DNA from: Peristeroidobacter agariperforans
GTDB taxonomy: Bacteria > Pseudomonadota > Gammaproteobacteria > Steroidobacterales > Steroidobacteraceae
Reading direction: 5' to 3'
Length of the DNA stretch: 64,000 bases
NCBI RefSeq assembly: GCF_004138335.1
Contig: NZ_RYFW01000001.1
Location: 2,563,244 to 2,627,243, forward strand
A program made the translations under genes and the position numbers. Numbering within the stretch: the first letter of the stretch is position 1; every line of letters starts with the position of its first letter. Shown here piece by piece: positions 1 to 64,000 of this stretch. Under the pieces are notes generated by a model. The model saw only the letters and a program-made list of their open reading frames with translations, did no database searches and was not told where the DNA came from.

Positions 1-1
1 T

Positions 2-439
2 CGCTTGAAGTCCTTCGTTCCCGAGGAGCTCGCGGGCCTGAATCGCTCGAGCCTGTCCGCCGAGCGCAGTGGCGCACTCGGGCTGCAGGTCTCGACGGCG
101 ACGGCGACGTACTCCAACGATTCGGGCCGGGAGGTTCGGCTGGAAATCACCGACGCCGGCAATGCCAAGGGCTTGCTGGGCCTGGCCAGCTGGGCCGGCG
201 TGGAAGGCGAGCGGGAGGAAAATGGTCGCCACGAGAAAACTTTTCGCGAGGACGATCGTTTGATGCATGAAGAGTGGGACAGCAATGCCTCGCAGGGGCA
301 GTACACCGTGGTAGTCGGCGATCGGTTCACCGTGAAGGTCGAAGGCGCAGCGGAGAGTGTGGCTGAGCTGCGTGAGGTGGCGGAGCAGGTGGATCTCGAC
401 GGCCTCGCCGACCTGCGGACCGAAGGCGTCAAGAACTGA
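2..439 (+). CDS. C-terminal part of an unrecognised protein (5' end outside window)
   Basis: The frame is open from the window edge and stops at 439, so this is probably the end of a longer gene; a TTG at 5 could start it but has no visible ribosome binding site. The visible 145 residues are polar and rich in Glu, Gly and Ala. They look like beta strands (residues about 25-55 and 95-110) followed by a C-terminal helix rich in Glu and Leu. There is no membrane segment or catalytic motif I recognise. The gene ends 38 bp before the quinone oxidoreductase and may be co-transcribed with it. Function unknown. Confidence 0.6.
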   Translation, partial: RLKSFVPEELAGLNRSSLSAERSGALGLQVSTATATYSNDSGREVRLEITDAGNAKGLLGLASWAGVEGEREENGRHEKTFREDDRLMHEEWDSNASQGQYTVVVGDRFTVKVEGAAESVAELREVAEQVDLDGLADLRTEGVKN

Positions 440-477
440 CGCACGCGAGCGATGACGAACCGGGTTGAGGTGCAGAT

Positions 478-1470
478 ATGAAGATCGTCGATGTTCCACA
501 ACCCGGTGGTCCTGAGGCACTCGTCGTCGCGCAGCGTCCCACGCCGACGCCGCAACCGACCGAAGTGCTCATCCAGGTTGCGGCGGCGGGCATCAATCGT
601 GCGGACGTGCTCCAGCGCAAGGGCGGCTATCCGCCGCCGCCCGGTGCGCCGAGCCATCCTGGTTTGGAATGCGCCGGTGTCGTGGCGGCAGTCGGATCCG
701 CCGTTCGCGAATTCAAAGTCGGCGACAAGGTCTGCGCGCTGTTACAAGGCGGCGGCTACGCTGAATACTGCGCGGTGGACGAAGCGCAAGTGCTGCCGAT
801 TCCTGGCACGCTCGGCATGGTCGAAGCGGCATCGCTGCCCGAGGCGTATTTCACCGTGTGGAGCAATGTGTTCGAGTTCGGGCGTCTGCAGCCCGGCGAG
901 ACGTTGCTGGTGCACGGCGGTTCCAGTGGGATTGGTGTGTCCGCCATTCAGCTTGCAAAAGCGCTGGGTCACACCGTGTTCACGACTGCGGGCAGCGACG
1001 ACAAATGTCGTTTCTGCGAACAGCTCGGCGCGAGGCGCGCCATCAACTACAAGACCGAAGATTTCGTCGCTGTAATCGCTGAAGAAACCGGCAAGCGCGG
1101 CGTCAATGTGCTGCTCGACATGGTGGGCGGTAGTTACTTGTCAAAAAACATTGCTACGCTGGCCGTCGAGGGCAGGCTGGTGATCATTGCCACACAAGGC
1201 GGCATCAAAGGCGAGGCTGACTTGCTGCGTGTTCTTCAGCGCAGACTGGTGATCACGGGCTCGGCACTGCGTCCGCGGGATGTGACATTCAAACGATTCA
1301 TCAAGGCCCGCTTGCTGGAAGCGGTCTGGCCGTTGCTGGCGCGTGGCGAGATCAAGCCCATCGTCGACCGCGTGTTTCCGCTGGAACGTGCGAATGAGGC
1401 TCATGCGTATATGGAAAGTAGCGCGCATCGAGGGAAAATCGTGCTCACAGTCGAGCCGGCGGCCGCCTGA
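478..1470 (+). CDS. NAD(P)H:quinone oxidoreductase, zinc-independent MDR family (PIG3/QOR type)
   Basis: A 330-residue medium-chain dehydrogenase/reductase that probably reduces quinones with NADPH in the cytoplasm. The N-terminal GroES-like domain carries the family stretch AAAGINRADVLQRKGGYPPP (about 33-52) and the HPGLECAG motif. The Rossmann domain has a glycine-rich VHGGSSGIGVSAIQLAK nucleotide-binding turn near residue 145. The zinc-ligand cysteines of alcohol dehydrogenases are absent, as expected for this branch. The length is normal. The ATG at 478 starts exactly at the conserved N-terminus (MKIVDVPQPGGPEAL). Function is confident at family level; the natural quinone is unknown. Confidence 0.9.
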   Translation: MKIVDVPQPGGPEALVVAQRPTPTPQPTEVLIQVAAAGINRADVLQRKGGYPPPPGAPSHPGLECAGVVAAVGSAVREFKVGDKVCALLQGGGYAEYCAVDEAQVLPIPGTLGMVEAASLPEAYFTVWSNVFEFGRLQPGETLLVHGGSSGIGVSAIQLAKALGHTVFTTAGSDDKCRFCEQLGARRAINYKTEDFVAVIAEETGKRGVNVLLDMVGGSYLSKNIATLAVEGRLVIIATQGGIKGEADLLRVLQRRLVITGSALRPRDVTFKRFIKARLLEAVWPLLARGEIKPIVDRVFPLERANEAHAYMESSAHRGKIVLTVEPAAA

Positions 1471-1987
1471 TATCGCCGTTTCTTAGCACATCTCGAAAGT
1501 CGAATTAAAAAGTCGCTAAGACCGGCCCTCTTTGAGAGTTCATCTCTAGGCACTTTCCGAATTTGCCGTTACTTCGCCGATGCATCACGGCGGGCTCTGG
1601 TAGCTTTTGCCGACCCTGTATCGCTGCGTATGGCTTGAGATGCCGCGCCGCACATTGCATCGGCGGCAACCAGTGTTACCGGGAATATTGCGGCGTCGAT
1701 AGACGGGCCTGGCTTGCAGCCACCTGATCTAAAGGGATTTTTCGGCGTCATCAGCGGGTAGTGGTTGAGGGATTCGGCCATGCATCGATTCGAGTTGTTC
1801 GACTTGAGGCCTCGCGCCTGCTCTCGCGGATCCACGGCGCCCGCCGAAGATTTCTCTCGCACATCAATTCTGAAGGCGCATTACCAGAATCGCGCTGCCG
1901 GGGGGTAGGGGTGACGACAGAACACCAGGGTGGGACTTCGACGTCTCAAAAGGGCTTCATCTTCAGGTCAACTACGGAGGGCGCACC
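1471..1987 (+). other. 517-bp intergenic stretch upstream of the GntR regulator
   Basis: No long gene is convincing on either strand. The only item worth recording is a 42-codon reading frame at 1780-1908 with a good ribosome binding site, listed separately. The last 20 bases before the GntR gene contain ACGGAGGGC, its ribosome binding site. I see no clear sigma-70 promoter or terminator. Confidence 0.5.
1780..1908 (+). CDS. Possible small ORF, 42 aa, unknown
   Basis: An ATG at 1780 is preceded by GAGGG with an 8-base spacer, which is better than chance. It opens a 42-codon frame ending in TAG at 1906-1908. The peptide starts MHRFELFDLRPR and contains GSTAPAEDF in the middle. It has no recognised domain. 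A Gly followed seven residues later by Asp superficially resembles a lasso core, but the part before it is only 16 residues and lacks the usual Thr. It may simply be a chance frame upstream of the regulator. Confidence 0.2.
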   Translation: MHRFELFDLRPRACSRGSTAPAEDFSRTSILKAHYQNRAAGG

Positions 1988-2713
1988 ATGCTCTCGACGG
2001 ATCCAAGCAAGCGAATCTTTGTGTTGAAACGCGACGAGAGCGGCAGCCGCAAGGCCAGCAGCGATCACGCCGTGGAAGGCATCTATGATCGAATCAAGTC
2101 GTTGCTGCTGGCTCATACACTCGCGCCAGGGCAGTTGTTGCAGATCGGTACCCTCGCCGAAGAACTCGGCGTCAGTACTACGCCAGTGCGAGAGGCGTTG
2201 ACGAGGCTCGCCGCGGAACGATTGATCGTGTTTGCGCCGAAGCGGGGCTTCTTCGCCAAGACCGCATCGGAAGATGAATTGCGCGGGCTGTACACGCTGA
2301 ATCAAACATTGCTCGACTCGGCGATTCGAGAGTGGAATGCGGGGGCGTCGCTCGACGAGGACTCGAAAGTGACTTCGAAGATCTTCGCGTCGGTGCCGTT
2401 GTCGGACAAGCCCGATCAGCTGACGCGCACCGTCGACGATCTGTTCGTGCGCATCGCGACGCGCTCGGGCATCGGCGAGCTCGCGGATATCGTTCGTAAC
2501 TTCAACGATCGGTTGCACCACGCACGCATGATCGAGGGCGAGATCATCGAAGATGCGTTCGATGAGCTGGCGCGGTTACGTCAGCTGTACAGCGAGAACA
2601 ACAAGGAACAATTGCAGCTCGCGCTGCAGACATATCACCAGAAGCGTCGTGAACTGGTGTCGGCAATTTGCAAAGAGCTGCTATTTCGGCCGTTTCTTGC
2701 CGAAAATAAATAA
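1988..2713 (+). CDS. GntR-family transcriptional regulator (FCD/FadR subfamily)
   Basis: This 241-residue protein has a winged helix-turn-helix at about residues 28-95. The typical GntR signature is present: IYDRIKSLLL, LAPGQLLQIGTLAEELGVS, TTPVREALTRLAAERL. A helical C-terminal effector domain of FCD type follows (about 100-235). A good ribosome binding site (GGAGG) lies 8 bases before the ATG. GntR regulators are recurrent neighbours of proteobacterial lasso peptide clusters with FecI/FecR/TonB genes, and that is exactly the setting here, so I infer a role in controlling this island. Its ligand is not known. The next gene starts 164 bp downstream on the same strand. Confidence 0.85.
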   Translation: MLSTDPSKRIFVLKRDESGSRKASSDHAVEGIYDRIKSLLLAHTLAPGQLLQIGTLAEELGVSTTPVREALTRLAAERLIVFAPKRGFFAKTASEDELRGLYTLNQTLLDSAIREWNAGASLDEDSKVTSKIFASVPLSDKPDQLTRTVDDLFVRIATRSGIGELADIVRNFNDRLHHARMIEGEIIEDAFDELARLRQLYSENNKEQLQLALQTYHQKRRELVSAICKELLFRPFLAENK

Positions 2714-2877
2714 TGCCATTGCGCCCTCCGGAGGCATTCTTGGCCTCCGGGGGCTAGCATGGGGCTCGCTCCCGGTCAGTACCTAATGACGCACGCCGCC
2801 GCGCGCAGGCACACTTGCATTAGCGGGTGAGATAATTGCAGCAGGCGGGTCGTGCTGCCGAAACATAGGGAAATCTA

Positions 2878-3483
2878 GTGATCGACCGCCACAAGCACCA
2901 GGAGCGCCGCGAGCGGGTGCTCGCGCAAGCGCCGCAGCCCGATGTCGCCGAGCAGGACGGCGCGACATTGATGGAAACCCGTAACGATCGCCTCGCACTC
3001 TGGTTCGGCCGGTGGCGCAAGCCGATTCGCAGCTGGTTTTCGAGTCGCGCCTCCGTGCCGCGCGCAGAAGTGGATGATCTTGCGCAGGAAGTGTTTCTAC
3101 GGCTGCTACGATATAGCGACGACATCGCGGTCGAGAATCCCCAAGGCTATCTGTTCAGGATCGCGGCGAACGTTGCTAACGAATGGCGAGATCGCTCGCG
3201 CGTGCGCCAGCCGCACGATCGGAGCTGGCTCGATGAGCTGCAGATCGATCCGGCCGATCAGCCTGACAACACTGCCTTCCAGAACCGCGTCAGCAAGCAC
3301 TTGCAGACCGCGGTCGATCGCTTGCCGAAGCGGCAGCGCGAAGTGCTGTTGCTGCACGTCAACGAGGGTCTGACGTACAAAGAAATCGCCGATCGCTTGA
3401 ATGTGACCTACCGGATCGTTCTAAGGGATCTGACCCGCGCTTACGCCACGCTGCGCATGCAGTTGAAGGCTGAAGACCTCTAG
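2878..3483 (+). CDS. ECF-type RNA polymerase sigma factor (FecI-like), copy 1
   Basis: This 201-residue protein has region 2 (VDDLAQEVFLRLLRYSDD and NPQGYLFRIAANVANEW, about 66-105) and region 4 (RLPKRQREVLLLHVNEGLTY then an HTH ending RIVLRDLTRAYATLRMQ, about 140-195). It directs RNA polymerase to a small regulon and is normally held by a FecR-type partner. The start is GTG at 2878: the second sigma gene at 5915 begins with the same GTG and encodes the same first six residues (MIDRHK), which argues that this start is real. A FecR gene follows within 30 bp, so the pair forms a regulatory unit. Confidence 0.9.
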   Translation: MIDRHKHQERRERVLAQAPQPDVAEQDGATLMETRNDRLALWFGRWRKPIRSWFSSRASVPRAEVDDLAQEVFLRLLRYSDDIAVENPQGYLFRIAANVANEWRDRSRVRQPHDRSWLDELQIDPADQPDNTAFQNRVSKHLQTAVDRLPKRQREVLLLHVNEGLTYKEIADRLNVTYRIVLRDLTRAYATLRMQLKAEDL

Positions 3484-3511
3484 CAAGAGCAGGCCATTGA
3501 GGGCAAGAGGT

Positions 3512-4564
3512 ATGAAACAAGACAGCGAATCCGAGATCGACGCGCTCTTGAGCGAGCAGGCGGCGGGTTGGTTCGTGCGTCTGGTGGCGAACGATCTGTC
3601 GCCGCACGAGCGGCGCGAGTATCTGACGTGGCTGAAGACGTCCGACCGTCATGTCGAAGCCCTGCTCGATATCTATCGCTATCACGGCTACGGACGCAAA
3701 GCGAAGCTGCACATGCGCTCGGCGCCGGACACCGATCCGGAGAATGTGATTCCGTTTGGACCGCGCGGTCTGACTGTCGTACATCAAGAGGCGCTGCGAA
3801 TGAAGCGCCGACGTGCGCGCCTGATGAAAGTTGCCGCAGTGGTCGCGGGAGTTGCGTTCACCGTCGTTGCCGGATGGGCGGTCAAGGCCACCTACTTCGA
3901 TACGCGCATCGCCACCGGTCCGGGCCAATGGGATCGGGCAATGCTCAGCGATGGCAGTGTGTTGCGCATCGGGCCGAATACCCGGTTGCGTTGGTCGTTC
4001 GATGCAAGCCGCCGCACCATCGTGCTCAGCGAAGGCGAGGCGGTCTTCGAAGTTGCGAAGGATCCCGATCGTCCGTTTGTCGTGACGACGCAAATTGGCG
4101 ACGTGCGCGCGGTCGGTACAGAGTTTGGTGTGTCGTTGATGAATGCATCGACCGCTGTCGTGACGGTCGCTCACGGCAAAGTTGCAGTGAGCAAACACAA
4201 CGACGCTCGCATCGTTACGATCGATCGCAGCGCCGACTTGGCCGAGTTGGTCCAAGACCAACAGATCATTTTGTCGGACACCGGCGTGCAGCCGGTCAAA
4301 CAAGTCGATGCGTCGCGTGAGTTGCAGTGGGCCACGGGCTACTACGAATTTCGCGGCGAGACGGTGCGCGAAGCGATCGAACAGTTCAATCGTCGCAATC
4401 GCTTGAAGGTGGTCATGACCGATCCCGCCATCGGTGCGATTGCCATGCCTTTCACGACAGTAAAGCTCGACGATCCCGAAACGTTCGTGCTCATGCTCGC
4501 GGCGCGTCCTGACGTGCAGGTCGCTTACGAAAGCGCGAGCGTCATTCGACTACTACCCGAGTAA
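3512..4564 (+). CDS. FecR-family anti-sigma/signal transducer, copy 1
   Basis: This 350-residue inner membrane regulator should sense signal from a TonB receptor and control the adjacent ECF sigma factor. It has an N-terminal DUF4880-like cytoplasmic domain (EQAAGWFVRLV...LTWLKTSDRHVEALLDI). One membrane helix near residues 105-125 follows, then a periplasmic FecR beta domain (ATGPGQWDRAMLSDGSVLRI onward) and a C-terminal STN-like segment (FRGETVREAIEQFNRRN). I chose ATG 3512 because GAGGG lies 8 bases upstream; an in-frame TTG at 3497 is less likely. A terminator follows at 4577. Confidence 0.88.
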   Translation: MKQDSESEIDALLSEQAAGWFVRLVANDLSPHERREYLTWLKTSDRHVEALLDIYRYHGYGRKAKLHMRSAPDTDPENVIPFGPRGLTVVHQEALRMKRRRARLMKVAAVVAGVAFTVVAGWAVKATYFDTRIATGPGQWDRAMLSDGSVLRIGPNTRLRWSFDASRRTIVLSEGEAVFEVAKDPDRPFVVTTQIGDVRAVGTEFGVSLMNASTAVVTVAHGKVAVSKHNDARIVTIDRSADLAELVQDQQIILSDTGVQPVKQVDASRELQWATGYYEFRGETVREAIEQFNRRNRLKVVMTDPAIGAIAMPFTTVKLDDPETFVLMLAARPDVQVAYESASVIRLLPE

Positions 4565-4576
4565 TCGCCGGAGCGG

Positions 4577-4604
4577 AAAAACGCTGCTTTGCGGCGGCGT
4601 TTTT
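4577..4604 (+). terminator. Rho-independent terminator after FecR copy 1
   Basis: An 11-bp stem (AAAAACGCTGC with GCGGCGTTTTT, one G-T pair) with a six-base loop lies 12 bases after the FecR stop and ends in five T. It separates the first sigma/FecR pair from the orphan FecR gene downstream. Confidence 0.8.
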
Positions 4605-4792
4605 CCTGAACATCGTCACATTCCCCAGGGATGGAGTGCTGCTTACGCCCGGTCTTCTTTTAGGCGCGGGAGACTCCACGGCTTGCTTCACACGTAAGCT
4701 GCAACGACTGGTGAGTCAACGGGCTCTACCAGTCCACGACGGAAGAATTGGCGTCGGTGAGCTGCTGCGGCAGCCAGCGGGGACCGGGATCC

Positions 4793-5818
4793 ATGAATCC
4801 AACACCAGAACAGGGCGCTGTGATCAAACAGGCCGTGGAATGGCACCAGCGGCTCAAGTTGGGTGAGCTGGACCAGGATTTACGGCGTGAGTTTCGCGTC
4901 TGGCTGCAATCGCGCGCGAACGTCGAAGAGCTGGGCCGCCTTTGTTTGATGGATGCGTTTCTGGAAGGCGCGTTCAAAAAGCGCGTTCGGCGCGATCTGC
5001 CGAAGAACGTGGTTGATTTCGATTCATATGCGGACACGGTGCGTCCGCGCCCACGACCGTTGCAACAGCCAGCCGTCGCGCGCTCACGCTTCAATCTCAC
5101 GAGGCTCGCTCTTGCGGGGAGTGTCGTGCTCGCTGTGATCGCGACTCTGTGGGTGAGCGTGGTCGGCACTGACCGGGTCATCAGCACTGCTTCGGGGAGT
5201 TGGGAAAAACAACTCCTGAAGGATGGCACGGTGGTGTATGCCGGCCCGCACACCAAGCTGCGGTTTCACTTCACCGAGGAGATGCGCGGGGTCGCGCTCG
5301 TGCGCGGCCAGGCTTTGTTCGAAGTGGCGAAGCAACCGGCTTGGCCGTTCATCGTGTCCACCGATGAGGGCACGGTGCGCGCCGTCGGCACCGCCTTTTC
5401 AACGTCCGATCTGGGCGATAGCGTGCTCGTCACTGTGGCCGAGGGCAAGGTTGCGGTGACCGCGACGGCGGTTCGCGGGGGTGTGCAGCCCATGGTGCAT
5501 GCGATTGCGAATCAGCAAGTAGTGCTGTCATCGACCGGAGTGAGCACGCCGGTTTCGGTGGATGCCGATCGCGAGTTGATGTGGCTGCGTGACTGGTACG
5601 AGTACGAAGGCGAGCGTGTCGGCGACATCGTCGCGCAGCTGAATCTGCTGAACGATTCGCAGGTGATCGTCGACGATCCTCAAGTGTTACGGCTGCGGGT
5701 GAACCTGCTGAGCTTCCGGCCGAGCCAGCCCGAAGAGTTCGTGAGCAAGATCAATCGCTGGTACGAGGGCTATCCAGGGAAAACCAGCACCCACGCCCTG
5801 CGGCTGGAGCGGCGGTAG
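4793..5818 (+). CDS. FecR-family protein, copy 2, without its own sigma gene directly upstream
   Basis: This 341-residue protein has the FecR layout: a DUF4880-like helical N-terminus (VIKQAVEWHQRLKLGELDQD), one membrane helix near residues 102-122 (LALAGSVVLAVIATLWVSVV), a periplasmic FecR domain (ASGSWEKQLLKDGTVVYAGP) and a C-terminal STN-like segment (YEGERVGDIVAQLNLLN). The ATG at 4793 has GGGGA about 10 bases upstream. It stands alone behind the terminator at 4577-4604, and the next sigma gene begins 96 bp later. It could serve either flanking sigma factor, or its own sigma gene may have been lost. Confidence 0.85.
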   Translation: MNPTPEQGAVIKQAVEWHQRLKLGELDQDLRREFRVWLQSRANVEELGRLCLMDAFLEGAFKKRVRRDLPKNVVDFDSYADTVRPRPRPLQQPAVARSRFNLTRLALAGSVVLAVIATLWVSVVGTDRVISTASGSWEKQLLKDGTVVYAGPHTKLRFHFTEEMRGVALVRGQALFEVAKQPAWPFIVSTDEGTVRAVGTAFSTSDLGDSVLVTVAEGKVAVTATAVRGGVQPMVHAIANQQVVLSSTGVSTPVSVDADRELMWLRDWYEYEGERVGDIVAQLNLLNDSQVIVDDPQVLRLRVNLLSFRPSQPEEFVSKINRWYEGYPGKTSTHALRLERR

Positions 5819-5914
5819 GCGCCGTTCAACTTAATGTGGAGGGGATGAGTCGCCTCCGTAAGCCAGTCAAACAGGCGAGGGATAAATTTCTCTCGGCCAG
5901 CTAGCTCTGACTCA

Positions 5915-6562
5915 GTGATCGATCGGCACAAGCAGTCGGGTGACCAAGATCGTTGGAATTCGTCCAGGGAGGAGGATGAACGGAGCGACCAGGACGACTT
6001 GCGCCCTGAAAAACTGCACGGCGAAGCTCCGAATGCCGCGTCCCGTCCGCGTGAATACCGCGACGGCCGGCTGATTGAGTGGTTTGGCAAGTGGCGCAAG
6101 CCCATCCGCAGTTGGCTGCGGAACCGTGCCTCGGTGCCGCCGGGGGACATCGACGACCTTGCCCAGGAAGTGTTCCTGCGCCTGCTGCGCTATAGCGACG
6201 ATGTCGCCGTGGACAACCCGCAGGGCTACCTGTTCCGGATCGCGGCCAATGTCGCCAACGAGTGGCGCGAGCGCTCCCGAGTCCGCAAGCCGCATGACGA
6301 TAGCTGGCTCGAGGAACTGCAGATCGAGGCCGGCGAGGAACCGGAAAACACCTTCGCCAGGACGCGGGCCAATGAATACGTGCAGGCTGCCGTCGACCGG
6401 CTGCCGCCACGGCAACGCGAGGTTTTGTTGTTACACGTGAACGAGGGCCTCACCTATAAGCAGATCGCTCAGCTGAGGGGGCTGACGTACCGGATCGTAT
6501 TGCGCGATCTCACGCGTGCCTACAGTACGTTGCGCATGCAGTTGCGATTGGAGGACCTGTGA
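5915..6562 (+). CDS. ECF-type RNA polymerase sigma factor (FecI-like), copy 2
   Basis: A 215-residue paralogue of the sigma factor at 2878. Region 2 (LAQEVFLRLLRYSDDVAVDN) and region 4 (RLPPRQREVLLLHVNEGLTY) are almost word for word the same. The main differences are in the N-terminal 40 residues, which are longer and charged here, and in the recognition helix (QLRGLTYRIVLRD against DRLNVTYRIVLRD). The GTG start at 5915 is shared with the paralogue. The gene overlaps the next FecR gene by four bases (GTGA), so the two are translationally coupled. Confidence 0.9.
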   Translation: MIDRHKQSGDQDRWNSSREEDERSDQDDLRPEKLHGEAPNAASRPREYRDGRLIEWFGKWRKPIRSWLRNRASVPPGDIDDLAQEVFLRLLRYSDDVAVDNPQGYLFRIAANVANEWRERSRVRKPHDDSWLEELQIEAGEEPENTFARTRANEYVQAAVDRLPPRQREVLLLHVNEGLTYKQIAQLRGLTYRIVLRDLTRAYSTLRMQLRLEDL

Positions 6563-7806
6563 CCAGGCCCCTGGGCGATGAGGATGATGGCATGCAAGGA
6601 AGCCTGAACGACGACGGCCAGGAACAGGTCACCCGAATGTCCCTGAGCAACGAAGCAGCCGAATGGTTCGTACGGCTGCGCGACGATCGCATGGGAATGC
6701 GCCATCGCGAGCGCAATGTGCGCTGGCTGAAACAGTCCCCGGCTCACATCGCTGAATTGCTCCGCATCCAGCAGGTCTATCAGGTGCTGCGCGCCGCCAA
6801 GCTCCAAGGCGAGTCCAGGGAGATGGCGGGCGGAGCAAGCTCCAATGTCGTCGATCTCGACGAGCAGCGTCCGTGGGGCGGGTCCGATTCGATGCGGCTC
6901 GATTTGATGGACGACTCTTCGATCCGGCCCCGGCGGCGCCCTGTCCGGCAGTGGAAGGTGGCGGCTGCAGTCGCCGGTCTTGCAGTGTCGTTCTTGCTGG
7001 GCTTCATGGCGAAAGTGGCGTGGCTCGATCGGGCCATCGAAACCGAGCTGGGCGAGTGGCGTACGGAGTCGCTCACCGACGGTACGAAAGTTCGCGTGGG
7101 GCCCGACTCGCTGTTGCGAGTGTCGTTTGGTGACGATCACCGCACGATCCGCCTGGTGCGCGGCGAAGCGATGTTCGACGTCGCGGAGGATCGCGCGCGG
7201 CCGTTCTATGTTGAGTCGGAGATGGTCGGCGTGCTGGCGATTGGCACGGAGTTTCGTGTCTCGCGGCTCGGTGGAAAAGATGTCGTTGCAGTCACGGAAG
7301 GCACGGTCGCGCTCTATCGCGATGGTCGCCATGCCGTTCGTGGCGCCCTGTCGGTAGCTCCCGCACAGATTGCCGAAACCACCGGGGGCGTCGCGCTGAC
7401 CGCGGGCGATCAAGTCTCGATCACGCGGTCCACGCGCGCCAAGCCCGTCGCCAAGGAAAAGGTGAATGTGAATTACGAGCAGGCCTGGGCCGAAGGCTGG
7501 CTGGTTTACCAGAACACCACGGTCGGCGCGGTGGCCAGCGACTTCAATCGCTTCAATCGGCTGAAGATCTCGGTCGCCGAGCCGTCGATCGCCGCACGCC
7601 GACTGTCGTTTTTCCGAGGCAGCGCCACCGATCCTGAATCGTTCGTCGCCGCGCTGGCGACCAATCCGGATATCGCGGTCGTGCGAGACGATCCCAACGT
7701 CCTGCGCATCGAGCTACGCCGGCCCGATGCCGAAATTTCCGAGTCGGCGGAGATCGGCGAGTCAAGCGCCGCGGCGCCGCCGTCGGTGAATCCAAATCCG
7801 ATCTGA
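6559..7806 (+). CDS. FecR-family anti-sigma/signal transducer, copy 3
   Basis: This 415-residue protein starts at GTG 6559, inside the stop of the sigma gene. It has a DUF4880-like N-terminus (AAEWFVRLRDDRMGMRHRER), a membrane helix near residues 135-158 (VAAAVAGLAVSFLLGFMAKV), a periplasmic FecR domain (ELGEWRTESLTDGTKVRVGP) and a C-terminal STN-like part (YQNTTVGAVASDFNRFNRLK). An acidic Pro/Ser tail ends it. It sits directly before the STN-containing TonB receptor, so sigma 2, this FecR and the receptor look like one signalling chain. Confidence 0.88.
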   Translation: MTRPLGDEDDGMQGSLNDDGQEQVTRMSLSNEAAEWFVRLRDDRMGMRHRERNVRWLKQSPAHIAELLRIQQVYQVLRAAKLQGESREMAGGASSNVVDLDEQRPWGGSDSMRLDLMDDSSIRPRRRPVRQWKVAAAVAGLAVSFLLGFMAKVAWLDRAIETELGEWRTESLTDGTKVRVGPDSLLRVSFGDDHRTIRLVRGEAMFDVAEDRARPFYVESEMVGVLAIGTEFRVSRLGGKDVVAVTEGTVALYRDGRHAVRGALSVAPAQIAETTGGVALTAGDQVSITRSTRAKPVAKEKVNVNYEQAWAEGWLVYQNTTVGAVASDFNRFNRLKISVAEPSIAARRLSFFRGSATDPESFVAALATNPDIAVVRDDPNVLRIELRRPDAEISESAEIGESSAAAPPSVNPNPI

Positions 7807-7966
7807 ACCGATCGCTATCGGTCCGGCATCCGCATAAAGATATATTTTCGATCCGGGTGCCTCCCTAAGTAACAAAGTCACAGCGCGTCGCAACGCGGTA
7901 CGGTAGATTCGTATTCATTCAGCGGCGGGGTCAGTCCCCGGTGTCAAACGGATCTTGCTGGGGAAG

Positions 7967-10900
7967 ATGGTCGCGAAACAGGTCATCGCCGGAGTCGTGG
8001 CGGCCGTTCTTTCCGGCTGTGTGTGGCCCGAGACGGCGCTCGCTCAACACGCCCGCGAACAGGCGCCTGCCGCACCGGAATACGTGCTCGATATTCCACG
8101 CCTGCCCATCATCGAGGCGTTGAAAGACTTCACCACCCAAACCGGCCTGCTGATCAGCTTCTGGCCGGACGCGCAAACCGATCAGGCCCGGCTGGTAGGG
8201 CCGCTGCGGGGCAAGTTCACCGCAGAAGTCGCATTGACCCGGCTGCTGGCAGAGAGCGGATTGACCTATCGGCGGACCAATGAGCGCTCGCTCGTCGTCA
8301 TGGCGCCGTCACTGCTCGGCGCGCCTCGCAATGGCGTGAGCGGCTCCGATCAAGATCGAAGCCGGCTGGCCGAAGGACAGCCTTATCTGCGCAAGCAGCA
8401 GCAACCCCCGGAAGAAAGTTTGACGGTCGTCGGGCGCGCGGGCTCGAATGCGATCATCGGGAAGCCCGACATCGAGCGCGTCGACGAAGTGATCGTCATC
8501 GGTTCGCGCATCGATCGCAATGGCGAAGGGCCCGCGCCGGTGCAGGTGTTCACTCGCCGGATGATCGACGATTTCGGTGCGGCTTCGATTCCGGATGTGC
8601 TGCGCTATTTGCCGCAACAGCCGTTCAATCGCGCCGAGCACTATTACACCAATGGCGCCGAGTACTCGCAGATGCGCGGTATCGGCGTCGACACCACGCT
8701 GATTCTCATCAACGGCCGGCGCGTCGTGCCCACCTCGAACAGCCTGACGCTCAATGCCTTCGATCTGAACAGCATTCCGCTTGCTGCGGTGGAGCGGATC
8801 GAAGTGCTGTCAGATTCGGCCTCTGCGATCTACGGCGCAGACGCCATGGGCGGCGTGATCAATGTGGTGTTGAAGAAAGAGATCCCGCAACCGGTGCTCG
8901 ATGTTCAGTACGGCGGCGCCCGTGGCGGCGCAGATCAGTTGCGTGCCTCGTTCAGCCTGGGCTACCGGACCGAGCGTCTGCGGTCCTCGATGATCTTCGA
9001 TTACTACCGACGTGATTCCCTGTTGGGGGGCGAGCGCGAGCTGTGGCGCGATCAGGACTACACGCGCTATGGCGGCGAGGACTATCGATCGGCGGCCGGC
9101 GTGCCCGGCACCGTGAGATCATTGAGTGGCGCGAACCTGCCAGGACTGTCTTCGTCTTTTGCGATGGTGCCCGAAGGCAGTAGCGGCATCGGGCTCACGC
9201 CACAAGATTTCGTCGCGACCGCTGGCGTTCGCAATCGCACCAGCACGCTGAACGCTTTGTCCATAGTGCCCGCAGCGGAGCAGCGGAGCGTGGCCGTGTT
9301 CGGTGAGTACGATATGACGCCAGATCTGATGGCGTTCGCCGAAGTGCTCTATACCAACCGACGGGTGAATTCACAGGAAGGTCCTTACCCCGTCCAGAGC
9401 GCGCTGGTGCCGGCGCAAAATCCTTTCAATCCATTTGGCCAGCCGGTGTTGGTGGACTTCATTCTGGATGGCCTCGAGCCGCGCCGCTTCGAGCACGATA
9501 TGGATTGGTTACGGGGCGCGTTCGGGCTGCGAGGCTGGCTGAGTTCCAGGTGGCAGTGGGAAGTCGCGGCAATCGCCAGTACCGAGACAGACGATGCTCT
9601 GAGCACTATCGATCTGAGTGCCACGCGCCTCGATGCGGCGCTCGCGGAAACAGATCCGGCGCGTGCCTTGAATCCTTTCGTCGACGGGCCCGCGGGCAGC
9701 CATGAGTTGCTGGCTTCGTTGGTCGATCCAGAACAGAGCAGGCACTTGTCGCGCGGCCGCCAGCTGTCGGCGTTCTTGCAAGGCGAGATGTTCGAATTGC
9801 CGGCGGGCGCCGTGCAAGCGGTGGTGGGCGGCGAATGGCGCGATGAAGAAATGGTCTATGACGACCGCACATTGCCCGTCAATAACGGCCGGGACGTGCG
9901 CGCGGCTTTCACTGAGTTGCGCGTGCCGCTAATCGGGCCCGCGGCATCGAGTCATGGCGACGTCTTGTCCATGACGCTGGCCGCGCGTGTCGACGATTAC
10001 AGCGATTTTGGCAGCTCGCTGAATCCACAATTCGGCTTGCTGTGGCGGCCGGCCGAGGGCGTGTTGTTGCGCGGTTCCTATGGGACGAGCTTTCGCCCGC
10101 CGTCGCTATTCGAGTTGCACGCTCCTCGCACAAGCGTGACGAATGCGTCGGTCCGCGATCCCGCCCGCAACTATGCGTTGAGCCCGGTAACGTTCGTCGC
10201 GGGCGGTAATCCGAATCTTCGGCCGATCGAGGCCGACTCGATGACGACGGGCTTCGTTCTTACGCCGAGCGCGCTGCCTGGTCTGCGGCTGCTCGCAAAC
10301 TATTGGCGGATCCAGACCGAGCATCGCGTGACATTCCTGCATTTCACGTCGCTGCTTGCGAACGAGGAGTCGTTTCGCGACCGCATTCTGCGCGATGCGC
10401 CGACACAGGCCGATATCGCTGCCGGTATGCCGGGCCGGCTGCTGCAGCTGGATATATCGCGAATGAATTTCGGACGGCTCAGCACCAGCGGTATCGACGT
10501 CGAGGCGAGGTACGAGCTGAGCACGCGCTGGGGCGATTTCACGCCGCGATTGTCGGCTACCTGGATCGACGAATTCACGAGCGTCGAGGCGCCCGGGGTG
10601 CCCACCGTCGATCGCGTCGGTATTGCGAATCCGGCGGGATCCATACCACGGTGGCGCGTCGTCGGCAGCTTGGGCTGGAAGCGCAAGGGTGTGGGGTTGT
10701 CCACAACGATGGATTGGTCGCCCGGATACTTGGATGTCGGCACTGCCGGACTGACCGGCCGGCGCCTGCCTGAGCGCGCGATCGTGGATGTGCAGGCGAG
10801 CTTCGCGATCGATGAGTTGCTCGGGCGGAATCTGCTGTGGGACGACTTCAAACTGCAGCTGGGCGTGAAGAATGTATTCGACGAGCTGGCGCCGTTTTCC

Positions 10901-10987
10901 GACATCGGATTCGCGTTGGGCTTCGATTCGTCGCAGGGCGATTTGATCGGCCGCTTCAGTTATCTGCGACTGTCCAAAGGATTCTGA
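7967..10987 (+). CDS. TonB-dependent outer membrane receptor with N-terminal STN signalling domain
   Basis: This protein of about 1006 residues has a signal peptide (about 1-27, ending ETALA), an STN domain (about 45-115, YVLDIPRLPIIEALKDFTTQ) and a TonB-box/plug region. The plug contains DEVIVIGSRI, VERIEVLSDSASAIYGADAM and GGVINVVLKK (about 165-305). A large beta barrel ends in aromatic LRLSKGF. The STN domain is the part that passes a ligand signal to a FecR protein, matching the genes just upstream. I chose ATG 7967 rather than TTG 7955; either leaves the signal peptide intact. The barrel converges on the lasso cyclase gene with 3 bp between stops. The ligand may be the lasso peptide itself or an iron complex; this is inference. 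Confidence 0.92.
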   Translation: MVAKQVIAGVVAAVLSGCVWPETALAQHAREQAPAAPEYVLDIPRLPIIEALKDFTTQTGLLISFWPDAQTDQARLVGPLRGKFTAEVALTRLLAESGLTYRRTNERSLVVMAPSLLGAPRNGVSGSDQDRSRLAEGQPYLRKQQQPPEESLTVVGRAGSNAIIGKPDIERVDEVIVIGSRIDRNGEGPAPVQVFTRRMIDDFGAASIPDVLRYLPQQPFNRAEHYYTNGAEYSQMRGIGVDTTLILINGRRVVPTSNSLTLNAFDLNSIPLAAVERIEVLSDSASAIYGADAMGGVINVVLKKEIPQPVLDVQYGGARGGADQLRASFSLGYRTERLRSSMIFDYYRRDSLLGGERELWRDQDYTRYGGEDYRSAAGVPGTVRSLSGANLPGLSSSFAMVPEGSSGIGLTPQDFVATAGVRNRTSTLNALSIVPAAEQRSVAVFGEYDMTPDLMAFAEVLYTNRRVNSQEGPYPVQSALVPAQNPFNPFGQPVLVDFILDGLEPRRFEHDMDWLRGAFGLRGWLSSRWQWEVAAIASTETDDALSTIDLSATRLDAALAETDPARALNPFVDGPAGSHELLASLVDPEQSRHLSRGRQLSAFLQGEMFELPAGAVQAVVGGEWRDEEMVYDDRTLPVNNGRDVRAAFTELRVPLIGPAASSHGDVLSMTLAARVDDYSDFGSSLNPQFGLLWRPAEGVLLRGSYGTSFRPPSLFELHAPRTSVTNASVRDPARNYALSPVTFVAGGNPNLRPIEADSMTTGFVLTPSALPGLRLLANYWRIQTEHRVTFLHFTSLLANEESFRDRILRDAPTQADIAAGMPGRLLQLDISRMNFGRLSTSGIDVEARYELSTRWGDFTPRLSATWIDEFTSVEAPGVPTVDRVGIANPAGSIPRWRVVGSLGWKRKGVGLSTTMDWSPGYLDVGTAGLTGRRLPERAIVDVQASFAIDELLGRNLLWDDFKLQLGVKNVFDELAPFSDIGFALGFDSSQGDLIGRFSYLRLSKGF

Positions 10988-10990
10988 GCT

Positions 10991-12844
10991 TCACTTCGGT
11001 TGGGATTGCGAATTGCCGAGCCAATGGCGCGCCCACAGCTCCGAATCGAGGTGGCGAAAGATTTCGCCCGGAAACACCGTGTTCTTGGTCGGGCCGGGCG
11101 ACAGCACTTCCTCGAGCAGCGGCCGATCCAGCAGGCCGTTGCGCGCCAGCACCCCATCCAGCAATGTTTCTTTCAGGAACGGCCGCTCGCGTTCGAGCAG
11201 CTGATCGTGAAAGCCCGGCGCGCGATCTTTCCACAGGCGCCGCAGGATGGGTTCGGGCGCTTCCGCCGCGAACGCCAGTCGCGCGAGCCCCCGATCGCGC
11301 CCGCGATGAAAGTGAGTGTGGATGGGAATCCTCAGCAACAGCTCGATTGCCGGCTGCGAGTACAGTGGGGAAACGATCTCGGGTACCGGCGCATCGGCCG
11401 GTGTCGCGACGGAGTAGTAATCAGGCGCCATCATCAACGTTCCGATGCGTCGGATCTTGTCCCAGGGCACGCGGCGCTGCCCTTGGAACCAGGGATGCGA
11501 CACGCTGTAGTGGCCTTCAAAGGCGTGCTTGATCTCGGGACTGACCAACTGGCTCGCAGCGAGGACGCGATCGCGCGGCATGCCGGTGTTCTGTTTGGCC
11601 ATGACCCTGCGGACAGCGCCGGTGAGCACGGTCCAGCTGGACTTTTCCGTGAGCAGCGCGACTTGCGAGGCGAGGCGGAACAGGCCAGGGGTGACGCCAT
11701 GCTGCCGCAAGAACTCCGGCACCGCAAAGACCACCGAGTCGCTGCAAAAGCCCGAATCGCCGCCGTCGCCGCTGAAGATGGCGGTGGCTTGCGTGCGCTC
11801 GATCAGTCCCCGCTCGACCGTGTTGCGCTGGATGAAGCCAAGCAGCGGCGAGGGCTCGGGAGACGGCGGCATGCGCAGCCCGAGGGTCAGGTCCATATCC
11901 AGAGCCTGGAGCGGAAACTCGATGTGCTCGCAGCCGGCGTGCGCGGCGGCGAGCCGCGCCCAGGGACGCTCGTCGGAACGGCCGACGGGGCTGAAATAAG
12001 TGTAGGCGGTGAATCGTTCGGTCGTGCCCTTGAGGCAGCCGGCCATGATCGAGGAGTCGAGGCCACCCGACAATCTCAATAACAAGGAACGGTGCAGGCG
12101 CGCCAGGCCGGCAGAGGCGCCTTTGATCACGCTGTGCATGGCCGGCGCGGCTGTTTGTGGATCTTCGATGAGATCCTCGGCTCCGGTGTAATCGACTGGC
12201 GTCCAGTACAGCTTGCGACTGCTGTGCCAGCCCGAGCTGTCTCGCTCGAACTCGATGCACTCGCCTCGGCGCACCGGGGACGCTTCGTTGAGCGACGATG
12301 CGTCCTCGAAAGTAGTTCCGAGCATCATCAGCGAGCGCAGGAAAGTTTCGTTGACGGTAAAGCGCAGGTGCAGATCGAGGCAGTCCGCGATGCGTGAAAA
12401 GAAAACGCTCACGCCGCGAAATTCGGTGCGCAGACAGGGCAGCAGACCCGTCGGATCTTTCAGCACCCACTTGTAACCACCGGCGGCGTCGTGGCCAAAG
12501 GCGACATAGTCGCCCCAGGCATGATCGATCAGCCATTTGCCGCGACTCTGCACAAAGGATCGGCTCTGCGCCGCGTCGAAGCGGAGCAGTTCGGCCGGCG
12601 CGGGAGAAAACAAATCCCGACTGCGCGCCAGCAGCGAGCCGATGACGAGGCCGCCCTGGTCGCCGACCCGGTGCAGTTGGAGCGCTGGGTCGCGAGCACC
12701 CGCGCAAAACACTTGCATCCCGGCCGCGGAGAATTCCTCTCGCCATGCAGGCGAGAGCTCGCGCAGACGTTTGGCGATCAGCTGAGCTGTTTCTTGTTGT
12801 TGTGGGCTCGAGTCGTCCCACACCATCCCGAGATATCGAAACAT
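10991..12844 (-). CDS. Lasso peptide macrolactam synthetase (asparagine-synthetase-like, C protein)
   Basis: This 617-residue protein resembles asparagine synthetase B and would adenylate the side-chain carboxylate of the core Asp/Glu and close the lasso ring. The ATP pyrophosphatase loop LRLSGGLDSSIMAG lies near residues 257-269. The N-terminal glutaminase-like domain (DYVAFGHDAAGGYKWVLKDP) has no Cys at position 2, as usual for lasso C proteins. The start MFRYLGMVW is typical of the family, and AGGGAG lies 7 bases upstream. A longer in-frame extension to 13204 would overlap the B gene and is rejected. The start lies 11 bases after the B stop, so B and C share a transcript. Confidence 0.93.
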   Translation of the reverse strand: MFRYLGMVWDDSSPQQQETAQLIAKRLRELSPAWREEFSAAGMQVFCAGARDPALQLHRVGDQGGLVIGSLLARSRDLFSPAPAELLRFDAAQSRSFVQSRGKWLIDHAWGDYVAFGHDAAGGYKWVLKDPTGLLPCLRTEFRGVSVFFSRIADCLDLHLRFTVNETFLRSLMMLGTTFEDASSLNEASPVRRGECIEFERDSSGWHSSRKLYWTPVDYTGAEDLIEDPQTAAPAMHSVIKGASAGLARLHRSLLLRLSGGLDSSIMAGCLKGTTERFTAYTYFSPVGRSDERPWARLAAAHAGCEHIEFPLQALDMDLTLGLRMPPSPEPSPLLGFIQRNTVERGLIERTQATAIFSGDGGDSGFCSDSVVFAVPEFLRQHGVTPGLFRLASQVALLTEKSSWTVLTGAVRRVMAKQNTGMPRDRVLAASQLVSPEIKHAFEGHYSVSHPWFQGQRRVPWDKIRRIGTLMMAPDYYSVATPADAPVPEIVSPLYSQPAIELLLRIPIHTHFHRGRDRGLARLAFAAEAPEPILRRLWKDRAPGFHDQLLERERPFLKETLLDGVLARNGLLDRPLLEEVLSPGPTKNTVFPGEIFRHLDSELWARHWLGNSQSQPK

Positions 12845-12855
12845 CGCCACGCTCC

Positions 12856-13593
12856 CTAGATCGCGAGAATCGGCGTGTACTCGCAAACCTGTTCGGGATT
12901 GGCGTCGAGCAGCAGTGTCCCTTGCTGTACCCAGCTGTGTGCCGCCCATGGCTTGGTGCGCACGCCGATCACCCACGTCGGGTACACGTCGTAGTAAGCA
13001 AGAAAACGCACTAGCGCCAATGCATGAAACAAACATTGATCGCGCGCCGCGAACGTGTGAGGCCGTAGCCGGCGAAAGATGCCGACCAGCTCGATCGCCC
13101 GATCGTTGTCGAATGGCGCGCCAGCGACATTTTTCTGCTTGCCGATGTCCTCGGCCACGAGAAACAAACTTCGCGATCGCACCGAGCGGCGCGCCCACGT
13201 GCAAGCGCGCAGGAAGCTGACCATGTGGCGCCAGCGAATCGCCGATTTGCGATCGACTTCGTGGCCGACGCTGGTGAGCAGGCTCTGCAAGTCCACTTGC
13301 GTGATCGTGAATGCGGCAGGCTCGGGAGCGCTATTACTGAGCAGCCCCGCCTGAACGAGCTTGTCTGCGATGCTCACGGCTTCTTGAATGGGCAGCGGCT
13401 CGGCGTCGCTGGCGAAAGTGGCCGGAGCAGGTGCGAGACTCTGCCAGTTTCCCGCGAGTGAGCGGAGCGCGATGGTTTCATTCCGGCCAACGCCGAAATA
13501 GCGATTGCGCTGCAGGTCCAGTAACACAGTGCCAGTTGCTGTCGAGCACGCCCGCACGTGCGACGGCAGCCAGTACGCTTTTTCAGTGTGCAT
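12856..13593 (-). CDS. Lasso peptide leader recognition/peptidase fusion (PqqD-like RRE + transglutaminase-like, B protein)
   Basis: A 245-residue fused B protein. Residues about 1-90 form a PqqD-like recognition domain (LLDLQRNRYFGVGRNE, EAVSIADKLVQAGLL). Residues about 120-245 form the transglutaminase-like cysteine protease that removes the leader. The catalytic triad is visible: Cys187 (RDQCLFHALAL), His219 (WAAHSWV) and Asp230 (LLLDANPEQ). Fused B proteins are the rule in proteobacterial lasso clusters. The ATG at 13593 has no strong ribosome binding site. The gene lies 139 bp after the precursor gene, a gap holding a stem-loop at 13653-13680. Confidence 0.93.
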   Translation of the reverse strand: MHTEKAYWLPSHVRACSTATGTVLLDLQRNRYFGVGRNETIALRSLAGNWQSLAPAPATFASDAEPLPIQEAVSIADKLVQAGLLSNSAPEPAAFTITQVDLQSLLTSVGHEVDRKSAIRWRHMVSFLRACTWARRSVRSRSLFLVAEDIGKQKNVAGAPFDNDRAIELVGIFRRLRPHTFAARDQCLFHALALVRFLAYYDVYPTWVIGVRTKPWAAHSWVQQGTLLLDANPEQVCEYTPILAI

Positions 13594-13652
13594 GGCCAGA
13601 CTGCCAAAAATCGTCCCAGAAAGATCGATCTGCTATCGCTGGTTCTTCTAAA

Positions 13653-13680
13653 CAGGGCACGCGCTTGCGCGCGAGCCCTG
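13653..13680 (-). promoter_or_regulatory. Stem-loop between lasso precursor and B genes (attenuator-like)
   Basis: Read on the minus strand, CAGGGC and GCCCTG enclose an inner GCGC/GCGC stem with a short loop, followed by TTTAG. It is stable and terminator-like but has only three T. Such a hairpin between precursor and processing genes could raise precursor expression over the enzymes; that role is inferred. Confidence 0.55.
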
Positions 13681-13715
13681 CCCATCAATGGCCCACTTCA
13701 TTGACTATAGGTTGT

Positions 13716-13738
13716 CCTTGAGGGACCTCCCGTCAAGG
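13716..13738 (-). promoter_or_regulatory. Hairpin embedding the stop codon of the lasso precursor
   Basis: On the minus strand CCTTGA (containing the TGA stop) pairs with TCAAGG, with an inner GGGA/TCCC stem, a two-base loop and one bulged C. It could protect the 3' end of the precursor message. No T tract follows. Confidence 0.45.
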
Positions 13739-13864
13739 CACTCTTTCCCCCAATACAAAGATGGAGTCGAATGTTTGAGGGTACGCCCCATACTGCTTGG
13801 TCTCGATCGTCGCATCGCCGAGATCGAGTAATTCGATCTCCATTCCTTCTTGCTTGTCCGTCAT
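13733..13864 (-). CDS. Lasso peptide precursor (A protein), 43 aa
   Basis: A 43-codon gene starting ATG 13864 with GAGGGA 7 bases upstream, directly before the B and C genes. The leader reads MTDKQEGMEIELLDLGDA then TIETK. The DLG-DA stretch and the Thr close to the leader end are typical of proteobacterial lasso leaders, where Thr is at position -2. That rule puts the core at QYGAYPQTFDSIFVLGERVP (residues 24-43). The only acidic residue in usual ring range is Asp33. Counting from Gln24 it is position 10, from Tyr25 position 9, from Gly26 position 8. Known rings are 7-9 residues, usually starting with Gly, so the register is unresolved. It was too short to be found by length alone; context and leader make it convincing. 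Confidence 0.82.
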   Translation of the reverse strand: MTDKQEGMEIELLDLGDATIETKQYGAYPQTFDSIFVLGERVP

Positions 13865-13894
13865 GATCTTTCCCTCGATGAAGCAACAGTCCTC

Positions 13895-13911
13895 CAGCGT
13901 TGCTAACGCTG
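13895..13911. promoter_or_regulatory. Perfect inverted repeat upstream of the lasso precursor
   Basis: CAGCGTT and AACGCTG form a perfect 7-bp inverted repeat with a 3-bp centre, 31 bp before the precursor start. On the minus strand a TTGACG hexamer lies about 17 bp further upstream but no good -10 follows. The repeat could be an operator (for the GntR protein, for example) or a 5' UTR hairpin. No second copy was noticed near the other island genes. Confidence 0.35.
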
Positions 13912-14345
13912 CAAGGTTTGCGTGCCGGCGTCAATATACCTTTGAGGGGACGGCCAAATATATCTACGGAATTCCGCAAGCCGTCCGTCTTTCTGCCGTT
14001 TCCTATTAAGTAGCAACCCTCAAAATCGCCACCGCCGTGAGTTGCGCACGAAGCAAAAAGCACAACGCCTGTCACTGACTCGATTGCCTCGATTGTCGAG
14101 GCACTAGCCGCACGCGCCCGCCGGAGCTGAAGCGCTGTGGCATGGTTCGGTGCCGGGAGGGTGACCATGGTTGAGCTCAGAGCGCATCGAAGGGAATCTG
14201 CCAGCTACTGCAAGCCGTGCGCGAGGTATTGCAGCTTTTCTGGCCGGCTGCCGGGGAGTCTGCGAAGCAACGACTGCCGCTGGCGCTTGCCAATGCTGCG
14301 AGCGGCGCCGTGCTGGCGGCCGCAGCGCTCGCGCAACGTCTCGCA

Positions 14346-14398
14346 GCGGGAGGAACTGCCGACATCGGCAGCTCAAGGATAGAGGCCGTTCCTCCCGC
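14346..14398. repeat. Nested inverted repeat near the transposase 3' end (REP-like)
   Basis: GCGGGAGGAAC (14346-14356) and GTTCCTCCCGC (14388-14398) are perfect 11-bp complements. They enclose a second perfect hairpin, TGCCGA-CA-TCGGCA (14357-14370). This compound structure lies about 125 bp beyond the transposase stop. REP-associated tyrosine transposases act on such hairpins, but I could not identify further copies by eye, so the REP label is tentative. Confidence 0.5.
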
Positions 14399-14428
14399 GT
14401 GCGCAAAGCGTGGCTTGGCCCGCCAGCC

Positions 14429-14456
14429 GGGGCGTTGCCGAGCACAGCAACGCCCC
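14429..14456 (+). terminator. Strong hairpin, terminator-like on the plus strand
   Basis: GGGGCGTTGC and GCAACGCCCC form a perfect 10-bp stem with an 8-base loop, followed on the plus strand by ATTCTTCT. No plus-strand gene clearly ends here, so it may belong to the neighbouring REP-like structure rather than act as a terminator. Confidence 0.45.
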
Positions 14457-14523
14457 ATTCTTCTGGTCGAAAGCGGCCGAGGCCCTTTCGACACGCCTTC
14501 ACGTCACTGCCCCTTCTCCCTCG

Positions 14524-15531
14524 CTATATTGCCTGCCGGTCCTCATCGTCGCCGTCGCGGGCTTCGGCGGCGCCATCCCAATAGTGAACCTTGGCGCTGC
14601 CGCCTATCGGCACCAGCGGTGAGATGTCGTGCATGGCCGTGATCTTGAACAGCTCCGGCCGACGCGTGCGATAGCGACTGATCGCCATCGACAGGGTCGA
14701 TGGATCGCGACGCAGGCAGCGCGCCACCTCGCTCAATGTCGCTACACCTCGTTCTGTCGCGTACCACGCGATCAATGCACGCACCAAGGTGAATTCGCGC
14801 TGACGCGAGTTCGACAGCACCAGGTCGCGCTCCACACCCATGCGACAGGTGACGGTGTGAATGATCTGATCGAGCGACGCTTTGCTGCGATAGGTGCGCG
14901 AGTTGCGAGGCAGGTTCTCGAGGAACTCGGTGCTGCCGATGACGCGCAGATCGTTCGAGCCGACGCGCTCGAACTGGACGACGTCTTCGGGTTCGGGGCA
15001 ACGAGCCATGAATGCCTCGTACTCGGTGCCGCCGTCTTTGAGCTCGAGCAGCCGTAACGCGGTGCGCGTCGTCAGCCAAGGGGTGGCGGACTGGCGTAGA
15101 TACGTGCCATGGCTGGTGTGTTCAGCCGCACCGGAATGCTCCGCCAGCCCGCCCAATACCGGAATGTGGTGCAGGTAGTGCAGCAGCTTGAGCAGGTAAT
15201 GTTTCGGGTCGATCAATACCGCTTTATAACGCTGCCGAAAAAAATGTCCGGACTCGCCGATGCGACGATGCATGCTGCGTGCGTAGCGACTGGTGAGGCC
15301 TTGCATGATGCGGCCCACTGAGATTTCGTCGATCTGCAAGATCAGATGAATGGCTTGCGGTGTCCAGCAATAGCCGTGCACGCGGGCGTTGGTACGACGC
15401 AGACCGGTCGCGAGCAAGCGCTCGAACAGCGCGTAGTCCTCGGGTTGAGAAAAGATCGGATGATGTGTGTTGCCATGTTGAACGACGTAATACGTACCGC
15501 CCGCAACATGGAGCCGTTGCCGTCGAGACAT
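14524..15531 (-). CDS. REP-associated tyrosine transposase (Y1/IS200-like) with DnaA-type C-terminal HTH
   Basis: A 335-residue protein. Residues about 5-130 form a Y1 transposase-like domain (GGTYYVVQHGN, HGYCWTPQAIHLILQ, SRYARSMHRRIGESGHFFRQ with the candidate catalytic Tyr). Residues about 220-305 resemble the DnaA C-terminal DNA-binding domain (EFTLVRALIAWYATERGVATLSEVARCL). In the HUH position, normally NHVH-like, the sequence is QAIH, so one metal-binding His appears to be missing. The gene is single, without terminal inverted repeats of an IS, but has hairpins beyond its 3' end. It is probably a domesticated RAYT. ATG 15531 is the family start (MSRRQRLHVAGG). Confidence 0.85.
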   Translation of the reverse strand: MSRRQRLHVAGGTYYVVQHGNTHHPIFSQPEDYALFERLLATGLRRTNARVHGYCWTPQAIHLILQIDEISVGRIMQGLTSRYARSMHRRIGESGHFFRQRYKAVLIDPKHYLLKLLHYLHHIPVLGGLAEHSGAAEHTSHGTYLRQSATPWLTTRTALRLLELKDGGTEYEAFMARCPEPEDVVQFERVGSNDLRVIGSTEFLENLPRNSRTYRSKASLDQIIHTVTCRMGVERDLVLSNSRQREFTLVRALIAWYATERGVATLSEVARCLRRDPSTLSMAISRYRTRRPELFKITAMHDISPLVPIGGSAKVHYWDGAAEARDGDDEDRQAI

Positions 15532-15655
15532 CCTGCAAACCTCCTGGTGAGCTTCCCTGACCTCACGGCGCGCTCATTGCGATCGCGCTTATGCTGTCCG
15601 TGCCGGAGGACTCTAGTCTGGCGCCAAGGGACATGCATTCATATATTTTGTTGTG

Positions 15656-16558
15656 TCAACGCTCGCTGCTCGTGCGCGAGGGCAGCGAGCGCAAGCGCTG
15701 CGGATAAGAAATATCAGGCGACACGCCTTCGCTACTCAACACGTGATATTCCGCATCCCATGGCATGACGATCATACGTTCGACTTTGCGTATCTTGGGC
15801 AACACCGGCGCGACGTCTCGCTGCATTTCAGCAGCGAGAATTGCGTTTAGGGAAACGTGCTGTCGCACGCTGGCGTCAAGCTCCATCAAGTTGTAAAGCG
15901 TCGGTCGCGAAAGCGTCATCGTGCCGTCATCAGAGGCTGCGATGAGTGCTGCTGGAGTCATCCAGCACAGCTCCGTTGCTTCGATGCTATCGACGGTCGC
16001 GCTCTGTTCCGGCGGCAAGCTGGCGAGGAAGAAGCGCGTATCGAATCGCTTCGGCACCGTCGATGGAGTGATCCAGTGCGACCAGTAGACCAGGCGGCGC
16101 ACATCCAGTTGCAGGCGTTCTTCGTGCAACGAGGTGGCAAACAGCTCGGGTTGTGAGACGATTGCGCGCTGTCGGTCATGCAGTCGCGCCAGTCGCTCGC
16201 TTCCACAATGGTCTCCTTCCGCAGTCGTCGCCAGCAGCACGCCCGTTTCTTCGAACGTCTCGCGAGCCGCCGCGATAGCCAGCCCCAAACACGTAGTCGT
16301 CGGCAGCGCATTGCCTTCGAGATCGCTCAGGCGATGACAGCCGGCGCGCGCAGCCTCGGGAATCAGCGCAAGCGACTGCGCCGATGTATCGGCGGGGCAC
16401 AGCGTGCCGCCCGGAAACACCCACATGCCGCCCATGAACGCAAGGTTTTCGTGTCGACGCGTCAACAGGACTTCGATCGCGCCCTGCTGTTCACGCAGCA
16501 GGAGCACGCTGGCCGCGTGACGAGGGATGGCAGGTGGCGGACTGGCTGGATTGTTCAC
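15656..16558 (-). CDS. Nudix hydrolase family protein (NUDT19-like)
   Basis: This 300-residue protein opens with ASVLLLREQQGAIEVLLTRR and MGGMWVFPGG, then a Nudix box (GLAIAAARETFEETGVLL, about 93-110) with the essential REx2EE pattern. A longer than usual C-terminal half (YWSHWITPSTVPKRFDTRFF) is like acyl-CoA or NUDT19-type Nudix enzymes. It would hydrolyse a nucleoside-diphosphate-linked substrate, possibly coenzyme A derivatives, in the cytoplasm. The start is GTG 16558. Its first 25 bp overlap the proposed start of the divergent VanZ gene, so one of the two starts may be placed too far upstream. Confidence 0.85.
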   Translation of the reverse strand: MNNPASPPPAIPRHAASVLLLREQQGAIEVLLTRRHENLAFMGGMWVFPGGTLCPADTSAQSLALIPEAARAGCHRLSDLEGNALPTTTCLGLAIAAARETFEETGVLLATTAEGDHCGSERLARLHDRQRAIVSQPELFATSLHEERLQLDVRRLVYWSHWITPSTVPKRFDTRFFLASLPPEQSATVDSIEATELCWMTPAALIAASDDGTMTLSRPTLYNLMELDASVRQHVSLNAILAAEMQRDVAPVLPKIRKVERMIVMPWDAEYHVLSSEGVSPDISYPQRLRSLPSRTSSER

Positions 16559-17538
16559 GATATCGGATCGCTCCGGTGAAGCGCGCTTACTGGATCGCGC
16601 TGTTGGCGATTGGCATTTTGCTGGCGGCGGTGGTGTTCGCGCCAGTCCAGGGCGATACGCGCTGGATCAGGACATTACACAACTCGGCGCACGCGCCCGT
16701 TTTTGGCTGCGTTTCCCTGCTGACATTGTTCCTCGTTCGCGGTCATCCGCGCTTCGCCTCCGTGGGCCTGGCGGGCCAGTATGCGCTGGCGCTGGCGGCG
16801 GCGTTGCTGCTGGGCATCCTGACCGAGCTGCTACAAATCCTTACCGGGCGCGATGCCTCGGTGGAAGACGCATTACACGATGTCGTCGGCGCGCTCGCGC
16901 TGCTGGGCATTTTTGCCGCGTTCGATTCGCGAGTCCGCGCCTCGACGCACCCGGGCGCCGTTCGAGTTGCCGCTGCAATGATCGGCACGGTGGCGCTTGC
17001 CGTCGCGGTTGCGCCGGTGACGCGAGCGGCAATGAAGTATCAGCAAAGAGATGCGCGCTTTCCGGTGTTGGCGGACTTCACCGAGCGCTACGATCGCTAC
17101 TTCATCCTGCAGCAGTGGGCCAAATTCTCGCCCGCAAAACTGCCCACCCCGTGGGCGAGCAAAGAGGGCGAGGCGGCGATGCACGTCGAATTGTTCGACA
17201 CTGCTTTCCCCGGACTGGATTTCATCGAGCTGCGACCGGATTGGAGCGGCTATTCGACGCTGGCAGTCGATCTGACCAATCCAACGCCACTGCCGCTGCA
17301 GCTCGTGCTCAGGGTGCACGACGCCGCTCACAACAATGAATGGAGCGATCGATTCAACAGGCGCTTCGAGCTCGCGCCTCGGACACGCCAGATCATTCGC
17401 ATTCCATTGCAGGATGTGGCGGCGGGTCCGAGCACGCGCGAGCTGGACCTCCGCCACGTCGCGGGGATGATTATTTTTCGGACCGAAGATTCGCCACGCG
17501 CGAGCGAGCTGTATTTCTCGCGCGCGTGGCTGGAATAG
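16534..17538 (+). CDS. VanZ-family membrane protein with C-terminal sugar-binding-like domain
   Basis: A 334-residue protein. Four membrane helices lie in the first 165 residues, with VanZ features (DTRWIRTLHNSAHAPVF, LTELLQILTGRDASVEDALH). A periplasmic beta-rich C-terminal domain follows (about 180-334, DFIELRPDWSGYSTLAVDLT), resembling a carbohydrate-binding fold. Function of VanZ proteins outside teicoplanin resistance is unclear. GTG 16534 has GAGGG 7 bases upstream; GTG 16576 (before KRAYWIALL) is an alternative without a good site and would remove the overlap with the divergent Nudix gene. It converges on the alcohol dehydrogenase, stops 1 bp apart. Confidence 0.78.
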   Translation: MADWLDCSRYRIAPVKRAYWIALLAIGILLAAVVFAPVQGDTRWIRTLHNSAHAPVFGCVSLLTLFLVRGHPRFASVGLAGQYALALAAALLLGILTELLQILTGRDASVEDALHDVVGALALLGIFAAFDSRVRASTHPGAVRVAAAMIGTVALAVAVAPVTRAAMKYQQRDARFPVLADFTERYDRYFILQQWAKFSPAKLPTPWASKEGEAAMHVELFDTAFPGLDFIELRPDWSGYSTLAVDLTNPTPLPLQLVLRVHDAAHNNEWSDRFNRRFELAPRTRQIIRIPLQDVAAGPSTRELDLRHVAGMIIFRTEDSPRASELYFSRAWLE

Positions 17539-17539
17539 A

Positions 17540-18625
17540 TCAGAGCACGATCACGGAGCGGATCGACTCGCCCTTGCGCATCAGCTCGAAGCCTTCGTTG
17601 ATCTGCTCGAGCTTGAGCCGATGCGTGACCAGCGAGTCCAGGTCGATCTTCTTATCGACATACCAGTCCACGATCTCCGGCAGCTTGGTGACACGCGCGC
17701 CGCCCATGTAGCAGCCGGTCCAATGCCGGCCCATCATCAGATGGCCCGGATATGACGTGACCTCCGCGCCCTGCGGAGCGACGCCCACGACGTAACTCGT
17801 GCCCCACGCCGGATTGGTGCACTCAAACGCCTGGCGCATGACTTGCGGATTGCCGATGCACTCGAAGGTGTAGTCCGCGCCGCCCGCGGTCAGCTTCATC
17901 AAGTGGCTGGTGAGCTTCTCGACAGTCTTGGGGTTGACGAAGTCCGTCGCGCCGAACTGACGTGCGATCGCCTCCTTGGCCGGATTGGTATCGACGCCGA
18001 TGATTCTCTTCGCGCCTGCCAGGCGAGCGCCTTGCACGACATTCAGCCCGATGCCGCCGAGCCCGAAGATCACGACCGAGCTGCCAGCTTCGACCTTGGC
18101 TGCAAACAACGCGGCGCCCAAGCCTGTAGTGGCTCCGCAGCCGATGTAGCAGATCGGATCGAAGGGCGCGTCATCGCGCACCTTGGCGAGCATGTTCACG
18201 GGCAACACCGAGTAGTCGGCGAAGGTGCCGAGCCCCCACAGCTGCGTCACCGGCTTGCCGTTCAGGGAGAAGCGCGACTCGCCCGGTTTCAAACGCGAGA
18301 ACGCTTCGACACACAGATTGGTCTTGGTGGAATGACAGTAGCCGCACTTTTCGCAGTGAGGAATCAAAAATGGAATGACGTGGTCGCCCGGCTTGAACTT
18401 GGTGACGCCCGGACCGCACTCGACGACCACGCCCGCGGCCTCATGGCCGAGCAATGCAGGAAACGCCCAAGGCAACTTGCCTTCGTAGACGTGCAGGTCG
18501 GAGTGGCACAGACCGGTGGTCTTGATGTGCACCAGGACTTCGCCTTCGCGCGGTCCGTCCAGTTGCAGCGTTTCCATGACGAACGGCTGGTTCGGGCCAT
18601 GCACGACGGCGGCGCGGACATCCAT
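17540..18625 (-). CDS. Zinc-dependent alcohol dehydrogenase (class III-like)
   Basis: This 361-residue medium-chain dehydrogenase oxidises alcohols with NAD. Catalytic zinc ligands are present (TTGLCHSDLHVYEG and GHEAAG). A complete structural zinc loop is seen (PHCEKCGYCHSTKTNLC, four Cys), and the Rossmann motif is VVIFGLGGIGLNVVQGARLA. It is close to class III/S-type enzymes in layout, but a role in formaldehyde or aryl alcohol oxidation is not decided by sequence. I placed the start at ATG 18625 (MDVRAAVVHG), where homology begins. The divergent iorA gene starts 223 bp away; aldehydes formed here could feed that oxidoreductase (inference). Confidence 0.9.
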   Translation of the reverse strand: MDVRAAVVHGPNQPFVMETLQLDGPREGEVLVHIKTTGLCHSDLHVYEGKLPWAFPALLGHEAAGVVVECGPGVTKFKPGDHVIPFLIPHCEKCGYCHSTKTNLCVEAFSRLKPGESRFSLNGKPVTQLWGLGTFADYSVLPVNMLAKVRDDAPFDPICYIGCGATTGLGAALFAAKVEAGSSVVIFGLGGIGLNVVQGARLAGAKRIIGVDTNPAKEAIARQFGATDFVNPKTVEKLTSHLMKLTAGGADYTFECIGNPQVMRQAFECTNPAWGTSYVVGVAPQGAEVTSYPGHLMMGRHWTGCYMGGARVTKLPEIVDWYVDKKIDLDSLVTHRLKLEQINEGFELMRKGESIRSVIVL

Positions 18626-18848
18626 TGGCACGATGCTGTTCCTCTCGATCTGGAAGTGGAGGGCGAGCCTACGCACATCGCAGGGATGGAGCAATCGGTC
18701 AGATCGTCGCTCATCCACGTCTTGATGAATCTCGACTTTCGCCGATGCGCTGTGCGGAATCGGGCAGGATTGTGCAACCCGGCTGCAGTCGCGCCGGAGT
18801 AAGATTCGAGCCCGCTTCCAGGTAGCCAGACGCCAACCGAGGTCTTCC

Positions 18849-19310
18849 ATGATCACGCTCGATATCAATGGCCAGAAGGTCCAGACCGACGCCGAGCCCG
18901 ATACACCGTTGCTGTGGGTGTTGCGTGATCATCTGGGCATGACGGGCAGCAAGTTCGGCTGCGGCAAGGCGCTGTGCGGAGCCTGCACCGTGCACATCGA
19001 CGGCAATGCCACTCGCAGCTGTGTGTTGCCGGTATCGGCGGTGGCCTCGAGCAAGATCACGACCATCGAAGCCGTCGGTCAGTCCAAGGTCGGCAAGGCC
19101 GTGCAGGATGCATGGATCGCCGAAGACGTGCCGCAGTGTGGTTACTGCCAGTCGGGACAGATCATGAGCGCGACCGCTCTGCTCGTCACCAACAACAAGC
19201 CCACCGATGCGGATATCGATGCAGCGATGTCGGGCAATGTGTGTCGTTGCGCCACGTATGTGCGCATTCGCGCGGCGATCAAGCGCGCCGCTGGCTCGTT
19301 GACGACCTGA
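18849..19310 (+). CDS. iorA: 2Fe-2S subunit of aldehyde/isoquinoline-type molybdenum oxidoreductase
   Basis: A 153-residue iron-sulfur subunit. The first 2Fe-2S cluster motif is [16 protein letters not shown] (about 38-53). The second is [10 protein letters not shown] with CRC near residue 138. It shuttles electrons from the molybdopterin subunit encoded 10 bp downstream. There is no signal peptide of its own, so it probably leaves the cell with the Tat-exported large subunit. The length is normal. Substrate is uncertain; the isoquinoline name is a family label only. Confidence 0.88.
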
Positions 19311-19320
19311 GGAGACGAAC

Positions 19321-21504
19321 ATGAGCGCAATCGAACAAGACGCAAGGATCCACGCAACTCGTCGTGACGTGCTGAAAGGCGGCGCCGTGTTGACGGTCGC
19401 CATGTGGCTGCCCGCCGGTGGCGCGCAAGCCAACGCAGCCGATGCCACGAAGGCCGGCACGTTCGTGCCGAATGCATTCGTGCGCATCGACCAGGACAGC
19501 ACCGTGACCGTGTTGTCCAAGCACGTCGAGATGGGGCAGGGCGCCTACACGGGCCTGGCGACTATCGTTGCCGAAGAGCTCGACGCCGACTGGAATCAGA
19601 TTCGGGTCGAGGGCGCGCCCGCCGACGCGAAACTTTATAACAACCTCGCGTTCGGTCCGTTCCAGGGCACCGGTGGCAGCACCGCGATCGCGAATTCATA
19701 CGATCAGTTGAAGAAGGCTGGCGCCACGGCGCGCGCCATGTTGGTGACGGCAGCGGCCAATCGTTGGAACGTGCCCGCCAGCGAGATCACGATTGCAGCG
19801 GGTGTCGTTCAGCACAAGTCTGGCAAGTCGGCGCGCTTCGGTGAGCTGGTGGCAGATGCGGCGAAGCTGCCGGTGCCGGCCGAGGTGAAGCCGAAAGATC
19901 CTTCCGCTTACAACCGTATCGGCAAGAGCGCACCGCGCGTCGACAGCAGAGCGAAGTCGACCGGCAAGGCGATCTTCACGCAGGATTTCAAGCTGCCGGG
20001 CATGCTGACCGCGGTCGTCGCTCATGCGCCGCGCTTTGGCGGCAAGGTGAAGAACTTCGACGCCAGCAAGGCCAAGGAGATCAAAGGCGTGAAGGCAGTG
20101 GTCGCGTTCGAAACGCCGGCTCGTGCCGGTGTTGCCGTCGTCGCCACTGATTTCTGGGCCGCGAAGAAGGGCCGTGACGCGCTGAGCGTCGAGTGGGACG
20201 AGTCGAACGCCTTCAAGCAGAGCTCCGATGAGATGCTGAAGGAATATCGCGAGCTCAGCAAACAACCCGGCGACATCGCAAAACAGGAAGGCGACGTCGA
20301 GAAGGCGTTTGCCTCGGCGGCTCGCACCTTCGAGGCGACCTACGAGTTCCCGTATCTGGCGCATGCGGCGATGGAGCCGATGAACTGCGTCGTGCAGCTC
20401 GGCCAGGGTTCGTGCGAAGTGTGGAACGGCGAGCAGTTCCAGACCGCCGACCAGATGAATATCGCAAAGCTGCTGGGCATCGCGCCGAAGGATGTGAAGA
20501 TCAATCAGCTCTACGCCGGTGGCAGCTTTGGCCGTCGCGCCAATCCGCTGTCGGATTATCTGGTGGAAACCGTGGCGATCGCCAAGGCGATGGGCACGCC
20601 CGATCCGGTGAAGCTCGTCTGGACGCGTGAAGATGACATGCAGGCCGGGTATTACCGGCCGATGTATGTTCATTGGCTGAAGGCCGGCGTGGACGCGCAG
20701 GGCAAGATCGTCGCCTGGCAGCATCGCATCGTCGGTCAGTCGATCACGCGCGGCACGTTCTTCGACACCAAGAGCAAGATCGACTTCACCTCGGTGGAGG
20801 GCGCGCAGAATCTGCCGTATCACATTCCGAATCTGCAGGTGGAGTTGCACACTACGGAGCCGAAGGTGCCGGTGTTGTGGTGGCGCTCGGTGGGTTCGAC
20901 GCACACGGCGTTCTCCACCGAATGTTTCCTTGACGACATCGCGCGCGAGACCAAGCAGGATCCGTATGCCCTGCGGCGTTCGCTGCTGGAGAAACATCCT
21001 CGTCATCTGGCCGTGCTCGATCTAGTCGCGGAGAAGTCCGGTTGGAAGAAGCAGCGCGCCGCCGATGAGATCTACGGCCTGGCGTTGCACGAGTCCTTCA
21101 ACAGCGTCGTCGGCCAGGTTGCGAAGCTGAAGAAGACGCCGAACGGTCCGAAGCTGGTCAGCGTGGTGTGCGCGGTGGACTGCGGTATTGCAGTGAATCC
21201 GAACATCGTCGCCATGCAGATGGAATCCGGCATCGGCTACGGATTGTCGGCTGCGCTGATGGGCGCGGTGACGTTGAAGGAAGGCCGCGTCGAACAAGGG
21301 AACTTCGACGATTACCCGGTCCTGCGCATCAACGAGATGCCGGCGGTCGAAACGCACATCGTGCCGTCCAGGAACAAGCCCACGGGCGTGGGCGAGCCGG
21401 GCACGCCGGTGATTGCGCCGGCGCTGGCGAATGCGCTGGCGCAGATCGACGGCAAGCCCACGCGCTCGCTGCCTTTGTCGGCGCAAGGAGTGAAGCTGGC
21501 ATAA
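19321..21504 (+). CDS. iorB: Molybdopterin-binding subunit, aldehyde/isoquinoline oxidoreductase type
   Basis: This 727-residue catalytic subunit carries a Tat signal (ATRRDVLKGGAVLTVAMWLP, about 13-32), so it works in the periplasm. Family motifs include KHVEMGQGAYTGLATIVAEE, GGSFGRRANPLSDY and the C-terminal TGVGEPGTPVIAPALANA with the likely active-site Glu. It oxidises aldehydes or N-heterocycles by hydroxylation, passing electrons to iorA. The GH3 gene begins 7 bp after its stop. Confidence 0.9.
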   Translation: MSAIEQDARIHATRRDVLKGGAVLTVAMWLPAGGAQANAADATKAGTFVPNAFVRIDQDSTVTVLSKHVEMGQGAYTGLATIVAEELDADWNQIRVEGAPADAKLYNNLAFGPFQGTGGSTAIANSYDQLKKAGATARAMLVTAAANRWNVPASEITIAAGVVQHKSGKSARFGELVADAAKLPVPAEVKPKDPSAYNRIGKSAPRVDSRAKSTGKAIFTQDFKLPGMLTAVVAHAPRFGGKVKNFDASKAKEIKGVKAVVAFETPARAGVAVVATDFWAAKKGRDALSVEWDESNAFKQSSDEMLKEYRELSKQPGDIAKQEGDVEKAFASAARTFEATYEFPYLAHAAMEPMNCVVQLGQGSCEVWNGEQFQTADQMNIAKLLGIAPKDVKINQLYAGGSFGRRANPLSDYLVETVAIAKAMGTPDPVKLVWTREDDMQAGYYRPMYVHWLKAGVDAQGKIVAWQHRIVGQSITRGTFFDTKSKIDFTSVEGAQNLPYHIPNLQVELHTTEPKVPVLWWRSVGSTHTAFSTECFLDDIARETKQDPYALRRSLLEKHPRHLAVLDLVAEKSGWKKQRAADEIYGLALHESFNSVVGQVAKLKKTPNGPKLVSVVCAVDCGIAVNPNIVAMQMESGIGYGLSAALMGAVTLKEGRVEQGNFDDYPVLRINEMPAVETHIVPSRNKPTGVGEPGTPVIAPALANALAQIDGKPTRSLPLSAQGVKLA

Positions 21505-21511
21505 TGGTTCG

Positions 21512-23800
21512 ATGAATCCAGCCGCCAGCGCCTTTACTCGTCGGAAATTTCTACTCGGTGCGTCGTCTCTCACGCTGCTCGCTCTAGCCGAGCGGGCAGC
21601 GTGCGCGAGCTCGCTCAGCAAGAGCGCCGAACAACACATCGAAGCGCTGATCGCGAAAATGAACCTGCAGGAGAAGGCGGGTCAGCTCAGCATCTTCTCC
21701 GACATGACGCGTCTGACGCCCAAGACGCAGATCAATCCCGAGGCCGGTCCGCCGGTCGACGACAATCTCGCGAAGCGCGTACGCGAAGGCCGGTTGATCG
21801 GCGTTTTCAACGGTTTCGGCGCCGCCGGCGCCCGCGCCATTCAACGCATCGCCGTCGAAGAATCGCGCCTGAAGATCCCGCTGATTTTCGGCGCCGATGT
21901 TCTGCACGGTCTCTACACGGTCTTTCCCATTCCTTTGGGCGAAGCTGCGAGCTTCGATCTCCAGTTGGCCGAGCGCACGGCACGCGCCGCCGCTATCGAA
22001 TCGACCGCCAACGGTCTGCACTGGACGTTTGCGCCGATGGTCGACATCGGTCGGGATCAGCGCTGGGGCCGCGTGGCAGAAGGGTCGGGGGAGGATCCTT
22101 TTTTGGGATCGGCGCTGGCCGCCGCACGGGTGCGAGGCTTTCAAGGCAAGAGCCTCACCGACGAGGACAGTCTGCTGGCCTGCCCCAAACATTTCGTCGC
22201 GTATGGGGCGGCCATGGGCGGCATGGACTACAACACTGTCGAGATGTCCGAGCAGACGTTGCACGAGGTCTACCTGCCGCCATTCAAAGCTGCCTTCGAT
22301 GCGGGCGCGCTGTCCACGATGAGCTCGTTCAACGACATCAACGGCGTGCCGATGTCGGCCAATCGCGAGCTGATGACTGGACTGCTGCGCGAACAATGGA
22401 AGTTCCGCGGCATGGTGGTGTCCGACTACACCGCCGACAAGGAATTGGTGATGCACGGAGTTGCCAAGGATGATCGCGAAGCGGCGCGGCTCGCCATCCT
22501 CGCCGGCGTGGACATCAGCATGCAGAGCGATCTCTACAATCTTTATCTGCCCGATCTGGTGACCAGCGGCGATCTGCCAATGGCAGTCGTCGACGAATCG
22601 GTGCGACGCGTGTTGCGCACCAAACATTTGCTCGGCTTGTTCGACAATCCGTATCGCTCGCTCAACCCTGAAGTCGAGAAGCAGAACACGATGACGCCGC
22701 AGTTGCGGGCCATCGCTCGCGAGAGTGCGCGTGCTTCCATCGTGCTGCTCAAGAACGAAGATAATCTGCTGCCGCTGCCCAAATCGGGCAGGAAGATCGC
22801 GCTCATCGGTCCTTTCGCCAACGACACGCTGAATCTCGCCGGGCCGTGGGCGCCCTGGGCCAAGCCCGATCACGATGTCAGCGTCGAGCAGGGCATGCGT
22901 GCGGCGTTGGCGGATAAGTCGCTGTTGACCGTGACGCTTGGCTCGAGGATCGAGAAGCCGATCGACGGCGGCATCGACGCCGCTGTCGCCGCGGCTCGCG
23001 CAGCCGATGTGGTCGTGCTCGCGATTGGCGAAGGGCAGGATATGTCGGGCGAAGCGCAGTCGAGGACTCAGATCATCGTGCCTGCGCCCCAGCAGCATTT
23101 GGTAGAAGCCGTCGCGAAAGTCGGCAAGCCGCTGGTCGTGCTGTTACGAAACGGCCGGGCGCTCGCACTCGAGGGCGCTGTGCGTGAAGCGCAGGCGATC
23201 GTTACCACCTGGTTCCTCGGTACGGAGACGGGTAGCGCGATTGCCGATGTGCTGTTCGGCGATTACAGCCCGAGCGGTCGGCTGCCGGTGAGCTTTCCGC
23301 AGGATTCGGGCCAGCAACCGTATTTCTATAACCGTCGCACGACGGGCCGGCCGCAAGGCGACGAAGGGCCTGCGTTCAAAGCGCGTTATCGCGAAGTGTC
23401 GAACGAGGCGCTGTATTCGTTCGGCCACGGTCTCACTTACTCACGATTCGAGTACGGACGGCCGCAGCTCAGCGCCGAGTCGCTGGCTTGGAACGCAACT
23501 CTGACCATCACCGCTAAAATCACGAACATCGGCGAACGCGAGGCCGAGGAGGTCGCTCAGCTCTACATTCGCGATCGCGCGGCGAGCATGACGCGACCGA
23601 TCCGGGAGCTGAAGGGGTTCAAGAAAGTTCGTTTGCCTCCGGGTGCATCCACCGAAGTGCAGTTCACGCTGACTCGTCGGCAGCTCGCATTTTACAACTC
23701 ACAGATGCAGTGGGGTGCCGAGCCCGGCGAGTTCGATGTCTGGGTCTCGCCATCGGCCACCACGGGTGTCAGCGAACGTTTTGAATTGAAAGCGGGCTGA
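21512..23800 (+). CDS. bglX: Glycoside hydrolase family 3 beta-glucosidase (BglX-like)
   Basis: A 762-residue exported GH3 enzyme. A Tat-like signal (TRRKFLLGASSLTLLALAER) is at the N-terminus. The TIM-barrel domain holds MNLQEKAGQLS, the HWTFAPMVDIGRDQRWGRV region, CPKHFVAYGAAMGGMDYN and the nucleophile Asp in MVVSDYTADKEL. The alpha/beta sandwich and a C-terminal fibronectin-III-like domain (LTITAKITNIGEREAEEVAQ) complete the standard BglX layout. It would cut beta-glucosides in the periplasm. Its position 7 bp behind iorB implies co-expression with the oxidoreductase, an uncommon pairing. Confidence 0.92.
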   Translation: MNPAASAFTRRKFLLGASSLTLLALAERAACASSLSKSAEQHIEALIAKMNLQEKAGQLSIFSDMTRLTPKTQINPEAGPPVDDNLAKRVREGRLIGVFNGFGAAGARAIQRIAVEESRLKIPLIFGADVLHGLYTVFPIPLGEAASFDLQLAERTARAAAIESTANGLHWTFAPMVDIGRDQRWGRVAEGSGEDPFLGSALAAARVRGFQGKSLTDEDSLLACPKHFVAYGAAMGGMDYNTVEMSEQTLHEVYLPPFKAAFDAGALSTMSSFNDINGVPMSANRELMTGLLREQWKFRGMVVSDYTADKELVMHGVAKDDREAARLAILAGVDISMQSDLYNLYLPDLVTSGDLPMAVVDESVRRVLRTKHLLGLFDNPYRSLNPEVEKQNTMTPQLRAIARESARASIVLLKNEDNLLPLPKSGRKIALIGPFANDTLNLAGPWAPWAKPDHDVSVEQGMRAALADKSLLTVTLGSRIEKPIDGGIDAAVAAARAADVVVLAIGEGQDMSGEAQSRTQIIVPAPQQHLVEAVAKVGKPLVVLLRNGRALALEGAVREAQAIVTTWFLGTETGSAIADVLFGDYSPSGRLPVSFPQDSGQQPYFYNRRTTGRPQGDEGPAFKARYREVSNEALYSFGHGLTYSRFEYGRPQLSAESLAWNATLTITAKITNIGEREAEEVAQLYIRDRAASMTRPIRELKGFKKVRLPPGASTEVQFTLTRRQLAFYNSQMQWGAEPGEFDVWVSPSATTGVSERFELKAG

Positions 23801-23806
23801 CGCAGC

Positions 23807-25840
23807 TCATTGCGCGGACTGTCGTTGCAAGCTCACTTCCAGCTGCTGACCGTTCCAGTCGTTGATGACGTTCGAGGCGTAGCCATTGGCACTGATCCTC
23901 AGCGAGCTGCCCGCAAGTCCGCCTGGCAGGTAGCTCACGCCGTTCTGGTCGGGGCTCAAGTGCACGACAATGCCGGCCGAACCCCTGAGTAGTTCGAGGG
24001 CACGCGCCGTGCTCACCGTCTTGCCACTTTCTGCATCACGCACTCGAACCTCCACGCCTCGGCCGCGGCGCAGGGGAATCACCATGTCCGAGATAGGCGA
24101 GCCATACGCGAACGGTACGCGATACAACTCGAAGCCAGGCTTGTACGCGGTCAGCAGGAAATCGCCCGGTTGCAGGCCGAGCACCGAGAATTGCCCGAAA
24201 TGATCGGAGGTGCCGCCGGTCCAGTTTCTGCGCCCATTGCCGCCAGGCTGAGCCGGAATGAGACCCACCACGGCGCCGACCACGGGCACTTTGCCTCCTT
24301 CTTCGAGCACTCGACCGGCCAGTTGAGACTCGGGCACTTCGATGTCGAACACCGTGTCTTCGGAGACTCGCACCGACGGGGTGACATACGAATACCCCAC
24401 GATGAGCGAATATTCCCCGTCCGGCAGGTACTCTAAAGCATAGTCGCCCTCCGGCGAGGTGACTGCACCCTGCGTAAGAAACTCGCCTGCGCTTGCGGTC
24501 AGTGAGTTCGGCTCCACCGCGGCTCCAGCCACCGGCTTGCCGCCGCGCGTGATACGTCCCGTCAAACTGAAGCTGCGCTTGAATTCGATGTTCACGGCGA
24601 GGTCGCTGCCCTCAGGCATTTCTACGACCTTGGTGACCTTCCGCCCGGCGCCGATGCTGGCAACGATCCGCACCCGGCCGGGCGAGACCCCGGTAAGTTC
24701 GTAAGCTCCGTTGGCATCCACGGTGGATTGCGGTGAGTGTACGTCCTGTCCGCCTTCGCGAAATAGAAACACATTCACGCGCTGGAGCTCTTCAGGCCGC
24801 AAGCCAGAGACGACCCCGCTGATGTTGTGATTCGCGCTCATCGCCAACACGACACCTGCGAGCCGCTCATTGTGAGATAGCGTGATCTCCCGCTTGCCGC
24901 TCAACGATCCGCCGCGGCCGACGAGTTCATACCGGCCGGCGGTCAGGCGGTTGAACGTGAACTCGCCGGCGCTGCTGGACTGACGCGCTTTGGTGCTGTT
25001 CTCCTCCAGATGCCGGAGGCTGGCAAAACCAGCGACCGGCGTAATGCCGTCAGCGCCCGCGAGATAGCCAGTGATCGTGCCGCCCGTCGATAACGCAACT
25101 TCCAGAGGTGGCGCTTTCGGACGGATGAATACGTCGAGCTCACGCGAGACATAGTTTTGCGCTTCGATGGCGACTCGCACCGATCCGGGGGTAACGCCGT
25201 CGAGCGCGAACGAGCCGTCGGCCTTGGAGGTTGTCGAAGGCCGATTGCGGAAGTTGCCTTCATAGCGCCCCACGTGCGCCTCGCGAAAGCTGATCTTCGC
25301 GGCGCCCACGCCTTCGTTCGTCGTTTCATCGAAGACCCGACCCCGCAGCACCAGCCCCGCTTGCATCGGGATCAATATCTCCTCGACCGCCTTGCTGCTG
25401 GAAATGCTCAGGTCGGCCAGCTCGAAACGCTGATAGCCGCGGGCCGTCGTGTAGATGGTCCAGACACCGTCCGGCAGTCCCCGAACTGCAAAGCGCCCGT
25501 CCTTGGTTCGATACGACTGCGCTTCCGGAGCTGGCGAGCCGGGCTGAAAGTGCGGGTGGAATTCCAGCTGGAACGCACGCACCGGCTGGCGGCTGACCGC
25601 ATCGATGACCCGGCCCCGGAAGACTTCGGGTCCCGCGACCGGTACCGCATCCTGGGTTTCGGCAGCGAGCGGAGGGGGCTCGACGACCGCAGGCTCGGTT
25701 GCCAGTGGGGCGGCCTGTGTAACCGGGCTTGAGGGCGTCGGGGGTGCGTCGACTGCGTCGGGGCGCATGACCCAACGACTCAGCAGACCCAGGCAAACTA
25801 TCAGCCCGAGAATCAGCAGGACGGTGCGACGACGATCCAT
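23807..25840 (-). CDS. Membrane-anchored protein with carboxypeptidase-regulatory-like (Ig-like) repeats
   Basis: A 677-residue protein with one N-terminal membrane anchor (about 7-24, LLILGLIVCLGLLSRWV), a Pro/Ala-rich linker to about residue 70, then a chain of at least five beta-sandwich repeats of carboxypeptidase-regulatory type. The repeats share the pattern GRV-D...PV-GA followed by T-DGSF-L-GL-PG--- and spacing of about 90 residues. No catalytic peptidase domain is present. The repeats face the periplasm or surface and probably bind proteins or polysaccharides; this is inference. It converges on the GH3 gene with 6 bp between stops. Confidence 0.8.
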   Translation of the reverse strand: MDRRRTVLLILGLIVCLGLLSRWVMRPDAVDAPPTPSSPVTQAAPLATEPAVVEPPPLAAETQDAVPVAGPEVFRGRVIDAVSRQPVRAFQLEFHPHFQPGSPAPEAQSYRTKDGRFAVRGLPDGVWTIYTTARGYQRFELADLSISSSKAVEEILIPMQAGLVLRGRVFDETTNEGVGAAKISFREAHVGRYEGNFRNRPSTTSKADGSFALDGVTPGSVRVAIEAQNYVSRELDVFIRPKAPPLEVALSTGGTITGYLAGADGITPVAGFASLRHLEENSTKARQSSSAGEFTFNRLTAGRYELVGRGGSLSGKREITLSHNERLAGVVLAMSANHNISGVVSGLRPEELQRVNVFLFREGGQDVHSPQSTVDANGAYELTGVSPGRVRIVASIGAGRKVTKVVEMPEGSDLAVNIEFKRSFSLTGRITRGGKPVAGAAVEPNSLTASAGEFLTQGAVTSPEGDYALEYLPDGEYSLIVGYSYVTPSVRVSEDTVFDIEVPESQLAGRVLEEGGKVPVVGAVVGLIPAQPGGNGRRNWTGGTSDHFGQFSVLGLQPGDFLLTAYKPGFELYRVPFAYGSPISDMVIPLRRGRGVEVRVRDAESGKTVSTARALELLRGSAGIVVHLSPDQNGVSYLPGGLAGSSLRISANGYASNVINDWNGQQLEVSLQRQSAQ

Positions 25841-26057
25841 GGCGAGAGCCCGAACGAAGCCTGGCGTCGAGCATACTCCCGGAAGGGCTGTTTGGCGTGC
25901 GGTCTGCGGGCATGAACGGGTGTCGATGTTCTTATCAAATTGGCGGCGTCGGTTTGTTGACGGCTGTGCAATCCATCGGCGTCACAAGGGTCCGCGCGTG
26001 TCGGCATACAAATTGCTCCGACTGATGCCGTCCAACGATCGAGCTGCGATTCGCTAC

Positions 26058-26645
26058 ATGTCAAACGCCAAGTTGTTCGTTTCGATGTTCTCGACCGCCC
26101 TGATGACGCTGTTGGTCACGCAGGCTGCGCACGCAACCTCCGGATCTGCGAAGGCGCTCGAGGGCATGTGGTGCAGTCAGGATGCCGGCGCCGGCGAAAC
26201 CATCGTGCAGTACTCGGCGACGGACTCCGAGGTCACTGCATTCACGGTCCTGTCCGAGGCGGACCCTCGTCGCATCGGCAACCAGGCATCGATCAACTTG
26301 ACCCCCGAAGCGCCGAACGTGTTCGTGCGCCGGGCGCTGGTCGGCGCCGATGAAGAGTTCAGTGTGCAGAACGGCCAGCTCACGGTGAACTCGCTGTGGA
26401 TTTCGAATCGCGGCACCGGCAAAGAAACCCGCCAGGTGCTTGCCACCCAGCGCTTCTACAAGTGCGATGTCGGCCAGGCGTTGCGCCGGGCCCAGGCGTT
26501 CATGTCATCGCCGAAGGCCGAAGAAGCAACACGCATGGCGCTGCTGCGAGAGGAGCAGTTCGAGCTGGAGACCACCCGCAACGCGAGCAAGGACGCGTAC
26601 TACGCTGGTTTGATCCGTCAGTTGCGACTCAGCCCGCGGCTCTGA
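26058..26645 (+). CDS. Exported protein of unknown function, 195 aa
   Basis: The signal peptide is clear from ATG 26058: MSNAKLFVSM then a hydrophobic core and the cleavage site AAHA-TS. Mature residues include MWCSQDAGAGETIVQYSAT near the start, one further Cys (FYKCDVGQALRR) and a helical C-terminal third rich in Glu and Arg. No known family was recognised. The ribosome binding site is weak; upstream in-frame Met codons would spoil the signal peptide. Its last 17 bp overlap the 3' end of the converging CheW-domain gene. Confidence 0.65.
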   Translation: MSNAKLFVSMFSTALMTLLVTQAAHATSGSAKALEGMWCSQDAGAGETIVQYSATDSEVTAFTVLSEADPRRIGNQASINLTPEAPNVFVRRALVGADEEFSVQNGQLTVNSLWISNRGTGKETRQVLATQRFYKCDVGQALRRAQAFMSSPKAEEATRMALLREEQFELETTRNASKDAYYAGLIRQLRLSPRL

Positions 26646-29148
26646 GCGGAGTTACCGACGCCATCGGCTGCGACAACTTGAAGCCGGCCGCGCCGGCATA
26701 AATCAGCAGCTGTTCGGTATTCAGCAGCATGAGCACCTGCTCATCCGCGTGCTCCGGGCGAACCGCGCGGTCGAGAATGGCCGCGCCACGAACATTCAAA
26801 TCGCCCACCGGCAGCAGGCGGCTCAGCGCGATCTCGGGAATGTCGGCCAGCTCTTCGACGAGCAAACCAAACAACTGTCCTGACTCCACCGCGCGCAAGA
26901 CGATCACGTTGCGCGCCTCGGTGGCCCGGCCCGTGTGCAGCAGCTGTCCGAGATCGATCACGGGGATCGGTGTCTCCCGATACATCAATAAGCCGGCGTG
27001 CCAGGCAGGAGCGCCCGGAATCGGGCGCAATTGGGCGCCGTCCATCGCCTCGACGATATCGTTGCGTTCCAGGCCGAGTCGCTGCTGGCCGCAATAGAAC
27101 GTCGCGATATCGATCATGGGCTCTTGCGCGACGGCGCGGCGATGGCTTTGCGGTTCGGCGCGCCGGACGATGGTGCGCTCGATCGCCGCACCCAACGGAA
27201 TGAGGATCAGGCCGAACACCCCCATGCCGGTGTATTCGCGATAGCCGGAGGTCTTGCGCACACCGATCGCGTAGTGAGTGCCGTTCATGCAAACGGTCTG
27301 CGGCGCGTTCGTGCTCAGCATCTCGCGCGACAGGCCGAGGGTATCGCCGGGCTCATACTCGGACGTGGCCGCGACGACGGTCATGCGCGAGTCCACGAAC
27401 AAGCCGATACAACCGTTGACGATGTCGCCAGCCTCGGTGCGAGGCAGAGCATCGCTCAGCATGGCTTTGAACTGCGGCGCCGAGTCGAACACGATGCCAA
27501 TGCCGCCGACCACGCGACGCGATTCATTGCGAAGGGCGGCGCCGTAAATCAACGTGTGTCGGCCCGCGTAGAGATCACTTGGAGCGAAGGCCGACACCGC
27601 GTATTGCTGCGAGTCGCGCAGTTCTAGTGTGGCCGCGATCCATGGCTCGTCGATCGTGCTGCCGACCTTGTCGGCATGCGAAGGATTGGAGACGGCCACG
27701 ATGCAGCCTGCAGCGTCGAACAGCACGATGTCGTGATAGACGGTGTACAGACTATTGATGTGGCGAAGGATCTCGGCCGCGTTGCGGTCGCCGCCACCGT
27801 CCGCAAGATAGCGGCTCAACGCGCCATTCAGCGCCCACCAACGACAATCGTTGGCGCGTTCGTAAAGGTTCCGATCGAGCACATCGACCGCGAGCGAAGC
27901 GAGCAGCTGTGCGTCATCGAGGATGGACGACACCACCGTTTCCTGCAGCTCGCCGATGGAGCGCTCGAATGTGTCCTGCGTGCGGCGGCCGGCGTTGCCG
28001 ATCTCGCGCAACAGGACTTTGGTGAAATCGCTGCCGGTGTTCGTGCTGGTCGCGAGGCGCACGTTGCCGTTCCAGACCGTGCGATTCAACTCGCGCTGAA
28101 TGGCGTCGGCCTGCAGAGGAATCTTGCGCAGGGCAGGAGAGAAGATGGTCTGGCTCTCGCGCAGCGCGCAGAGCAATTCCCCCGGGATCGTTCTCGAGGC
28201 TTGGTCCGCCTGATTGTCGAAGGCATGCTCGACCGGCAGCATCGCATGGCCGTACCAGCCAGGCCCCATGTAGCCCTGGTAACCCTGGGTGCGGCAGGTG
28301 ATGGCGAGATATTCGCGGCCCGCAAAACGAATGATGCGACCACCAGCATCGAGCACGACGGGCATTGGCGCGCCGACGGGAACCTGCCAGGCATCGCTGC
28401 TGGCGAGCACGGTGCCGCGTTCATCGAGGAAGCAGAACACCGTCCAATCTTCTTCGGCGCGCAGCTTCGCGAAGATCCCGCTGACTTCGTCTTCGAAACG
28501 AAAGCCGAGGCACAGCACGCCTGCCACGCGCGAGCCGTCGCCGACACGGAACGAATAGACGAGATTGCGATCGGAGTCGGGCAGCAGGTCCATGCGGCCA
28601 AACGTCTCTACGTAGCCCTGACGAGTCGTCAACGTATGTTTCAGCAGTTCGTGCGAAGTGCGCTCGACGGTATGGCGCTCGTCCAGTCGGACGAGGACTG
28701 CACCGTCCGCATCCAGTAGCACGACATCGTGGTAGACCGAATACTTGCCGACGTACTCACGAAATCTTGCGCGCAGGCGATCGCTCAGCTTATTGGTCTG
28801 TGAAGCGTCTGCGCGGCGTTGTCGCAGGTATTCGCGGATGTCATCGTCGATGGCGAGGAAGCCGATATCAGCGGTGCGCTCGAACAAGTTGCGCACGATC
28901 ACGTCGATGGCGATCTGGCCGCGGGCTTTCAGCGCCAGCATCGCTTTCTTATATGTTTCCTCGCTAAGGCTGTGCACGAGGTCGTTGGCCAGGCCTTCGA
29001 AGGCCTGCCGAGTAGTGCTCATGTCGGCGCCGTCGCCGCGCAGATGTGACAACAACGACAGCGTGTCCCACGAGCCCTGCAAGTTGGCAAGGCGGGCGCG
29101 ATAGTCCTCCACCGAGGACATATGACGAACCACCGCTGCCTTGACCAT
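26629..29148 (-). CDS. Soluble double-sensor protein with C-terminal CheW domain
   Basis: An 839-residue protein with two similar sensor modules and a CheW domain. Module 1 (about 85-330) contains KYSVYHDVVLLDADGAVLVR; module 2 (about 410-640) contains LYTVYHDIVLFDAAGCIVAV. Both resemble Cache/GAF-like folds and share GY-GYMGPG/GYREYTGMG endings. Residues about 690-830 form a CheW-like domain (IATFYCGQQRLGLERNDIVE, PIPVIDLGQLL). I see no membrane helix, no HAMP and no methyl-accepting coiled coil. It may link a cytoplasmic signal to a CheA array without a classical receptor. The ligand is unknown. Confidence 0.8.
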   Translation of the reverse strand: MVKAAVVRHMSSVEDYRARLANLQGSWDTLSLLSHLRGDGADMSTTRQAFEGLANDLVHSLSEETYKKAMLALKARGQIAIDVIVRNLFERTADIGFLAIDDDIREYLRQRRADASQTNKLSDRLRARFREYVGKYSVYHDVVLLDADGAVLVRLDERHTVERTSHELLKHTLTTRQGYVETFGRMDLLPDSDRNLVYSFRVGDGSRVAGVLCLGFRFEDEVSGIFAKLRAEEDWTVFCFLDERGTVLASSDAWQVPVGAPMPVVLDAGGRIIRFAGREYLAITCRTQGYQGYMGPGWYGHAMLPVEHAFDNQADQASRTIPGELLCALRESQTIFSPALRKIPLQADAIQRELNRTVWNGNVRLATSTNTGSDFTKVLLREIGNAGRRTQDTFERSIGELQETVVSSILDDAQLLASLAVDVLDRNLYERANDCRWWALNGALSRYLADGGGDRNAAEILRHINSLYTVYHDIVLFDAAGCIVAVSNPSHADKVGSTIDEPWIAATLELRDSQQYAVSAFAPSDLYAGRHTLIYGAALRNESRRVVGGIGIVFDSAPQFKAMLSDALPRTEAGDIVNGCIGLFVDSRMTVVAATSEYEPGDTLGLSREMLSTNAPQTVCMNGTHYAIGVRKTSGYREYTGMGVFGLILIPLGAAIERTIVRRAEPQSHRRAVAQEPMIDIATFYCGQQRLGLERNDIVEAMDGAQLRPIPGAPAWHAGLLMYRETPIPVIDLGQLLHTGRATEARNVIVLRAVESGQLFGLLVEELADIPEIALSRLLPVGDLNVRGAAILDRAVRPEHADEQVLMLLNTEQLLIYAGAAGFKLSQPMASVTPLRAAG

Positions 29149-29264
29149 GGATTGCTGTCCCTCGAGCCGAGCTTGTCAGACAGATAACGGCTCGCGACGC
29201 AGCAACCTTGAAATGTAAAACGCGTGCTGGTTCGCGATTTCTCGCGTCCAAAATAGTGCGCGAT

Positions 29265-29963
29265 CTATCTGTATGTAATGAGATGTCGCAGCTCTGCACG
29301 ATCCAGGTGCGGCAGGCCGTTGAAAAGAGACAGCGACACTTTCTCGGCGCTGTAGATCAGCCGCGTGATGGACGCATTGTGAACGGCCCAGTTGAGCTCG
29401 ATGCCGATGTGATTCGACAAGCCCATCACGTGCGCCACGAGGGTGCCGATGACGCCGCCCGAGGTGCTGACGATCAATGTTTTCGAGCGGCCTTCGCTGC
29501 GCATGATGTTTTCCATGGCGGCGACGATGCGACCATGAAAGCTGCGCCACGGGGTCATTGCTTCGGCTTCGATCTGAGCTTCGACCCACGCGCGGGCGGC
29601 GCGCTCGAGGAAGAACTGAAACTTGCGTCGGTCGGTTCGCAATCCCGGCCAGCCTGCCTCGGCGAGTTGCTCGGGCGTCAGCGACTTTGCGAACGTGTGC
29701 AGGATGAGGTCGCTGTCGTATTCGTTGAACGCAGGCTCGAGCGCAATCGGCGGCGCGGCGTCTGCAAAGGATTCCGCAATGATTTCGGCCGTTTCAGTCT
29801 GCCGTCGCAGGCTGCCGGAATAGATGCGATCGACGCGCTCGCCCAGCCCCGCGAAGTAGCTGCCGAGCTGGCCGACCTGCTCGCGGCCGGTGGCGGAGAG
29901 TTGATCGTAGTTGTCGGTGCCGAAGGACGCCTGTCCGTGACGGACCAGATAAATCGTGCTCAT
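29265..29963 (-). CDS. Histidine phosphatase superfamily protein (phosphoglycerate mutase-like)
   Basis: A 232-residue protein beginning MSTIYLVRHGQASFGTDNYD with the catalytic RHG motif at residues 8-10. Further family features are SGSLRRQTETAEII and the second conserved His region VSTSGGVIGT, where the usual GH is replaced by SG. The substrate is unknown: a phosphorylated sugar, cofactor or protein. An in-frame extension upstream of ATG 29963 carries no homology. Confidence 0.82.
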   Translation of the reverse strand: MSTIYLVRHGQASFGTDNYDQLSATGREQVGQLGSYFAGLGERVDRIYSGSLRRQTETAEIIAESFADAAPPIALEPAFNEYDSDLILHTFAKSLTPEQLAEAGWPGLRTDRRKFQFFLERAARAWVEAQIEAEAMTPWRSFHGRIVAAMENIMRSEGRSKTLIVSTSGGVIGTLVAHVMGLSNHIGIELNWAVHNASITRLIYSAEKVSLSLFNGLPHLDRAELRHLITYR

Positions 29964-30037
29964 GCACGCAGTGTAGCTGGCGCCGCTCGCCAGTCGTATA
30001 TAGTGCGCCCTATCACTTCTGGCAGGAGCCGCTGGCA

Positions 30038-30358
30038 ATGTCGCTGACTCGCATCGATGCGTACGAGGTCTTTTATTCGGCGAACGCCTATCCGCCGCGC
30101 ATCGCCTTGAAGGGCGCGGGCAATTACATCGGCATGCTGGTATTTCTGCCCGGCGGGACGACGCTGCCGGCGGACACGATCACCAAAGGCCAGGTGGTGC
30201 TGTACTACCACCTCGACCACTATCAGAACGCGATCGACCTGTTACGCAACGAGAAGCCGGTGTACTTGTTCTACAACGGCTCGGGGCCCGGCTTCGAGAA
30301 CGGCATCAAGACGATGATCGAGAAGGTCGGCGAAGGCGAAATTACGCCGACCGAATGA
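30038..30358 (+). CDS. Small conserved-looking protein of unknown function, 106 aa
   Basis: The gene starts at ATG 30038 with GGAG about 8 bases upstream. The protein is a compact, probably cytosolic, alpha/beta polypeptide (YPPRIALKGAGNYIGMLVFL, KGQVVLYYHLDHYQNAIDLL, YNGSGPGFENGIKTMIEKVG) without signal or membrane segment. I do not recognise the family. It lies between a divergent phosphatase gene and a converging small membrane protein gene. Confidence 0.65.
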   Translation: MSLTRIDAYEVFYSANAYPPRIALKGAGNYIGMLVFLPGGTTLPADTITKGQVVLYYHLDHYQNAIDLLRNEKPVYLFYNGSGPGFENGIKTMIEKVGEGEITPTE

Positions 30359-30366
30359 CGGCCGTC

Positions 30367-30579
30367 CTAGCGATTGGCAGCGGTGCGCTTCTCCGGGGTC
30401 GGCTCGACCGGCCCCAGGTCGGTGATCTCGACAGCCCAGGAGCGTTCCTGCACCTGGCTGATTTCGACGCTGGGCATGTCCTTGGGCGGGCTGAACAGAG
30501 CCGAAGAGGCCCACAAGGCCCCGCCAACGAGCGCAAATGCACCCGCGATGCCGACGATTTGTTGTGACTTGATCACCAT
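30367..30579 (-). CDS. Small single-pass membrane protein, 70 aa
   Basis: ATG 30579 is preceded by GGGAG. The product has one hydrophobic helix (IVGIAGAFALVGGALWASSA, residues about 8-27) and a charged tail (VEISQVQERSWAVEITDLGP). No homologue is recognised. Coding is supported by the ribosome binding site and the topology only. Confidence 0.55.
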   Translation of the reverse strand: MVIKSQQIVGIAGAFALVGGALWASSALFSPPKDMPSVEISQVQERSWAVEITDLGPVEPTPEKRTAANR

Positions 30580-30822
30580 GATGGGCTCCCTTGCTACATC
30601 CTGCCGCTCGCTTCAGCCAATCGACGGTGGCAACAATAGCTCGTTGACGATTCTCCACCGTGCGTCAGATCACACCGATTCGGAAAATGCGCCGCAAAAA
30701 ACCTGGAAACGCGACGCGCTTCTCAGCTTCATATTTAAGCGAACGTCACAGGTCGGAAATATTTGCAGGGAAAATCGCAAAGCCCCGGCGGCCGCGGGCG
30801 TTATGGAACATCCGCTGGAAAT

Positions 30823-30851
30823 AAAAAAGCGCCACGGCTCGGCCGTGGCGC
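30823..30851 (-). terminator. Rho-independent terminator of the cheY/CheZ-like operon
   Basis: On the minus strand GCGCCACGGC and GCCGTGGCGC form a perfect 10-bp stem with a three-base loop followed by six T. It lies 15 bp after the stop of the CheZ-like gene. Confidence 0.92.
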
Positions 30852-30866
30852 TGTCGCAAACAAAGA

Positions 30867-31445
30867 TCAGAACAGCTCGATGTCGCCGGAGGTGCCGACG
30901 CGGATGGTCTGCGTGCTCTGGTGAATATGATCGCGGGCTTCATCGGCGGACGCGCCTTCCACCATCATCTGGAAGATCTGTTTCTCTTCCTCGGTGCGAT
31001 ACAGGCGCTTGAGCGTCGTGAACAAACGACGCCACTGGTCCCGCTGCGTCGCCTGAGCGCGGTCGCAGACGAACAGGGCGAGCGTCGACAGGCTGTAGCG
31101 CACGTGGCCGAGCCGCTGCGTGAGCTTGTCGTAGAACTGGAACGCGACCACGGCCGAGGTCATCTGCCGTTCGATGGCTTCCATCTGTTTCTTCAGATCG
31201 AGATCACCGAGCGCTGCGCGCTGTTCGGGCGTGAACTTGGCGGCCGCGGCCTTCATGGCGCGGGCGGTCTCGGCCAGGCCGGAGAATGCTTTGACGAGCG
31301 AGTCGACCGCGAGGTCCGATTCGCAGGTCGCCGATTCCACCTGGGCCTCGCACAGCTCGAGCATCTGCGCGATCTGTTGTTCGGGCGTCCAATCGGCGAG
31401 CGGCGCCGCTTCGGCGTTGGCGATTTCTATGGAATTGGGCAGCAT
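30867..31445 (-). CDS. CheZ-like chemotaxis phosphatase (putative)
   Basis: This 192-residue all-helical protein is encoded 34 bp after the cheY-like gene. The helix AVVAFQFYDKLTQRLGHVRY (about 105-124) holds Asp and Gln four residues apart. That is the DxxxQ arrangement that CheZ uses to remove phosphate from CheY. The C-terminus ends in an acidic-hydrophobic tail (GDIELF), reminiscent of the CheY-docking peptide at the CheZ C-terminus. Overall similarity to enterobacterial CheZ is low, so the call rests on motif, helix content and neighbour. It may act only on the paired CheY. Confidence 0.6.
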   Translation of the reverse strand: MLPNSIEIANAEAAPLADWTPEQQIAQMLELCEAQVESATCESDLAVDSLVKAFSGLAETARAMKAAAAKFTPEQRAALGDLDLKKQMEAIERQMTSAVVAFQFYDKLTQRLGHVRYSLSTLALFVCDRAQATQRDQWRRLFTTLKRLYRTEEEKQIFQMMVEGASADEARDHIHQSTQTIRVGTSGDIELF

Positions 31446-31479
31446 GGACTTCGGTCACCGCGGCTCGTGGCTTCGGGCT

Positions 31480-31851
31480 TCAGAGCACTCGGGCGATGGT
31501 CGCGAGCAACTGATCGGGATTGAACGGCTTGACGATCCAGCCGGTCGCGCCGGCCTGCTTGCCACGCTGCTTGGTTTCCGGGCCGGACTCGGTGGTCAGC
31601 ACCAGCATCGGCGTGAACTTGTAGCTGTCCAGGCCGCGCAGTTCCTTGACCAGCGTGATGCCATCCATTCGGGGCATGTTGACGTCGGTGAGCACCAGGT
31701 CGACGCCGCGAGTCTTCGCGAGGTCCAGGGCTTCCACGCCGTCGGCAGCCTGAACCACCTCGTAGCCGGCCCCTTCCAAGGTATAGCGGACCATCTGCCG
31801 CATGGACGCGGAATCGTCCACGGCGAGAATTGACTTCGAGGCTCCAGACAT
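31480..31851 (-). CDS. CheY-like single-domain response regulator
   Basis: A 123-residue receiver domain with no output domain. Acidic pocket residues are in ILAVDDSASMRQ; the phosphorylated Asp is in VDLVLTDVNMPRMDG; the switch Thr is in MLVLTTESG; the conserved Lys is in WIVKPFNPDQL. It should bind the flagellar or pilus motor when phosphorylated by CheA. ATG 31851 gives the normal length. A CheZ-like gene follows in the same transcript and a strong terminator closes the unit. Confidence 0.93.
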   Translation of the reverse strand: MSGASKSILAVDDSASMRQMVRYTLEGAGYEVVQAADGVEALDLAKTRGVDLVLTDVNMPRMDGITLVKELRGLDSYKFTPMLVLTTESGPETKQRGKQAGATGWIVKPFNPDQLLATIARVL

Positions 31852-31992
31852 TACACGCGCTCCAATTACACAGAATCTGGCCGTCACAGGGGAAGTGACT
31901 GCATCGTTTGCCGTATTAACGGCGCGTGTTGCGGCGAGTTGAGTAGGGGGTTCCCGGAATGAGTGGCCGGTCGCAATCCGGTAGTGCGGCCG

Positions 31993-32760
31993 TTACCGCA
32001 CCAGCTCGGCTGTGAGGGGCGGTGTGGGCGCCGAGTGCTTTTTCCGGTTCAGCGGGATGTCGTACGTCACAGTCGCGCCATAGCGTTCCGGCGCGTGCGG
32101 GTCGTGACGACGCTTGTCGAACACCAGCAGCCGCGTGCCGAGCTGAAAGCTCTCCTTCAGATCGTGCGTGATCATGAAGATGGTCATGCGGTTCGCCTGC
32201 CACAGGCGCAGGATGATTTCATGCATGTCGGCCGTGATTCCTGGATCTAAAGCGCCGAACGGCTCGTCGAGCAGCAGGATTTTCGGCTCGCGAATCACCG
32301 ACTGCGCAATGGACAGTCGTTGCTGCATGCCGCCGGAGAGCTGCGAGGGATATTTGTCGCGTGCGGTGTGCAAGCCGATCGCTTCGAGCAGGCTCTCGGC
32401 CTTCTCCGCCGCCTCGCGCCGCCTCGCGCCGAACAGCTTGCCCAGCCAGCGCGAGCCGGAGAACTCCAAGCCGAGCATGAGATTGTCGAGCACGCTCAAG
32501 TGCGGGAACAGCGAGTAGCGCTGGAACACGATGCCGCGGTCCGGGCCCGGCTCGGCCGGCACCGGTTGGCCATCGATCAGCAGCTGACCCTTCGTGGGTT
32601 GCTCGACTCCGAGCAGCATGCGCAGGAACGTGGTCTTGCCACATCCCGACGCGCCGATGATCGTGACGAACTCGCGATCGGCGACGTGCAGGTTCAGATT
32701 CTCCAGCACGACCTGGTCGCCATATTCCTTCCACAGATGTTTGACGGTGACGCAGGCCAT
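31993..32760 (-). CDS. ABC transporter ATP-binding protein (guanidine/urea-carboxylase-associated importer)
   Basis: A 255-residue ATPase of the nitrate/taurine importer family. Walker A is GASGCGKTTFLRMLLG, the Q-loop lies in GIVFQRYSLFP, the signature is LSGGMQQRLSIAQS, Walker B is ILLLDEPFGALDP and the H-loop is MITHDL. A C-terminal extension after about residue 225 is rich in His, Arg and Pro. It follows the permease gene by 2 bp and powers import of the ligand bound by the protein encoded at 33631. Induction through the guanidine-I riboswitch upstream suggests guanidine as substrate. Confidence 0.93.
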   Translation of the reverse strand: MACVTVKHLWKEYGDQVVLENLNLHVADREFVTIIGASGCGKTTFLRMLLGVEQPTKGQLLIDGQPVPAEPGPDRGIVFQRYSLFPHLSVLDNLMLGLEFSGSRWLGKLFGARRREAAEKAESLLEAIGLHTARDKYPSQLSGGMQQRLSIAQSVIREPKILLLDEPFGALDPGITADMHEIILRLWQANRMTIFMITHDLKESFQLGTRLLVFDKRRHDPHAPERYGATVTYDIPLNRKKHSAPTPPLTAELVR

Positions 32761-32762
32761 GC

Positions 32763-33575
32763 TCAGCGGCTCTCCGCCCAGGGAAAGAATCTCGCCCGCG
32801 CCAGTCGTAACAGCCAATCCATGGTGTAGGCGAGCAGCGTGATCCAGATGACGTACGGCAGGATCACGTCCATTGCCATGTAACGGCGCACGAGGAAGAT
32901 GCGATAGCCGAGTCCCTCGGTGGATGCGATCGCTTCGGCGGCGATCAGGAACAACCAGGCCGAGCCGAGTGTCAGCCTCAATGCGTCGATCAGCCGCGGC
33001 CACAGTTGGGGCAGGATGACGCGCGTCGACAGCAGCCAGCTCGATGCACCCAGCGTTTGCGCTTTGATGAGCTGCTCCTTCGGCAGCTCGCCGGCGCGCA
33101 ATGAGACATCGCGAACGATGCAGGGGGCGACGCCGAACACGATCAATGCGATCTTCGCGACCTCGCCCAGGCCGAGGACGATAAACAGAATGGGCAGAAT
33201 GGCCAGCGGTGGAATCATCGCTAACGCGGCCACGAAAGGACCCAATAACGAACGCACGACCGGCAGGGCGCCGATGGCGAGACCGCCGACGATGCCGATG
33301 AATGCGCTGATGGCGAGCGCAATCAGCAGGCGCTTCATGCTCGCGCCCGTATCCAACCACCACAGTACTTCACCGCTGCGTCTGTCTTCCTCGACGGCAT
33401 AGCTCTTCAACGTATCGACGAAGGCGCTGGGCGCCGGCAGCAGTTTGTCGTCGGGGTTCTCGGCGAGTCGGGCGGCCGAGCCAAATAGATAAGCGGCGAT
33501 CAGAATCAAGAACGGCAACGCGCCGAGAGCCAGCGCGCTACCGCGAGAAGGATAGAGGTTTACCAGCCGAGGCAT
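32763..33575 (-). CDS. ABC transporter permease (guanidine/urea-carboxylase-associated importer)
   Basis: A 270-residue inner membrane permease of the SsuC/TauC type with about six helices. The cytoplasmic EAA-like loop is KEQLIKAQTLGASSWLLSTR, followed by the ILPQLWPRLIDALRLTLGSA helix. It sits between the binding protein gene (55-bp gap) and the ATPase gene (2-bp gap), and all three are behind the riboswitch. Confidence 0.92.
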   Translation of the reverse strand: MPRLVNLYPSRGSALALGALPFLILIAAYLFGSAARLAENPDDKLLPAPSAFVDTLKSYAVEEDRRSGEVLWWLDTGASMKRLLIALAISAFIGIVGGLAIGALPVVRSLLGPFVAALAMIPPLAILPILFIVLGLGEVAKIALIVFGVAPCIVRDVSLRAGELPKEQLIKAQTLGASSWLLSTRVILPQLWPRLIDALRLTLGSAWLFLIAAEAIASTEGLGYRIFLVRRYMAMDVILPYVIWITLLAYTMDWLLRLARARFFPWAESR

Positions 33576-33630
33576 GAGTTCGGCTCGCCGTGCTTCGCGA
33601 TCGTGTTCGACCGAAGGCCGCTGTGATTTA

Positions 33631-34710
33631 TCACAGCGCCCTGTCCGCAGCCATCTTCATGTAGCTCGCGTCAAATCTCATCTTCACGCTCTTCGCATTG
33701 CCGAGCGTCTTGCCGCCGGGGAATTCGATGCCGACCGCGTCGACCGTCTTCGCGCCTTCGCCGAGCAGGCCGTGATCGAACGAGAACTTGCGCACCAGGT
33801 CCATCGTCTTGATCACCGTCGGGCTGGTTGCGAACGTGTGCGCTTCCGCCGGTGTCCAGAACATCTTCGTGGTCGCAAGCTGGCTGTTGAATCCCGCGAG
33901 GTCGGTGCCGGATGCCTTGGCCATGTGAGCCAGCGCCTTCGGGTCCTTCGCGACCATGAGCTGCAATGTTTCATACCACGCGCCGACCAACGCCTTCGCC
34001 AGTTTCGGGTTGTCCTTGAGCGTTGCGGTGTTCACGACCATCAGGTCGATGATCTCGCCCGGGATCTTGCTGGAGTCGAACACCAGCTGCGCATCCTTCG
34101 CCGCGAGGATCTCGCTGAGCTGCGGCTTCCAGGTCACAGTGGCCTTCGTGTCTGCGGCGGCGTATGCGCCGACGATGTCGGCATCGGATGTGTTGACGAC
34201 CTTGATGTCACGTTCCTGCATGCCCGCCGTTTGCAGCGCCCGGGCCAGCAGATAGTGCGACACCGACAGTTCGACCAGGTTCACCGGCAGGCCTTTGATG
34301 TTGGCCAGTGTCTTGCCTTTGCCTTTCAATACCACGCCGTCGTTGCCGTTGGAGAAGTCGCCGACGATGAGCGCGGTGGAATCAACGCCGCCCGCGGACG
34401 GAATGGTGAGCATGTCCATGTTGGTCATCACGCAGCCGTCGAACGCGCCGGCGGTGTACTGATTGATGGACTCGACGTAGTCGTTGATCTGCGTGAGCTG
34501 AATGGCTATGCCGTACCTGTCCGCCCACTTCTTCAAGATGCCGCTCTCGGCGGCATAGTCCCACGGCATCCAGCCTACGTAGATGCTCCAGGCGATTTTG
34601 AATGATTTCTTTTCGGCCGCGTGCGCCGCCGGCGTCAGCGCCAGCAGCGTCAGGGTCAGCAGCGCGACCCGGAGCGTGCGAACAGCAAGCGAATGAGCGT
34701 GGGAAAGCAT
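33631..34710 (-). CDS. Periplasmic substrate-binding protein of the riboswitch-controlled ABC importer
   Basis: This 359-residue protein starts at ATG 34710 with GGAGA 7 bases upstream. A Sec signal peptide ends AAHA (about residue 31). The mature part has the NMT1/SsuA-like fold: FKIAWSIYVGWMPWDYAAES, GAFDGCVMTNMDMLTIPSAG, VNLVELSVSHYLLARALQ. It matches the binding protein that accompanies urea carboxylase gene sets in many Proteobacteria. With a guanidine-I riboswitch in its leader, guanidine or a related compound is the likely ligand. It is first in a three-gene operon. Confidence 0.92.
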   Translation of the reverse strand: MLSHAHSLAVRTLRVALLTLTLLALTPAAHAAEKKSFKIAWSIYVGWMPWDYAAESGILKKWADRYGIAIQLTQINDYVESINQYTAGAFDGCVMTNMDMLTIPSAGGVDSTALIVGDFSNGNDGVVLKGKGKTLANIKGLPVNLVELSVSHYLLARALQTAGMQERDIKVVNTSDADIVGAYAAADTKATVTWKPQLSEILAAKDAQLVFDSSKIPGEIIDLMVVNTATLKDNPKLAKALVGAWYETLQLMVAKDPKALAHMAKASGTDLAGFNSQLATTKMFWTPAEAHTFATSPTVIKTMDLVRKFSFDHGLLGEGAKTVDAVGIEFPGGKTLGNAKSVKMRFDASYMKMAADRAL

Positions 34711-34779
34711 TCGGCGTCTCCTCTTATTTGACAGGTCACTCGAACCGAGTGCCGGAAGACGCATCCCGCCAGAATAAAT

Positions 34780-34811
34780 GGGGAGGCCGCCTGCCAGCGC
34801 GCAAACCTCCC
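34780..34811 (-). terminator. Candidate expression platform of the guanidine-I riboswitch
   Basis: On the minus strand GGGAGG, the last bases of the aptamer, can pair with CCTCCC at 34781-34786, followed by ATTTATTCT. Pairing would disrupt the 3' side of the aptamer, so ligand binding should prevent this terminator-like hairpin and turn expression on. The loop is long (19 bases) and the T tract is imperfect, hence moderate confidence. Confidence 0.5.
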
Positions 34812-34896
34812 GGGCTTTTATCCCGCCGTGTATCCAGCCTCGTCACTGGACTGCCTCTCTCGGACCAGCATCGCGAGCGACCGGAACCCTAGAGGC
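34806..34896 (-). ncRNA. Guanidine-I (ykkC) riboswitch aptamer
   Basis: The minus strand shows the conserved blocks of the ykkC class in order: CTAGGGTTCCGG, CTGGTCCGAGAGAGGC, ACACGGC and GGGATAAAAGCCCGGGAGG, with matching spacing and helices. It senses free guanidine. It lies about 95 bp before the binding protein gene of the ABC importer and therefore controls the importer operon. The enzymes diverge on the other strand. The whole gap between the divergent operons runs from 34711 to 35143; outside the riboswitch I see no second aptamer and no clear promoter in it. Confidence 0.93.
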
Positions 34897-35143
34897 AAAT
34901 TGCAATGCTGAAGTTTGCAAATGACGTGCCGGTCGTCGGTCACTGCATTTGACGCGACATCCCTGGTGCGAGTCGGTTGCGAATGCATTCAAATGGCGCG
35001 CCGAATTGTCATAGTCGCACTCAAGCAGTGCGTTCGAGTCGATGGAGAGCTGCGCCGGAAAGTGAATGTGGCGCTGAAATGCACGAGCAGCGCGCTTGGT
35101 ACGCTCCTTGCTCTGCCCCTTCCAAGTCAACGCCGACTTGTTC

Positions 35144-35881
35144 ATGGGTGTGGGAATGGCCGAAGGCGCGCCGTATTGGATGCTTTGGGACGAACTCGTC
35201 GTCGGCGGGGCCCATTGGTCCGGGCTGTTGCGGCGGGGTACGACGCTGCGGCTCGCCGACGTGGCCGGCGGCGGCAATGTCTCGGCGCTGTTCTATAATT
35301 ATGAGGACCGGCTCGAGCGTTACAACATGGCCGACACGCTCAAGGCCCAGCACACCGCGTTCCTGACCCGCGCCTGCGTGTGCTACTCCGACATGGGCCG
35401 AGTGATGTGCTCCATTACCGACGACACCTGCGGCTGGCACGACACCTTATGCGGTGTGACGAACGCTTCCATGGTCAGCTCGAAGTACGGCGATGCTCGC
35501 TATCAGGAACGTCGCAACGAGTATCACCGCAACGCTTACGACGGTTTTCTCAATGAGTTGGGCAAGTACGGCCTGGGCAAGCGCGACCTGGCTGCCAACA
35601 TCAATTTCTTCAGCAAAGTGACGGCCGATGACGCGGGCAATCTCAAGTTCCATGTGGGGAACTCGGTTGCGGGCAGCTACATCGATCTGCGCTTCGAGAT
35701 GAACACCTTGGTGGTGCTGGCTGCCTGTCAGCATCCGCTGGATCCCGCGACCGAGTATCAGCCCAAGGAGGTGCGGCTGACGACGTGGCACTCGCGTCCG
35801 GCTCCGCGTAATGATCCTTGTCGCACGCGCTGCCCCGAGAATGAGCGCGGCTTTCGCAACACCGAAGTGTGGTACCGCTGA
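35144..35881 (+). CDS. DUF1989 protein UAAP1 type, carboxyguanidine deiminase subunit
   Basis: A 245-residue urea-carboxylase-associated protein. Conserved features include [39 protein letters not shown], the metal-site-like [16 protein letters not shown], and [20 protein letters not shown]. With its partner downstream it should hydrolyse carboxyguanidine to allophanate and ammonia. The start is uncertain: homology begins near 35159, ATG 35144 and ATG 35156 are both possible, and TTG 35096 is unlikely. It overlaps the next gene by one base (TGATG). A Cys-rich tail ([13 protein letters not shown]) follows the core domain. Confidence 0.85.
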
Positions 35882-36531
35882 TGCCACTCAAAGAAAGCTC
35901 ATTGGATGCGGCGAAGGCGGTGCGCCGGGAAGTCATTCCCGCCGGCGAGCCCTGGATGGGCAGCCTCAGGAAAGGGCAGCACTTCCGCATCGTCGATCTC
36001 GAAGGCAATCAAGCCGTCGACACGTTGTTCTATAGCAGCGCCTCGCTCGACGAGCGTTACAGCGCTCAGGACACGATTCGCGCCCAGGGAAACATTTATC
36101 TCACGGCGGGTACGCAGCTGGTGTCCAACGAAGGCAATACGATGCTGACGATCGTTGCCGATACGTGCGGCCGTCACGATACGCTGGGTGGGGCGTGCTC
36201 GGCGGAAAGCAACACGGTTCGGTACGCAATTGAGAAGCGGCACATGCACAGCTGTCGCGACAACTTCCTGCTGGCGCTCACACACTGGGGCGCGAAGTAT
36301 CACCGCGACATCGGCAAGCGCGATCTCGCGAGCAACATCAACTTCTTCATGAACGTGCCGGTCACGCCGCAAGGCAAGCTGACGTTCGCCGATGGCATCT
36401 CGGCTGCCGGCCGCTATGTCGAGATGCGCGCCGAGATGGATGTGACGGTGTTGATCTCCAACTGTCCGCAGTTGAACAACCCGTGCAACGGCTATAACCC
36501 GACGCCGGTCGAAGTGCTGGTCTGGGACTGA
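35881..36531 (+). CDS. DUF1989 protein UAAP2 type, carboxyguanidine deiminase subunit
   Basis: A 216-residue paralogue of the preceding protein. Family features are [60 protein letters not shown] and [16 protein letters not shown]. The ATG at 35881 overlaps the stop of UAAP1 by one base, so the two subunits are made together, consistent with a heteromeric deiminase. The following gene is the carboxylase, separated by a 114-bp stretch that carries a guanidine-II-type riboswitch. Confidence 0.88.
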
Positions 36532-36555
36532 CGGCAGGCGACGCCCACGTCGCCA

Positions 36556-36603
36556 CTTGCGGGACGACCCGCGAGTTTCATGACAACGCCGGGACGACCC
36601 GGC
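36556..36603 (+). ncRNA. Guanidine-II (mini-ykkC) riboswitch, two ACGA hairpins
   Basis: Two GC-rich stem-loops, each with GGGACGACCC at the tip, lie 12 bases apart. P1 spans 36556-36575 (GCGGG-ACGA-CCCGC, extended by three more pairs including one wobble). P2 spans 36588-36603 (GCCGGG-ACGA-CCCGGC). Paired hairpins with ACGR loops are the defining feature of the guanidine-II class, which binds guanidine through a kissing-loop dimer. It starts 24 bp after the UAAP2 stop and ends 42 bp before the carboxylase ATG, so it should tune the carboxylase alone. The call is by eye; a covariance search would settle it. Confidence 0.85.
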
Positions 36604-36611
36604 ACAGGGCA

Positions 36612-36628
36612 GCCCGGCGCCGCCGGGC
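36612..36628 (+). promoter_or_regulatory. Hairpin after the guanidine-II riboswitch
   Basis: GCCCGGC and GCCGGGC form a perfect 7-bp stem with a three-base loop between the riboswitch and the carboxylase ribosome binding site (GAAGG, 36635-36639). There is no T tract. It might compete with P2 and so couple guanidine binding to translation; this is inference. Confidence 0.4.
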
Positions 36629-36645
36629 GGGTCGAAGGCGTTATC

Positions 36646-39600
36646 ATGTTCGACAAAGTGCTGATCGCGAATCGTGGCGCGATTGCTTGCAGGATCGTTC
36701 GTACCCTGCGGCGGCTGGGCATTCGCTCGGTGGCCATCTACTCCGAGGCAGATCGTCATTCGATGCACGTTGCGATGGCCGACGAAGCCATTCACATCGG
36801 CGCGGCGCCGGCTGCCGAAAGTTATCTCCAGCAGGATCGCATCATCACCGCCGCTCGCGAGTCCGGCGCTCAGGCGATCCACCCGGGCTACGGATTCTTG
36901 AGCGAGAACGCGGCGTTCGCGGAAAAGTGTGAAGCCGCGGGGATCGTTTTCGTCGGGCCGAGCGCCCAGCAGATGCGAAGCTTCGGACTCAAGCACACGG
37001 CCCGCGAGCTGGCTCAAGCGCAGGAAGTGCCGCTGCTGCCCGGTAGTGGGTTGTTGAGGAACGCCGAACACGCTGTTCTGGAGGCTGCTGCTATCGGCTA
37101 TCCCGTGATGTTGAAGAGCACTGCGGGCGGCGGTGGCATCGGCATGCAGCTGTGTCGTAGTGCCGAGGAGTTGGCTGCCGCCTATCACACGGTAGAGCGC
37201 TTGGCCGCAAGCAACTTCAGTCAGGGCGGCGTGTTCATCGAGAAGTTCGTCGAGCAGGCGCGCCATATCGAAGTGCAGATCTTCGGCGACGGTTGCGGCA
37301 ATGTCGTGGCGCTCGGCGAAAGAGATTGCTCGGTACAGCGACGCAATCAGAAGGTCATCGAAGAAGCGCCCGCGCCGCGGCTCGACGATCGGACACGACT
37401 GCACCTATTTGCGTGCGCCGAACGCCTCGGTCGGAGCGTCGGATACAAATCGGCCGGCACCGTCGAATTCGTGTACGACGACGCGAGTGGCCAGTTCTAC
37501 TTTCTCGAGGTGAATACGCGCTTGCAGGTCGAGCACGGCGTCACCGAGCAGGTCACTGGAGTCGATCTCGTTGAATGGATGCTGGGGGTCGCCGCCGGTG
37601 AGCCGCCGGACCTGATTGGCGATCGGGTGCAATCGCGCGGTCATTCCATCCAGGTTCGCGTGTATGCGGAGGATCCGTCGCATCAGTTTCGTCCGTCGAG
37701 TGGCCTGCTGTCACATGTGCGATGGCCGGACGGCGTCAGGGTCGATCATTGGGTCGAGACGGGCACGGAAGTGCCGGCGCACTACGATCCTATGCTCGCG
37801 AAGATCATTTCTCACGGGTCGGATCGCGAGGAGGCGCTGCAGAAGCTGCAGGATGCGCTAAAGGCTGCGCAGTTGTATGGCATCGAGACGAACCTCGCGT
37901 ACCTGCGGCACGTGATTGCAGATGAGGTGTTTCGCGAGGGGCGGCAGACGACGCGCTTTCTCGCTCGATTCGAATATCGGCCCACGACGGTGGAAGTCAT
38001 TCAGGCGGGCACGCACACGAGCATTCAAGAGTTTCCGGGTCGCGTGGGTTATTGGGATATCGGCGTGCCGCCCTCGGGGCCCATGGATGACCTCGCGTTT
38101 CGGCTCGCGAATGAGCTGGTTGGGAATACCGGATCTTCTGCGGGCCTGGAACTGACGGTCAGCGGACCGACGCTGAAGTTCAACGCAGCGGCGGTGATTG
38201 CGCTAGGTGGCGCGCAGATGCAGGCGGAGTTGAATGGCGAGCCCCTGCCGTACTGGACCGCAGTCAACGTCGCTGCCGGTAGCGTGTTGAAGATGCGCTC
38301 CATTCAAGGCGCTGGGCAGCGCACGTATCTTGCCGTGCGTGGCGGATTCGATGTGCCGACCTATATGGGCAGCCGGGCCACCTTCACGCTCGGCCAGTTC
38401 GGCGGCCACGCCGGTCGCGCGCTCCGCGCCGGCGATACGTTACGGCTGCACGAGAACGTTGAGTTGACGGCGGTTGGTGCTTCGTTACCACCGTCGCGCA
38501 TACCCGCCTATTCGAACGCGTGGACGATCGACGTGATGTCCGGTCCGCATGGGGCGCCTGACTTCTTTACCGATCAGGACATTCAGACCTTCTTCGCCGC
38601 CGAATGGGAAGTGCACTACAACTCCAGCCGCACCGGCGTGCGCCTGATTGGGCCCAGGCCCACTTGGGCACGGGCTGATGGCGGCGAGGCGGGGCTGCAT
38701 CCTTCGAACATTCACGACAACGCGTATGCTATCGGCGCAATCGACTTCACCGGCGACATGCCAGTGATCCTCGGACCGGACGGGCCGAGCCTCGGCGGAT
38801 TTGTCTGTCCGGCGACGATCATCAGCAGCGAGTTGTGGAAGGTTGGTCAGCTGCGGCCCGGCGACAAGGTCAGATTCAGATGCGTGGGCTCGACCACGCC
38901 TGTTCTTTACACTCACCCTGGGTCGACCACCGGAATACCCGCTGTCTGCTACCGCCAGGCTGGCGACAACTACTTGCTGGTCGAGTATGGCCCGCTCGCA
39001 CTCGATCTCGAGCTGCGCTTCCGGGTGCATGCCTTGATGGACTGGCTGCAGCGGCAGCGAATTCGCGGGGTGCTCGAACTGACGCCGGGGATCCGCTCAC
39101 TGCAGGTCCACTTCGACAGTCGCGTCATCTCACAGCGCGCGTTGTCGGACGTTTTGCTTTGCGCAGAAGATGAACTGCCCGCGGTCGACGACATCGAGGT
39201 GCCGAGCCGCATCGTTCACCTGCCACTCTCCTGGGACGATCCTGCAACGCGCGTCGCCATCGACAAATATGTGCAGTCGGTGAGAAAGGACGCACCCTGG
39301 TGTCCGAGCAACATCGAGTTCATTCGTCGCGTGAATGGGCTCGAATCCATCGATGACGTTCGGCGCATCGTTTTCGATGCCAGCTATCTCGTGATGGGGC
39401 TGGGCGATGTTTATCTCGGTGCGCCAGTCGCGACCCCGCTCGACCCCCGGCATCGTCTCGTCACGACCAAATACAACCCGGCGCGTACCTGGACGCCGGA
39501 GAACGCCGTCGGCATCGGCGGCGCTTACTTGTGCGTGTATGGGATGGAGGGGCCGGGCGGATATCAGTTCGTGGGGCGCACGGTGCAGATGTGGAATCGT

Positions 39601-40155
39601 CACCGGCAAACCCGGGATTTCAAGGACGGCAAACAATGGCTGCTGCGCTTCTTCGATCAACTGCGGTTCTATCCGGTGTCGGCGGACGAGCTGTTACAGA
39701 TGCGGGAGGACTTCCCTCGCGGCAAGTTCCAGCTGCGCGTGGAAGAGAGCATGCTGAGGTTGCGCGAGTATCGGCAGTTCCTGGCCGACAACCACGACTC
39801 GATCGGTGCGTTCAAAGCTCGACAGCAAGCGGCGTTTGAAGCCGAAAGAGAGCGCTGGCGCGCGAGCGGCCAGCTCACCTTCGACACAGAACCTGCCGTG
39901 ATCAACGAATCCAGCGCACAGGCCGTGCCTGCCGGCTGCGAGGCGATCACCTCGCCGGTCACCGGCAGCGTTTGGAAACAATCGCTCGCCGTGGGCCAAC
40001 GGATCGATGCTGGCGATGAGTTGCTGGTCATCGAAGCCATGAAAATGGAGATTCCGATCATCGCCGATCAATCAGGCGAGATCGTCGAAATCCGCAGCGC
40101 CGCCGGCCGCGCGGTCTCGGCAGGGGAGGTGCTCGTTGCGATCAAGCCGATCTGA
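36646..40155 (+). CDS. Biotin-dependent urea/guanidine carboxylase
   Basis: A 1169-residue multidomain enzyme. The biotin carboxylase domain (about 1-450) starts [20 protein letters not shown] and holds [15 protein letters not shown] and [14 protein letters not shown]. KipA/KipI-like carboxyltransferase domains follow (about 470-1060, [20 protein letters not shown]). The biotinyl domain ends the protein, with Lys in [11 protein letters not shown]. It carboxylates urea or guanidine using ATP and bicarbonate. The two riboswitches and the deiminase-type partners point to guanidine. ATG 36646 has GAAGG upstream and is the family start. No allophanate hydrolase domain is fused, and none is encoded next to it. 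Confidence 0.93.
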
Positions 40156-40387
40156 GCTGGGGCATTGCTCGAGCTCATCCGACATAACGCAGGCTTAGCT
40201 GAACGAGCACGCTGAACAGCTCGCATCCGTACGAGCTCCCCGTCCGAAACTGCCAACTGTTTGGCAGAGCTGCAAAGTGTGACGCAGTACAGTCCTGCTG
40301 CAGACCAGACATAAGGAAGGGCTTCGCGCGCTTCCGCAGGTTCGGTGGAAGGGCGCAAGACAGTGGCTTCAACGTCAAGGGACTTCG

Positions 40388-41254
40388 ATGGATGTTTCTG
40401 AGACCATTCTGGCGGCCATGATCGGTGCACTGGCAACCGTTGCCACCGCCTTGTTTCAGCTGTTCAGCAGCTTCAAACAGCAACGTAGCAGCAAGGTCGA
40501 CGTGCGGCCGAAGAAGCGCTCCGCGCTGCGGTCGGTTCTGGCGGTACTCGCGTTGATGGTTGCCTCCGGGGCCGGCGGATTTCTCTACTCCGAGTTCATC
40601 AAAGAGCGCGCGTCTGAAGATATGCGCGCCATGCGTGGCGAGCTGAAGGAGCTGCGCTCATTGATTGCAGCCGAGCGCGAGGCCGCGCGCACTGAAGCGT
40701 CAGCTGCACTCGAGGCTCCTGCTATGGATCACAGTGCAGTGACGTTGCCGGCGTCGATGGACAGCGTCGCCGACAGTGTGGAGTCTGTTGTCTATGTTCC
40801 TGCCTGTCGCGCAGGTGGTGTGACCAACGCTTGCAACGAGCAGGAAGCTCAACGCATTGCTCTGTGTGGAACGATACCGGCGTACGCTCGTGTCGATCGC
40901 ATCCAGTTGTTCGCGCAGCCGGATGCTATGCAGTACCCCTGGGACAAACATCAGGTTACGTTCGAGCAGGATCTCGGTGGCGCACGCTTCACTGGCAACT
41001 CGTTCGAGTATGCGCAGGGCGAGGATCTGAAGGCCGTGTGCGTGAATTTCATGCAGTGGAGCAGCGAGCATCCGCATATCGCGCGGATCGTCGTCGAGTT
41101 CGGCTTCGGGAATGCGCCGACTCCGATCGAGCCTGCGCCGATGACCGTGCCAGTGCAGATGACGCCGACGCAGGTGCCGGCGGTTATTGCCGCTGAGTCG
41201 TTGCCGGCAGTGGCGACGCCTGCGGCGTTCACGGGCGCCGGTGCCGCTCAGTGA
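40388..41254 (+). CDS. Membrane protein of unknown function with coiled coil and Cys-containing C-terminal domain
   Basis: A 288-residue protein with two hydrophobic segments (about 8-25 and 56-74), a short coiled coil (SEDMRAMRGELKELRSLIAA, about 78-100), a beta-rich domain with four Cys (VPACRAGGVTNACNEQEAQR, IALCGT, AVCVNFMQWSS) and a Pro/Ala/Thr-rich tail. I do not recognise the family. The start ATG 40388 lies at the beginning of the first hydrophobic segment. It is separated by 232 bp from the carboxylase and is probably not part of that operon. Confidence 0.65.
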   Translation: MDVSETILAAMIGALATVATALFQLFSSFKQQRSSKVDVRPKKRSALRSVLAVLALMVASGAGGFLYSEFIKERASEDMRAMRGELKELRSLIAAEREAARTEASAALEAPAMDHSAVTLPASMDSVADSVESVVYVPACRAGGVTNACNEQEAQRIALCGTIPAYARVDRIQLFAQPDAMQYPWDKHQVTFEQDLGGARFTGNSFEYAQGEDLKAVCVNFMQWSSEHPHIARIVVEFGFGNAPTPIEPAPMTVPVQMTPTQVPAVIAAESLPAVATPAAFTGAGAAQ

Positions 41255-41337
41255 TACTTTTTTAACCGGAAAGTTCACCCTGGCGATATTTGTGGTATCT
41301 CTTTAGATACTACATGAGCATCGTTCGGGGGACGGTC

Positions 41338-42969
41338 ATGTTCGGACAGATGATGGACCGGCCGCTGCTGATCAGCGGCATCGCGCGCCATGCAGAATTG
41401 CAGCACCCTCGGCGGGAGATCGTTTCGATCACCGCCGACAATCCCCGCCACCGGTATACATATCGGGATGCGTTCGCGCGCTCCCGGAAGCTCGCCAATG
41501 CGCTGAGTCGACTCGGCCTGCAGCAGGGCGATCGGGTGGCGACGCTGGCCTGGAACGATTATCGGCACTTCGAGATCTACTACGCCGTGTCCGGCTCGGG
41601 CTTCGTCTGTCACACCATCAACCCGCGCCTGTTCGAAGATCAGATCGTCTTCATCGTCAATCATGCCGAGGACCGCTGGTTGTTCCTCGATCCTGTGTTC
41701 GTGCCGCTGGTCGAGAAGCTGCAGTCGCGGCTGCCCAAGCTCGAAGGCTGTATCGTCATGACCGACGATGCCCACATGCCGCAGACTCAGCTGCCTCGCG
41801 CTCGCAGTTATGAGTCTTTCATCGCCGCCGAGAGCGACAGCTTCGAGTGGCCCGAGTTCGACGAGCGGACTGCGAGCTCGCTGTGCTACACGTCGGGCAC
41901 GACCGGCGATCCGAAAGGCGTGCTCTACAGTCATCGCTCGACCGTTCTGCATTGCTACGCCTCGGCGATGCCGGATGCGATGTCGCTATCGGCGCACGAG
42001 GTGGTGATGCCGGTCGTGCCGATGTTTCATGTGAATGCGTGGGGCCTGCCGTATTCGTGCGCGATGGTGGGAGCCAAGCTGGTTTTTCCGGGCGCGAAGA
42101 TGGGCGATGCGGAGACGTTGCAATCGCTCATCGAAGCAGAGCAAGTGACCTTCTCGGCCGGCGTGCCGACGGTGTGGCAGGGGCTGATTGCGTACCTGGA
42201 GAAGACGGGCAAGCGCATCGATAGCCTCACTCATGTATTGAGCGGCGGCTCGGCGGTGCCGCTCGCGCTGATCGATCAACTGAGAGAACGCCACGAGGTG
42301 GAAGTCGTGCAGGCCTGGGGCATGACCGAGACCAGTCCCATCGGCACGATTCGCTCGCTGTCGCCCGAGGCGAGCAGCTTGCCCGAAGAGCGTCGCGCTG
42401 CCTTGCGGGCTCGACAAGGCCGCACCGTGTTCGGCGTCGAGCTCAAAGTGGCGGGCGACGATGGCAAGGAAGTGCCACGCGACGGCAAGACCTTCGGCGC
42501 GCTGAAGGTGCGCGGCTGGTGGGTTGCCGGCGGCTACTACAAGCGCAGCGGCGACGATGTGTTCGAGAGCGATGGCTGGTTCAACACCGGCGATGTCGCG
42601 ACCATTTGCCCATTGGGCTATCTGCAGATCACGGATCGCACCAAGGACGTGATCAAGTCGGGCGGTGAGTGGATCAGCTCGATCGAGCTGGAGAATCTCG
42701 CGGTCGCGCATCCGGCCGTGGCGCAGGCGGCCGCCATCGCGATTCCACATCCGAAGTGGCAGGAGCGGCCGTTGCTGGTCGCGGTGCTCAAGCCGGGGGC
42801 GTCGGTGACTGCGGAAGAGCTCTTGCAGTTCTTCGCGGGCAAGGTCGCGAAGTGGTGCATCCCGGATGACGTGGTGTTCGTCGAGAAGCTGCCGCTGACG
42901 GCGACGGGCAAGCTCAGCAAGTTACAACTGCGACAGCAGTTCGTGGGTTACCAGTTTCCAACGGCATGA
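41338..42969 (+). CDS. Medium/long-chain acyl-CoA synthetase (AlkK-like)
   Basis: A 543-residue ANL-superfamily enzyme that activates fatty acids to acyl-CoA via acyl-AMP. Motifs: LCYTSGTTGDPKGVLYSHRS (P-loop), QAWGMTETSP, DGWFNTGDVATI and the C-terminal ITDRTKDVIKSGGEWISS; the catalytic Lys is in LTATGKLSK. I chose ATG 41338, with GGGGA 6 bases upstream, over upstream in-frame starts. A terminator hairpin overlaps its stop and belongs mainly to the converging OmpA gene. Confidence 0.92.
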   Translation: MFGQMMDRPLLISGIARHAELQHPRREIVSITADNPRHRYTYRDAFARSRKLANALSRLGLQQGDRVATLAWNDYRHFEIYYAVSGSGFVCHTINPRLFEDQIVFIVNHAEDRWLFLDPVFVPLVEKLQSRLPKLEGCIVMTDDAHMPQTQLPRARSYESFIAAESDSFEWPEFDERTASSLCYTSGTTGDPKGVLYSHRSTVLHCYASAMPDAMSLSAHEVVMPVVPMFHVNAWGLPYSCAMVGAKLVFPGAKMGDAETLQSLIEAEQVTFSAGVPTVWQGLIAYLEKTGKRIDSLTHVLSGGSAVPLALIDQLRERHEVEVVQAWGMTETSPIGTIRSLSPEASSLPEERRAALRARQGRTVFGVELKVAGDDGKEVPRDGKTFGALKVRGWWVAGGYYKRSGDDVFESDGWFNTGDVATICPLGYLQITDRTKDVIKSGGEWISSIELENLAVAHPAVAQAAAIAIPHPKWQERPLLVAVLKPGASVTAEELLQFFAGKVAKWCIPDDVVFVEKLPLTATGKLSKLQLRQQFVGYQFPTA

Positions 42970-42997
42970 AAAAGCGCCTCCCCGGACGGGGAGGCGC
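42969..42997 (-). terminator. Terminator of the OmpA-family gene (shared by converging genes)
   Basis: A perfect 10-bp stem GCGCCTCCCC/GGGGAGGCGC with a four-base loop is followed on the minus strand by five T. It lies 19 bp after the OmpA-family stop and touches the acyl-CoA synthetase stop on the other strand. Confidence 0.9.
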
Positions 42998-43016
42998 TGT
43001 GGTCTCACAAGAAACG

Positions 43017-44159
43017 TTATTGCTCGACCTTGCCCTGGCCTTTCACGTCCACGTCGCCTGGATTGTTGATTACGTACATCACCACGCGGCGATTCAACGC
43101 GCGACCTTCTTCGGTCTTGTTGTCAGCGATCGGCTGCGATTCGCCGTAGCCTTTCGATACCAGGCCGCCGGCGGGCACGCCCTGGTCCAGCAGATACGTG
43201 CGGACCGAGTCAGCGCGTTGCTGTGACAGCTTCAGGTTGTATGCATCCGAGCCCGCGCTGTCCGTGTGGCCCTGCAGCTCGATGCTCAGCTTCGGATATT
43301 TCTTCAGATCCGCAGCCACGGCGTCGAGAGCGGTGCGCGACTCCGGCTTCAGCTTCGCCGAGTTGTACTCGAACGTCACGCCTTCCAGCGTGATCGAGCC
43401 CTTGCGCGTGCAGCCGTACGCGTCGACGGCAACGCCAGGAGGTGTATCCGGGCACTTGTCGACGTTGTCCAGCACGCCGTCCTTGTCCTGATCGCCCGGA
43501 GGCGGCGGGGGCGGCGGCGGAGGCGGCGGCGGCGGCGGAGCGGGCGGCGGGGCCTCAACCGGTTTCGGTGGCGGCGCGCCGAAAGAGAACTGGAAGCCGA
43601 GCAGGCCGAGATAGTCACGCAGATGCCCTTCGGCGCCAGCGTCATCCCAGCGTGCCTTCAGCTCAGGACGCAATGAGAAGGTGCGCGAGCCGTCGCTGCT
43701 CTCCCAGGCTTTGATGAACATGCCGACGCCGACTTGCGACATGAAGTCCGTTGCGTCACCGCCGTTGCTCTTCGGCCGATCGTTCTGTGCGATGCCGAGG
43801 CCGGCGGTCAGGAACGGTTGCACGACACCGCCGCGATTCATCACGCCCAGCAGGTCGATCGAGCCGCCATACAGGCTCAGATCGCTGCGACCGGGGCCGC
43901 CGCCGATCTGCGAGCCGTTGAGATTGAACTCGGCGTTCAAGCCTTGATTGACGACCTTGCCGACGGCCAGGCCGTACAACCAATCCTTGTCTTGCAGAGG
44001 CCGGTCGTTGTCGACGGAAATCCCGCCGATTTGCGGAGTGATGTACCAGTGGCCGACATCGTCAGCCGCGGCAATCGCCGGCGCGGCGATGACGAGCATA
44101 GGCACGGACCAGCGCAATGCCGGCCTTGCCATCGCACGTAACGCGTGAAACACCTTCAT
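43017..44159 (-). CDS. OmpA-family outer membrane protein
   Basis: A 380-residue envelope protein. A signal peptide (about 1-32, ending AIAA) precedes a beta-barrel domain (GHWYITPQIGGISVDNDRPL to LGLLGFQFSFGAPP). Next come a proline-rich hinge with about 14 consecutive Pro, a thrombospondin-type-3-like calcium motif (DQDKDGVLDNVDKCPDTPPG) and a peptidoglycan-binding OmpA C-terminal domain (IELQGHTDSAGSDAYNLKLS, NRRVVMYV). It anchors the outer membrane to the wall. ATG 44159 has GAGGA upstream. The long proline run probably depends on EF-P for translation. Confidence 0.92.
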   Translation of the reverse strand: MKVFHALRAMARPALRWSVPMLVIAAPAIAAADDVGHWYITPQIGGISVDNDRPLQDKDWLYGLAVGKVVNQGLNAEFNLNGSQIGGGPGRSDLSLYGGSIDLLGVMNRGGVVQPFLTAGLGIAQNDRPKSNGGDATDFMSQVGVGMFIKAWESSDGSRTFSLRPELKARWDDAGAEGHLRDYLGLLGFQFSFGAPPPKPVEAPPPAPPPPPPPPPPPPPPGDQDKDGVLDNVDKCPDTPPGVAVDAYGCTRKGSITLEGVTFEYNSAKLKPESRTALDAVAADLKKYPKLSIELQGHTDSAGSDAYNLKLSQQRADSVRTYLLDQGVPAGGLVSKGYGESQPIADNKTEEGRALNRRVVMYVINNPGDVDVKGQGKVEQ

Positions 44160-44327
44160 ATCGATTCCTCTTGTTTGTTCGACTTGCCTGCACACCGTCG
44201 TTGGACCGGATATGCCGACGGGGCGACACCTTAGCGGCCTGAGCGTGTCGAACAAGCTTTGAAAACCGAAGTACCGGATTACGGTACCCTAGGCACTGCG
44301 GTATTGGCTCTGTCGGGATTTGTTGCA

Positions 44328-45074
44328 GTGAATGAGACCAAGAACTTACTGGGAACTTTGAAGCGTTGCTTGCGCGCGCGTGGTATGACGTACCACAAAC
44401 TTGGGCGCGCACTGGGGCTGAGCGAATCGTCGGTGAAACGTTTGTTCTCCGATGAATCTTTTACATTGGTGAGATTGGAGCGCGTGTGCGCCGCCATCGA
44501 TATGAGTGTCGCCGATTTGGTACGCATGGCGGCCGGCACGCGCGAAGCGCAGACCTTCAGTCTGTCGCTGGAGCAGGAGCGCACTTTGGCAAGCGATGCA
44601 TCGTTGCTCGCCTTGTTTTATTTGCTGTTGAATGGCAGGTCGGTGGAAGCGGCCGAGCGCCGGCTCGGTCTGAACGCTCGCGTCATGCGAATGCTGCTGG
44701 ACCGGCTCGTCGAAGCGCAGCTCATCGATATCGACGTGAAGCGCAGGATTCGCCTGCACGCGCGCCTGCCGATTGCGTGGCGCCCGGATGGGCCGGTGCG
44801 TAAGTTATATGAGCGCCAGGTGCGAGCGGAGTTTCTGCAGGGGCCGTTCACCGGCAGCAGCGAGGCACTGTCGTTTCATTCGGCGGAGCTGTCGCCGGCG
44901 TCGGTGCGCATCCTGCTCAAGAAGATCGACAAGCTGGCGGCGGATTTTGCCGACCTCGCCGCACTCGACGTGCAATTGCCGGCGCGTGACAAGACCAGCG
45001 TAGCGCTGCTGCTGGCATGCCGGCCGTGGGTGTTCTCCATGTTCTCCGCGTATCGCGCCAAGGCGGCGGCTTAG
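44328..45074 (+). CDS. XRE-family transcriptional regulator
   Basis: A 248-residue protein. The helix-turn-helix lies at about residues 5-62 (TLKRCLRARGMTYHKLGRAL, GLSESSVKRLFSDESFTLVR). The C-terminal 180 residues form a helical domain with a possible second winged helix (LLALFYLLLNGRSVEAAERR). I place the start at GTG 44328 because homology to such regulators normally begins at NETKN; TTG 44259 would add 23 residues. It is divergent from the OmpA-family gene and could regulate it; not shown. Confidence 0.8.
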   Translation: MNETKNLLGTLKRCLRARGMTYHKLGRALGLSESSVKRLFSDESFTLVRLERVCAAIDMSVADLVRMAAGTREAQTFSLSLEQERTLASDASLLALFYLLLNGRSVEAAERRLGLNARVMRMLLDRLVEAQLIDIDVKRRIRLHARLPIAWRPDGPVRKLYERQVRAEFLQGPFTGSSEALSFHSAELSPASVRILLKKIDKLAADFADLAALDVQLPARDKTSVALLLACRPWVFSMFSAYRAKAAA

Positions 45075-45224
45075 GCTGCACTCAAAAGAGGCGGGTGGAC
45101 GGACGCGCTGATAGAACGCGGTGCGTACGTTGCCGTCGGCGCCCGCTGACTGCGAATACCGACAGCTGTCCAGCCACGCACGATATTTGCACGATGCACA
45201 ACGTCTGCAGACCCAGGAATTGCT

Positions 45225-47744
45225 ATGGCGACTTCAATGAAGCCGGTGGAAAACGAAGCGTACGAGGACGAGCGCACGGCGCTCACCAAGGAGGCGTTCA
45301 AGCGCGCCTTCCTGGACAATCTGTTTTACGTGCAAGGCAAGTTTCCTGCGCTCGCTACTCAGAACGACTACTACCAGGCGCTGGCCTGTGCGGTGCGCGA
45401 TCGGCTGTTGCAGCGCTGGATCAGCACGGCGGCGGCATACACCAAACAGGGCTCGCGCACCGTCGCATACTTTTCGGCCGAGTTTCTGATGGGGCCGCAC
45501 CTGGGCAACAATCTCATCAATCTCGGTATTTACGCACAGGTCAGAGAAGCGATCGCCGAGCTGGGCCTGGATTTCGATACCTTGTTGAGTCAGGAAGAAG
45601 AGCCGGGATTGGGCAATGGCGGCCTCGGGCGCCTCGCCGCCTGTTTCATCGACTCGCTGGCGACGCTGGAAATACCGTCGCTGGGCTATGGCATTCGTTA
45701 TGAGTTCGGCATTTTCCATCAGGAGATCGTCGACGGCTGGCAGATGGAGCGCACCGACAAGTGGCTGCGTTTCGGCAATCCTTGGGAGATCCTGCGGCCG
45801 GAGTGGGCGGTCGAGGTGCGGCTCGGCGGCCACACCGAACAGTATCGCGACGAGCACGAGCGGCTGCGCATTCGCTGGGTGCCGGGCAAGGTCGTCGTCG
45901 GTGTGCCGTATGACACCCCGATTCTCGGCTATCGAAACAACACCGCGAATACCTTGCGGCTGTGGAAGGCCGAGGCGCCGGAGTCGTTCGATTTCTCTAC
46001 TTTCAATCGCGGCGACTACGGTGGCGCGGTCCGGCAAAAGGTCTGGTCCGAGACGTTGAGCAAGGTGCTCTATCCGAACGACGAGCAGATCCAGGGCAAG
46101 ACGTTACGGTTGGAGCAGCAGTACTTCTTCGTGTCCGCTTCCTTGCAGGACATGATGCGGATCATGCGCGTGCAGAAGCTGCCGCTCGAGCGCTTCCACG
46201 AAAAGTTCGCCGTGCAGCTCAACGACACGCATCCGGCAATCGCGGTCGCCGAGCTGATGCGACTACTGGTGGACGATCACGTGATGCCTTGGAATCAGGC
46301 CTGGGACATTACCTGCAAGACCTTCTCATACACCAACCACACGTTGTTGCCGGAAGCGCTGGAGTGCTGGCCGCTCGAACTGTTCAAGTCGGTGCTGCCG
46401 CGGCATCTGGACATCATCTACGAGATCAACGCGCGCTTTCTCGATGAGGTGCGCATCCGCTTCTTCGGCGACGAGTCGCGCCTCGTGCGGCTGTCACTGA
46501 TCGATGAGCACGGCGAACGCTATGTGCGCATGGCGCACCTCGCGTGCGTCGGCAGTCACACGATCAACGGCGTGGCCGAGCTGCACTCCGAGCTGCTCAA
46601 GCACGATGTGCTCAAAGATTTCTACGAAATGTGGCCGCACAAGTTCAGCAACAAGACCAACGGTGTGACGCCGCGTCGCTGGATGGCGCTGAGCAATCCG
46701 CGCTTGACCAGCCTGATCACTGACGCCATCGGCGATTCCTGGGTCAAGAATCTGGATCAGCTGATCAGGCTCGAGCCGCTGGCGGACGATGCGTCCTTCC
46801 GGCAGCGCTGGCGTGAGATCAAGCAGGCCAACAAGGTCGATTTCGCGGCGTTCGTGAAGGAGCGCAATGGCATCGCGATCGATCCGCAGTCGCTGTTCGA
46901 CGTGCAGGTCAAACGCATTCACGAATACAAGCGCCAGCACTTGAACATCCTGCACGTCATTGCCTTGTATCACCGACTGCGCTCGGATCCGAATGCCGAC
47001 ATGCAGCCGCGCACATTCATTTTCGGCGGCAAAGCAGCGCCGGCGTATCACATCGCCAAGCTCATCATCAAACTGATCAATTCCGTGGCGGACGTGGTCA
47101 ATCGCGATCCGGCGGTCAACGATCGACTCAAAGTGGTATTCCTGCCGAACTTCAATGTCACCAACGGGCAGCGCGTCTATCCAGCGGCGGAGCTGTCCGA
47201 GCAGATCTCCACTGCGGGCAAGGAAGCCTCGGGCACGGGCAACATGAAGTTCTCCATGAACGGGGCTTTGACCATCGGCACGATGGACGGCGCCAACATC
47301 GAGATCCGCCAGGAGGTGGGCGCCGAGAACTTCTTCCTCTTCGGTTTGACGGCAGAGCAGGTCGCGCACACCAAGGCTCGTGGCTATCGGCCGCTGGAGC
47401 AGATGACGCCCGAGTTGCAGGAGGCGATCTCGCTGATCAACAGCGGCTTCTTCTCGCGAGGCGACACGGAGTTGTTCCGTGCTCTGACCGATGGGCTGCT
47501 CTGGCACGACCCTTACCTGGTGTTCGCGGACTTCGAGTCGTATTCCGAGTGTCAGCTGCAGGTGAGCAACGCGTATCGAGACATCGATCGCTGGACGCGC
47601 ATGTCTGTCTTGAACGCTGCGCGCAGCGGCAAGTTCTCTTCCGATCGAACGATTCGAGAGTATGGCGCCGATATCTGGCGCGCGCCGTCCGTGCCGGTCC
47701 GCTTATTGTCTCAACAGGACGTGAAGGTCGGCTTCATGCAGTGA
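45225..47744 (+). CDS. glgP: Glycogen/alpha-glucan phosphorylase
   Basis: An 839-residue GT35 enzyme that releases glucose-1-phosphate from glycogen in the cytoplasm. Typical stretches are EPGLGNGGLGRLAACFIDSL, QLNDTHPAIAVAELMRLLVD and VKRIHEYKRQHLNILHV. The pyridoxal-phosphate Lys sits in EASGTGNMKFSMNGALTIGT. Length is typical. No glycogen synthesis genes are in the window. Its 3' end overlaps the converging MAPEG gene by 11 bp. Confidence 0.95.
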   Translation: MATSMKPVENEAYEDERTALTKEAFKRAFLDNLFYVQGKFPALATQNDYYQALACAVRDRLLQRWISTAAAYTKQGSRTVAYFSAEFLMGPHLGNNLINLGIYAQVREAIAELGLDFDTLLSQEEEPGLGNGGLGRLAACFIDSLATLEIPSLGYGIRYEFGIFHQEIVDGWQMERTDKWLRFGNPWEILRPEWAVEVRLGGHTEQYRDEHERLRIRWVPGKVVVGVPYDTPILGYRNNTANTLRLWKAEAPESFDFSTFNRGDYGGAVRQKVWSETLSKVLYPNDEQIQGKTLRLEQQYFFVSASLQDMMRIMRVQKLPLERFHEKFAVQLNDTHPAIAVAELMRLLVDDHVMPWNQAWDITCKTFSYTNHTLLPEALECWPLELFKSVLPRHLDIIYEINARFLDEVRIRFFGDESRLVRLSLIDEHGERYVRMAHLACVGSHTINGVAELHSELLKHDVLKDFYEMWPHKFSNKTNGVTPRRWMALSNPRLTSLITDAIGDSWVKNLDQLIRLEPLADDASFRQRWREIKQANKVDFAAFVKERNGIAIDPQSLFDVQVKRIHEYKRQHLNILHVIALYHRLRSDPNADMQPRTFIFGGKAAPAYHIAKLIIKLINSVADVVNRDPAVNDRLKVVFLPNFNVTNGQRVYPAAELSEQISTAGKEASGTGNMKFSMNGALTIGTMDGANIEIRQEVGAENFFLFGLTAEQVAHTKARGYRPLEQMTPELQEAISLINSGFFSRGDTELFRALTDGLLWHDPYLVFADFESYSECQLQVSNAYRDIDRWTRMSVLNAARSGKFSSDRTIREYGADIWRAPSVPVRLLSQQDVKVGFMQ

Positions 47745-48159
47745 GCAGCCGCACGGCGAACAGCAGCCACATCGCGTACAGCACGATGCTGCTGGCGAAG
47801 AACAACTGAAAGCGTCGGATGACCTTGTTACTGGTGAGGTGCACGTACGTGTGCGCCGTCCGCAGCACGACGTATCCCCAGGCGCCTGCCAGCAACAAGA
47901 GGTTGGTGAGCCGGGTGATCGCGAGAAAGCCGCACAGTGCATAGAACAGCACCGGCACTTCGAACAGGTTGCGGAAGTGGTCCGAGGCCGCCACGTTCTG
48001 CAGCGTCTCGTGCGCGGCCTTGGCGGTCGCCAGTTGCTGCGGATGAATCCGACGGGCGCGGATCTCGGCGATGCGGTCTTGATATAACTTTATGAAGACC
48101 AGGCCCGTCAGCAGCGCGAGGGCGGTGGGTGGCAACAGAATCGCGTATTGAATCTGCAC
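47734..48159 (-). CDS. MAPEG-family membrane protein
   Basis: A 141-residue integral membrane protein with about four helices. MAPEG features include NVAASDHFRNLFEVPVLFYA and YVVLRTAHTYVHLTSNKVIR. Family members include glutathione-dependent membrane enzymes; the substrate here is unknown. The GTG at 48159 is preceded by GGAAGGA. It ends 24 bp after the fumarase stop and is likely the last gene of that transcript. Confidence 0.82.
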   Translation of the reverse strand: MQIQYAILLPPTALALLTGLVFIKLYQDRIAEIRARRIHPQQLATAKAAHETLQNVAASDHFRNLFEVPVLFYALCGFLAITRLTNLLLLAGAWGYVVLRTAHTYVHLTSNKVIRRFQLFFASSIVLYAMWLLFAVRLLTA

Positions 48160-48182
48160 GGGTCCTTCCACCGCCTTGCTCC

Positions 48183-49709
48183 TTACATGACTTTCACGGG
48201 AATGCCGGCGATGCGCTTCTTCCATTCCGCCGGGCCGGTTTCGTGCACCGATTCGCCGCGGGCATCGACCGCGACGGTCACGGGCATGTCTTTCACTTCG
48301 AACTCATAGACCGCTTCCATACCGAGATCGCCGAATGCGACCACGCGGCTGGAGCGAATCGCCTTGGACACGAGATACGCGGAGCCGCCGACCGCCATCA
48401 GGTACGCCGCCTTGTGCTTGCGAATGGACTCGATTGCTTCGGGGCCGCGCTCGGACTTGCCAATCATGGCGATCAGGCCGGTCTTGCCGAGCATCATGTC
48501 GGTGAACTTGTCCATGCGCGTTGCCGTCGTCGGGCCGGCGGGGCCTACGGCTTCGCCCTTCACGGGATCGACGGGGCCGACGTAGTAGATCACGCGGTTC
48601 TTGAAATCCAGGCCCGGCGGCAAGGGCTCGCCCTTTTCGATCAGCGTGCTGATGCGCTTATGAGCGGCGTCGCGGCCAGTCAGCATCTTGCCCGACAGCA
48701 GCAAACGTTCGCCGGGCTTCCACGACGCCACGTCCTCACGCGTCAGTGCATCCAGATTCACTCGGCGCGATTCGGCTGACGCTTGATACGTGAGCTTCGG
48801 CCACAGTTCCAGATCCGGCGGATCGAGCTTCGCCGGGCCCGAGCCGTCGAGCACGAAATGCGCGTGACGAGTCGCGGCGCAGTTCGGAATCACCGCGACC
48901 GGCAATGACGCCGCGTGCGTCGGATAATATTTGATCTTCACATCGAGCACGGTGGTGAGGCCGCCGAGGCCCTGCGCGCCGATGCCGAGCGCGTTGATCT
49001 TGTCCATGATCTCCAGGCGCAGCGCTTCGAATTTGTCCTTCGGGCCGTGCTCGCGGATTTCATGAATGTCGATTTCTTCGAACAACGATTCCTTGGCCAT
49101 CACCATGGCTTTCTCGGCGGTGCCGCCGATGCCGATGCCGAGCATGCCGGGCGGGCACCAGCCGGCGCCCATCTGCGGCACGGTTTTCACCAGCCAGTCG
49201 ACGATGGAGTCGGACGGATTCAGCATCACCATCTTGGATTTGTTTTCCGAGCCGCCGCCCTTGGCCGCGACTGCGATGTCGAGCGTGTCGCCGGGCACGA
49301 CTTCCATATGAATCACCGCGGGCGTGTTGTCCTTGGTGTTCTTTCTATCGAACAACGGATCGCCGACGATCGAGGCGCGCAGCATGTTGTCCGGATGGTT
49401 GTAAGCGCGCCGCACGCCTTCGTTGATCATGTCGCTCAGCGACAAGGTGGCGTCGGCCCACTGCACGTTCATGCCCACCTTGACGAACACGGTGACGATG
49501 CCCGTGTCCTGACAGATGGGCCGGTGGCCTTCGGCGCACATGCGCGAATTCACCAGAATCTGTTTGATCGCGTCCTTCGCGGCCGGGCTTTCCTCGCGCT
49601 CGTAAGCGGCCGCCATGGCCTGGATGAAATCGGGCGAGTGGTAATAGGAAATGTACTGCAGGGCGTCGGCGACGCTCTGGATCACATCGTCTTGCTTGAT
49701 GGTCGGCAT
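48183..49709 (-). CDS. fumA: Fumarate hydratase class I (4Fe-4S)
   Basis: A 508-residue, iron-sulfur-dependent fumarase that converts fumarate and malate in the TCA cycle. Cluster cysteines are candidates in GHRPICQDTGIVTVF, GAGWCPPGMLGIGIGG and IPNCAATRHAHFVL. The C-terminal beta domain contains GPTTATRMDKFTDMMLG. The single-chain layout (alpha and beta fused) and length are normal. ATG 49709 fits the family start (MPTIKQDDVIQSV). Confidence 0.93.
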   Translation of the reverse strand: MPTIKQDDVIQSVADALQYISYYHSPDFIQAMAAAYEREESPAAKDAIKQILVNSRMCAEGHRPICQDTGIVTVFVKVGMNVQWADATLSLSDMINEGVRRAYNHPDNMLRASIVGDPLFDRKNTKDNTPAVIHMEVVPGDTLDIAVAAKGGGSENKSKMVMLNPSDSIVDWLVKTVPQMGAGWCPPGMLGIGIGGTAEKAMVMAKESLFEEIDIHEIREHGPKDKFEALRLEIMDKINALGIGAQGLGGLTTVLDVKIKYYPTHAASLPVAVIPNCAATRHAHFVLDGSGPAKLDPPDLELWPKLTYQASAESRRVNLDALTREDVASWKPGERLLLSGKMLTGRDAAHKRISTLIEKGEPLPPGLDFKNRVIYYVGPVDPVKGEAVGPAGPTTATRMDKFTDMMLGKTGLIAMIGKSERGPEAIESIRKHKAAYLMAVGGSAYLVSKAIRSSRVVAFGDLGMEAVYEFEVKDMPVTVAVDARGESVHETGPAEWKKRIAGIPVKVM

Positions 49710-49815
49710 GGTTGCGGCGGCGGCGCCCCTGTGGGCTTACTTGGGCAGATCGAGAGGGGCGGAATCTACCATCGGCGTCCAGGGCCGGCCAGCACGCAGG
49801 CCGCGAACGCAGGCA

Positions 49816-50265
49816 TCACTTTATGCGAAGGCCCGCCAGCTCCCGGATGCGACGTAAGTAGGCCTGCTCGTCGGGCGGACGGCCGGCGCGCTGCGCTTCC
49901 CACAGCGCCTCCGCCAGGCGTTCGATGATTTGATGTTCGGCGTCGTGCGGCGAGCTCAGGCGCGCCGCCAGGGCCTCGAAGGCGGCCCGGATGCCGGGCG
50001 GGCGATCGGTGCCGATCTGGTCGCGGACCGCCAGGTGCAGCCCCATGTGCAGGAACGGGTTGGACTGCCCGCTCTCGGGGCTGTAATCGCGATCGAGCAC
50101 GGTGTCCGGGCGCTCCAGCGCCGCCTGGTATTCAGGATGGAGCGCGACCACGTCGGCGATCTGCGCTTCCAGCGGCTGCATCGGGACGCCTTCGCGATGC
50201 TTGCGCCAGGCATCGATGTACATCTGGCGCAGCTGATCGCGGGATTGGGTGTCGAAAATCGGCAT
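49816..50265 (-). CDS. DUF1841 family protein, 149 aa
   Basis: A 149-residue soluble protein with the DUF1841 features RDQLRQMYIDAWRKHREGVP, YSPESGQSNPFLHMGLHLAV and HQIIERLAEALWEAQRAG. The His-containing helices suggest a metal site, but the function is unknown. ATG 50265 is the conserved start. Confidence 0.85.
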   Translation of the reverse strand: MPIFDTQSRDQLRQMYIDAWRKHREGVPMQPLEAQIADVVALHPEYQAALERPDTVLDRDYSPESGQSNPFLHMGLHLAVRDQIGTDRPPGIRAAFEALAARLSSPHDAEHQIIERLAEALWEAQRAGRPPDEQAYLRRIRELAGLRIK

Positions 50266-50327
50266 GCGGCGATTCTAGCCGGTTCGAGTCGCGGCCAGGG
50301 TACTCCGCTATGGCGTGTGCATCCCTG

Positions 50328-51287
50328 TCAGGAATCGGGCGACGCCACCGCCCGAGTCAGTTCTGTCGACACCTGCCACAGCTTCGCGGCCATCGCGCGG
50401 TCCGTTTGCTGGGCGCTTTGCGGGGCGGGATTGCAGTCGGCAAAGTATTCGCCCGTCACTTTGGCGAGAGCAGGATTGGTCGCGGCATAACACACGGTCG
50501 CCGCGCCTTGCGCCGGTGTCTTCATGTTTGGCGGAGCGCTGGAGGTTGACAGGTTGCGGCGAATGTTTGTGTCCACCGGGCCCGGCGTTACGCAATTCGA
50601 GGTGGCGCGAGTGTCTCGCAGGCGTCGTGACAACTCGAGAGAGAACAAACCATTGGCGAGCTTGGAGTGGTGGTAGCCCTTCTTGTACCAGTGGCGGCCT
50701 GACAGGTCGGCGAACTGAATGCCACCCTGCGGCGCCTGTTTGTGATTGCCGCTGCCGACAGTCACGACACGGCCTTGCTCAGCGGCAATCACGCGATCGA
50801 GCAGCCGCTGCGTGAGAATGAAATGGCCGAGATGGTTGACGACGAATTGCTTCTCCAGGCCATTCACCTGCTGCCAGTCGTCGAGAATGATGCCGGCATT
50901 CAGAATCAGCATGTCGATGTTGACGTTCATGGCGCGAATGGTGCTCGCGCAGGCGCCGACTGACCCGAAATCCGCCAGTTCCAGCGCGACGGGCGTCGTC
51001 TTGCCGCTGACCTTTGCGCAAGCTTCCTTGCCCTTATCGAGCGTGCGAGCCGTGCCGATGACATGAGCGCCACGCAGGGCGAGAACGCGCATCGTTTCGA
51101 ACCCAATACCGGAGTTGCACCCGGTGACCACGGCGGTCTTGCCGGCGAGATTCAAGCCGGCGGTGACTTCTTCGGCTGTCGATGCTCGTGTGAACGAGCT
51201 GCGCGGTGTTTCGGCTGAAGAGAATGCTGAGATGTGAGTCGCCGCCGTGGCGAGCGCGACTCGATAGAGAAGGTCGCGTCTATTCAC
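50328..51287 (-). CDS. Short-chain dehydrogenase with Tat-like signal
   Basis: A 319-residue SDR related to retinol-dehydrogenase-type enzymes. The cofactor motif is TGCNSGIGFETMRVLALRGA, the NAG motif is LILNAGIIL, and the catalytic YxxxK is YHHSK. The N-terminus MNRRDLLYRVALATAATHIS looks like a short Tat signal, unusual for an NAD(P)-dependent SDR. The GTG at 51287 overlaps the stop of the upstream M23 gene as GTGA, favouring it over GTG 51299. Substrate unknown. Confidence 0.82.
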   Translation of the reverse strand: MNRRDLLYRVALATAATHISAFSSAETPRSSFTRASTAEEVTAGLNLAGKTAVVTGCNSGIGFETMRVLALRGAHVIGTARTLDKGKEACAKVSGKTTPVALELADFGSVGACASTIRAMNVNIDMLILNAGIILDDWQQVNGLEKQFVVNHLGHFILTQRLLDRVIAAEQGRVVTVGSGNHKQAPQGGIQFADLSGRHWYKKGYHHSKLANGLFSLELSRRLRDTRATSNCVTPGPVDTNIRRNLSTSSAPPNMKTPAQGAATVCYAATNPALAKVTGEYFADCNPAPQSAQQTDRAMAAKLWQVSTELTRAVASPDS

Positions 51288-51931
51288 TGCGCCGGGCACG
51301 ATTCAGCGATGTAAACCGCATCTTTGAGCACGGCGCCCGCAACGTTGCAGAAGCGCACATTGCGTTCTCGTTTGCTGTTGTCATTGTCGAGTAGAAAACC
51401 GCCCGCGTCGATCGGGTTGGTTGCATCCGGCACGGCCACTTCGAAATGCAGATGGTCGAGCATGGCGCAACCGACCGCGCCTTCCTCGCCCAGGTACGTG
51501 CCCGCCTCGACCTGGTCGCCGACGCGCAGTTTGGCGCCTTGGGTAATGGAGCCCCGCCGCAGATGCGAATAGTTGGTCCACTCGCCGTTGTCGTGCGCGA
51601 TCCAGATGAAGTTGTTGCGGCAGTCCGCGGCAGCGCGGCCGCTTTGTTGTTCGCCGTAGCTGTCTTGAATCGCCACCACCTTGCCCGCAGCAGCGGCGAC
51701 AATCCGGTATGGCGCTTTGCCTCCAGTGCCCGTCATGTCGATGCGACCGATCGGTCGATGCGTGTTCGCATCGTCAAAGATTTTGATGCGAGTGCCGTCC
51801 GCGTACGGCAACCGGTACACGCCTGCGCTATTCGGAAGCGGCAGCGGTGCGTCAGTGGCAGCCGGTGCGAGTGGGGCGAACACGGTCAGCAGCAGGGCCG
51901 ATCGATAGATCCCTTGCGGATTCAGATTCAT
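51284..51931 (-). CDS. M23-family peptidase-like protein, exported
   Basis: A 215-residue protein with a signal peptide (about 1-24, ending APAA) and an M23/LytM-like domain: IVAAAAGKVVAIQDSYGEQQ, the HDNGEWTNYSHLRRGSI strand, GDQVEAGTYLGEEGAVGCAM and the metal-site-like DHLHFEVAV. The usual first zinc motif HxxxD is not obvious, so it may be a degenerate, activating type. It starts within the nth stop (ATGA). Confidence 0.8.
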   Translation of the reverse strand: MNLNPQGIYRSALLLTVFAPLAPAATDAPLPLPNSAGVYRLPYADGTRIKIFDDANTHRPIGRIDMTGTGGKAPYRIVAAAAGKVVAIQDSYGEQQSGRAAADCRNNFIWIAHDNGEWTNYSHLRRGSITQGAKLRVGDQVEAGTYLGEEGAVGCAMLDHLHFEVAVPDATNPIDAGGFLLDNDNSKRERNVRFCNVAGAVLKDAVYIAESCPAQ

Positions 51932-52671
51932 ACGCTTCCTCGTGCTTTGATCGATGATCTCGGGCGCGAATTCTTCCGCGGCCGCGCGGCGGTTCTGGGC
52001 TTCTTGGCGAACATGCTATGTCGTTCCTTCGTCTGCTCTGCGGGCGTTTTTTCCTTGTACTCGCACAAATCCAGGATCACACACTCCGGGCACTTCGGTT
52101 TGCGTGCGATGCAAGTGTAGCGGCCGTGCAGGATCAGCCAATGATGCGCGTCGTGTGCGTACTCCGGCGGTACGACCTTCAAGAGATGATCTTCGACCGT
52201 GCGCACGTTGTCGCCGGGCGCGAGGCCGGTGCGATTCGAGACACGGAAGATGTGGGTGTCGACGGCGATCGTCGGGTGGCCGAACGCGGTGTTCAGAATG
52301 ACATTCGCCGTCTTGCGGCCGACGCCGGGCAACGCTTCCAGCGCCTCGCGCGATTCGGGAACCTGGCCGCTGTGCTGCTCGACCAGGATGCGACAGGTGG
52401 CGATCACGTTCTTCGCCTTGGTGTTGAACAGGCCGATGGTCTTGATGTACTTCGAAAGTCCGTCCACGCCGAGCGCCAGCATGGCCTGCGGCGTGTTCGC
52501 GTGTTTGTACAGCTCGCGCGTGGCGAGATTGACGCTCTTGTCCGTGGCCTGCGCCGAGAGGATCACCGCGATCAACAACTCGAACGGCGTGGAATATTCC
52601 AACTCGGTCGTGGGCTTGGGATTGGCGGCCTTGAGGCGCTCGAAAATCGCGGCGATCTTTTTTCGGTTCAT
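51928..52671 (-). CDS. nth: Endonuclease III
   Basis: A 247-residue DNA glycosylase/AP lyase for oxidised pyrimidines. The helix-hairpin-helix is EALPGVGRKTANVIL with the catalytic Lys, the catalytic Asp is in AVDTHIFRVSNR, and the 4Fe-4S loop is CIARKPKCPECVILDLC. A basic C-terminal tail of about 30 residues is extra. The gene overlaps rnfE by four bases, the classical gammaproteobacterial rnf-nth order. Confidence 0.95.
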   Translation of the reverse strand: MNRKKIAAIFERLKAANPKPTTELEYSTPFELLIAVILSAQATDKSVNLATRELYKHANTPQAMLALGVDGLSKYIKTIGLFNTKAKNVIATCRILVEQHSGQVPESREALEALPGVGRKTANVILNTAFGHPTIAVDTHIFRVSNRTGLAPGDNVRTVEDHLLKVVPPEYAHDAHHWLILHGRYTCIARKPKCPECVILDLCEYKEKTPAEQTKERHSMFAKKPRTAARPRKNSRPRSSIKARGSV

Positions 52672-53357
52672 GATGCGGTGGGATTGCGGCTGGCTATCCA
52701 GTTGCGCACGGCGATCAGCAGGCCCAGTGAAATGAATGCGCCCGGCGGCAGCATGGCGAGCAGGAAGCCCATATCGACGCTGAAGACTTTGATCTCCAGG
52801 TGCTCGCCCCAGTTGCCGAACAGCGTGGCTGCGCCGCTGAGCAATGAGCCGCGGCCCACCAGTTCGCGAGCGAAGCCTAGTGCAATCAATGTCAATGCGA
52901 TGCCGAGGGCGATGCGCACACTGCGGATGAGCGCCGTGCCGCGGCTTACATCGCGTGCTTGGATGTGATCGATCACAACGATATTCACGGCCACCAACGG
53001 CAGGAACACGCCGAACGATGCACCGAGATCGTGGAACCACGCGCGCATGAAGAGTTCTGCCGCTGTCACGAGTCCGGCGGTGACGAGCAGGCTGGCGGGA
53101 AGAACAATCGAGTCAGCGAGCCAGCGGCGGAGGGCGCTGAGCAGGAGCGTCGCCAGCGGAAAGATCACTAGCACCAGTGTGCTGAAGCCAAGCGCTTTGA
53201 CCACGGTGTCGCTGACCGCGAGCAAAGGGCACAAGGCAAGCAGCTGTAACGTGCTGCCGAACGCGCGGTGCCGCGCCGGAGGCGGAGGGAGGTTGCTCGC
53301 GGCGCCCGGCCTGACGCTCAGGCCTTCGATGCTCTCGTTTGGCGACGGTACGCTCAT
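52668..53357 (-). CDS. rnfE: Rnf complex subunit RnfE
   Basis: A 229-residue membrane subunit of the Rnf ferredoxin:NAD oxidoreductase. Six helices and family patterns (LCPLLAVSDTVVKALGFSTL, FGVFLPLVAVNIVVIDHIQA, FLLAMLPPGAFISLGLLIAV) are visible. The first 30 residues are Pro-rich and longer than usual. It overlaps rnfG by four bases. Confidence 0.93.
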   Translation of the reverse strand: MSVPSPNESIEGLSVRPGAASNLPPPPARHRAFGSTLQLLALCPLLAVSDTVVKALGFSTLVLVIFPLATLLLSALRRWLADSIVLPASLLVTAGLVTAAELFMRAWFHDLGASFGVFLPLVAVNIVVIDHIQARDVSRGTALIRSVRIALGIALTLIALGFARELVGRGSLLSGAATLFGNWGEHLEIKVFSVDMGFLLAMLPPGAFISLGLLIAVRNWIASRNPTAS

Positions 53358-53992
53358 TGCGGCTTGCCGTCCTGATACAAACGATCCTCATTGCCTTGAT
53401 AGAACTCCAGCGTGCGGCGTACGGCCTTCACGATGGCGCGCGGCGTAATCGTCGCGCCGGTGAACGCGTCGAAGTCACCGCCGTCCCGACGCACGGTCCA
53501 GCGTTGCTGCGGCGGTTTCGTTAGCGACAGTCCGCGAAACTCACCGAGCCAGCCGGCATCGCGGTTCTCGAATGCGTCGCCGAGCCCGGGAGTTTCATTG
53601 TGACGAATCACCTGCACGCCGAGCAGTTGGCCGCCGGGCGCGATGGCGACCAGCAACTCGATCGGCCCGCGATAGCCATCCGGTGCAACCGGTCGAAGGG
53701 CAACCGCGACAGGCAGTCCGGCTTTGCGCATGCGATATGCGATGATCGGTGTCGCCGCGCCGAGCAGATCGGGCGCCATGACTTCCGTGATATCGACGAG
53801 CGGGTCGTTGTCGTAACTCTTTGGCGGCACCAGCGCATCCAGATGTTGTTTGATCCAGACTTGCTGGTTGCGAGCGATGCGATCGCGCGTGAGATTCGCA
53901 AACGTGACCAACCCGACCGTGAGCACCGCCGCGATGATCGCGAGCGTCGCCGTAGGTGCGGCGATGTGTCGCTTGTCAGCGGGCGTGGCCAT
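53354..53992 (-). CDS. rnfG: Rnf complex subunit RnfG (FMN-binding)
   Basis: A 212-residue protein with one membrane helix (about 14-34) and a periplasmic FMN-binding domain. The covalent FMN Thr is in DAFTGATITPRAIV; the family pattern VIRHNETPGLGDAFENRDAG is present. It overlaps rnfD by 17 bp. Confidence 0.93.
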   Translation of the reverse strand: MATPADKRHIAAPTATLAIIAAVLTVGLVTFANLTRDRIARNQQVWIKQHLDALVPPKSYDNDPLVDITEVMAPDLLGAATPIIAYRMRKAGLPVAVALRPVAPDGYRGPIELLVAIAPGGQLLGVQVIRHNETPGLGDAFENRDAGWLGEFRGLSLTKPPQQRWTVRRDGGDFDAFTGATITPRAIVKAVRRTLEFYQGNEDRLYQDGKPQ

Positions 53993-55013
53993 AGATGCGC
54001 GGAATGGTGTAGCGGTCGATGAGCGGCACTGACAAGTTCATTAGCAGCACCGCGAAGGCCACGCCATCCGGATAACCGCCCCAGGTGCGGATGACATAGG
54101 TCAGCACGCCAATGCCGGCGCCGTAGATCAAACGACCGCGATCGCTGGTCGCTGCCGAGATCGGGTCGGTGGCGATGAAGAAAGCGCCCAACACGCTCGC
54201 ACCGGACGTGAGATGGAAGATCGGGCCCGCGTACGTGCCTGGATCGATCATGTACATCAGCGATGCACACACGACGATGGCGCTGAGCATGGCAACGGGA
54301 ATGTGCCAGCGGATGATGCGTAACTGGAGCAAGGCGAGGCCGCCGGCCAGCGTCGCGACGTTGATCCATTCCCAGCCTCGACCGCCGAGCGTGCCGAAGA
54401 TCGGCGCCGCTTGCGCCTCGGCCATCGTCATGCCCATCTTCAGATTGGTTCGTAGCGCATCGAGCGGCGTCGGCGACGTTACTGCGTCCCAGGTGAGCCG
54501 CGATGGCAGAGATCCAGTGAGAATCGCCTGGATCGTTTCGCCAATCGATAACTTGACGTGCTCGATGTCCATGCCCGCGGGGGGCAACCACTGCAACAGT
54601 TGCACGGGAAACGATACGAGCAGCACGGCGTAACCGACCATGGCCGGATTGAACGGGTTCGCGCCCAGGCCGCCATACAAATGTTTCGCCAGCAAAACGG
54701 CGAATGCCGTGCCGCTTACCACCAGCCACCACGGGGCCAGCGGCGGCAGGCACAGTGCCAGCAGCATCGCGGTCACAATTGCGCTGCCATCTTTCAAGAA
54801 CGGCTCGAGCGGCTTGCGCCGCAAGCGCAACGCCAGCGCTTCTGAGATCAGCGCCGTCGCCGCGCCGAGCACAATCTGCACCAGCAATCCCGCGCCGAAG
54901 AACACTACGTGCAACGCCACCGTCGGCAGCAATGCATAGATAACAATCCGCATGACCCGCCCGACGCTGTCATGAGCGACCACATGCGGAGCCGGTGCGG
55001 TGGGGAAGGTCAT
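53976..55013 (-). CDS. rnfD: Rnf complex subunit RnfD
   Basis: A 345-residue membrane subunit with about nine helices. Family motifs include GLGANPFNPAMVGYAVLLVS and LTSGASVLGAFFIATDPISA. In the latter the residue that carries covalent FMN in characterised RnfD proteins (Thr of SGAT) is Ser. The order with rnfC and rnfG and four-base overlaps support co-translation. Confidence 0.93.
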   Translation of the reverse strand: MTFPTAPAPHVVAHDSVGRVMRIVIYALLPTVALHVVFFGAGLLVQIVLGAATALISEALALRLRRKPLEPFLKDGSAIVTAMLLALCLPPLAPWWLVVSGTAFAVLLAKHLYGGLGANPFNPAMVGYAVLLVSFPVQLLQWLPPAGMDIEHVKLSIGETIQAILTGSLPSRLTWDAVTSPTPLDALRTNLKMGMTMAEAQAAPIFGTLGGRGWEWINVATLAGGLALLQLRIIRWHIPVAMLSAIVVCASLMYMIDPGTYAGPIFHLTSGASVLGAFFIATDPISAATSDRGRLIYGAGIGVLTYVIRTWGGYPDGVAFAVLLMNLSVPLIDRYTIPRIYGHAR

Positions 55014-56470
55014 GAAGTGGGTTCGTTCTTGGGTCGACGCTTCTCCGCCAGTTTCGCACGATGCTCGGCTTCAAGGCGCGCGAGGCGTTCGTTACGGGCG
55101 AGGAAGCGGGCACGGGCGGCGTGGGCGGAGAGGTGAGCGTCGAGCTCGCGGGTGAGCAGCGGCTTGGCTTCGCGGAAGCGCTCGACGAGCGGGATCTGGC
55201 TGGGGCACACGTAGTCGCAGCAGCCGCATTCGATGCAATCGAGCAGGCCGTGACGGGCAAGCTGGCCGCCGTCGAACGGTTGCAGGTACCAGTGCAATTG
55301 CTGAGGCAGCAGGAAAGCAGGACATACTTGTGAGCAGTTGCCGCAGCGGATGCACGGCATCTCCAGGCCGCGGGGCTGAAGATCGAGAGCGGAAGCCGCG
55401 ATGATGCAGTTGGTTGCTTTCACGACGGGTAGATCGTCGTGAGACAACGAGGTGCCCATCATCGAGCCGCCCATGATGAGACGCGACATGCGCTCGGTGT
55501 AGCCGCCGCAATCGGCGATGAGACTGGAGAAGGGAGTGCCGATACGCGTTTCCCAGTTGCCGGCCTCTCTCACTCCGTCGCCGGTAACAGTGACGATGCG
55601 GCTCACCAACGGTTGTCCATCGCGAATCCAGCGAGCGATGGCAGCCGCGGTGCCGACGTTTTGACAGACGACGCCGATGTCCGCGGGCAAGCCGTCGTGG
55701 GGCACTTCGGCATCGAACACCGTTGCGATCAGTTGTCGCTCGCCGCCGGCTGGATAAATGGCCGGCACGACTTTGATGCGAACTCTGGGATCGGCGGCTT
55801 TGTCGACGGCCTGGCGCAGGGCGGCCTGCGCTTCGGGCACATCGTCTTCGATCGCGATCGTGCAGTTCGGCGAGCACAGCGCGTGTAGCAACGCCCGGGC
55901 GCCGAACACGATGTCCTCGGCGCGCTCGCGCATCAGCACTTCGTCGCAACTGATGTACGGCTCGCACTCCGCTCCGTTGAGCAGCAGCTGCGGGCCGTTC
56001 TCGCACAACGAGCTTTCGAGTTTGTTCGCGGTCGGGAACGCGGCGCCGCCCAAGCCCACGATGCCGCCGCGAGCGATGTGCTCGCAGGCCTCGTTCGGCG
56101 AGATCTGTTCGAACGAAACGATGGCCGCGGCGTTGTCGAATCGCTCGTCGCGACCATCGTTGGCAATCACGATGCTGAGCGTCGGCGCACCCATGCGATG
56201 CGGCGCCGGCCGAGGCTCGATGGCGATCACTTCGCCAGACACGGGCGCGTGCAACCAGGCGCTGATGCCCGGCGCAGGCTGCGCAATCGGTTGCCACATG
56301 CGGACGCGATCGGCAGGCTTCACCAGCGGCACGGCTGGCAGGCCGGAGTGCTGATCGAGCGGAATCACATAGCGCTCGACCAGACTCGCCGCGCGGATCG
56401 GGGCTTTGGTGGAGCGCTGCTTGTGCGCTTCGATGCGCAGACCGCCGGCGAGTAATTCTCGGGCGGTCAT
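55010..56470 (-). CDS. rnfC: Rnf complex subunit RnfC
   Basis: A 486-residue peripheral subunit that handles NADH and electrons. An N-terminal SLBB/biotinyl-like part ([20 protein letters not shown]), a [18 protein letters not shown]-site motif and two 4Fe-4S motifs ([24 protein letters not shown]) are present. It is shorter at the C-terminus than enterobacterial RnfC, which has long Ala-rich repeats. ATG 56470 overlaps the rnfB stop. Confidence 0.94.
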
Positions 56471-56970
56471 CGTGCAACCGCGGGCGCCGGTCGCATGACG
56501 ATGCAATCGACCGGGCAGGGTGGAATGCACAACTCACAGCCGGTGCAGTCCGCCGCGATCACCGTATGCATATGGCGTGAAGCGCCGACGATGGCATCGA
56601 CGGGGCACGCTTGAATGCACTTGGTGCAGCCGATGCAGGCGTCCTCTTCGATGAAAGCGACCGCCGGATGGTCGGGCACGACGCCGAATTCCTTGCCCAC
56701 CGGCTTGGGCTCGACGCCCATGAGGCCGGCCAGTGCTTTCGCCGTGCGTTCGCCGCCGGGCGGGCATTGATTGATATCGGCCGCGCCTCGCGCGATGGCT
56801 TCCGCATACGGCCGGCAGCCTTCGAAGGTGCAGCGGCGGCATTGTGTCTGTGGCAGCAGCGCGTCGATGCGATCGGCCAGAGAGATTTCTCTGGGCGCGC
56901 CGGCAGTGGCAACGCTCGCAACGCCGGCAAGCGCGGCGAGGACGACGATTGTGACGAGCGCGGTAATCAT
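56467..56970 (-). CDS. rnfB: Rnf complex subunit RnfB
   Basis: A 167-residue iron-sulfur subunit. It has an N-terminal membrane helix, the Cys cluster [20 protein letters not shown] and two ferredoxin motifs ([32 protein letters not shown]). It starts 10 bp after the rnfA stop. Confidence 0.94.
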
Positions 56971-56980
56971 CGCGAGTTCG

Positions 56981-57559
56981 TCATTCCTGAATCAGCCCGG
57001 TGAACCCCATGAACGCCAGCGCCATGATGCCAGCACTCACCAGCGCGAGCGGTGCGTCCCGAAACACCTTGGGCACGTCGGCATGTTGTAACCGGTCGTG
57101 CATGGCCGCGAACGCCAGCATCAAAAAGCCCAATGCCACGGCCATCGCAATGGAGAATGCCACGGCGTCGACAATATTCTGCATCCGTGCGTCGACCATC
57201 AGCGCGATGCCGAGCACGGCGGAGTTCGTTGTTACGAGCAGGGTGAAACCGGGGCGCTGCGGCTGCAGGCGGCCGTCACGCCGCAGGGCGAACTCAACCA
57301 GCGGCACGACCGCCACTGCCACGATCACGAATACAAACGTTCGCAGGTAGCCCAGCGCGTTCGGCTCCAGCAGCCAGCTCGACAGCGACCAGGCGATTGC
57401 GGCCACGACCGGAATCGCAATCAGCGAAGCGATTGCCAAGCCCTGTGCGCCTTGCAAAGTGCCCGTGACGGCTTCGAACGGCCGCCACGAGGGCATGCGT
57501 GTCAGTGCCATCACGTTCACCAGGACGGCGCTGAGCAGAATGAGCAAGAGCGCGGACAT
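56981..57559 (-). CDS. rnfA: Rnf complex subunit RnfA
   Basis: A 192-residue membrane subunit with six helices; family pattern [19 protein letters not shown] and [11 protein letters not shown] at the end. First gene of rnfABCDGE, starting 24 bp after the metG stop, so metG and rnf may share a transcript. Confidence 0.92.
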
Positions 57560-57583
57560 GGTTAGAGCGCTGCCGCCGCGTTG

Positions 57584-59692
57584 CTATTTCACTTTCATGC
57601 CTGCGGTCGCGCCGGAATCCGGCGAGAGCAGGAAGATATCTTTGCCGCCCGGACCCGCCGCCAACACCATTCCCTCGGACATTCCAAAGCGCATCTTGCG
57701 CGGCTTCAGATTGGCGAGCATCAGCGTGAAGCGGCCGACCAGCTGATCCGGCGTGTACGCGGAGCGAATGCCGGCAAACACCGTGCGCTGACTCTCGCCG
57801 AGATCCAGCGTGAGCTTGAGCAGTTTGTCGGCGCCTTCGACGGCATCAGCTGCCACGATCTTTGCGATACGCAGATCGAGCTTCGCGAAATCCTCGACGG
57901 TGACTTCGGCCAGCGCGCCCACCGGTGGAGTTTCCTCGGCCGGTTTGGCCGGCGTCGTGGACGCGACGGTCGTGGCCTTCGCGGCTGGCTTTACTTCCGG
58001 CTCGCCGTTATCGAACAGCGCGACCAGTTGTTTTGGATCGACGCGCTGGAGCAGATGCTCATAGGCGCCGATCTCGTGACCTTCCGGCAGCCACTGATGC
58101 TGACCCCAGCGCATCTGCGCATCGCTCAGTCGCAGGAAGCCCTGCACCTTGCGCGCAGTCTCCGGCAGCACCGGCGCCAGCAATACGGTGAGGTACCAGA
58201 ACAAGTTCAAGGCGGTCGAGCACACCTGGTGCAGTCGCTGTTCTTCGCCGGCGACCTTCGCCAGCTCCCACGGCTTGGCGGAGTCGATGTATTGATTCAC
58301 GCGATCGAGCAACGAGCCGATCTCGCGCATCGCCTTGCCGAACTCGCGGCCTTCATACAACTCGCCGATGCGATTCCAGCATTCGCTGTCGCTGACGAAA
58401 TCCTGCGCCAACTGTTGCGCGGCTGGATCGAGCGCGCCGAGCTTGCCGCCGAAACGTTTGGTGATGAACCCGGCGCAGCGGCTGGCAATGTTCACGTACT
58501 TGCCGACCAGGTCGGAGTTCACGCGCGCGACGAAATCATCGGGGTTGAAATCGATGTCTTCGACATACGCGTTGAGCTTGGCGGCGAGGTAATAGCGCAG
58601 CCACTCGGGATTCATGCCGAGCTCGAGATAGCGAACCGGGCTCAGGCCGGTGCCGCGAGACTTCGACATCTTCAGGCCGGACACGGTGATGAAGCCGTGC
58701 ACATAGACGTTGTCCGGAACCTTGCGGCCCGCGAACTTCAGCATCGCCGGCCAGAACAGCGTGTGGAAGTAGATGATGTCCTTGCCGATGAAGTGGATCT
58801 GCTGGACGTCATCCGACGTGATGAACTGTTCGAACGTGCGCGATTCGCCGTTCGCCTTCGCCTTGCCGGTCGTGAAATAGTTCTTCAACGACGCGAGATA
58901 ACCGACCGGCGCGTCCAGCCACACATAGAAATACTTGCCCGGCGCGTCCGGAATCGGGATGCCGAAGTAGGGCGCGTCGCGGGAGATGTCCCAGTCGCCC
59001 AGTTCCCGGTCCCCTTTGCCGGTGAGCCATTCGCTGGCCTTGTTCGCCACCGAAGGCTGCAAACGTCGGGTCCACTCGGTGAGGAGTTCGACGCAGCGCG
59101 GGTCGGACAGCTTGAAAAAGAAATGATCCGACGACTTCAGCACCGGCTTGGCGCCGGACAGCGTCGAATAGGGATTGATCAGGTCGGTGGGCGAATACAC
59201 CGAGCTGCAGACCTCGCAGGCGTCGCCGTACTGATCCTTGGAGTGGCAGTTCGGGCATTCGCCTTTGATATATCGATCGGCGAGGAACATGTTCTTCACC
59301 GGATCGAAGAATTGTTCCACCGGCTCGCGGTAGATCAGGTCGTTGGCTTGGAGCGCGCGATAGATCTCCTGAGATAACTCGGTGTTCTCGGGCGAGTGAG
59401 TCGAATGCCAGTGATCGAAGCTCAGCAGGAACCCGTTCAGCGACTGCGGGCGGCCGGCGGCGATGCGAGCGATCAGCGCTTCCGGGGTGATGCCTTCGGC
59501 TTCGGCCTTGAGCATGATGGGCGCCCCGTGAGCGTCATCCGCGCCCATCCAGTGGACCTTGTGGCCCTGCAGGCGCTGGAACCGCACCCAGATGTCGGCC
59601 TGGATGTACTCCATGATGTGACCGATGTGGAACGGTCCATTGGCGTACGGCAGGGCGGTCGTGACGAAATAATTACGAGGTGCGGCAGTCAT
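57584..59692 (-). CDS. metG: Methionyl-tRNA synthetase
   Basis: A 702-residue class I aminoacyl-tRNA synthetase. HIGH is in [17 protein letters not shown] in [15 protein letters not shown], and the zinc knuckle is [19 protein letters not shown]-terminal tRNA-binding domain (about 600-702, [20 protein letters not shown]) follows a Pro/Ala/Thr linker. Two tandem palindromes lie 37-70 bp upstream of its start. Confidence 0.96.
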
Positions 59693-59728
59693 TTAGGCGC
59701 GGGAGGGCAGCGGCAAAGAGCCAAATTA

Positions 59729-59762
59729 TTCCACATGTGGAACGATTCCACATGTGGAACGA
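59729..59762. repeat. Tandem perfect palindromes upstream of metG
   Basis: The 17-bp unit TTCCACATGTGGAACGA occurs twice without a gap (59729-59745 and 59746-59762). Each contains the perfect 14-bp palindrome TTCCACATGTGGAA. The pair sits in the 97-bp gap between the PilT-like gene and metG. It looks like a double operator or a pair of hairpins; no T tract follows on either strand. Confidence 0.8.
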
Positions 59763-59789
59763 TCCGGCGCGGCTGGCAGCTGTCCGCTG

Positions 59790-60905
59790 TCAGCCCATGT
59801 CCTTGAACTGCTCGAACTTCGCCTTGTTGATGGCCTTCTGGTAGGCGTGCTTGCCGCTGATGATGGCCTTGTCCAGCAAATCCTGGATCGCGCTGTCCAT
59901 CAGGCGCATGCCGTGTGCCGCGCCGCTCTGCATGGCGTTCTCGAGCTGGTCGAGCTTGCCCTGGCGGATCAGGTTGGCCACGGCCGGGGTGTTCACCAGG
60001 ATCTCGTGGGCCGCGACGCGGCCGGGCTTGCCCGCTCGGGGAATCAGCTGCTGCGAGATCACACCTCGCAGCGAGGTCGAGAGCATCGCTCGTACGTGCG
60101 ACTGCTTATCTGCCGGGAACGCGTTCACGATGCGATCGACGGTCGGCGCCGCGCCGTTGGTGTGCAGTGTGCCCATCACCAGAATGCCCATCTCGGCGGC
60201 GGTCACCGCAATGCTCATGGTTTCGTAGTCGCGCAACTCGCCGACCAGAATCACGTCCGGATCTTCACGCAGTGCCGAGTGCAGCGCCTCGGAGAACGAC
60301 GGACTGTGCGTGCCGATCTCGCGCTGGCTCACCAGGCAGTTCTTGCGCTGATGCACGAACTCGATCGGGTCCTCGATGGTCAGGATGTGACCTTTGAGCC
60401 GCAGGTTCATGTCATCGATCATCGCGGCCAGCGTGGTCGACTTGCCGGAGCCGGTCTTGCCGGTCACCAGGATCAGGCCGTTGTTCACTTTGCACAGGTT
60501 GCGGATCGCATCCGGCGCATTGAGCTGGTCCAGCGTCAATGCTTTGGAAGGAATGGCCCGGCACACGCAGCCCAGACCATACAAATGCCGCATGACATTG
60601 ACGCGGAAGCGCGAGACGCCGGGAATGATGTACGCGAAGTCGGCGCCGTGCTTTTCTTCCAGGCGCATCAGTGCGGCGCGCGGCATGATCTCTTTCAATG
60701 TTTCTTCGACGAACTGCGCCGTCAGCGGCTCCGGCCGGAGGTTGTGCAGCTCGCCATATAAACGAATGCGCGGCGGGTCGCCGGCGATGAAGTGCAGGTC
60801 CGAGCCGTTCTTGCTCAGCACTTCCTTGAGGAACTCGTCGATCTTGCGCGGCACATAAGCGCTCTGCGTCGCGCCGGCTACGGCTTGGCTGGGTTCTGTG
60901 CTCAT
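59790..60905 (-). CDS. PilT/PilU-family type IV pilus retraction ATPase, second copy
   Basis: A 371-residue hexameric ATPase of the PilT family. Walker A is GKTGSGKSTTLAAM, the Asp box is ILTIEDPIEFVHQRKNCLVS, Walker B is DPDVILVGELRD and the His box is GTLHTNGAAPTVDRIV. The first 18 residues are extra compared with canonical PilT. The gene starts 3 bp after the stop of the other copy. Which of the two is PilT and which PilU is not certain from sequence. Confidence 0.9.
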   Translation of the reverse strand: MSTEPSQAVAGATQSAYVPRKIDEFLKEVLSKNGSDLHFIAGDPPRIRLYGELHNLRPEPLTAQFVEETLKEIMPRAALMRLEEKHGADFAYIIPGVSRFRVNVMRHLYGLGCVCRAIPSKALTLDQLNAPDAIRNLCKVNNGLILVTGKTGSGKSTTLAAMIDDMNLRLKGHILTIEDPIEFVHQRKNCLVSQREIGTHSPSFSEALHSALREDPDVILVGELRDYETMSIAVTAAEMGILVMGTLHTNGAAPTVDRIVNAFPADKQSHVRAMLSTSLRGVISQQLIPRAGKPGRVAAHEILVNTPAVANLIRQGKLDQLENAMQSGAAHGMRLMDSAIQDLLDKAIISGKHAYQKAINKAKFEQFKDMG

Positions 60906-60908
60906 AGA

Positions 60909-62003
60909 TCAGCTCGGCGCCAGGTCGAGCTTGGGCAGTACGCTGGTATCAGTGACGAAGCGCGCGAACAGCTTCTTGTCGTTCGCGTAGACATAGGCGT
61001 CGTCGGGATCGATCTCCTTGGCCTGCACGTTGGCGAGCAGCGACTGGTCGAGCATCTGCATGCCCAAGTCCTTGCCCATCTGCAGCTGCGAGGGAATCTG
61101 GTGCGTCTGATCGGTCATGATCAGCTTGCCGATGGCGCGCGTGACCACCATGATTTCGCAGATCGCCTTGCGGCCACGCTGATCGGCGGTCTTCACCAGC
61201 ACCTGCGTGACGACGGCGAGCAGGCTGTTCGCAAGGAACGCCTTGGTCTGCTCGCGCTCATCGGCGGGCAACGCGTCGACGATACGATCGATGGTTTTCA
61301 CCGCGCCCGTCGTGTGCAGCGTGCCGAGCACCAGGTGGCCGGTTTCCGCCGCCGTCATCGCCCAGCGGATGGTATCGGCATCGCGCAACTCGCCGACCAG
61401 AATCACGTCTGGATCCTCACGCATGGCTGCGCGCACGCCTTCGGAGAAGGACGGCAGATGCGTGTTCAGCTCGCGCTGGATGACCTGGCTTTGTTTGCTC
61501 TTGTGCACGAACTCGATCGGATCTTCCAGGCTGATGATGTTCAGCCGGCGCGTCGAGTTCAGGTAATCGATCATCGCCGCGAGCGTGGTCGACTTGCCCG
61601 TGCCGGTGGAGCCGGTGACCAGGATCATGCCCTGGTGGTTGTCGCACAGCTTCTTGACGATGGGCGGCAGCGCCAGCCGGTCGATGGTCGGCACGTCCGA
61701 CGGAATGGCTCGGAACGTCGCGCCCACCCCCGTTTCCTTGCGGAAGACGTTGACGCGGAACCGCCCGCCAGTGCCGGAGACGTACGAGAAGTCGACGTCA
61801 TGGCCTCGGCGCAGCTGCTCCTGGTGGCCGCGATTCATGATCTCGACGATGTAACCTTCGAGCTCGGACTGGCTCAGGTCGCGGAACTTGATCGGCAGCA
61901 GGTCGCCATGCATTCGCAACATGGGCGGCAGGCCGACCGCGAAATGGATGTCGGAGCAGCCTTGGTCGGTGCCGAGCTTCAAAAAGGCGTCTATTCGGGC
62001 CAT
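60909..62003 (-). CDS. PilT/PilU-family type IV pilus retraction ATPase, first copy
   Basis: A 364-residue PilT-family ATPase. Walker A GSTGTGKSTTLAAM, Asp box IISLEDPIEFVHKSKQSQVI, Walker B DPDVILVGELRD and His box GTLHTTGAVKTIDRIV are all intact. It precedes the second copy by 3 bp and follows the kinase gene by 126 bp, so the three probably form one unit around pilus retraction. Confidence 0.9.
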   Translation of the reverse strand: MARIDAFLKLGTDQGCSDIHFAVGLPPMLRMHGDLLPIKFRDLSQSELEGYIVEIMNRGHQEQLRRGHDVDFSYVSGTGGRFRVNVFRKETGVGATFRAIPSDVPTIDRLALPPIVKKLCDNHQGMILVTGSTGTGKSTTLAAMIDYLNSTRRLNIISLEDPIEFVHKSKQSQVIQRELNTHLPSFSEGVRAAMREDPDVILVGELRDADTIRWAMTAAETGHLVLGTLHTTGAVKTIDRIVDALPADEREQTKAFLANSLLAVVTQVLVKTADQRGRKAICEIMVVTRAIGKLIMTDQTHQIPSQLQMGKDLGMQMLDQSLLANVQAKEIDPDDAYVYANDKKLFARFVTDTSVLPKLDLAPS

Positions 62004-62129
62004 GCGAAGAACTGAGGTGCCGTGGCGGGCGGGAGCCTACCGTGTAAGGGCGGGTCGCCGCCACTGCAAGCGACCAACGGGCGGCCCGTGCTGATCGGCG
62101 GGCCGTCAAAAATCCGTCAGGGCAGGGGA

Positions 62130-64000
62130 TCAGGTCAGGGCTTTTTCCAGCGCCTCGCGCAGCTCGTCCATGCTCTGGTAGCGCTTGGCTTTGTCCACCG
62201 ACATGGCCTTGCTGACCAGCTCGGACAGCGGGCGGGGCAGTTGCGTGTTGACCTCGATCGCCGACTTCGCCTTGCCCTGCACGTGCTGGTACATGACCGA
62301 CATGTGGTCGCCGCGGCTGTAAGGCGGCACGCCCGTGACCATTTCATACAGGATCACGCCGACGCTGTAGATGTCGGCGCGCTCATCGACCTTCTTGCCG
62401 AGGATCTGCTCGGGCGCCATGTACTTGGGCGAGCCGATCACGTAGCCGGTCTTGGTGAGCTGCGTATCGCCTTCCTTCTGCGCGGCGGCCACGCCAAAGT
62501 CCACGATCTTGAGCAGCCCCTCGTTGTTGATCAGGATGTTCGCGGGCTTCAAGTCACGGTGCACGATGCCGGCCTGGTGCGCGATGGTCATGCCGGTGCA
62601 GATATCGATGCCGTACTTGATGGCGCGCGGCAACGGCAGCGGCTTCTCGTTGACGATTTCGCTGCCGAGCGTGTGCGAGGGGAAATACTCCATCGAAATG
62701 GCGTAGTTGCCGCGCATGTACAGGAAGTCATAGATGCGGATGACGTTCCGGTGCGTGATCTTGCGCGAGTAGCGCAGCTCGTGCACGAAACGTTTCATCA
62801 TCTCCTCGTCCTGCGCCACGTTCGGGTTCAGGAACTTGAGGATCAGCCGCTCCTCGACCACCGTATCTTCCATCAACAGCACGGTGCCGAACGCGCCCTT
62901 GCCGATCTTCTCGATGAACTTGTAGCGGCCTTCAACCACATCGCCCGGCTTGAGCGTGCCGATATCGAGCTTGGCGCTGGCCGCCGCCGATTCCTCGGCC
63001 TTCTTGATCACTTGATCGACGTCGCCGCGATCGATCAGCAGCGTGCGCGCCGGTTCTGCACCCATGGTCCGGCCCGGGCTCCGTGCCGGCTCGGAGCCGG
63101 TGCGGCTGGCCTTGATGGCGGCAGCGACGGCGGTGCTCGAGTAGCGCAGGTCGATGTCTTCGATCGCGCGGATCGCGGCGGACTCGATCGTCGGATCGTT
63201 CGCGCTCGAGCCTGCGGCTTGAATGTAGCTGCGCACGGCATCGGCGCGCTTGTCGTCGGCGAGACGGGCGAGGGCATTGATGGCCTCGACCTTGATTTCC
63301 TTTTCCGGCCGATCCAACAGCTGCACCAGCGGTTCGATCACGCGCGTGTCGCCCAGTTTGCCGAGCGCCCGCACGACGGTCGGCAGCGAGCGTGTGTTAT
63401 CTGTTTTCAGCAGATCCATCAGCGCGGGCATGGCCTTCTTGCTGCCGATTTCGGCGAGCGCATCGACGGCGCGCTCGCTGACCCACCAGTCTTTGTCCTT
63501 GGTGGCCTCGATCAGGAAGTTGATAGCACGCTCGTCCTTGGTCTGGTTCAGGATCTCGATGGCGGCGCGCCGCACGTCTTCATCTTCATCGCGGATCAGC
63601 TCGATCACGGCATCGACGACGCGCGGGCCGCCGATCTTGCCGAGCGCGTCGGCGGCGCGGGTTCGGACCCACCAGTCGTCATCCTTGATGACCTGCAACA
63701 GATGTTTGATGTCGTTGGCGGTGCCGAGATGGTTCAGCACTTCGACGCCGGCGCGGCGGGCGTACTCGTTCTCGTCCTTGAGCACCTCGATGAGATATTT
63801 CATCGTGTCCGGATCCTTGGCGCGCACCACCACGTCGATGGCGCGGTTGGCGACTTCCAGGTCCGGATCGCGCAGCAGCTGGCAGATCGGTCCGATGTTC
63901 AACGGGCCATCCATCTTCGACAGCGCGTTCAGCGCCGCTTGCCGAATCATCTTATTCGGGTCGCGCAGCTGAGTCTGAATGGCCTGCGACACCTCCGGCC
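62130..64000 (-). CDS. HEAT-repeat protein fused to Ser/Thr protein kinase (5' end outside window)
   Basis: The frame is open to the window edge; a GTG at 63992 lies inside the repeat region, so the start is probably beyond. The first 290 visible residues are HEAT/PBS-lyase-like repeats with period about 31 (for example DDWWVRTRAADALGKIGGPR, KDWWVSERAVDALAEIGSKK). After a linker comes a complete kinase domain: GKGAFGTVLLMED glycine loop, ILKFLNP Lys, HRDLKPANILIN, DFGVAAAQ, and APEQILGKKVDERADIYSVG. No membrane helix is visible. Encoded directly before two PilT-type ATPases, it may regulate pilus function; this is inference. Confidence 0.88.
   Translation of the reverse strand, partial: PEVSQAIQTQLRDPNKMIRQAALNALSKMDGPLNIGPICQLLRDPDLEVANRAIDVVVRAKDPDTMKYLIEVLKDENEYARRAGVEVLNHLGTANDIKHLLQVIKDDDWWVRTRAADALGKIGGPRVVDAVIELIRDEDEDVRRAAIEILNQTKDERAINFLIEATKDKDWWVSERAVDALAEIGSKKAMPALMDLLKTDNTRSLPTVVRALGKLGDTRVIEPLVQLLDRPEKEIKVEAINALARLADDKRADAVRSYIQAAGSSANDPTIESAAIRAIEDIDLRYSSTAVAAAIKASRTGSEPARSPGRTMGAEPARTLLIDRGDVDQVIKKAEESAAASAKLDIGTLKPGDVVEGRYKFIEKIGKGAFGTVLLMEDTVVEERLILKFLNPNVAQDEEMMKRFVHELRYSRKITHRNVIRIYDFLYMRGNYAISMEYFPSHTLGSEIVNEKPLPLPRAIKYGIDICTGMTIAHQAGIVHRDLKPANILINNEGLLKIVDFGVAAAQKEGDTQLTKTGYVIGSPKYMAPEQILGKKVDERADIYSVGVILYEMVTGVPPYSRGDHMSVMYQHVQGKAKSAIEVNTQLPRPLSELVSKAMSVDKAKRYQSMDELREALEKALT

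Follow-up and report, generated by a model that had tools for sequence, protein, structure and literature searches.

The locus described here raises the question of why one set of guanidine genes should carry two riboswitch classes for the same ligand, and of what starts the transcription on which these riboswitches would act. It lies in Peristeroidobacter agariperforans, in a 64,000-nucleotide stretch of the genome, which is referred to below as the window. The features of the locus are collected in Table 1.

Table 1. Predicted features of the guanidine locus, with positions in the window
Feature	Position	Strand	Evidence
ABC importer ATP-binding protein	31993..32760	minus	ORF, ATG start; Pfam ABC_tran 5e-33
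ABC importer permease	32763..33575	minus	Pfam BPD_transp_1 1.5e-16
ABC importer substrate-binding protein	33631..34710	minus	NCBIfam TIGR03427, 541 bits, cut-off 333.9
Guanidine-I riboswitch aptamer	34903-34805	minus	Rfam RF00442, 85.3 bits; heads importer operon
Candidate sigma54-type -24/-12 promoter, importer operon, CCGGCACG-N4-TTGCA	34916..34932	minus	12/13 positions
NtrC-type palindrome GCACT-N5-AGTGC, GCACTCAAGCAGTGC	35017..35031		exact match; between the two promoters
Candidate sigma54-type promoter, cgdAB-gca, TTGGTACG-N4-TTGCT	35096..35112	plus	12/13 positions
cgdA, carboxyguanidine deiminase subunit (UAAP1, DUF1989)	35144..35881	plus	TIGR03425, 351.6 bits, cut-off 205.95
cgdB, carboxyguanidine deiminase subunit (UAAP2, DUF1989)	35881..36531	plus	TIGR03424, 345.4 bits, cut-off 284.7
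Guanidine-II riboswitch aptamer, two hairpins	36556-36602	plus	Rfam RF01068, 43.6 bits; between cgdB and gca
Candidate expression platform; the linker, CATGACAACGCC, is a near-complement of GGCGTTATCATG at gca start	36573..36650	plus	duplex -16.0 kcal/mol
gca, guanidine carboxylase, biotin-dependent, urea-carboxylase family	36646..40155	plus	TIGR02712, 1891 bits

Genes of the locus

Counted from the guanidine-I aptamer, the minus strand carries in this order the genes for the substrate-binding protein, the permease and the ATPase of an ABC importer. The model matched by the substrate-binding protein is named putative urea ABC transporter SBP, and as the start of this protein we picked by eye an ATG ahead of a signal-like N terminus. 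The plus strand carries cgdA, cgdB and gca. The starts of the UAAP1 and UAAP2 proteins, which we take to be CgdA and CgdB, were also selected by eye, in the case of cgdB at an ATG overlapping the cgdA stop codon, and in the case of cgdA at an ATG chosen because two relatives have a one-base gap just upstream. Concerning gca, whose product has 1169 residues, the ATG at 36646 is most likely the start, as the listed start of the open reading frame at 36580 would cross the second guanidine-II hairpin. The closest named relative is Steroidobacter agaridevorans, with a carboxylase that is 91% identical.

Allophanate hydrolase, the enzyme of the last step, was rejected as part of the locus, as its above-cut-off match is situated on another contig, C15 (L096, 8926-10734). 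The gene likewise lies away from the guanidine locus in the genomes of S. agaridevorans (L010) and Peristeroidobacter soli (L044). No guanidine-I or guanidine-II match was found on contig C15, and the best sigma54-like score in the 300 bases upstream of the gene was 10.

Guanidine or urea as the substrate

As stated in the available part of PMC11410670, Asp in the column of K. lactis position 1330 marks guanidine carboxylases off from urea carboxylases. Residue 700 of the gca product, which aligns to the column of K. lactis Asn1330, is Asp. The column was readable in 58 loci, with Asp in 29 and Asn in 29. Of the 29 Asp loci, 27 have a cgd gene next to the carboxylase gene, and 26 of them have both subunits; the locus with one subunit (L042) is cut by a contig end, and the two without (L051 and L053) are on contigs that begin within the carboxylase gene. 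Among the 29 Asn loci, the sole one with an adjoining cgd gene was that of a Hyphomicrobium MAG (L014, carboxylase 8001-11594), which has the urea-type residue despite cgdAB, guanidine-I and guanidine-II.

Judged from the residue at the specificity column, a carboxylase of the guanidine type is supported, in agreement with an earlier note on this DNA that had named guanidine rather than urea as the substrate. The family names still read urea carboxylase and urea ABC transporter, and these, together with the combination seen in L014, would fit a locus in which carboxylase and importer act on urea, with riboswitches that were inherited or that answer guanidine as a by-product. Taking into account the Asp, the presence of cgdAB in the operon and the two guanidine aptamers, we regard such a urea locus as highly improbable, and rejected it on the basis of the Asp and cgdAB.

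Two predicted aptamers and their possible outputs

Both aptamers were matched by cmscan over the full model, guanidine-I at model positions 1-107 (gathering threshold 63 bits, E 8.4e-14) and guanidine-II at positions 1-48 (gathering threshold 32 bits, E 2.3e-5), the latter with two ACGA-loop hairpins. As each is full length and above its cut-off, an origin by chance or artefact was rejected for both. The scan bears out the earlier note, which had read a guanidine-I aptamer at the head of the minus-strand importer operon and a guanidine-II element in the divergent enzyme operon, with outer coordinates that were correct to within one base. Lying between cgdB and the carboxylase gene, the guanidine-II element is internal to the enzyme operon and not at its head. 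At gathering thresholds, no Rfam match beyond these two was found in the whole 64-kb window, and a permissive scan (E up to 1) of 31500-41500 returned the same two elements, with no third riboswitch and none before cgdA. The P. agariperforans genome (7.65 Mb) contains one guanidine-I match and two guanidine-II matches. The second guanidine-II element (L001, G000:C10:1146901-1146947) is located upstream of a gene for a small SMR exporter (SugE model, 151.6 bits, cut-off 126) and ends about 33 bases before it.

The linker between the two guanidine-II hairpins is a near-complement of the gca ribosome site and start codon, and the free energy of the predicted duplex was compared with that of shuffled letters (P 0.02). 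With both hairpins imposed, the unpaired probability of the gca AUG rose from 0.10 in the free RNA to 0.58. The Shine-Dalgarno sequence was not freed, its unpaired probability going from 0.47 to 0.32, which gives a mixed picture for this element. On the guanidine-I side, an alternative stem with the 3' end of the aptamer was predicted at -22.6 kcal/mol, a value that has no control run for comparison, and a strict terminator scan of 34650-36700 found none. It is plausible that the output of guanidine-I is transcriptional and that of guanidine-II translational.

Pairing of the two classes and the divergent layout

We examined how often the two classes occur together in a sample of 398 Pseudomonadota genomes (the phylum sample), from which P. 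agariperforans was left out and which was not selected by carboxylase, and in 50 genomes of carboxylase relatives, one genome being in both samples with identical coordinates (G210 and G299). The carboxylase-relative counts draw on 50 of the 79 loci, taken by genome; those omitted are L051, L053, L056, L061, L062, L063, L065 and L067, together with L068-L088, in which the match is confined to the biotin-carboxylase part. The riboswitch scans of these samples and of an order sample (196 genomes) used stricter filters, with the loss of some weak matches, and matches below the Rfam cut-off were retained in every count.

In the phylum sample, guanidine-I was present in 42 genomes, guanidine-II in 83 and both in 31, and a guanidine-II element lay within 10 kb of guanidine-I in 27 of the 42 guanidine-I genomes. 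Both classes were found in 26 of the 50 carboxylase-relative genomes, in all 26 within 10 kb. What is rarer is a gap below 2 kb, seen in one of the 27 phylum-sample pairs (G277, 1824 bases). With these counts, and with the pairing in print, we abandoned the view that the pairing is a rarity, and with it the earlier note's statement that the two classes together are unusual; the two-class pairing is already known.

On the other hand, the layout of the window is less common. Within each of the 27 phylum-sample pairs, the two closest elements share a strand, with guanidine-I upstream and guanidine-II before cgdA (6 pairs) or before gca (21 pairs). A divergent layout was found in the window, in S. 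agaridevorans L010, in P. soli L044 and in another genome of the same family (G037/L089). Opposite-strand nearest pairs above cut-off occurred, among the genomes sampled, only within Steroidobacteraceae; one more opposite nearest pair, in G218 of the 50 genomes, involves a guanidine-II match below cut-off. In the order sample, only P. agariperforans and G037 have both classes. The divergent layout is thus rarer than the pairing itself. In the window it places guanidine-I at the importer, guanidine-II at gca and neither at cgdAB. The earlier proposal that two folds govern uptake and degradation therefore applies to the importer and the carboxylase, but not to cgdAB, before which no riboswitch was found. 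A divergent importer is also present in L055 (Verrucomicrobiaceae MAG, 524-8944), but there guanidine-I heads the cgdAB-gca side; this genome gave no guanidine-II match, and its best sigma54-like score was 7.

Candidate sigma54 promoters and an NtrC-type box between the two operons

The consensus of sigma54 promoters is YTGGCACG-N4-TTGCW with GG-N10-GC, and that of NtrC binding sites is GCACY-N5-RGTGC. Sigma54-like sites were scored over 13 positions with GG and GC fixed, the consensus having been applied after the sites in the window were noticed. Only two sites with a score of 12 are present in the 64-kb window, and they face outward in one intergenic region. Scores of at least 10 on both strands arose in a fraction of 0.002 of 2000 simulations with the intergenic composition. 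The minus-strand site starts 29 bases before the guanidine-I aptamer and ends a dozen bases from it. One exact NtrC-type palindrome was observed in the window against 0.53 expected by chance, so that its placement counts for more than its presence.

The region was compared among the window, L010 and L044. All three agree at 17 of 17 bases of the plus-strand promoter, at 17 of 19 of the NtrC-type box taken with two flanking bases on each side, and at 23 of 62 in the stretch between the two. The minus-strand promoter (12 of 17) is not clearly better conserved than the intergenic region as a whole (149 of 240). Upstream of guanidine-I in L089, no exact NtrC-type box was found. Genes for NtrC and RpoN are present above cut-off in the P. 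agariperforans genome. The spacing pattern of NtrC box and sigma54 site occurs at three places in this genome, two of which are the locus itself by construction of the pattern; the open reading frames near the third have, by eye, no nitrogen role.

Motif matches of this kind fall short of proof, and we considered the possibility that the promoters are constitutive, the riboswitches do all of the regulation and the resemblances to sigma54 and NtrC sites are non-functional. A sigma70-type scan gave one 9/12 site (0.3 expected), at 35325-35298 of the minus strand; it lies within cgdA, points towards the importer and would suit such guanidine-only control. The rarity of both-strand sigma54 sites in the simulations argues against it, as do the counts from other genomes that follow.

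Sigma54-type sites ahead of guanidine leaders in other genomes

The phylum sample allowed scoring of 57 of 57 guanidine-I and 95 of 96 guanidine-II elements outside the P. agariperforans genome, the remaining guanidine-II element, in G368, having fewer than 17 bases upstream before the contig end. Counted per element, with several genomes per genus counted separately, a sigma54-like site of at least 11/13 lay upstream of 43 of the 57 guanidine-I elements; of the 51 elements located before importer or cgd genes, 42 had one. None of the 95 guanidine-II elements had such a site, and 1.1% of simulated guanidine-I upstream regions did. The distance from the start of the site to the aptamer is 26 to 100 bases in these 43 cases. 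Fourteen of the 57 guanidine-I elements lack the promoter; it is present in 20 of 31 genera and 14 of 20 families, with six families having none, including f71 at 0/4.

Of the 95 guanidine-II elements, 62 precede SMR exporters, 21 precede gca and 7 precede cgdA, and 5 have no query gene behind them. Since many guanidine-II elements lie inside operons, where one would expect no promoter, the exporter leaders make a fairer comparison; the exporters in this class were assigned by a tblastn match to the SugE-type SMR protein of P. agariperforans, and are thus putative guanidine exporters by similarity. In the carboxylase-relative genomes, a site of at least 11 was present within 300 bases upstream of 50 of 55 guanidine-I and 0 of 48 guanidine-II elements. 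An initial tally of guanidine-I leaders, in which 18 of 22 reached at least 11, is almost wholly included in the 50 of 55. Random 300-base pieces gave a background of 1.6%, taken from 21 loci of 14.7 to 19.6 kb with the true sites included.

The loci also included some with further guanidine-I elements. In seven loci from genomes labelled Pseudomonas (L108, L109, L116, L117, L118, L120 and L127), three guanidine-I and one guanidine-II element are found within about 9 kb, and each of the 21 guanidine-I elements has its own sigma54-like site of at least 11. In L128, L156, L150 (hit at 3985), L155 (hit at 5001) and L226, guanidine-I elements are preceded by sigma54-like sites scoring 11 to 13, and no query gene lies in the first 1200 bases downstream.

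NtrC-type boxes matching at least 9/10 positions were found upstream of 21 of the 43 guanidine-I promoters as against 4.0% of simulations. The corresponding numbers were 2 of 14 for guanidine-I elements without a promoter and 1 of 49 for exporter leaders, a count that covers 49 leaders without the 13 scored later. Guanidine-only control is difficult to reconcile with sigma54-like sites at 43 of 57 guanidine-I and 0 of 95 guanidine-II elements, with the enrichment of NtrC-type boxes at guanidine-I promoters and the lack of such enrichment at exporter leaders, or with the NtrC dependence of a locus of the same gene type reported in the part of PMC5491218 at hand. The searched text of PMC12508155 and PMC12186494 is silent on NtrC and RpoN, which counts in favour of guanidine-only control. 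On balance, we judge it unlikely.

A further alternative is that a sigma54 enhancer-binding protein other than NtrC acts at the shared box. P. agariperforans has 15 more matches that score above 160 bits with the NtrC model but stay under its cut-off, and 22 of the 43 guanidine-I promoters are without a strong NtrC-type box. The box in the window, however, is an exact NtrC-type palindrome kept in three genomes, and NtrC is encoded; we consider another regulator at this site improbable.

A proposed two-key circuit

Our preferred reading, which we hold to be probable on the basis of the motifs and their placement, is that the guanidine-assimilation locus is under two-key control, in which nitrogen shortage starts transcription and guanidine releases expression. 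Under nitrogen shortage, NtrC at the shared box would activate the sigma54 promoters on either side, from which the importer genes and cgdAB-gca would be transcribed in opposite directions. The importer mRNA would open almost immediately with the guanidine-I aptamer, and the importer would be expressed only with guanidine, probably through control of a terminator. The carboxylase, catalysing the first and ATP-costly step, would be held back by guanidine-II ahead of its start codon until translation is released. Being upstream of guanidine-II and behind no riboswitch that we found, cgdAB should answer nitrogen alone. In the usual layout, with guanidine-I at the head of a collinear operon, both switches would act in series on gca; in the divergent layout they would act in parallel, one on uptake and one on the carboxylase.

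The promoter pattern sorts the scored leaders, those of guanidine-I at assimilation genes being mostly behind sigma54-type sites and those of guanidine-II at exporters not. We lean, with somewhat less confidence, towards a general form of the two-key reading. In Pseudomonadota, guanidine-I assimilation operons would as a rule have NtrC-activated sigma54 promoters, a gate that requires both nitrogen shortage and guanidine, and exporter guanidine-II leaders would not. Steroidobacteraceae would have split this arrangement into a divergent version, with one NtrC box for both sides, the two classes guarding uptake and carboxylase separately, and cgdAB under nitrogen control only. If the promoters are functional, guanidine uptake joins the nitrogen-scavenging programme and guanidine export stays outside it; a full response would need both nitrogen hunger and guanidine as food.

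Comparison with known systems

Genes of the urea-carboxylase type have been placed in the NtrC/sigma54 nitrogen regulon before, by promoter prediction or by mutant data. In the sections of PMC12316311 at hand, sigma54 control is predicted for 102 COG3665 genes of the alpha, beta and gamma classes, with 59% named urea carboxylase. In a Burkholderia cenocepacia ntrC mutant under nitrogen limitation, RNA-seq showed a urea carboxylase gene down by 6.0 log2 and zero reads for a urea-carboxylase-related binding protein and a related aminomethyltransferase gene, and the authors assign these NtrC-dependent genes to urea use (PMC5491218, available portion). As far as the text of these two sources was at hand, the predictions and the mutant data provide independent support for a dependence on NtrC in loci with genes of this kind, and neither source draws a link to guanidine riboswitches. 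Our literature search found no report joining NtrC or sigma54 to guanidine riboswitches, and earlier primary papers may say more; the papers on guanidine riboswitches and guanidine metabolism that it returned gave zero mentions of NtrC, and those with both guanidine and NtrC were, by title, on other subjects.

Concerning the riboswitches, the window resembles two described arrangements. In Raoultella terrigena, Erwinia rhapontici and Klebsiella michiganensis, according to the searched text of PMC12186494, in which NtrC and RpoN are not mentioned, importer and deaminase genes are under guanidine-I and are followed by carboxylase and allophanate hydrolase genes under guanidine-II. This division, guanidine-I for the importer and guanidine-II for the carboxylase, is shared by the window. 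These enterobacteria differ in that the deaminase gene is grouped with the importer under guanidine-I, the carboxylase genes coming immediately downstream.

Vreelandella boliviensis, as described in the consulted portions of PMC12508155, has guanidine-I where its operon begins and guanidine-II in the gap from cgdB to gca; the apparent KD values for guanidine were 44 and 93 micromolar. The authors propose transcriptional and translational action and leave the reason for two sensors of one ligand to further study; the main text has zero occurrences of NtrC or RpoN. The window shares with this system both classes in one guanidine carboxylase locus, the position of guanidine-II between cgdB and gca, and an ABC importer. 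In V. boliviensis, guanidine-I heads the entire operon, which includes atzF and methylguanidine genes, whereas in the window the importer is divergent, no guanidine-I precedes cgdAB-gca and the allophanate hydrolase gene lies on a different contig. What is added to the known pairing is likely, as far as sequence can tell, the sigma54/NtrC context together with the divergent, parallel layout, which parts the two sensors physically, so that a single native locus lets each be studied with the target that belongs to it.
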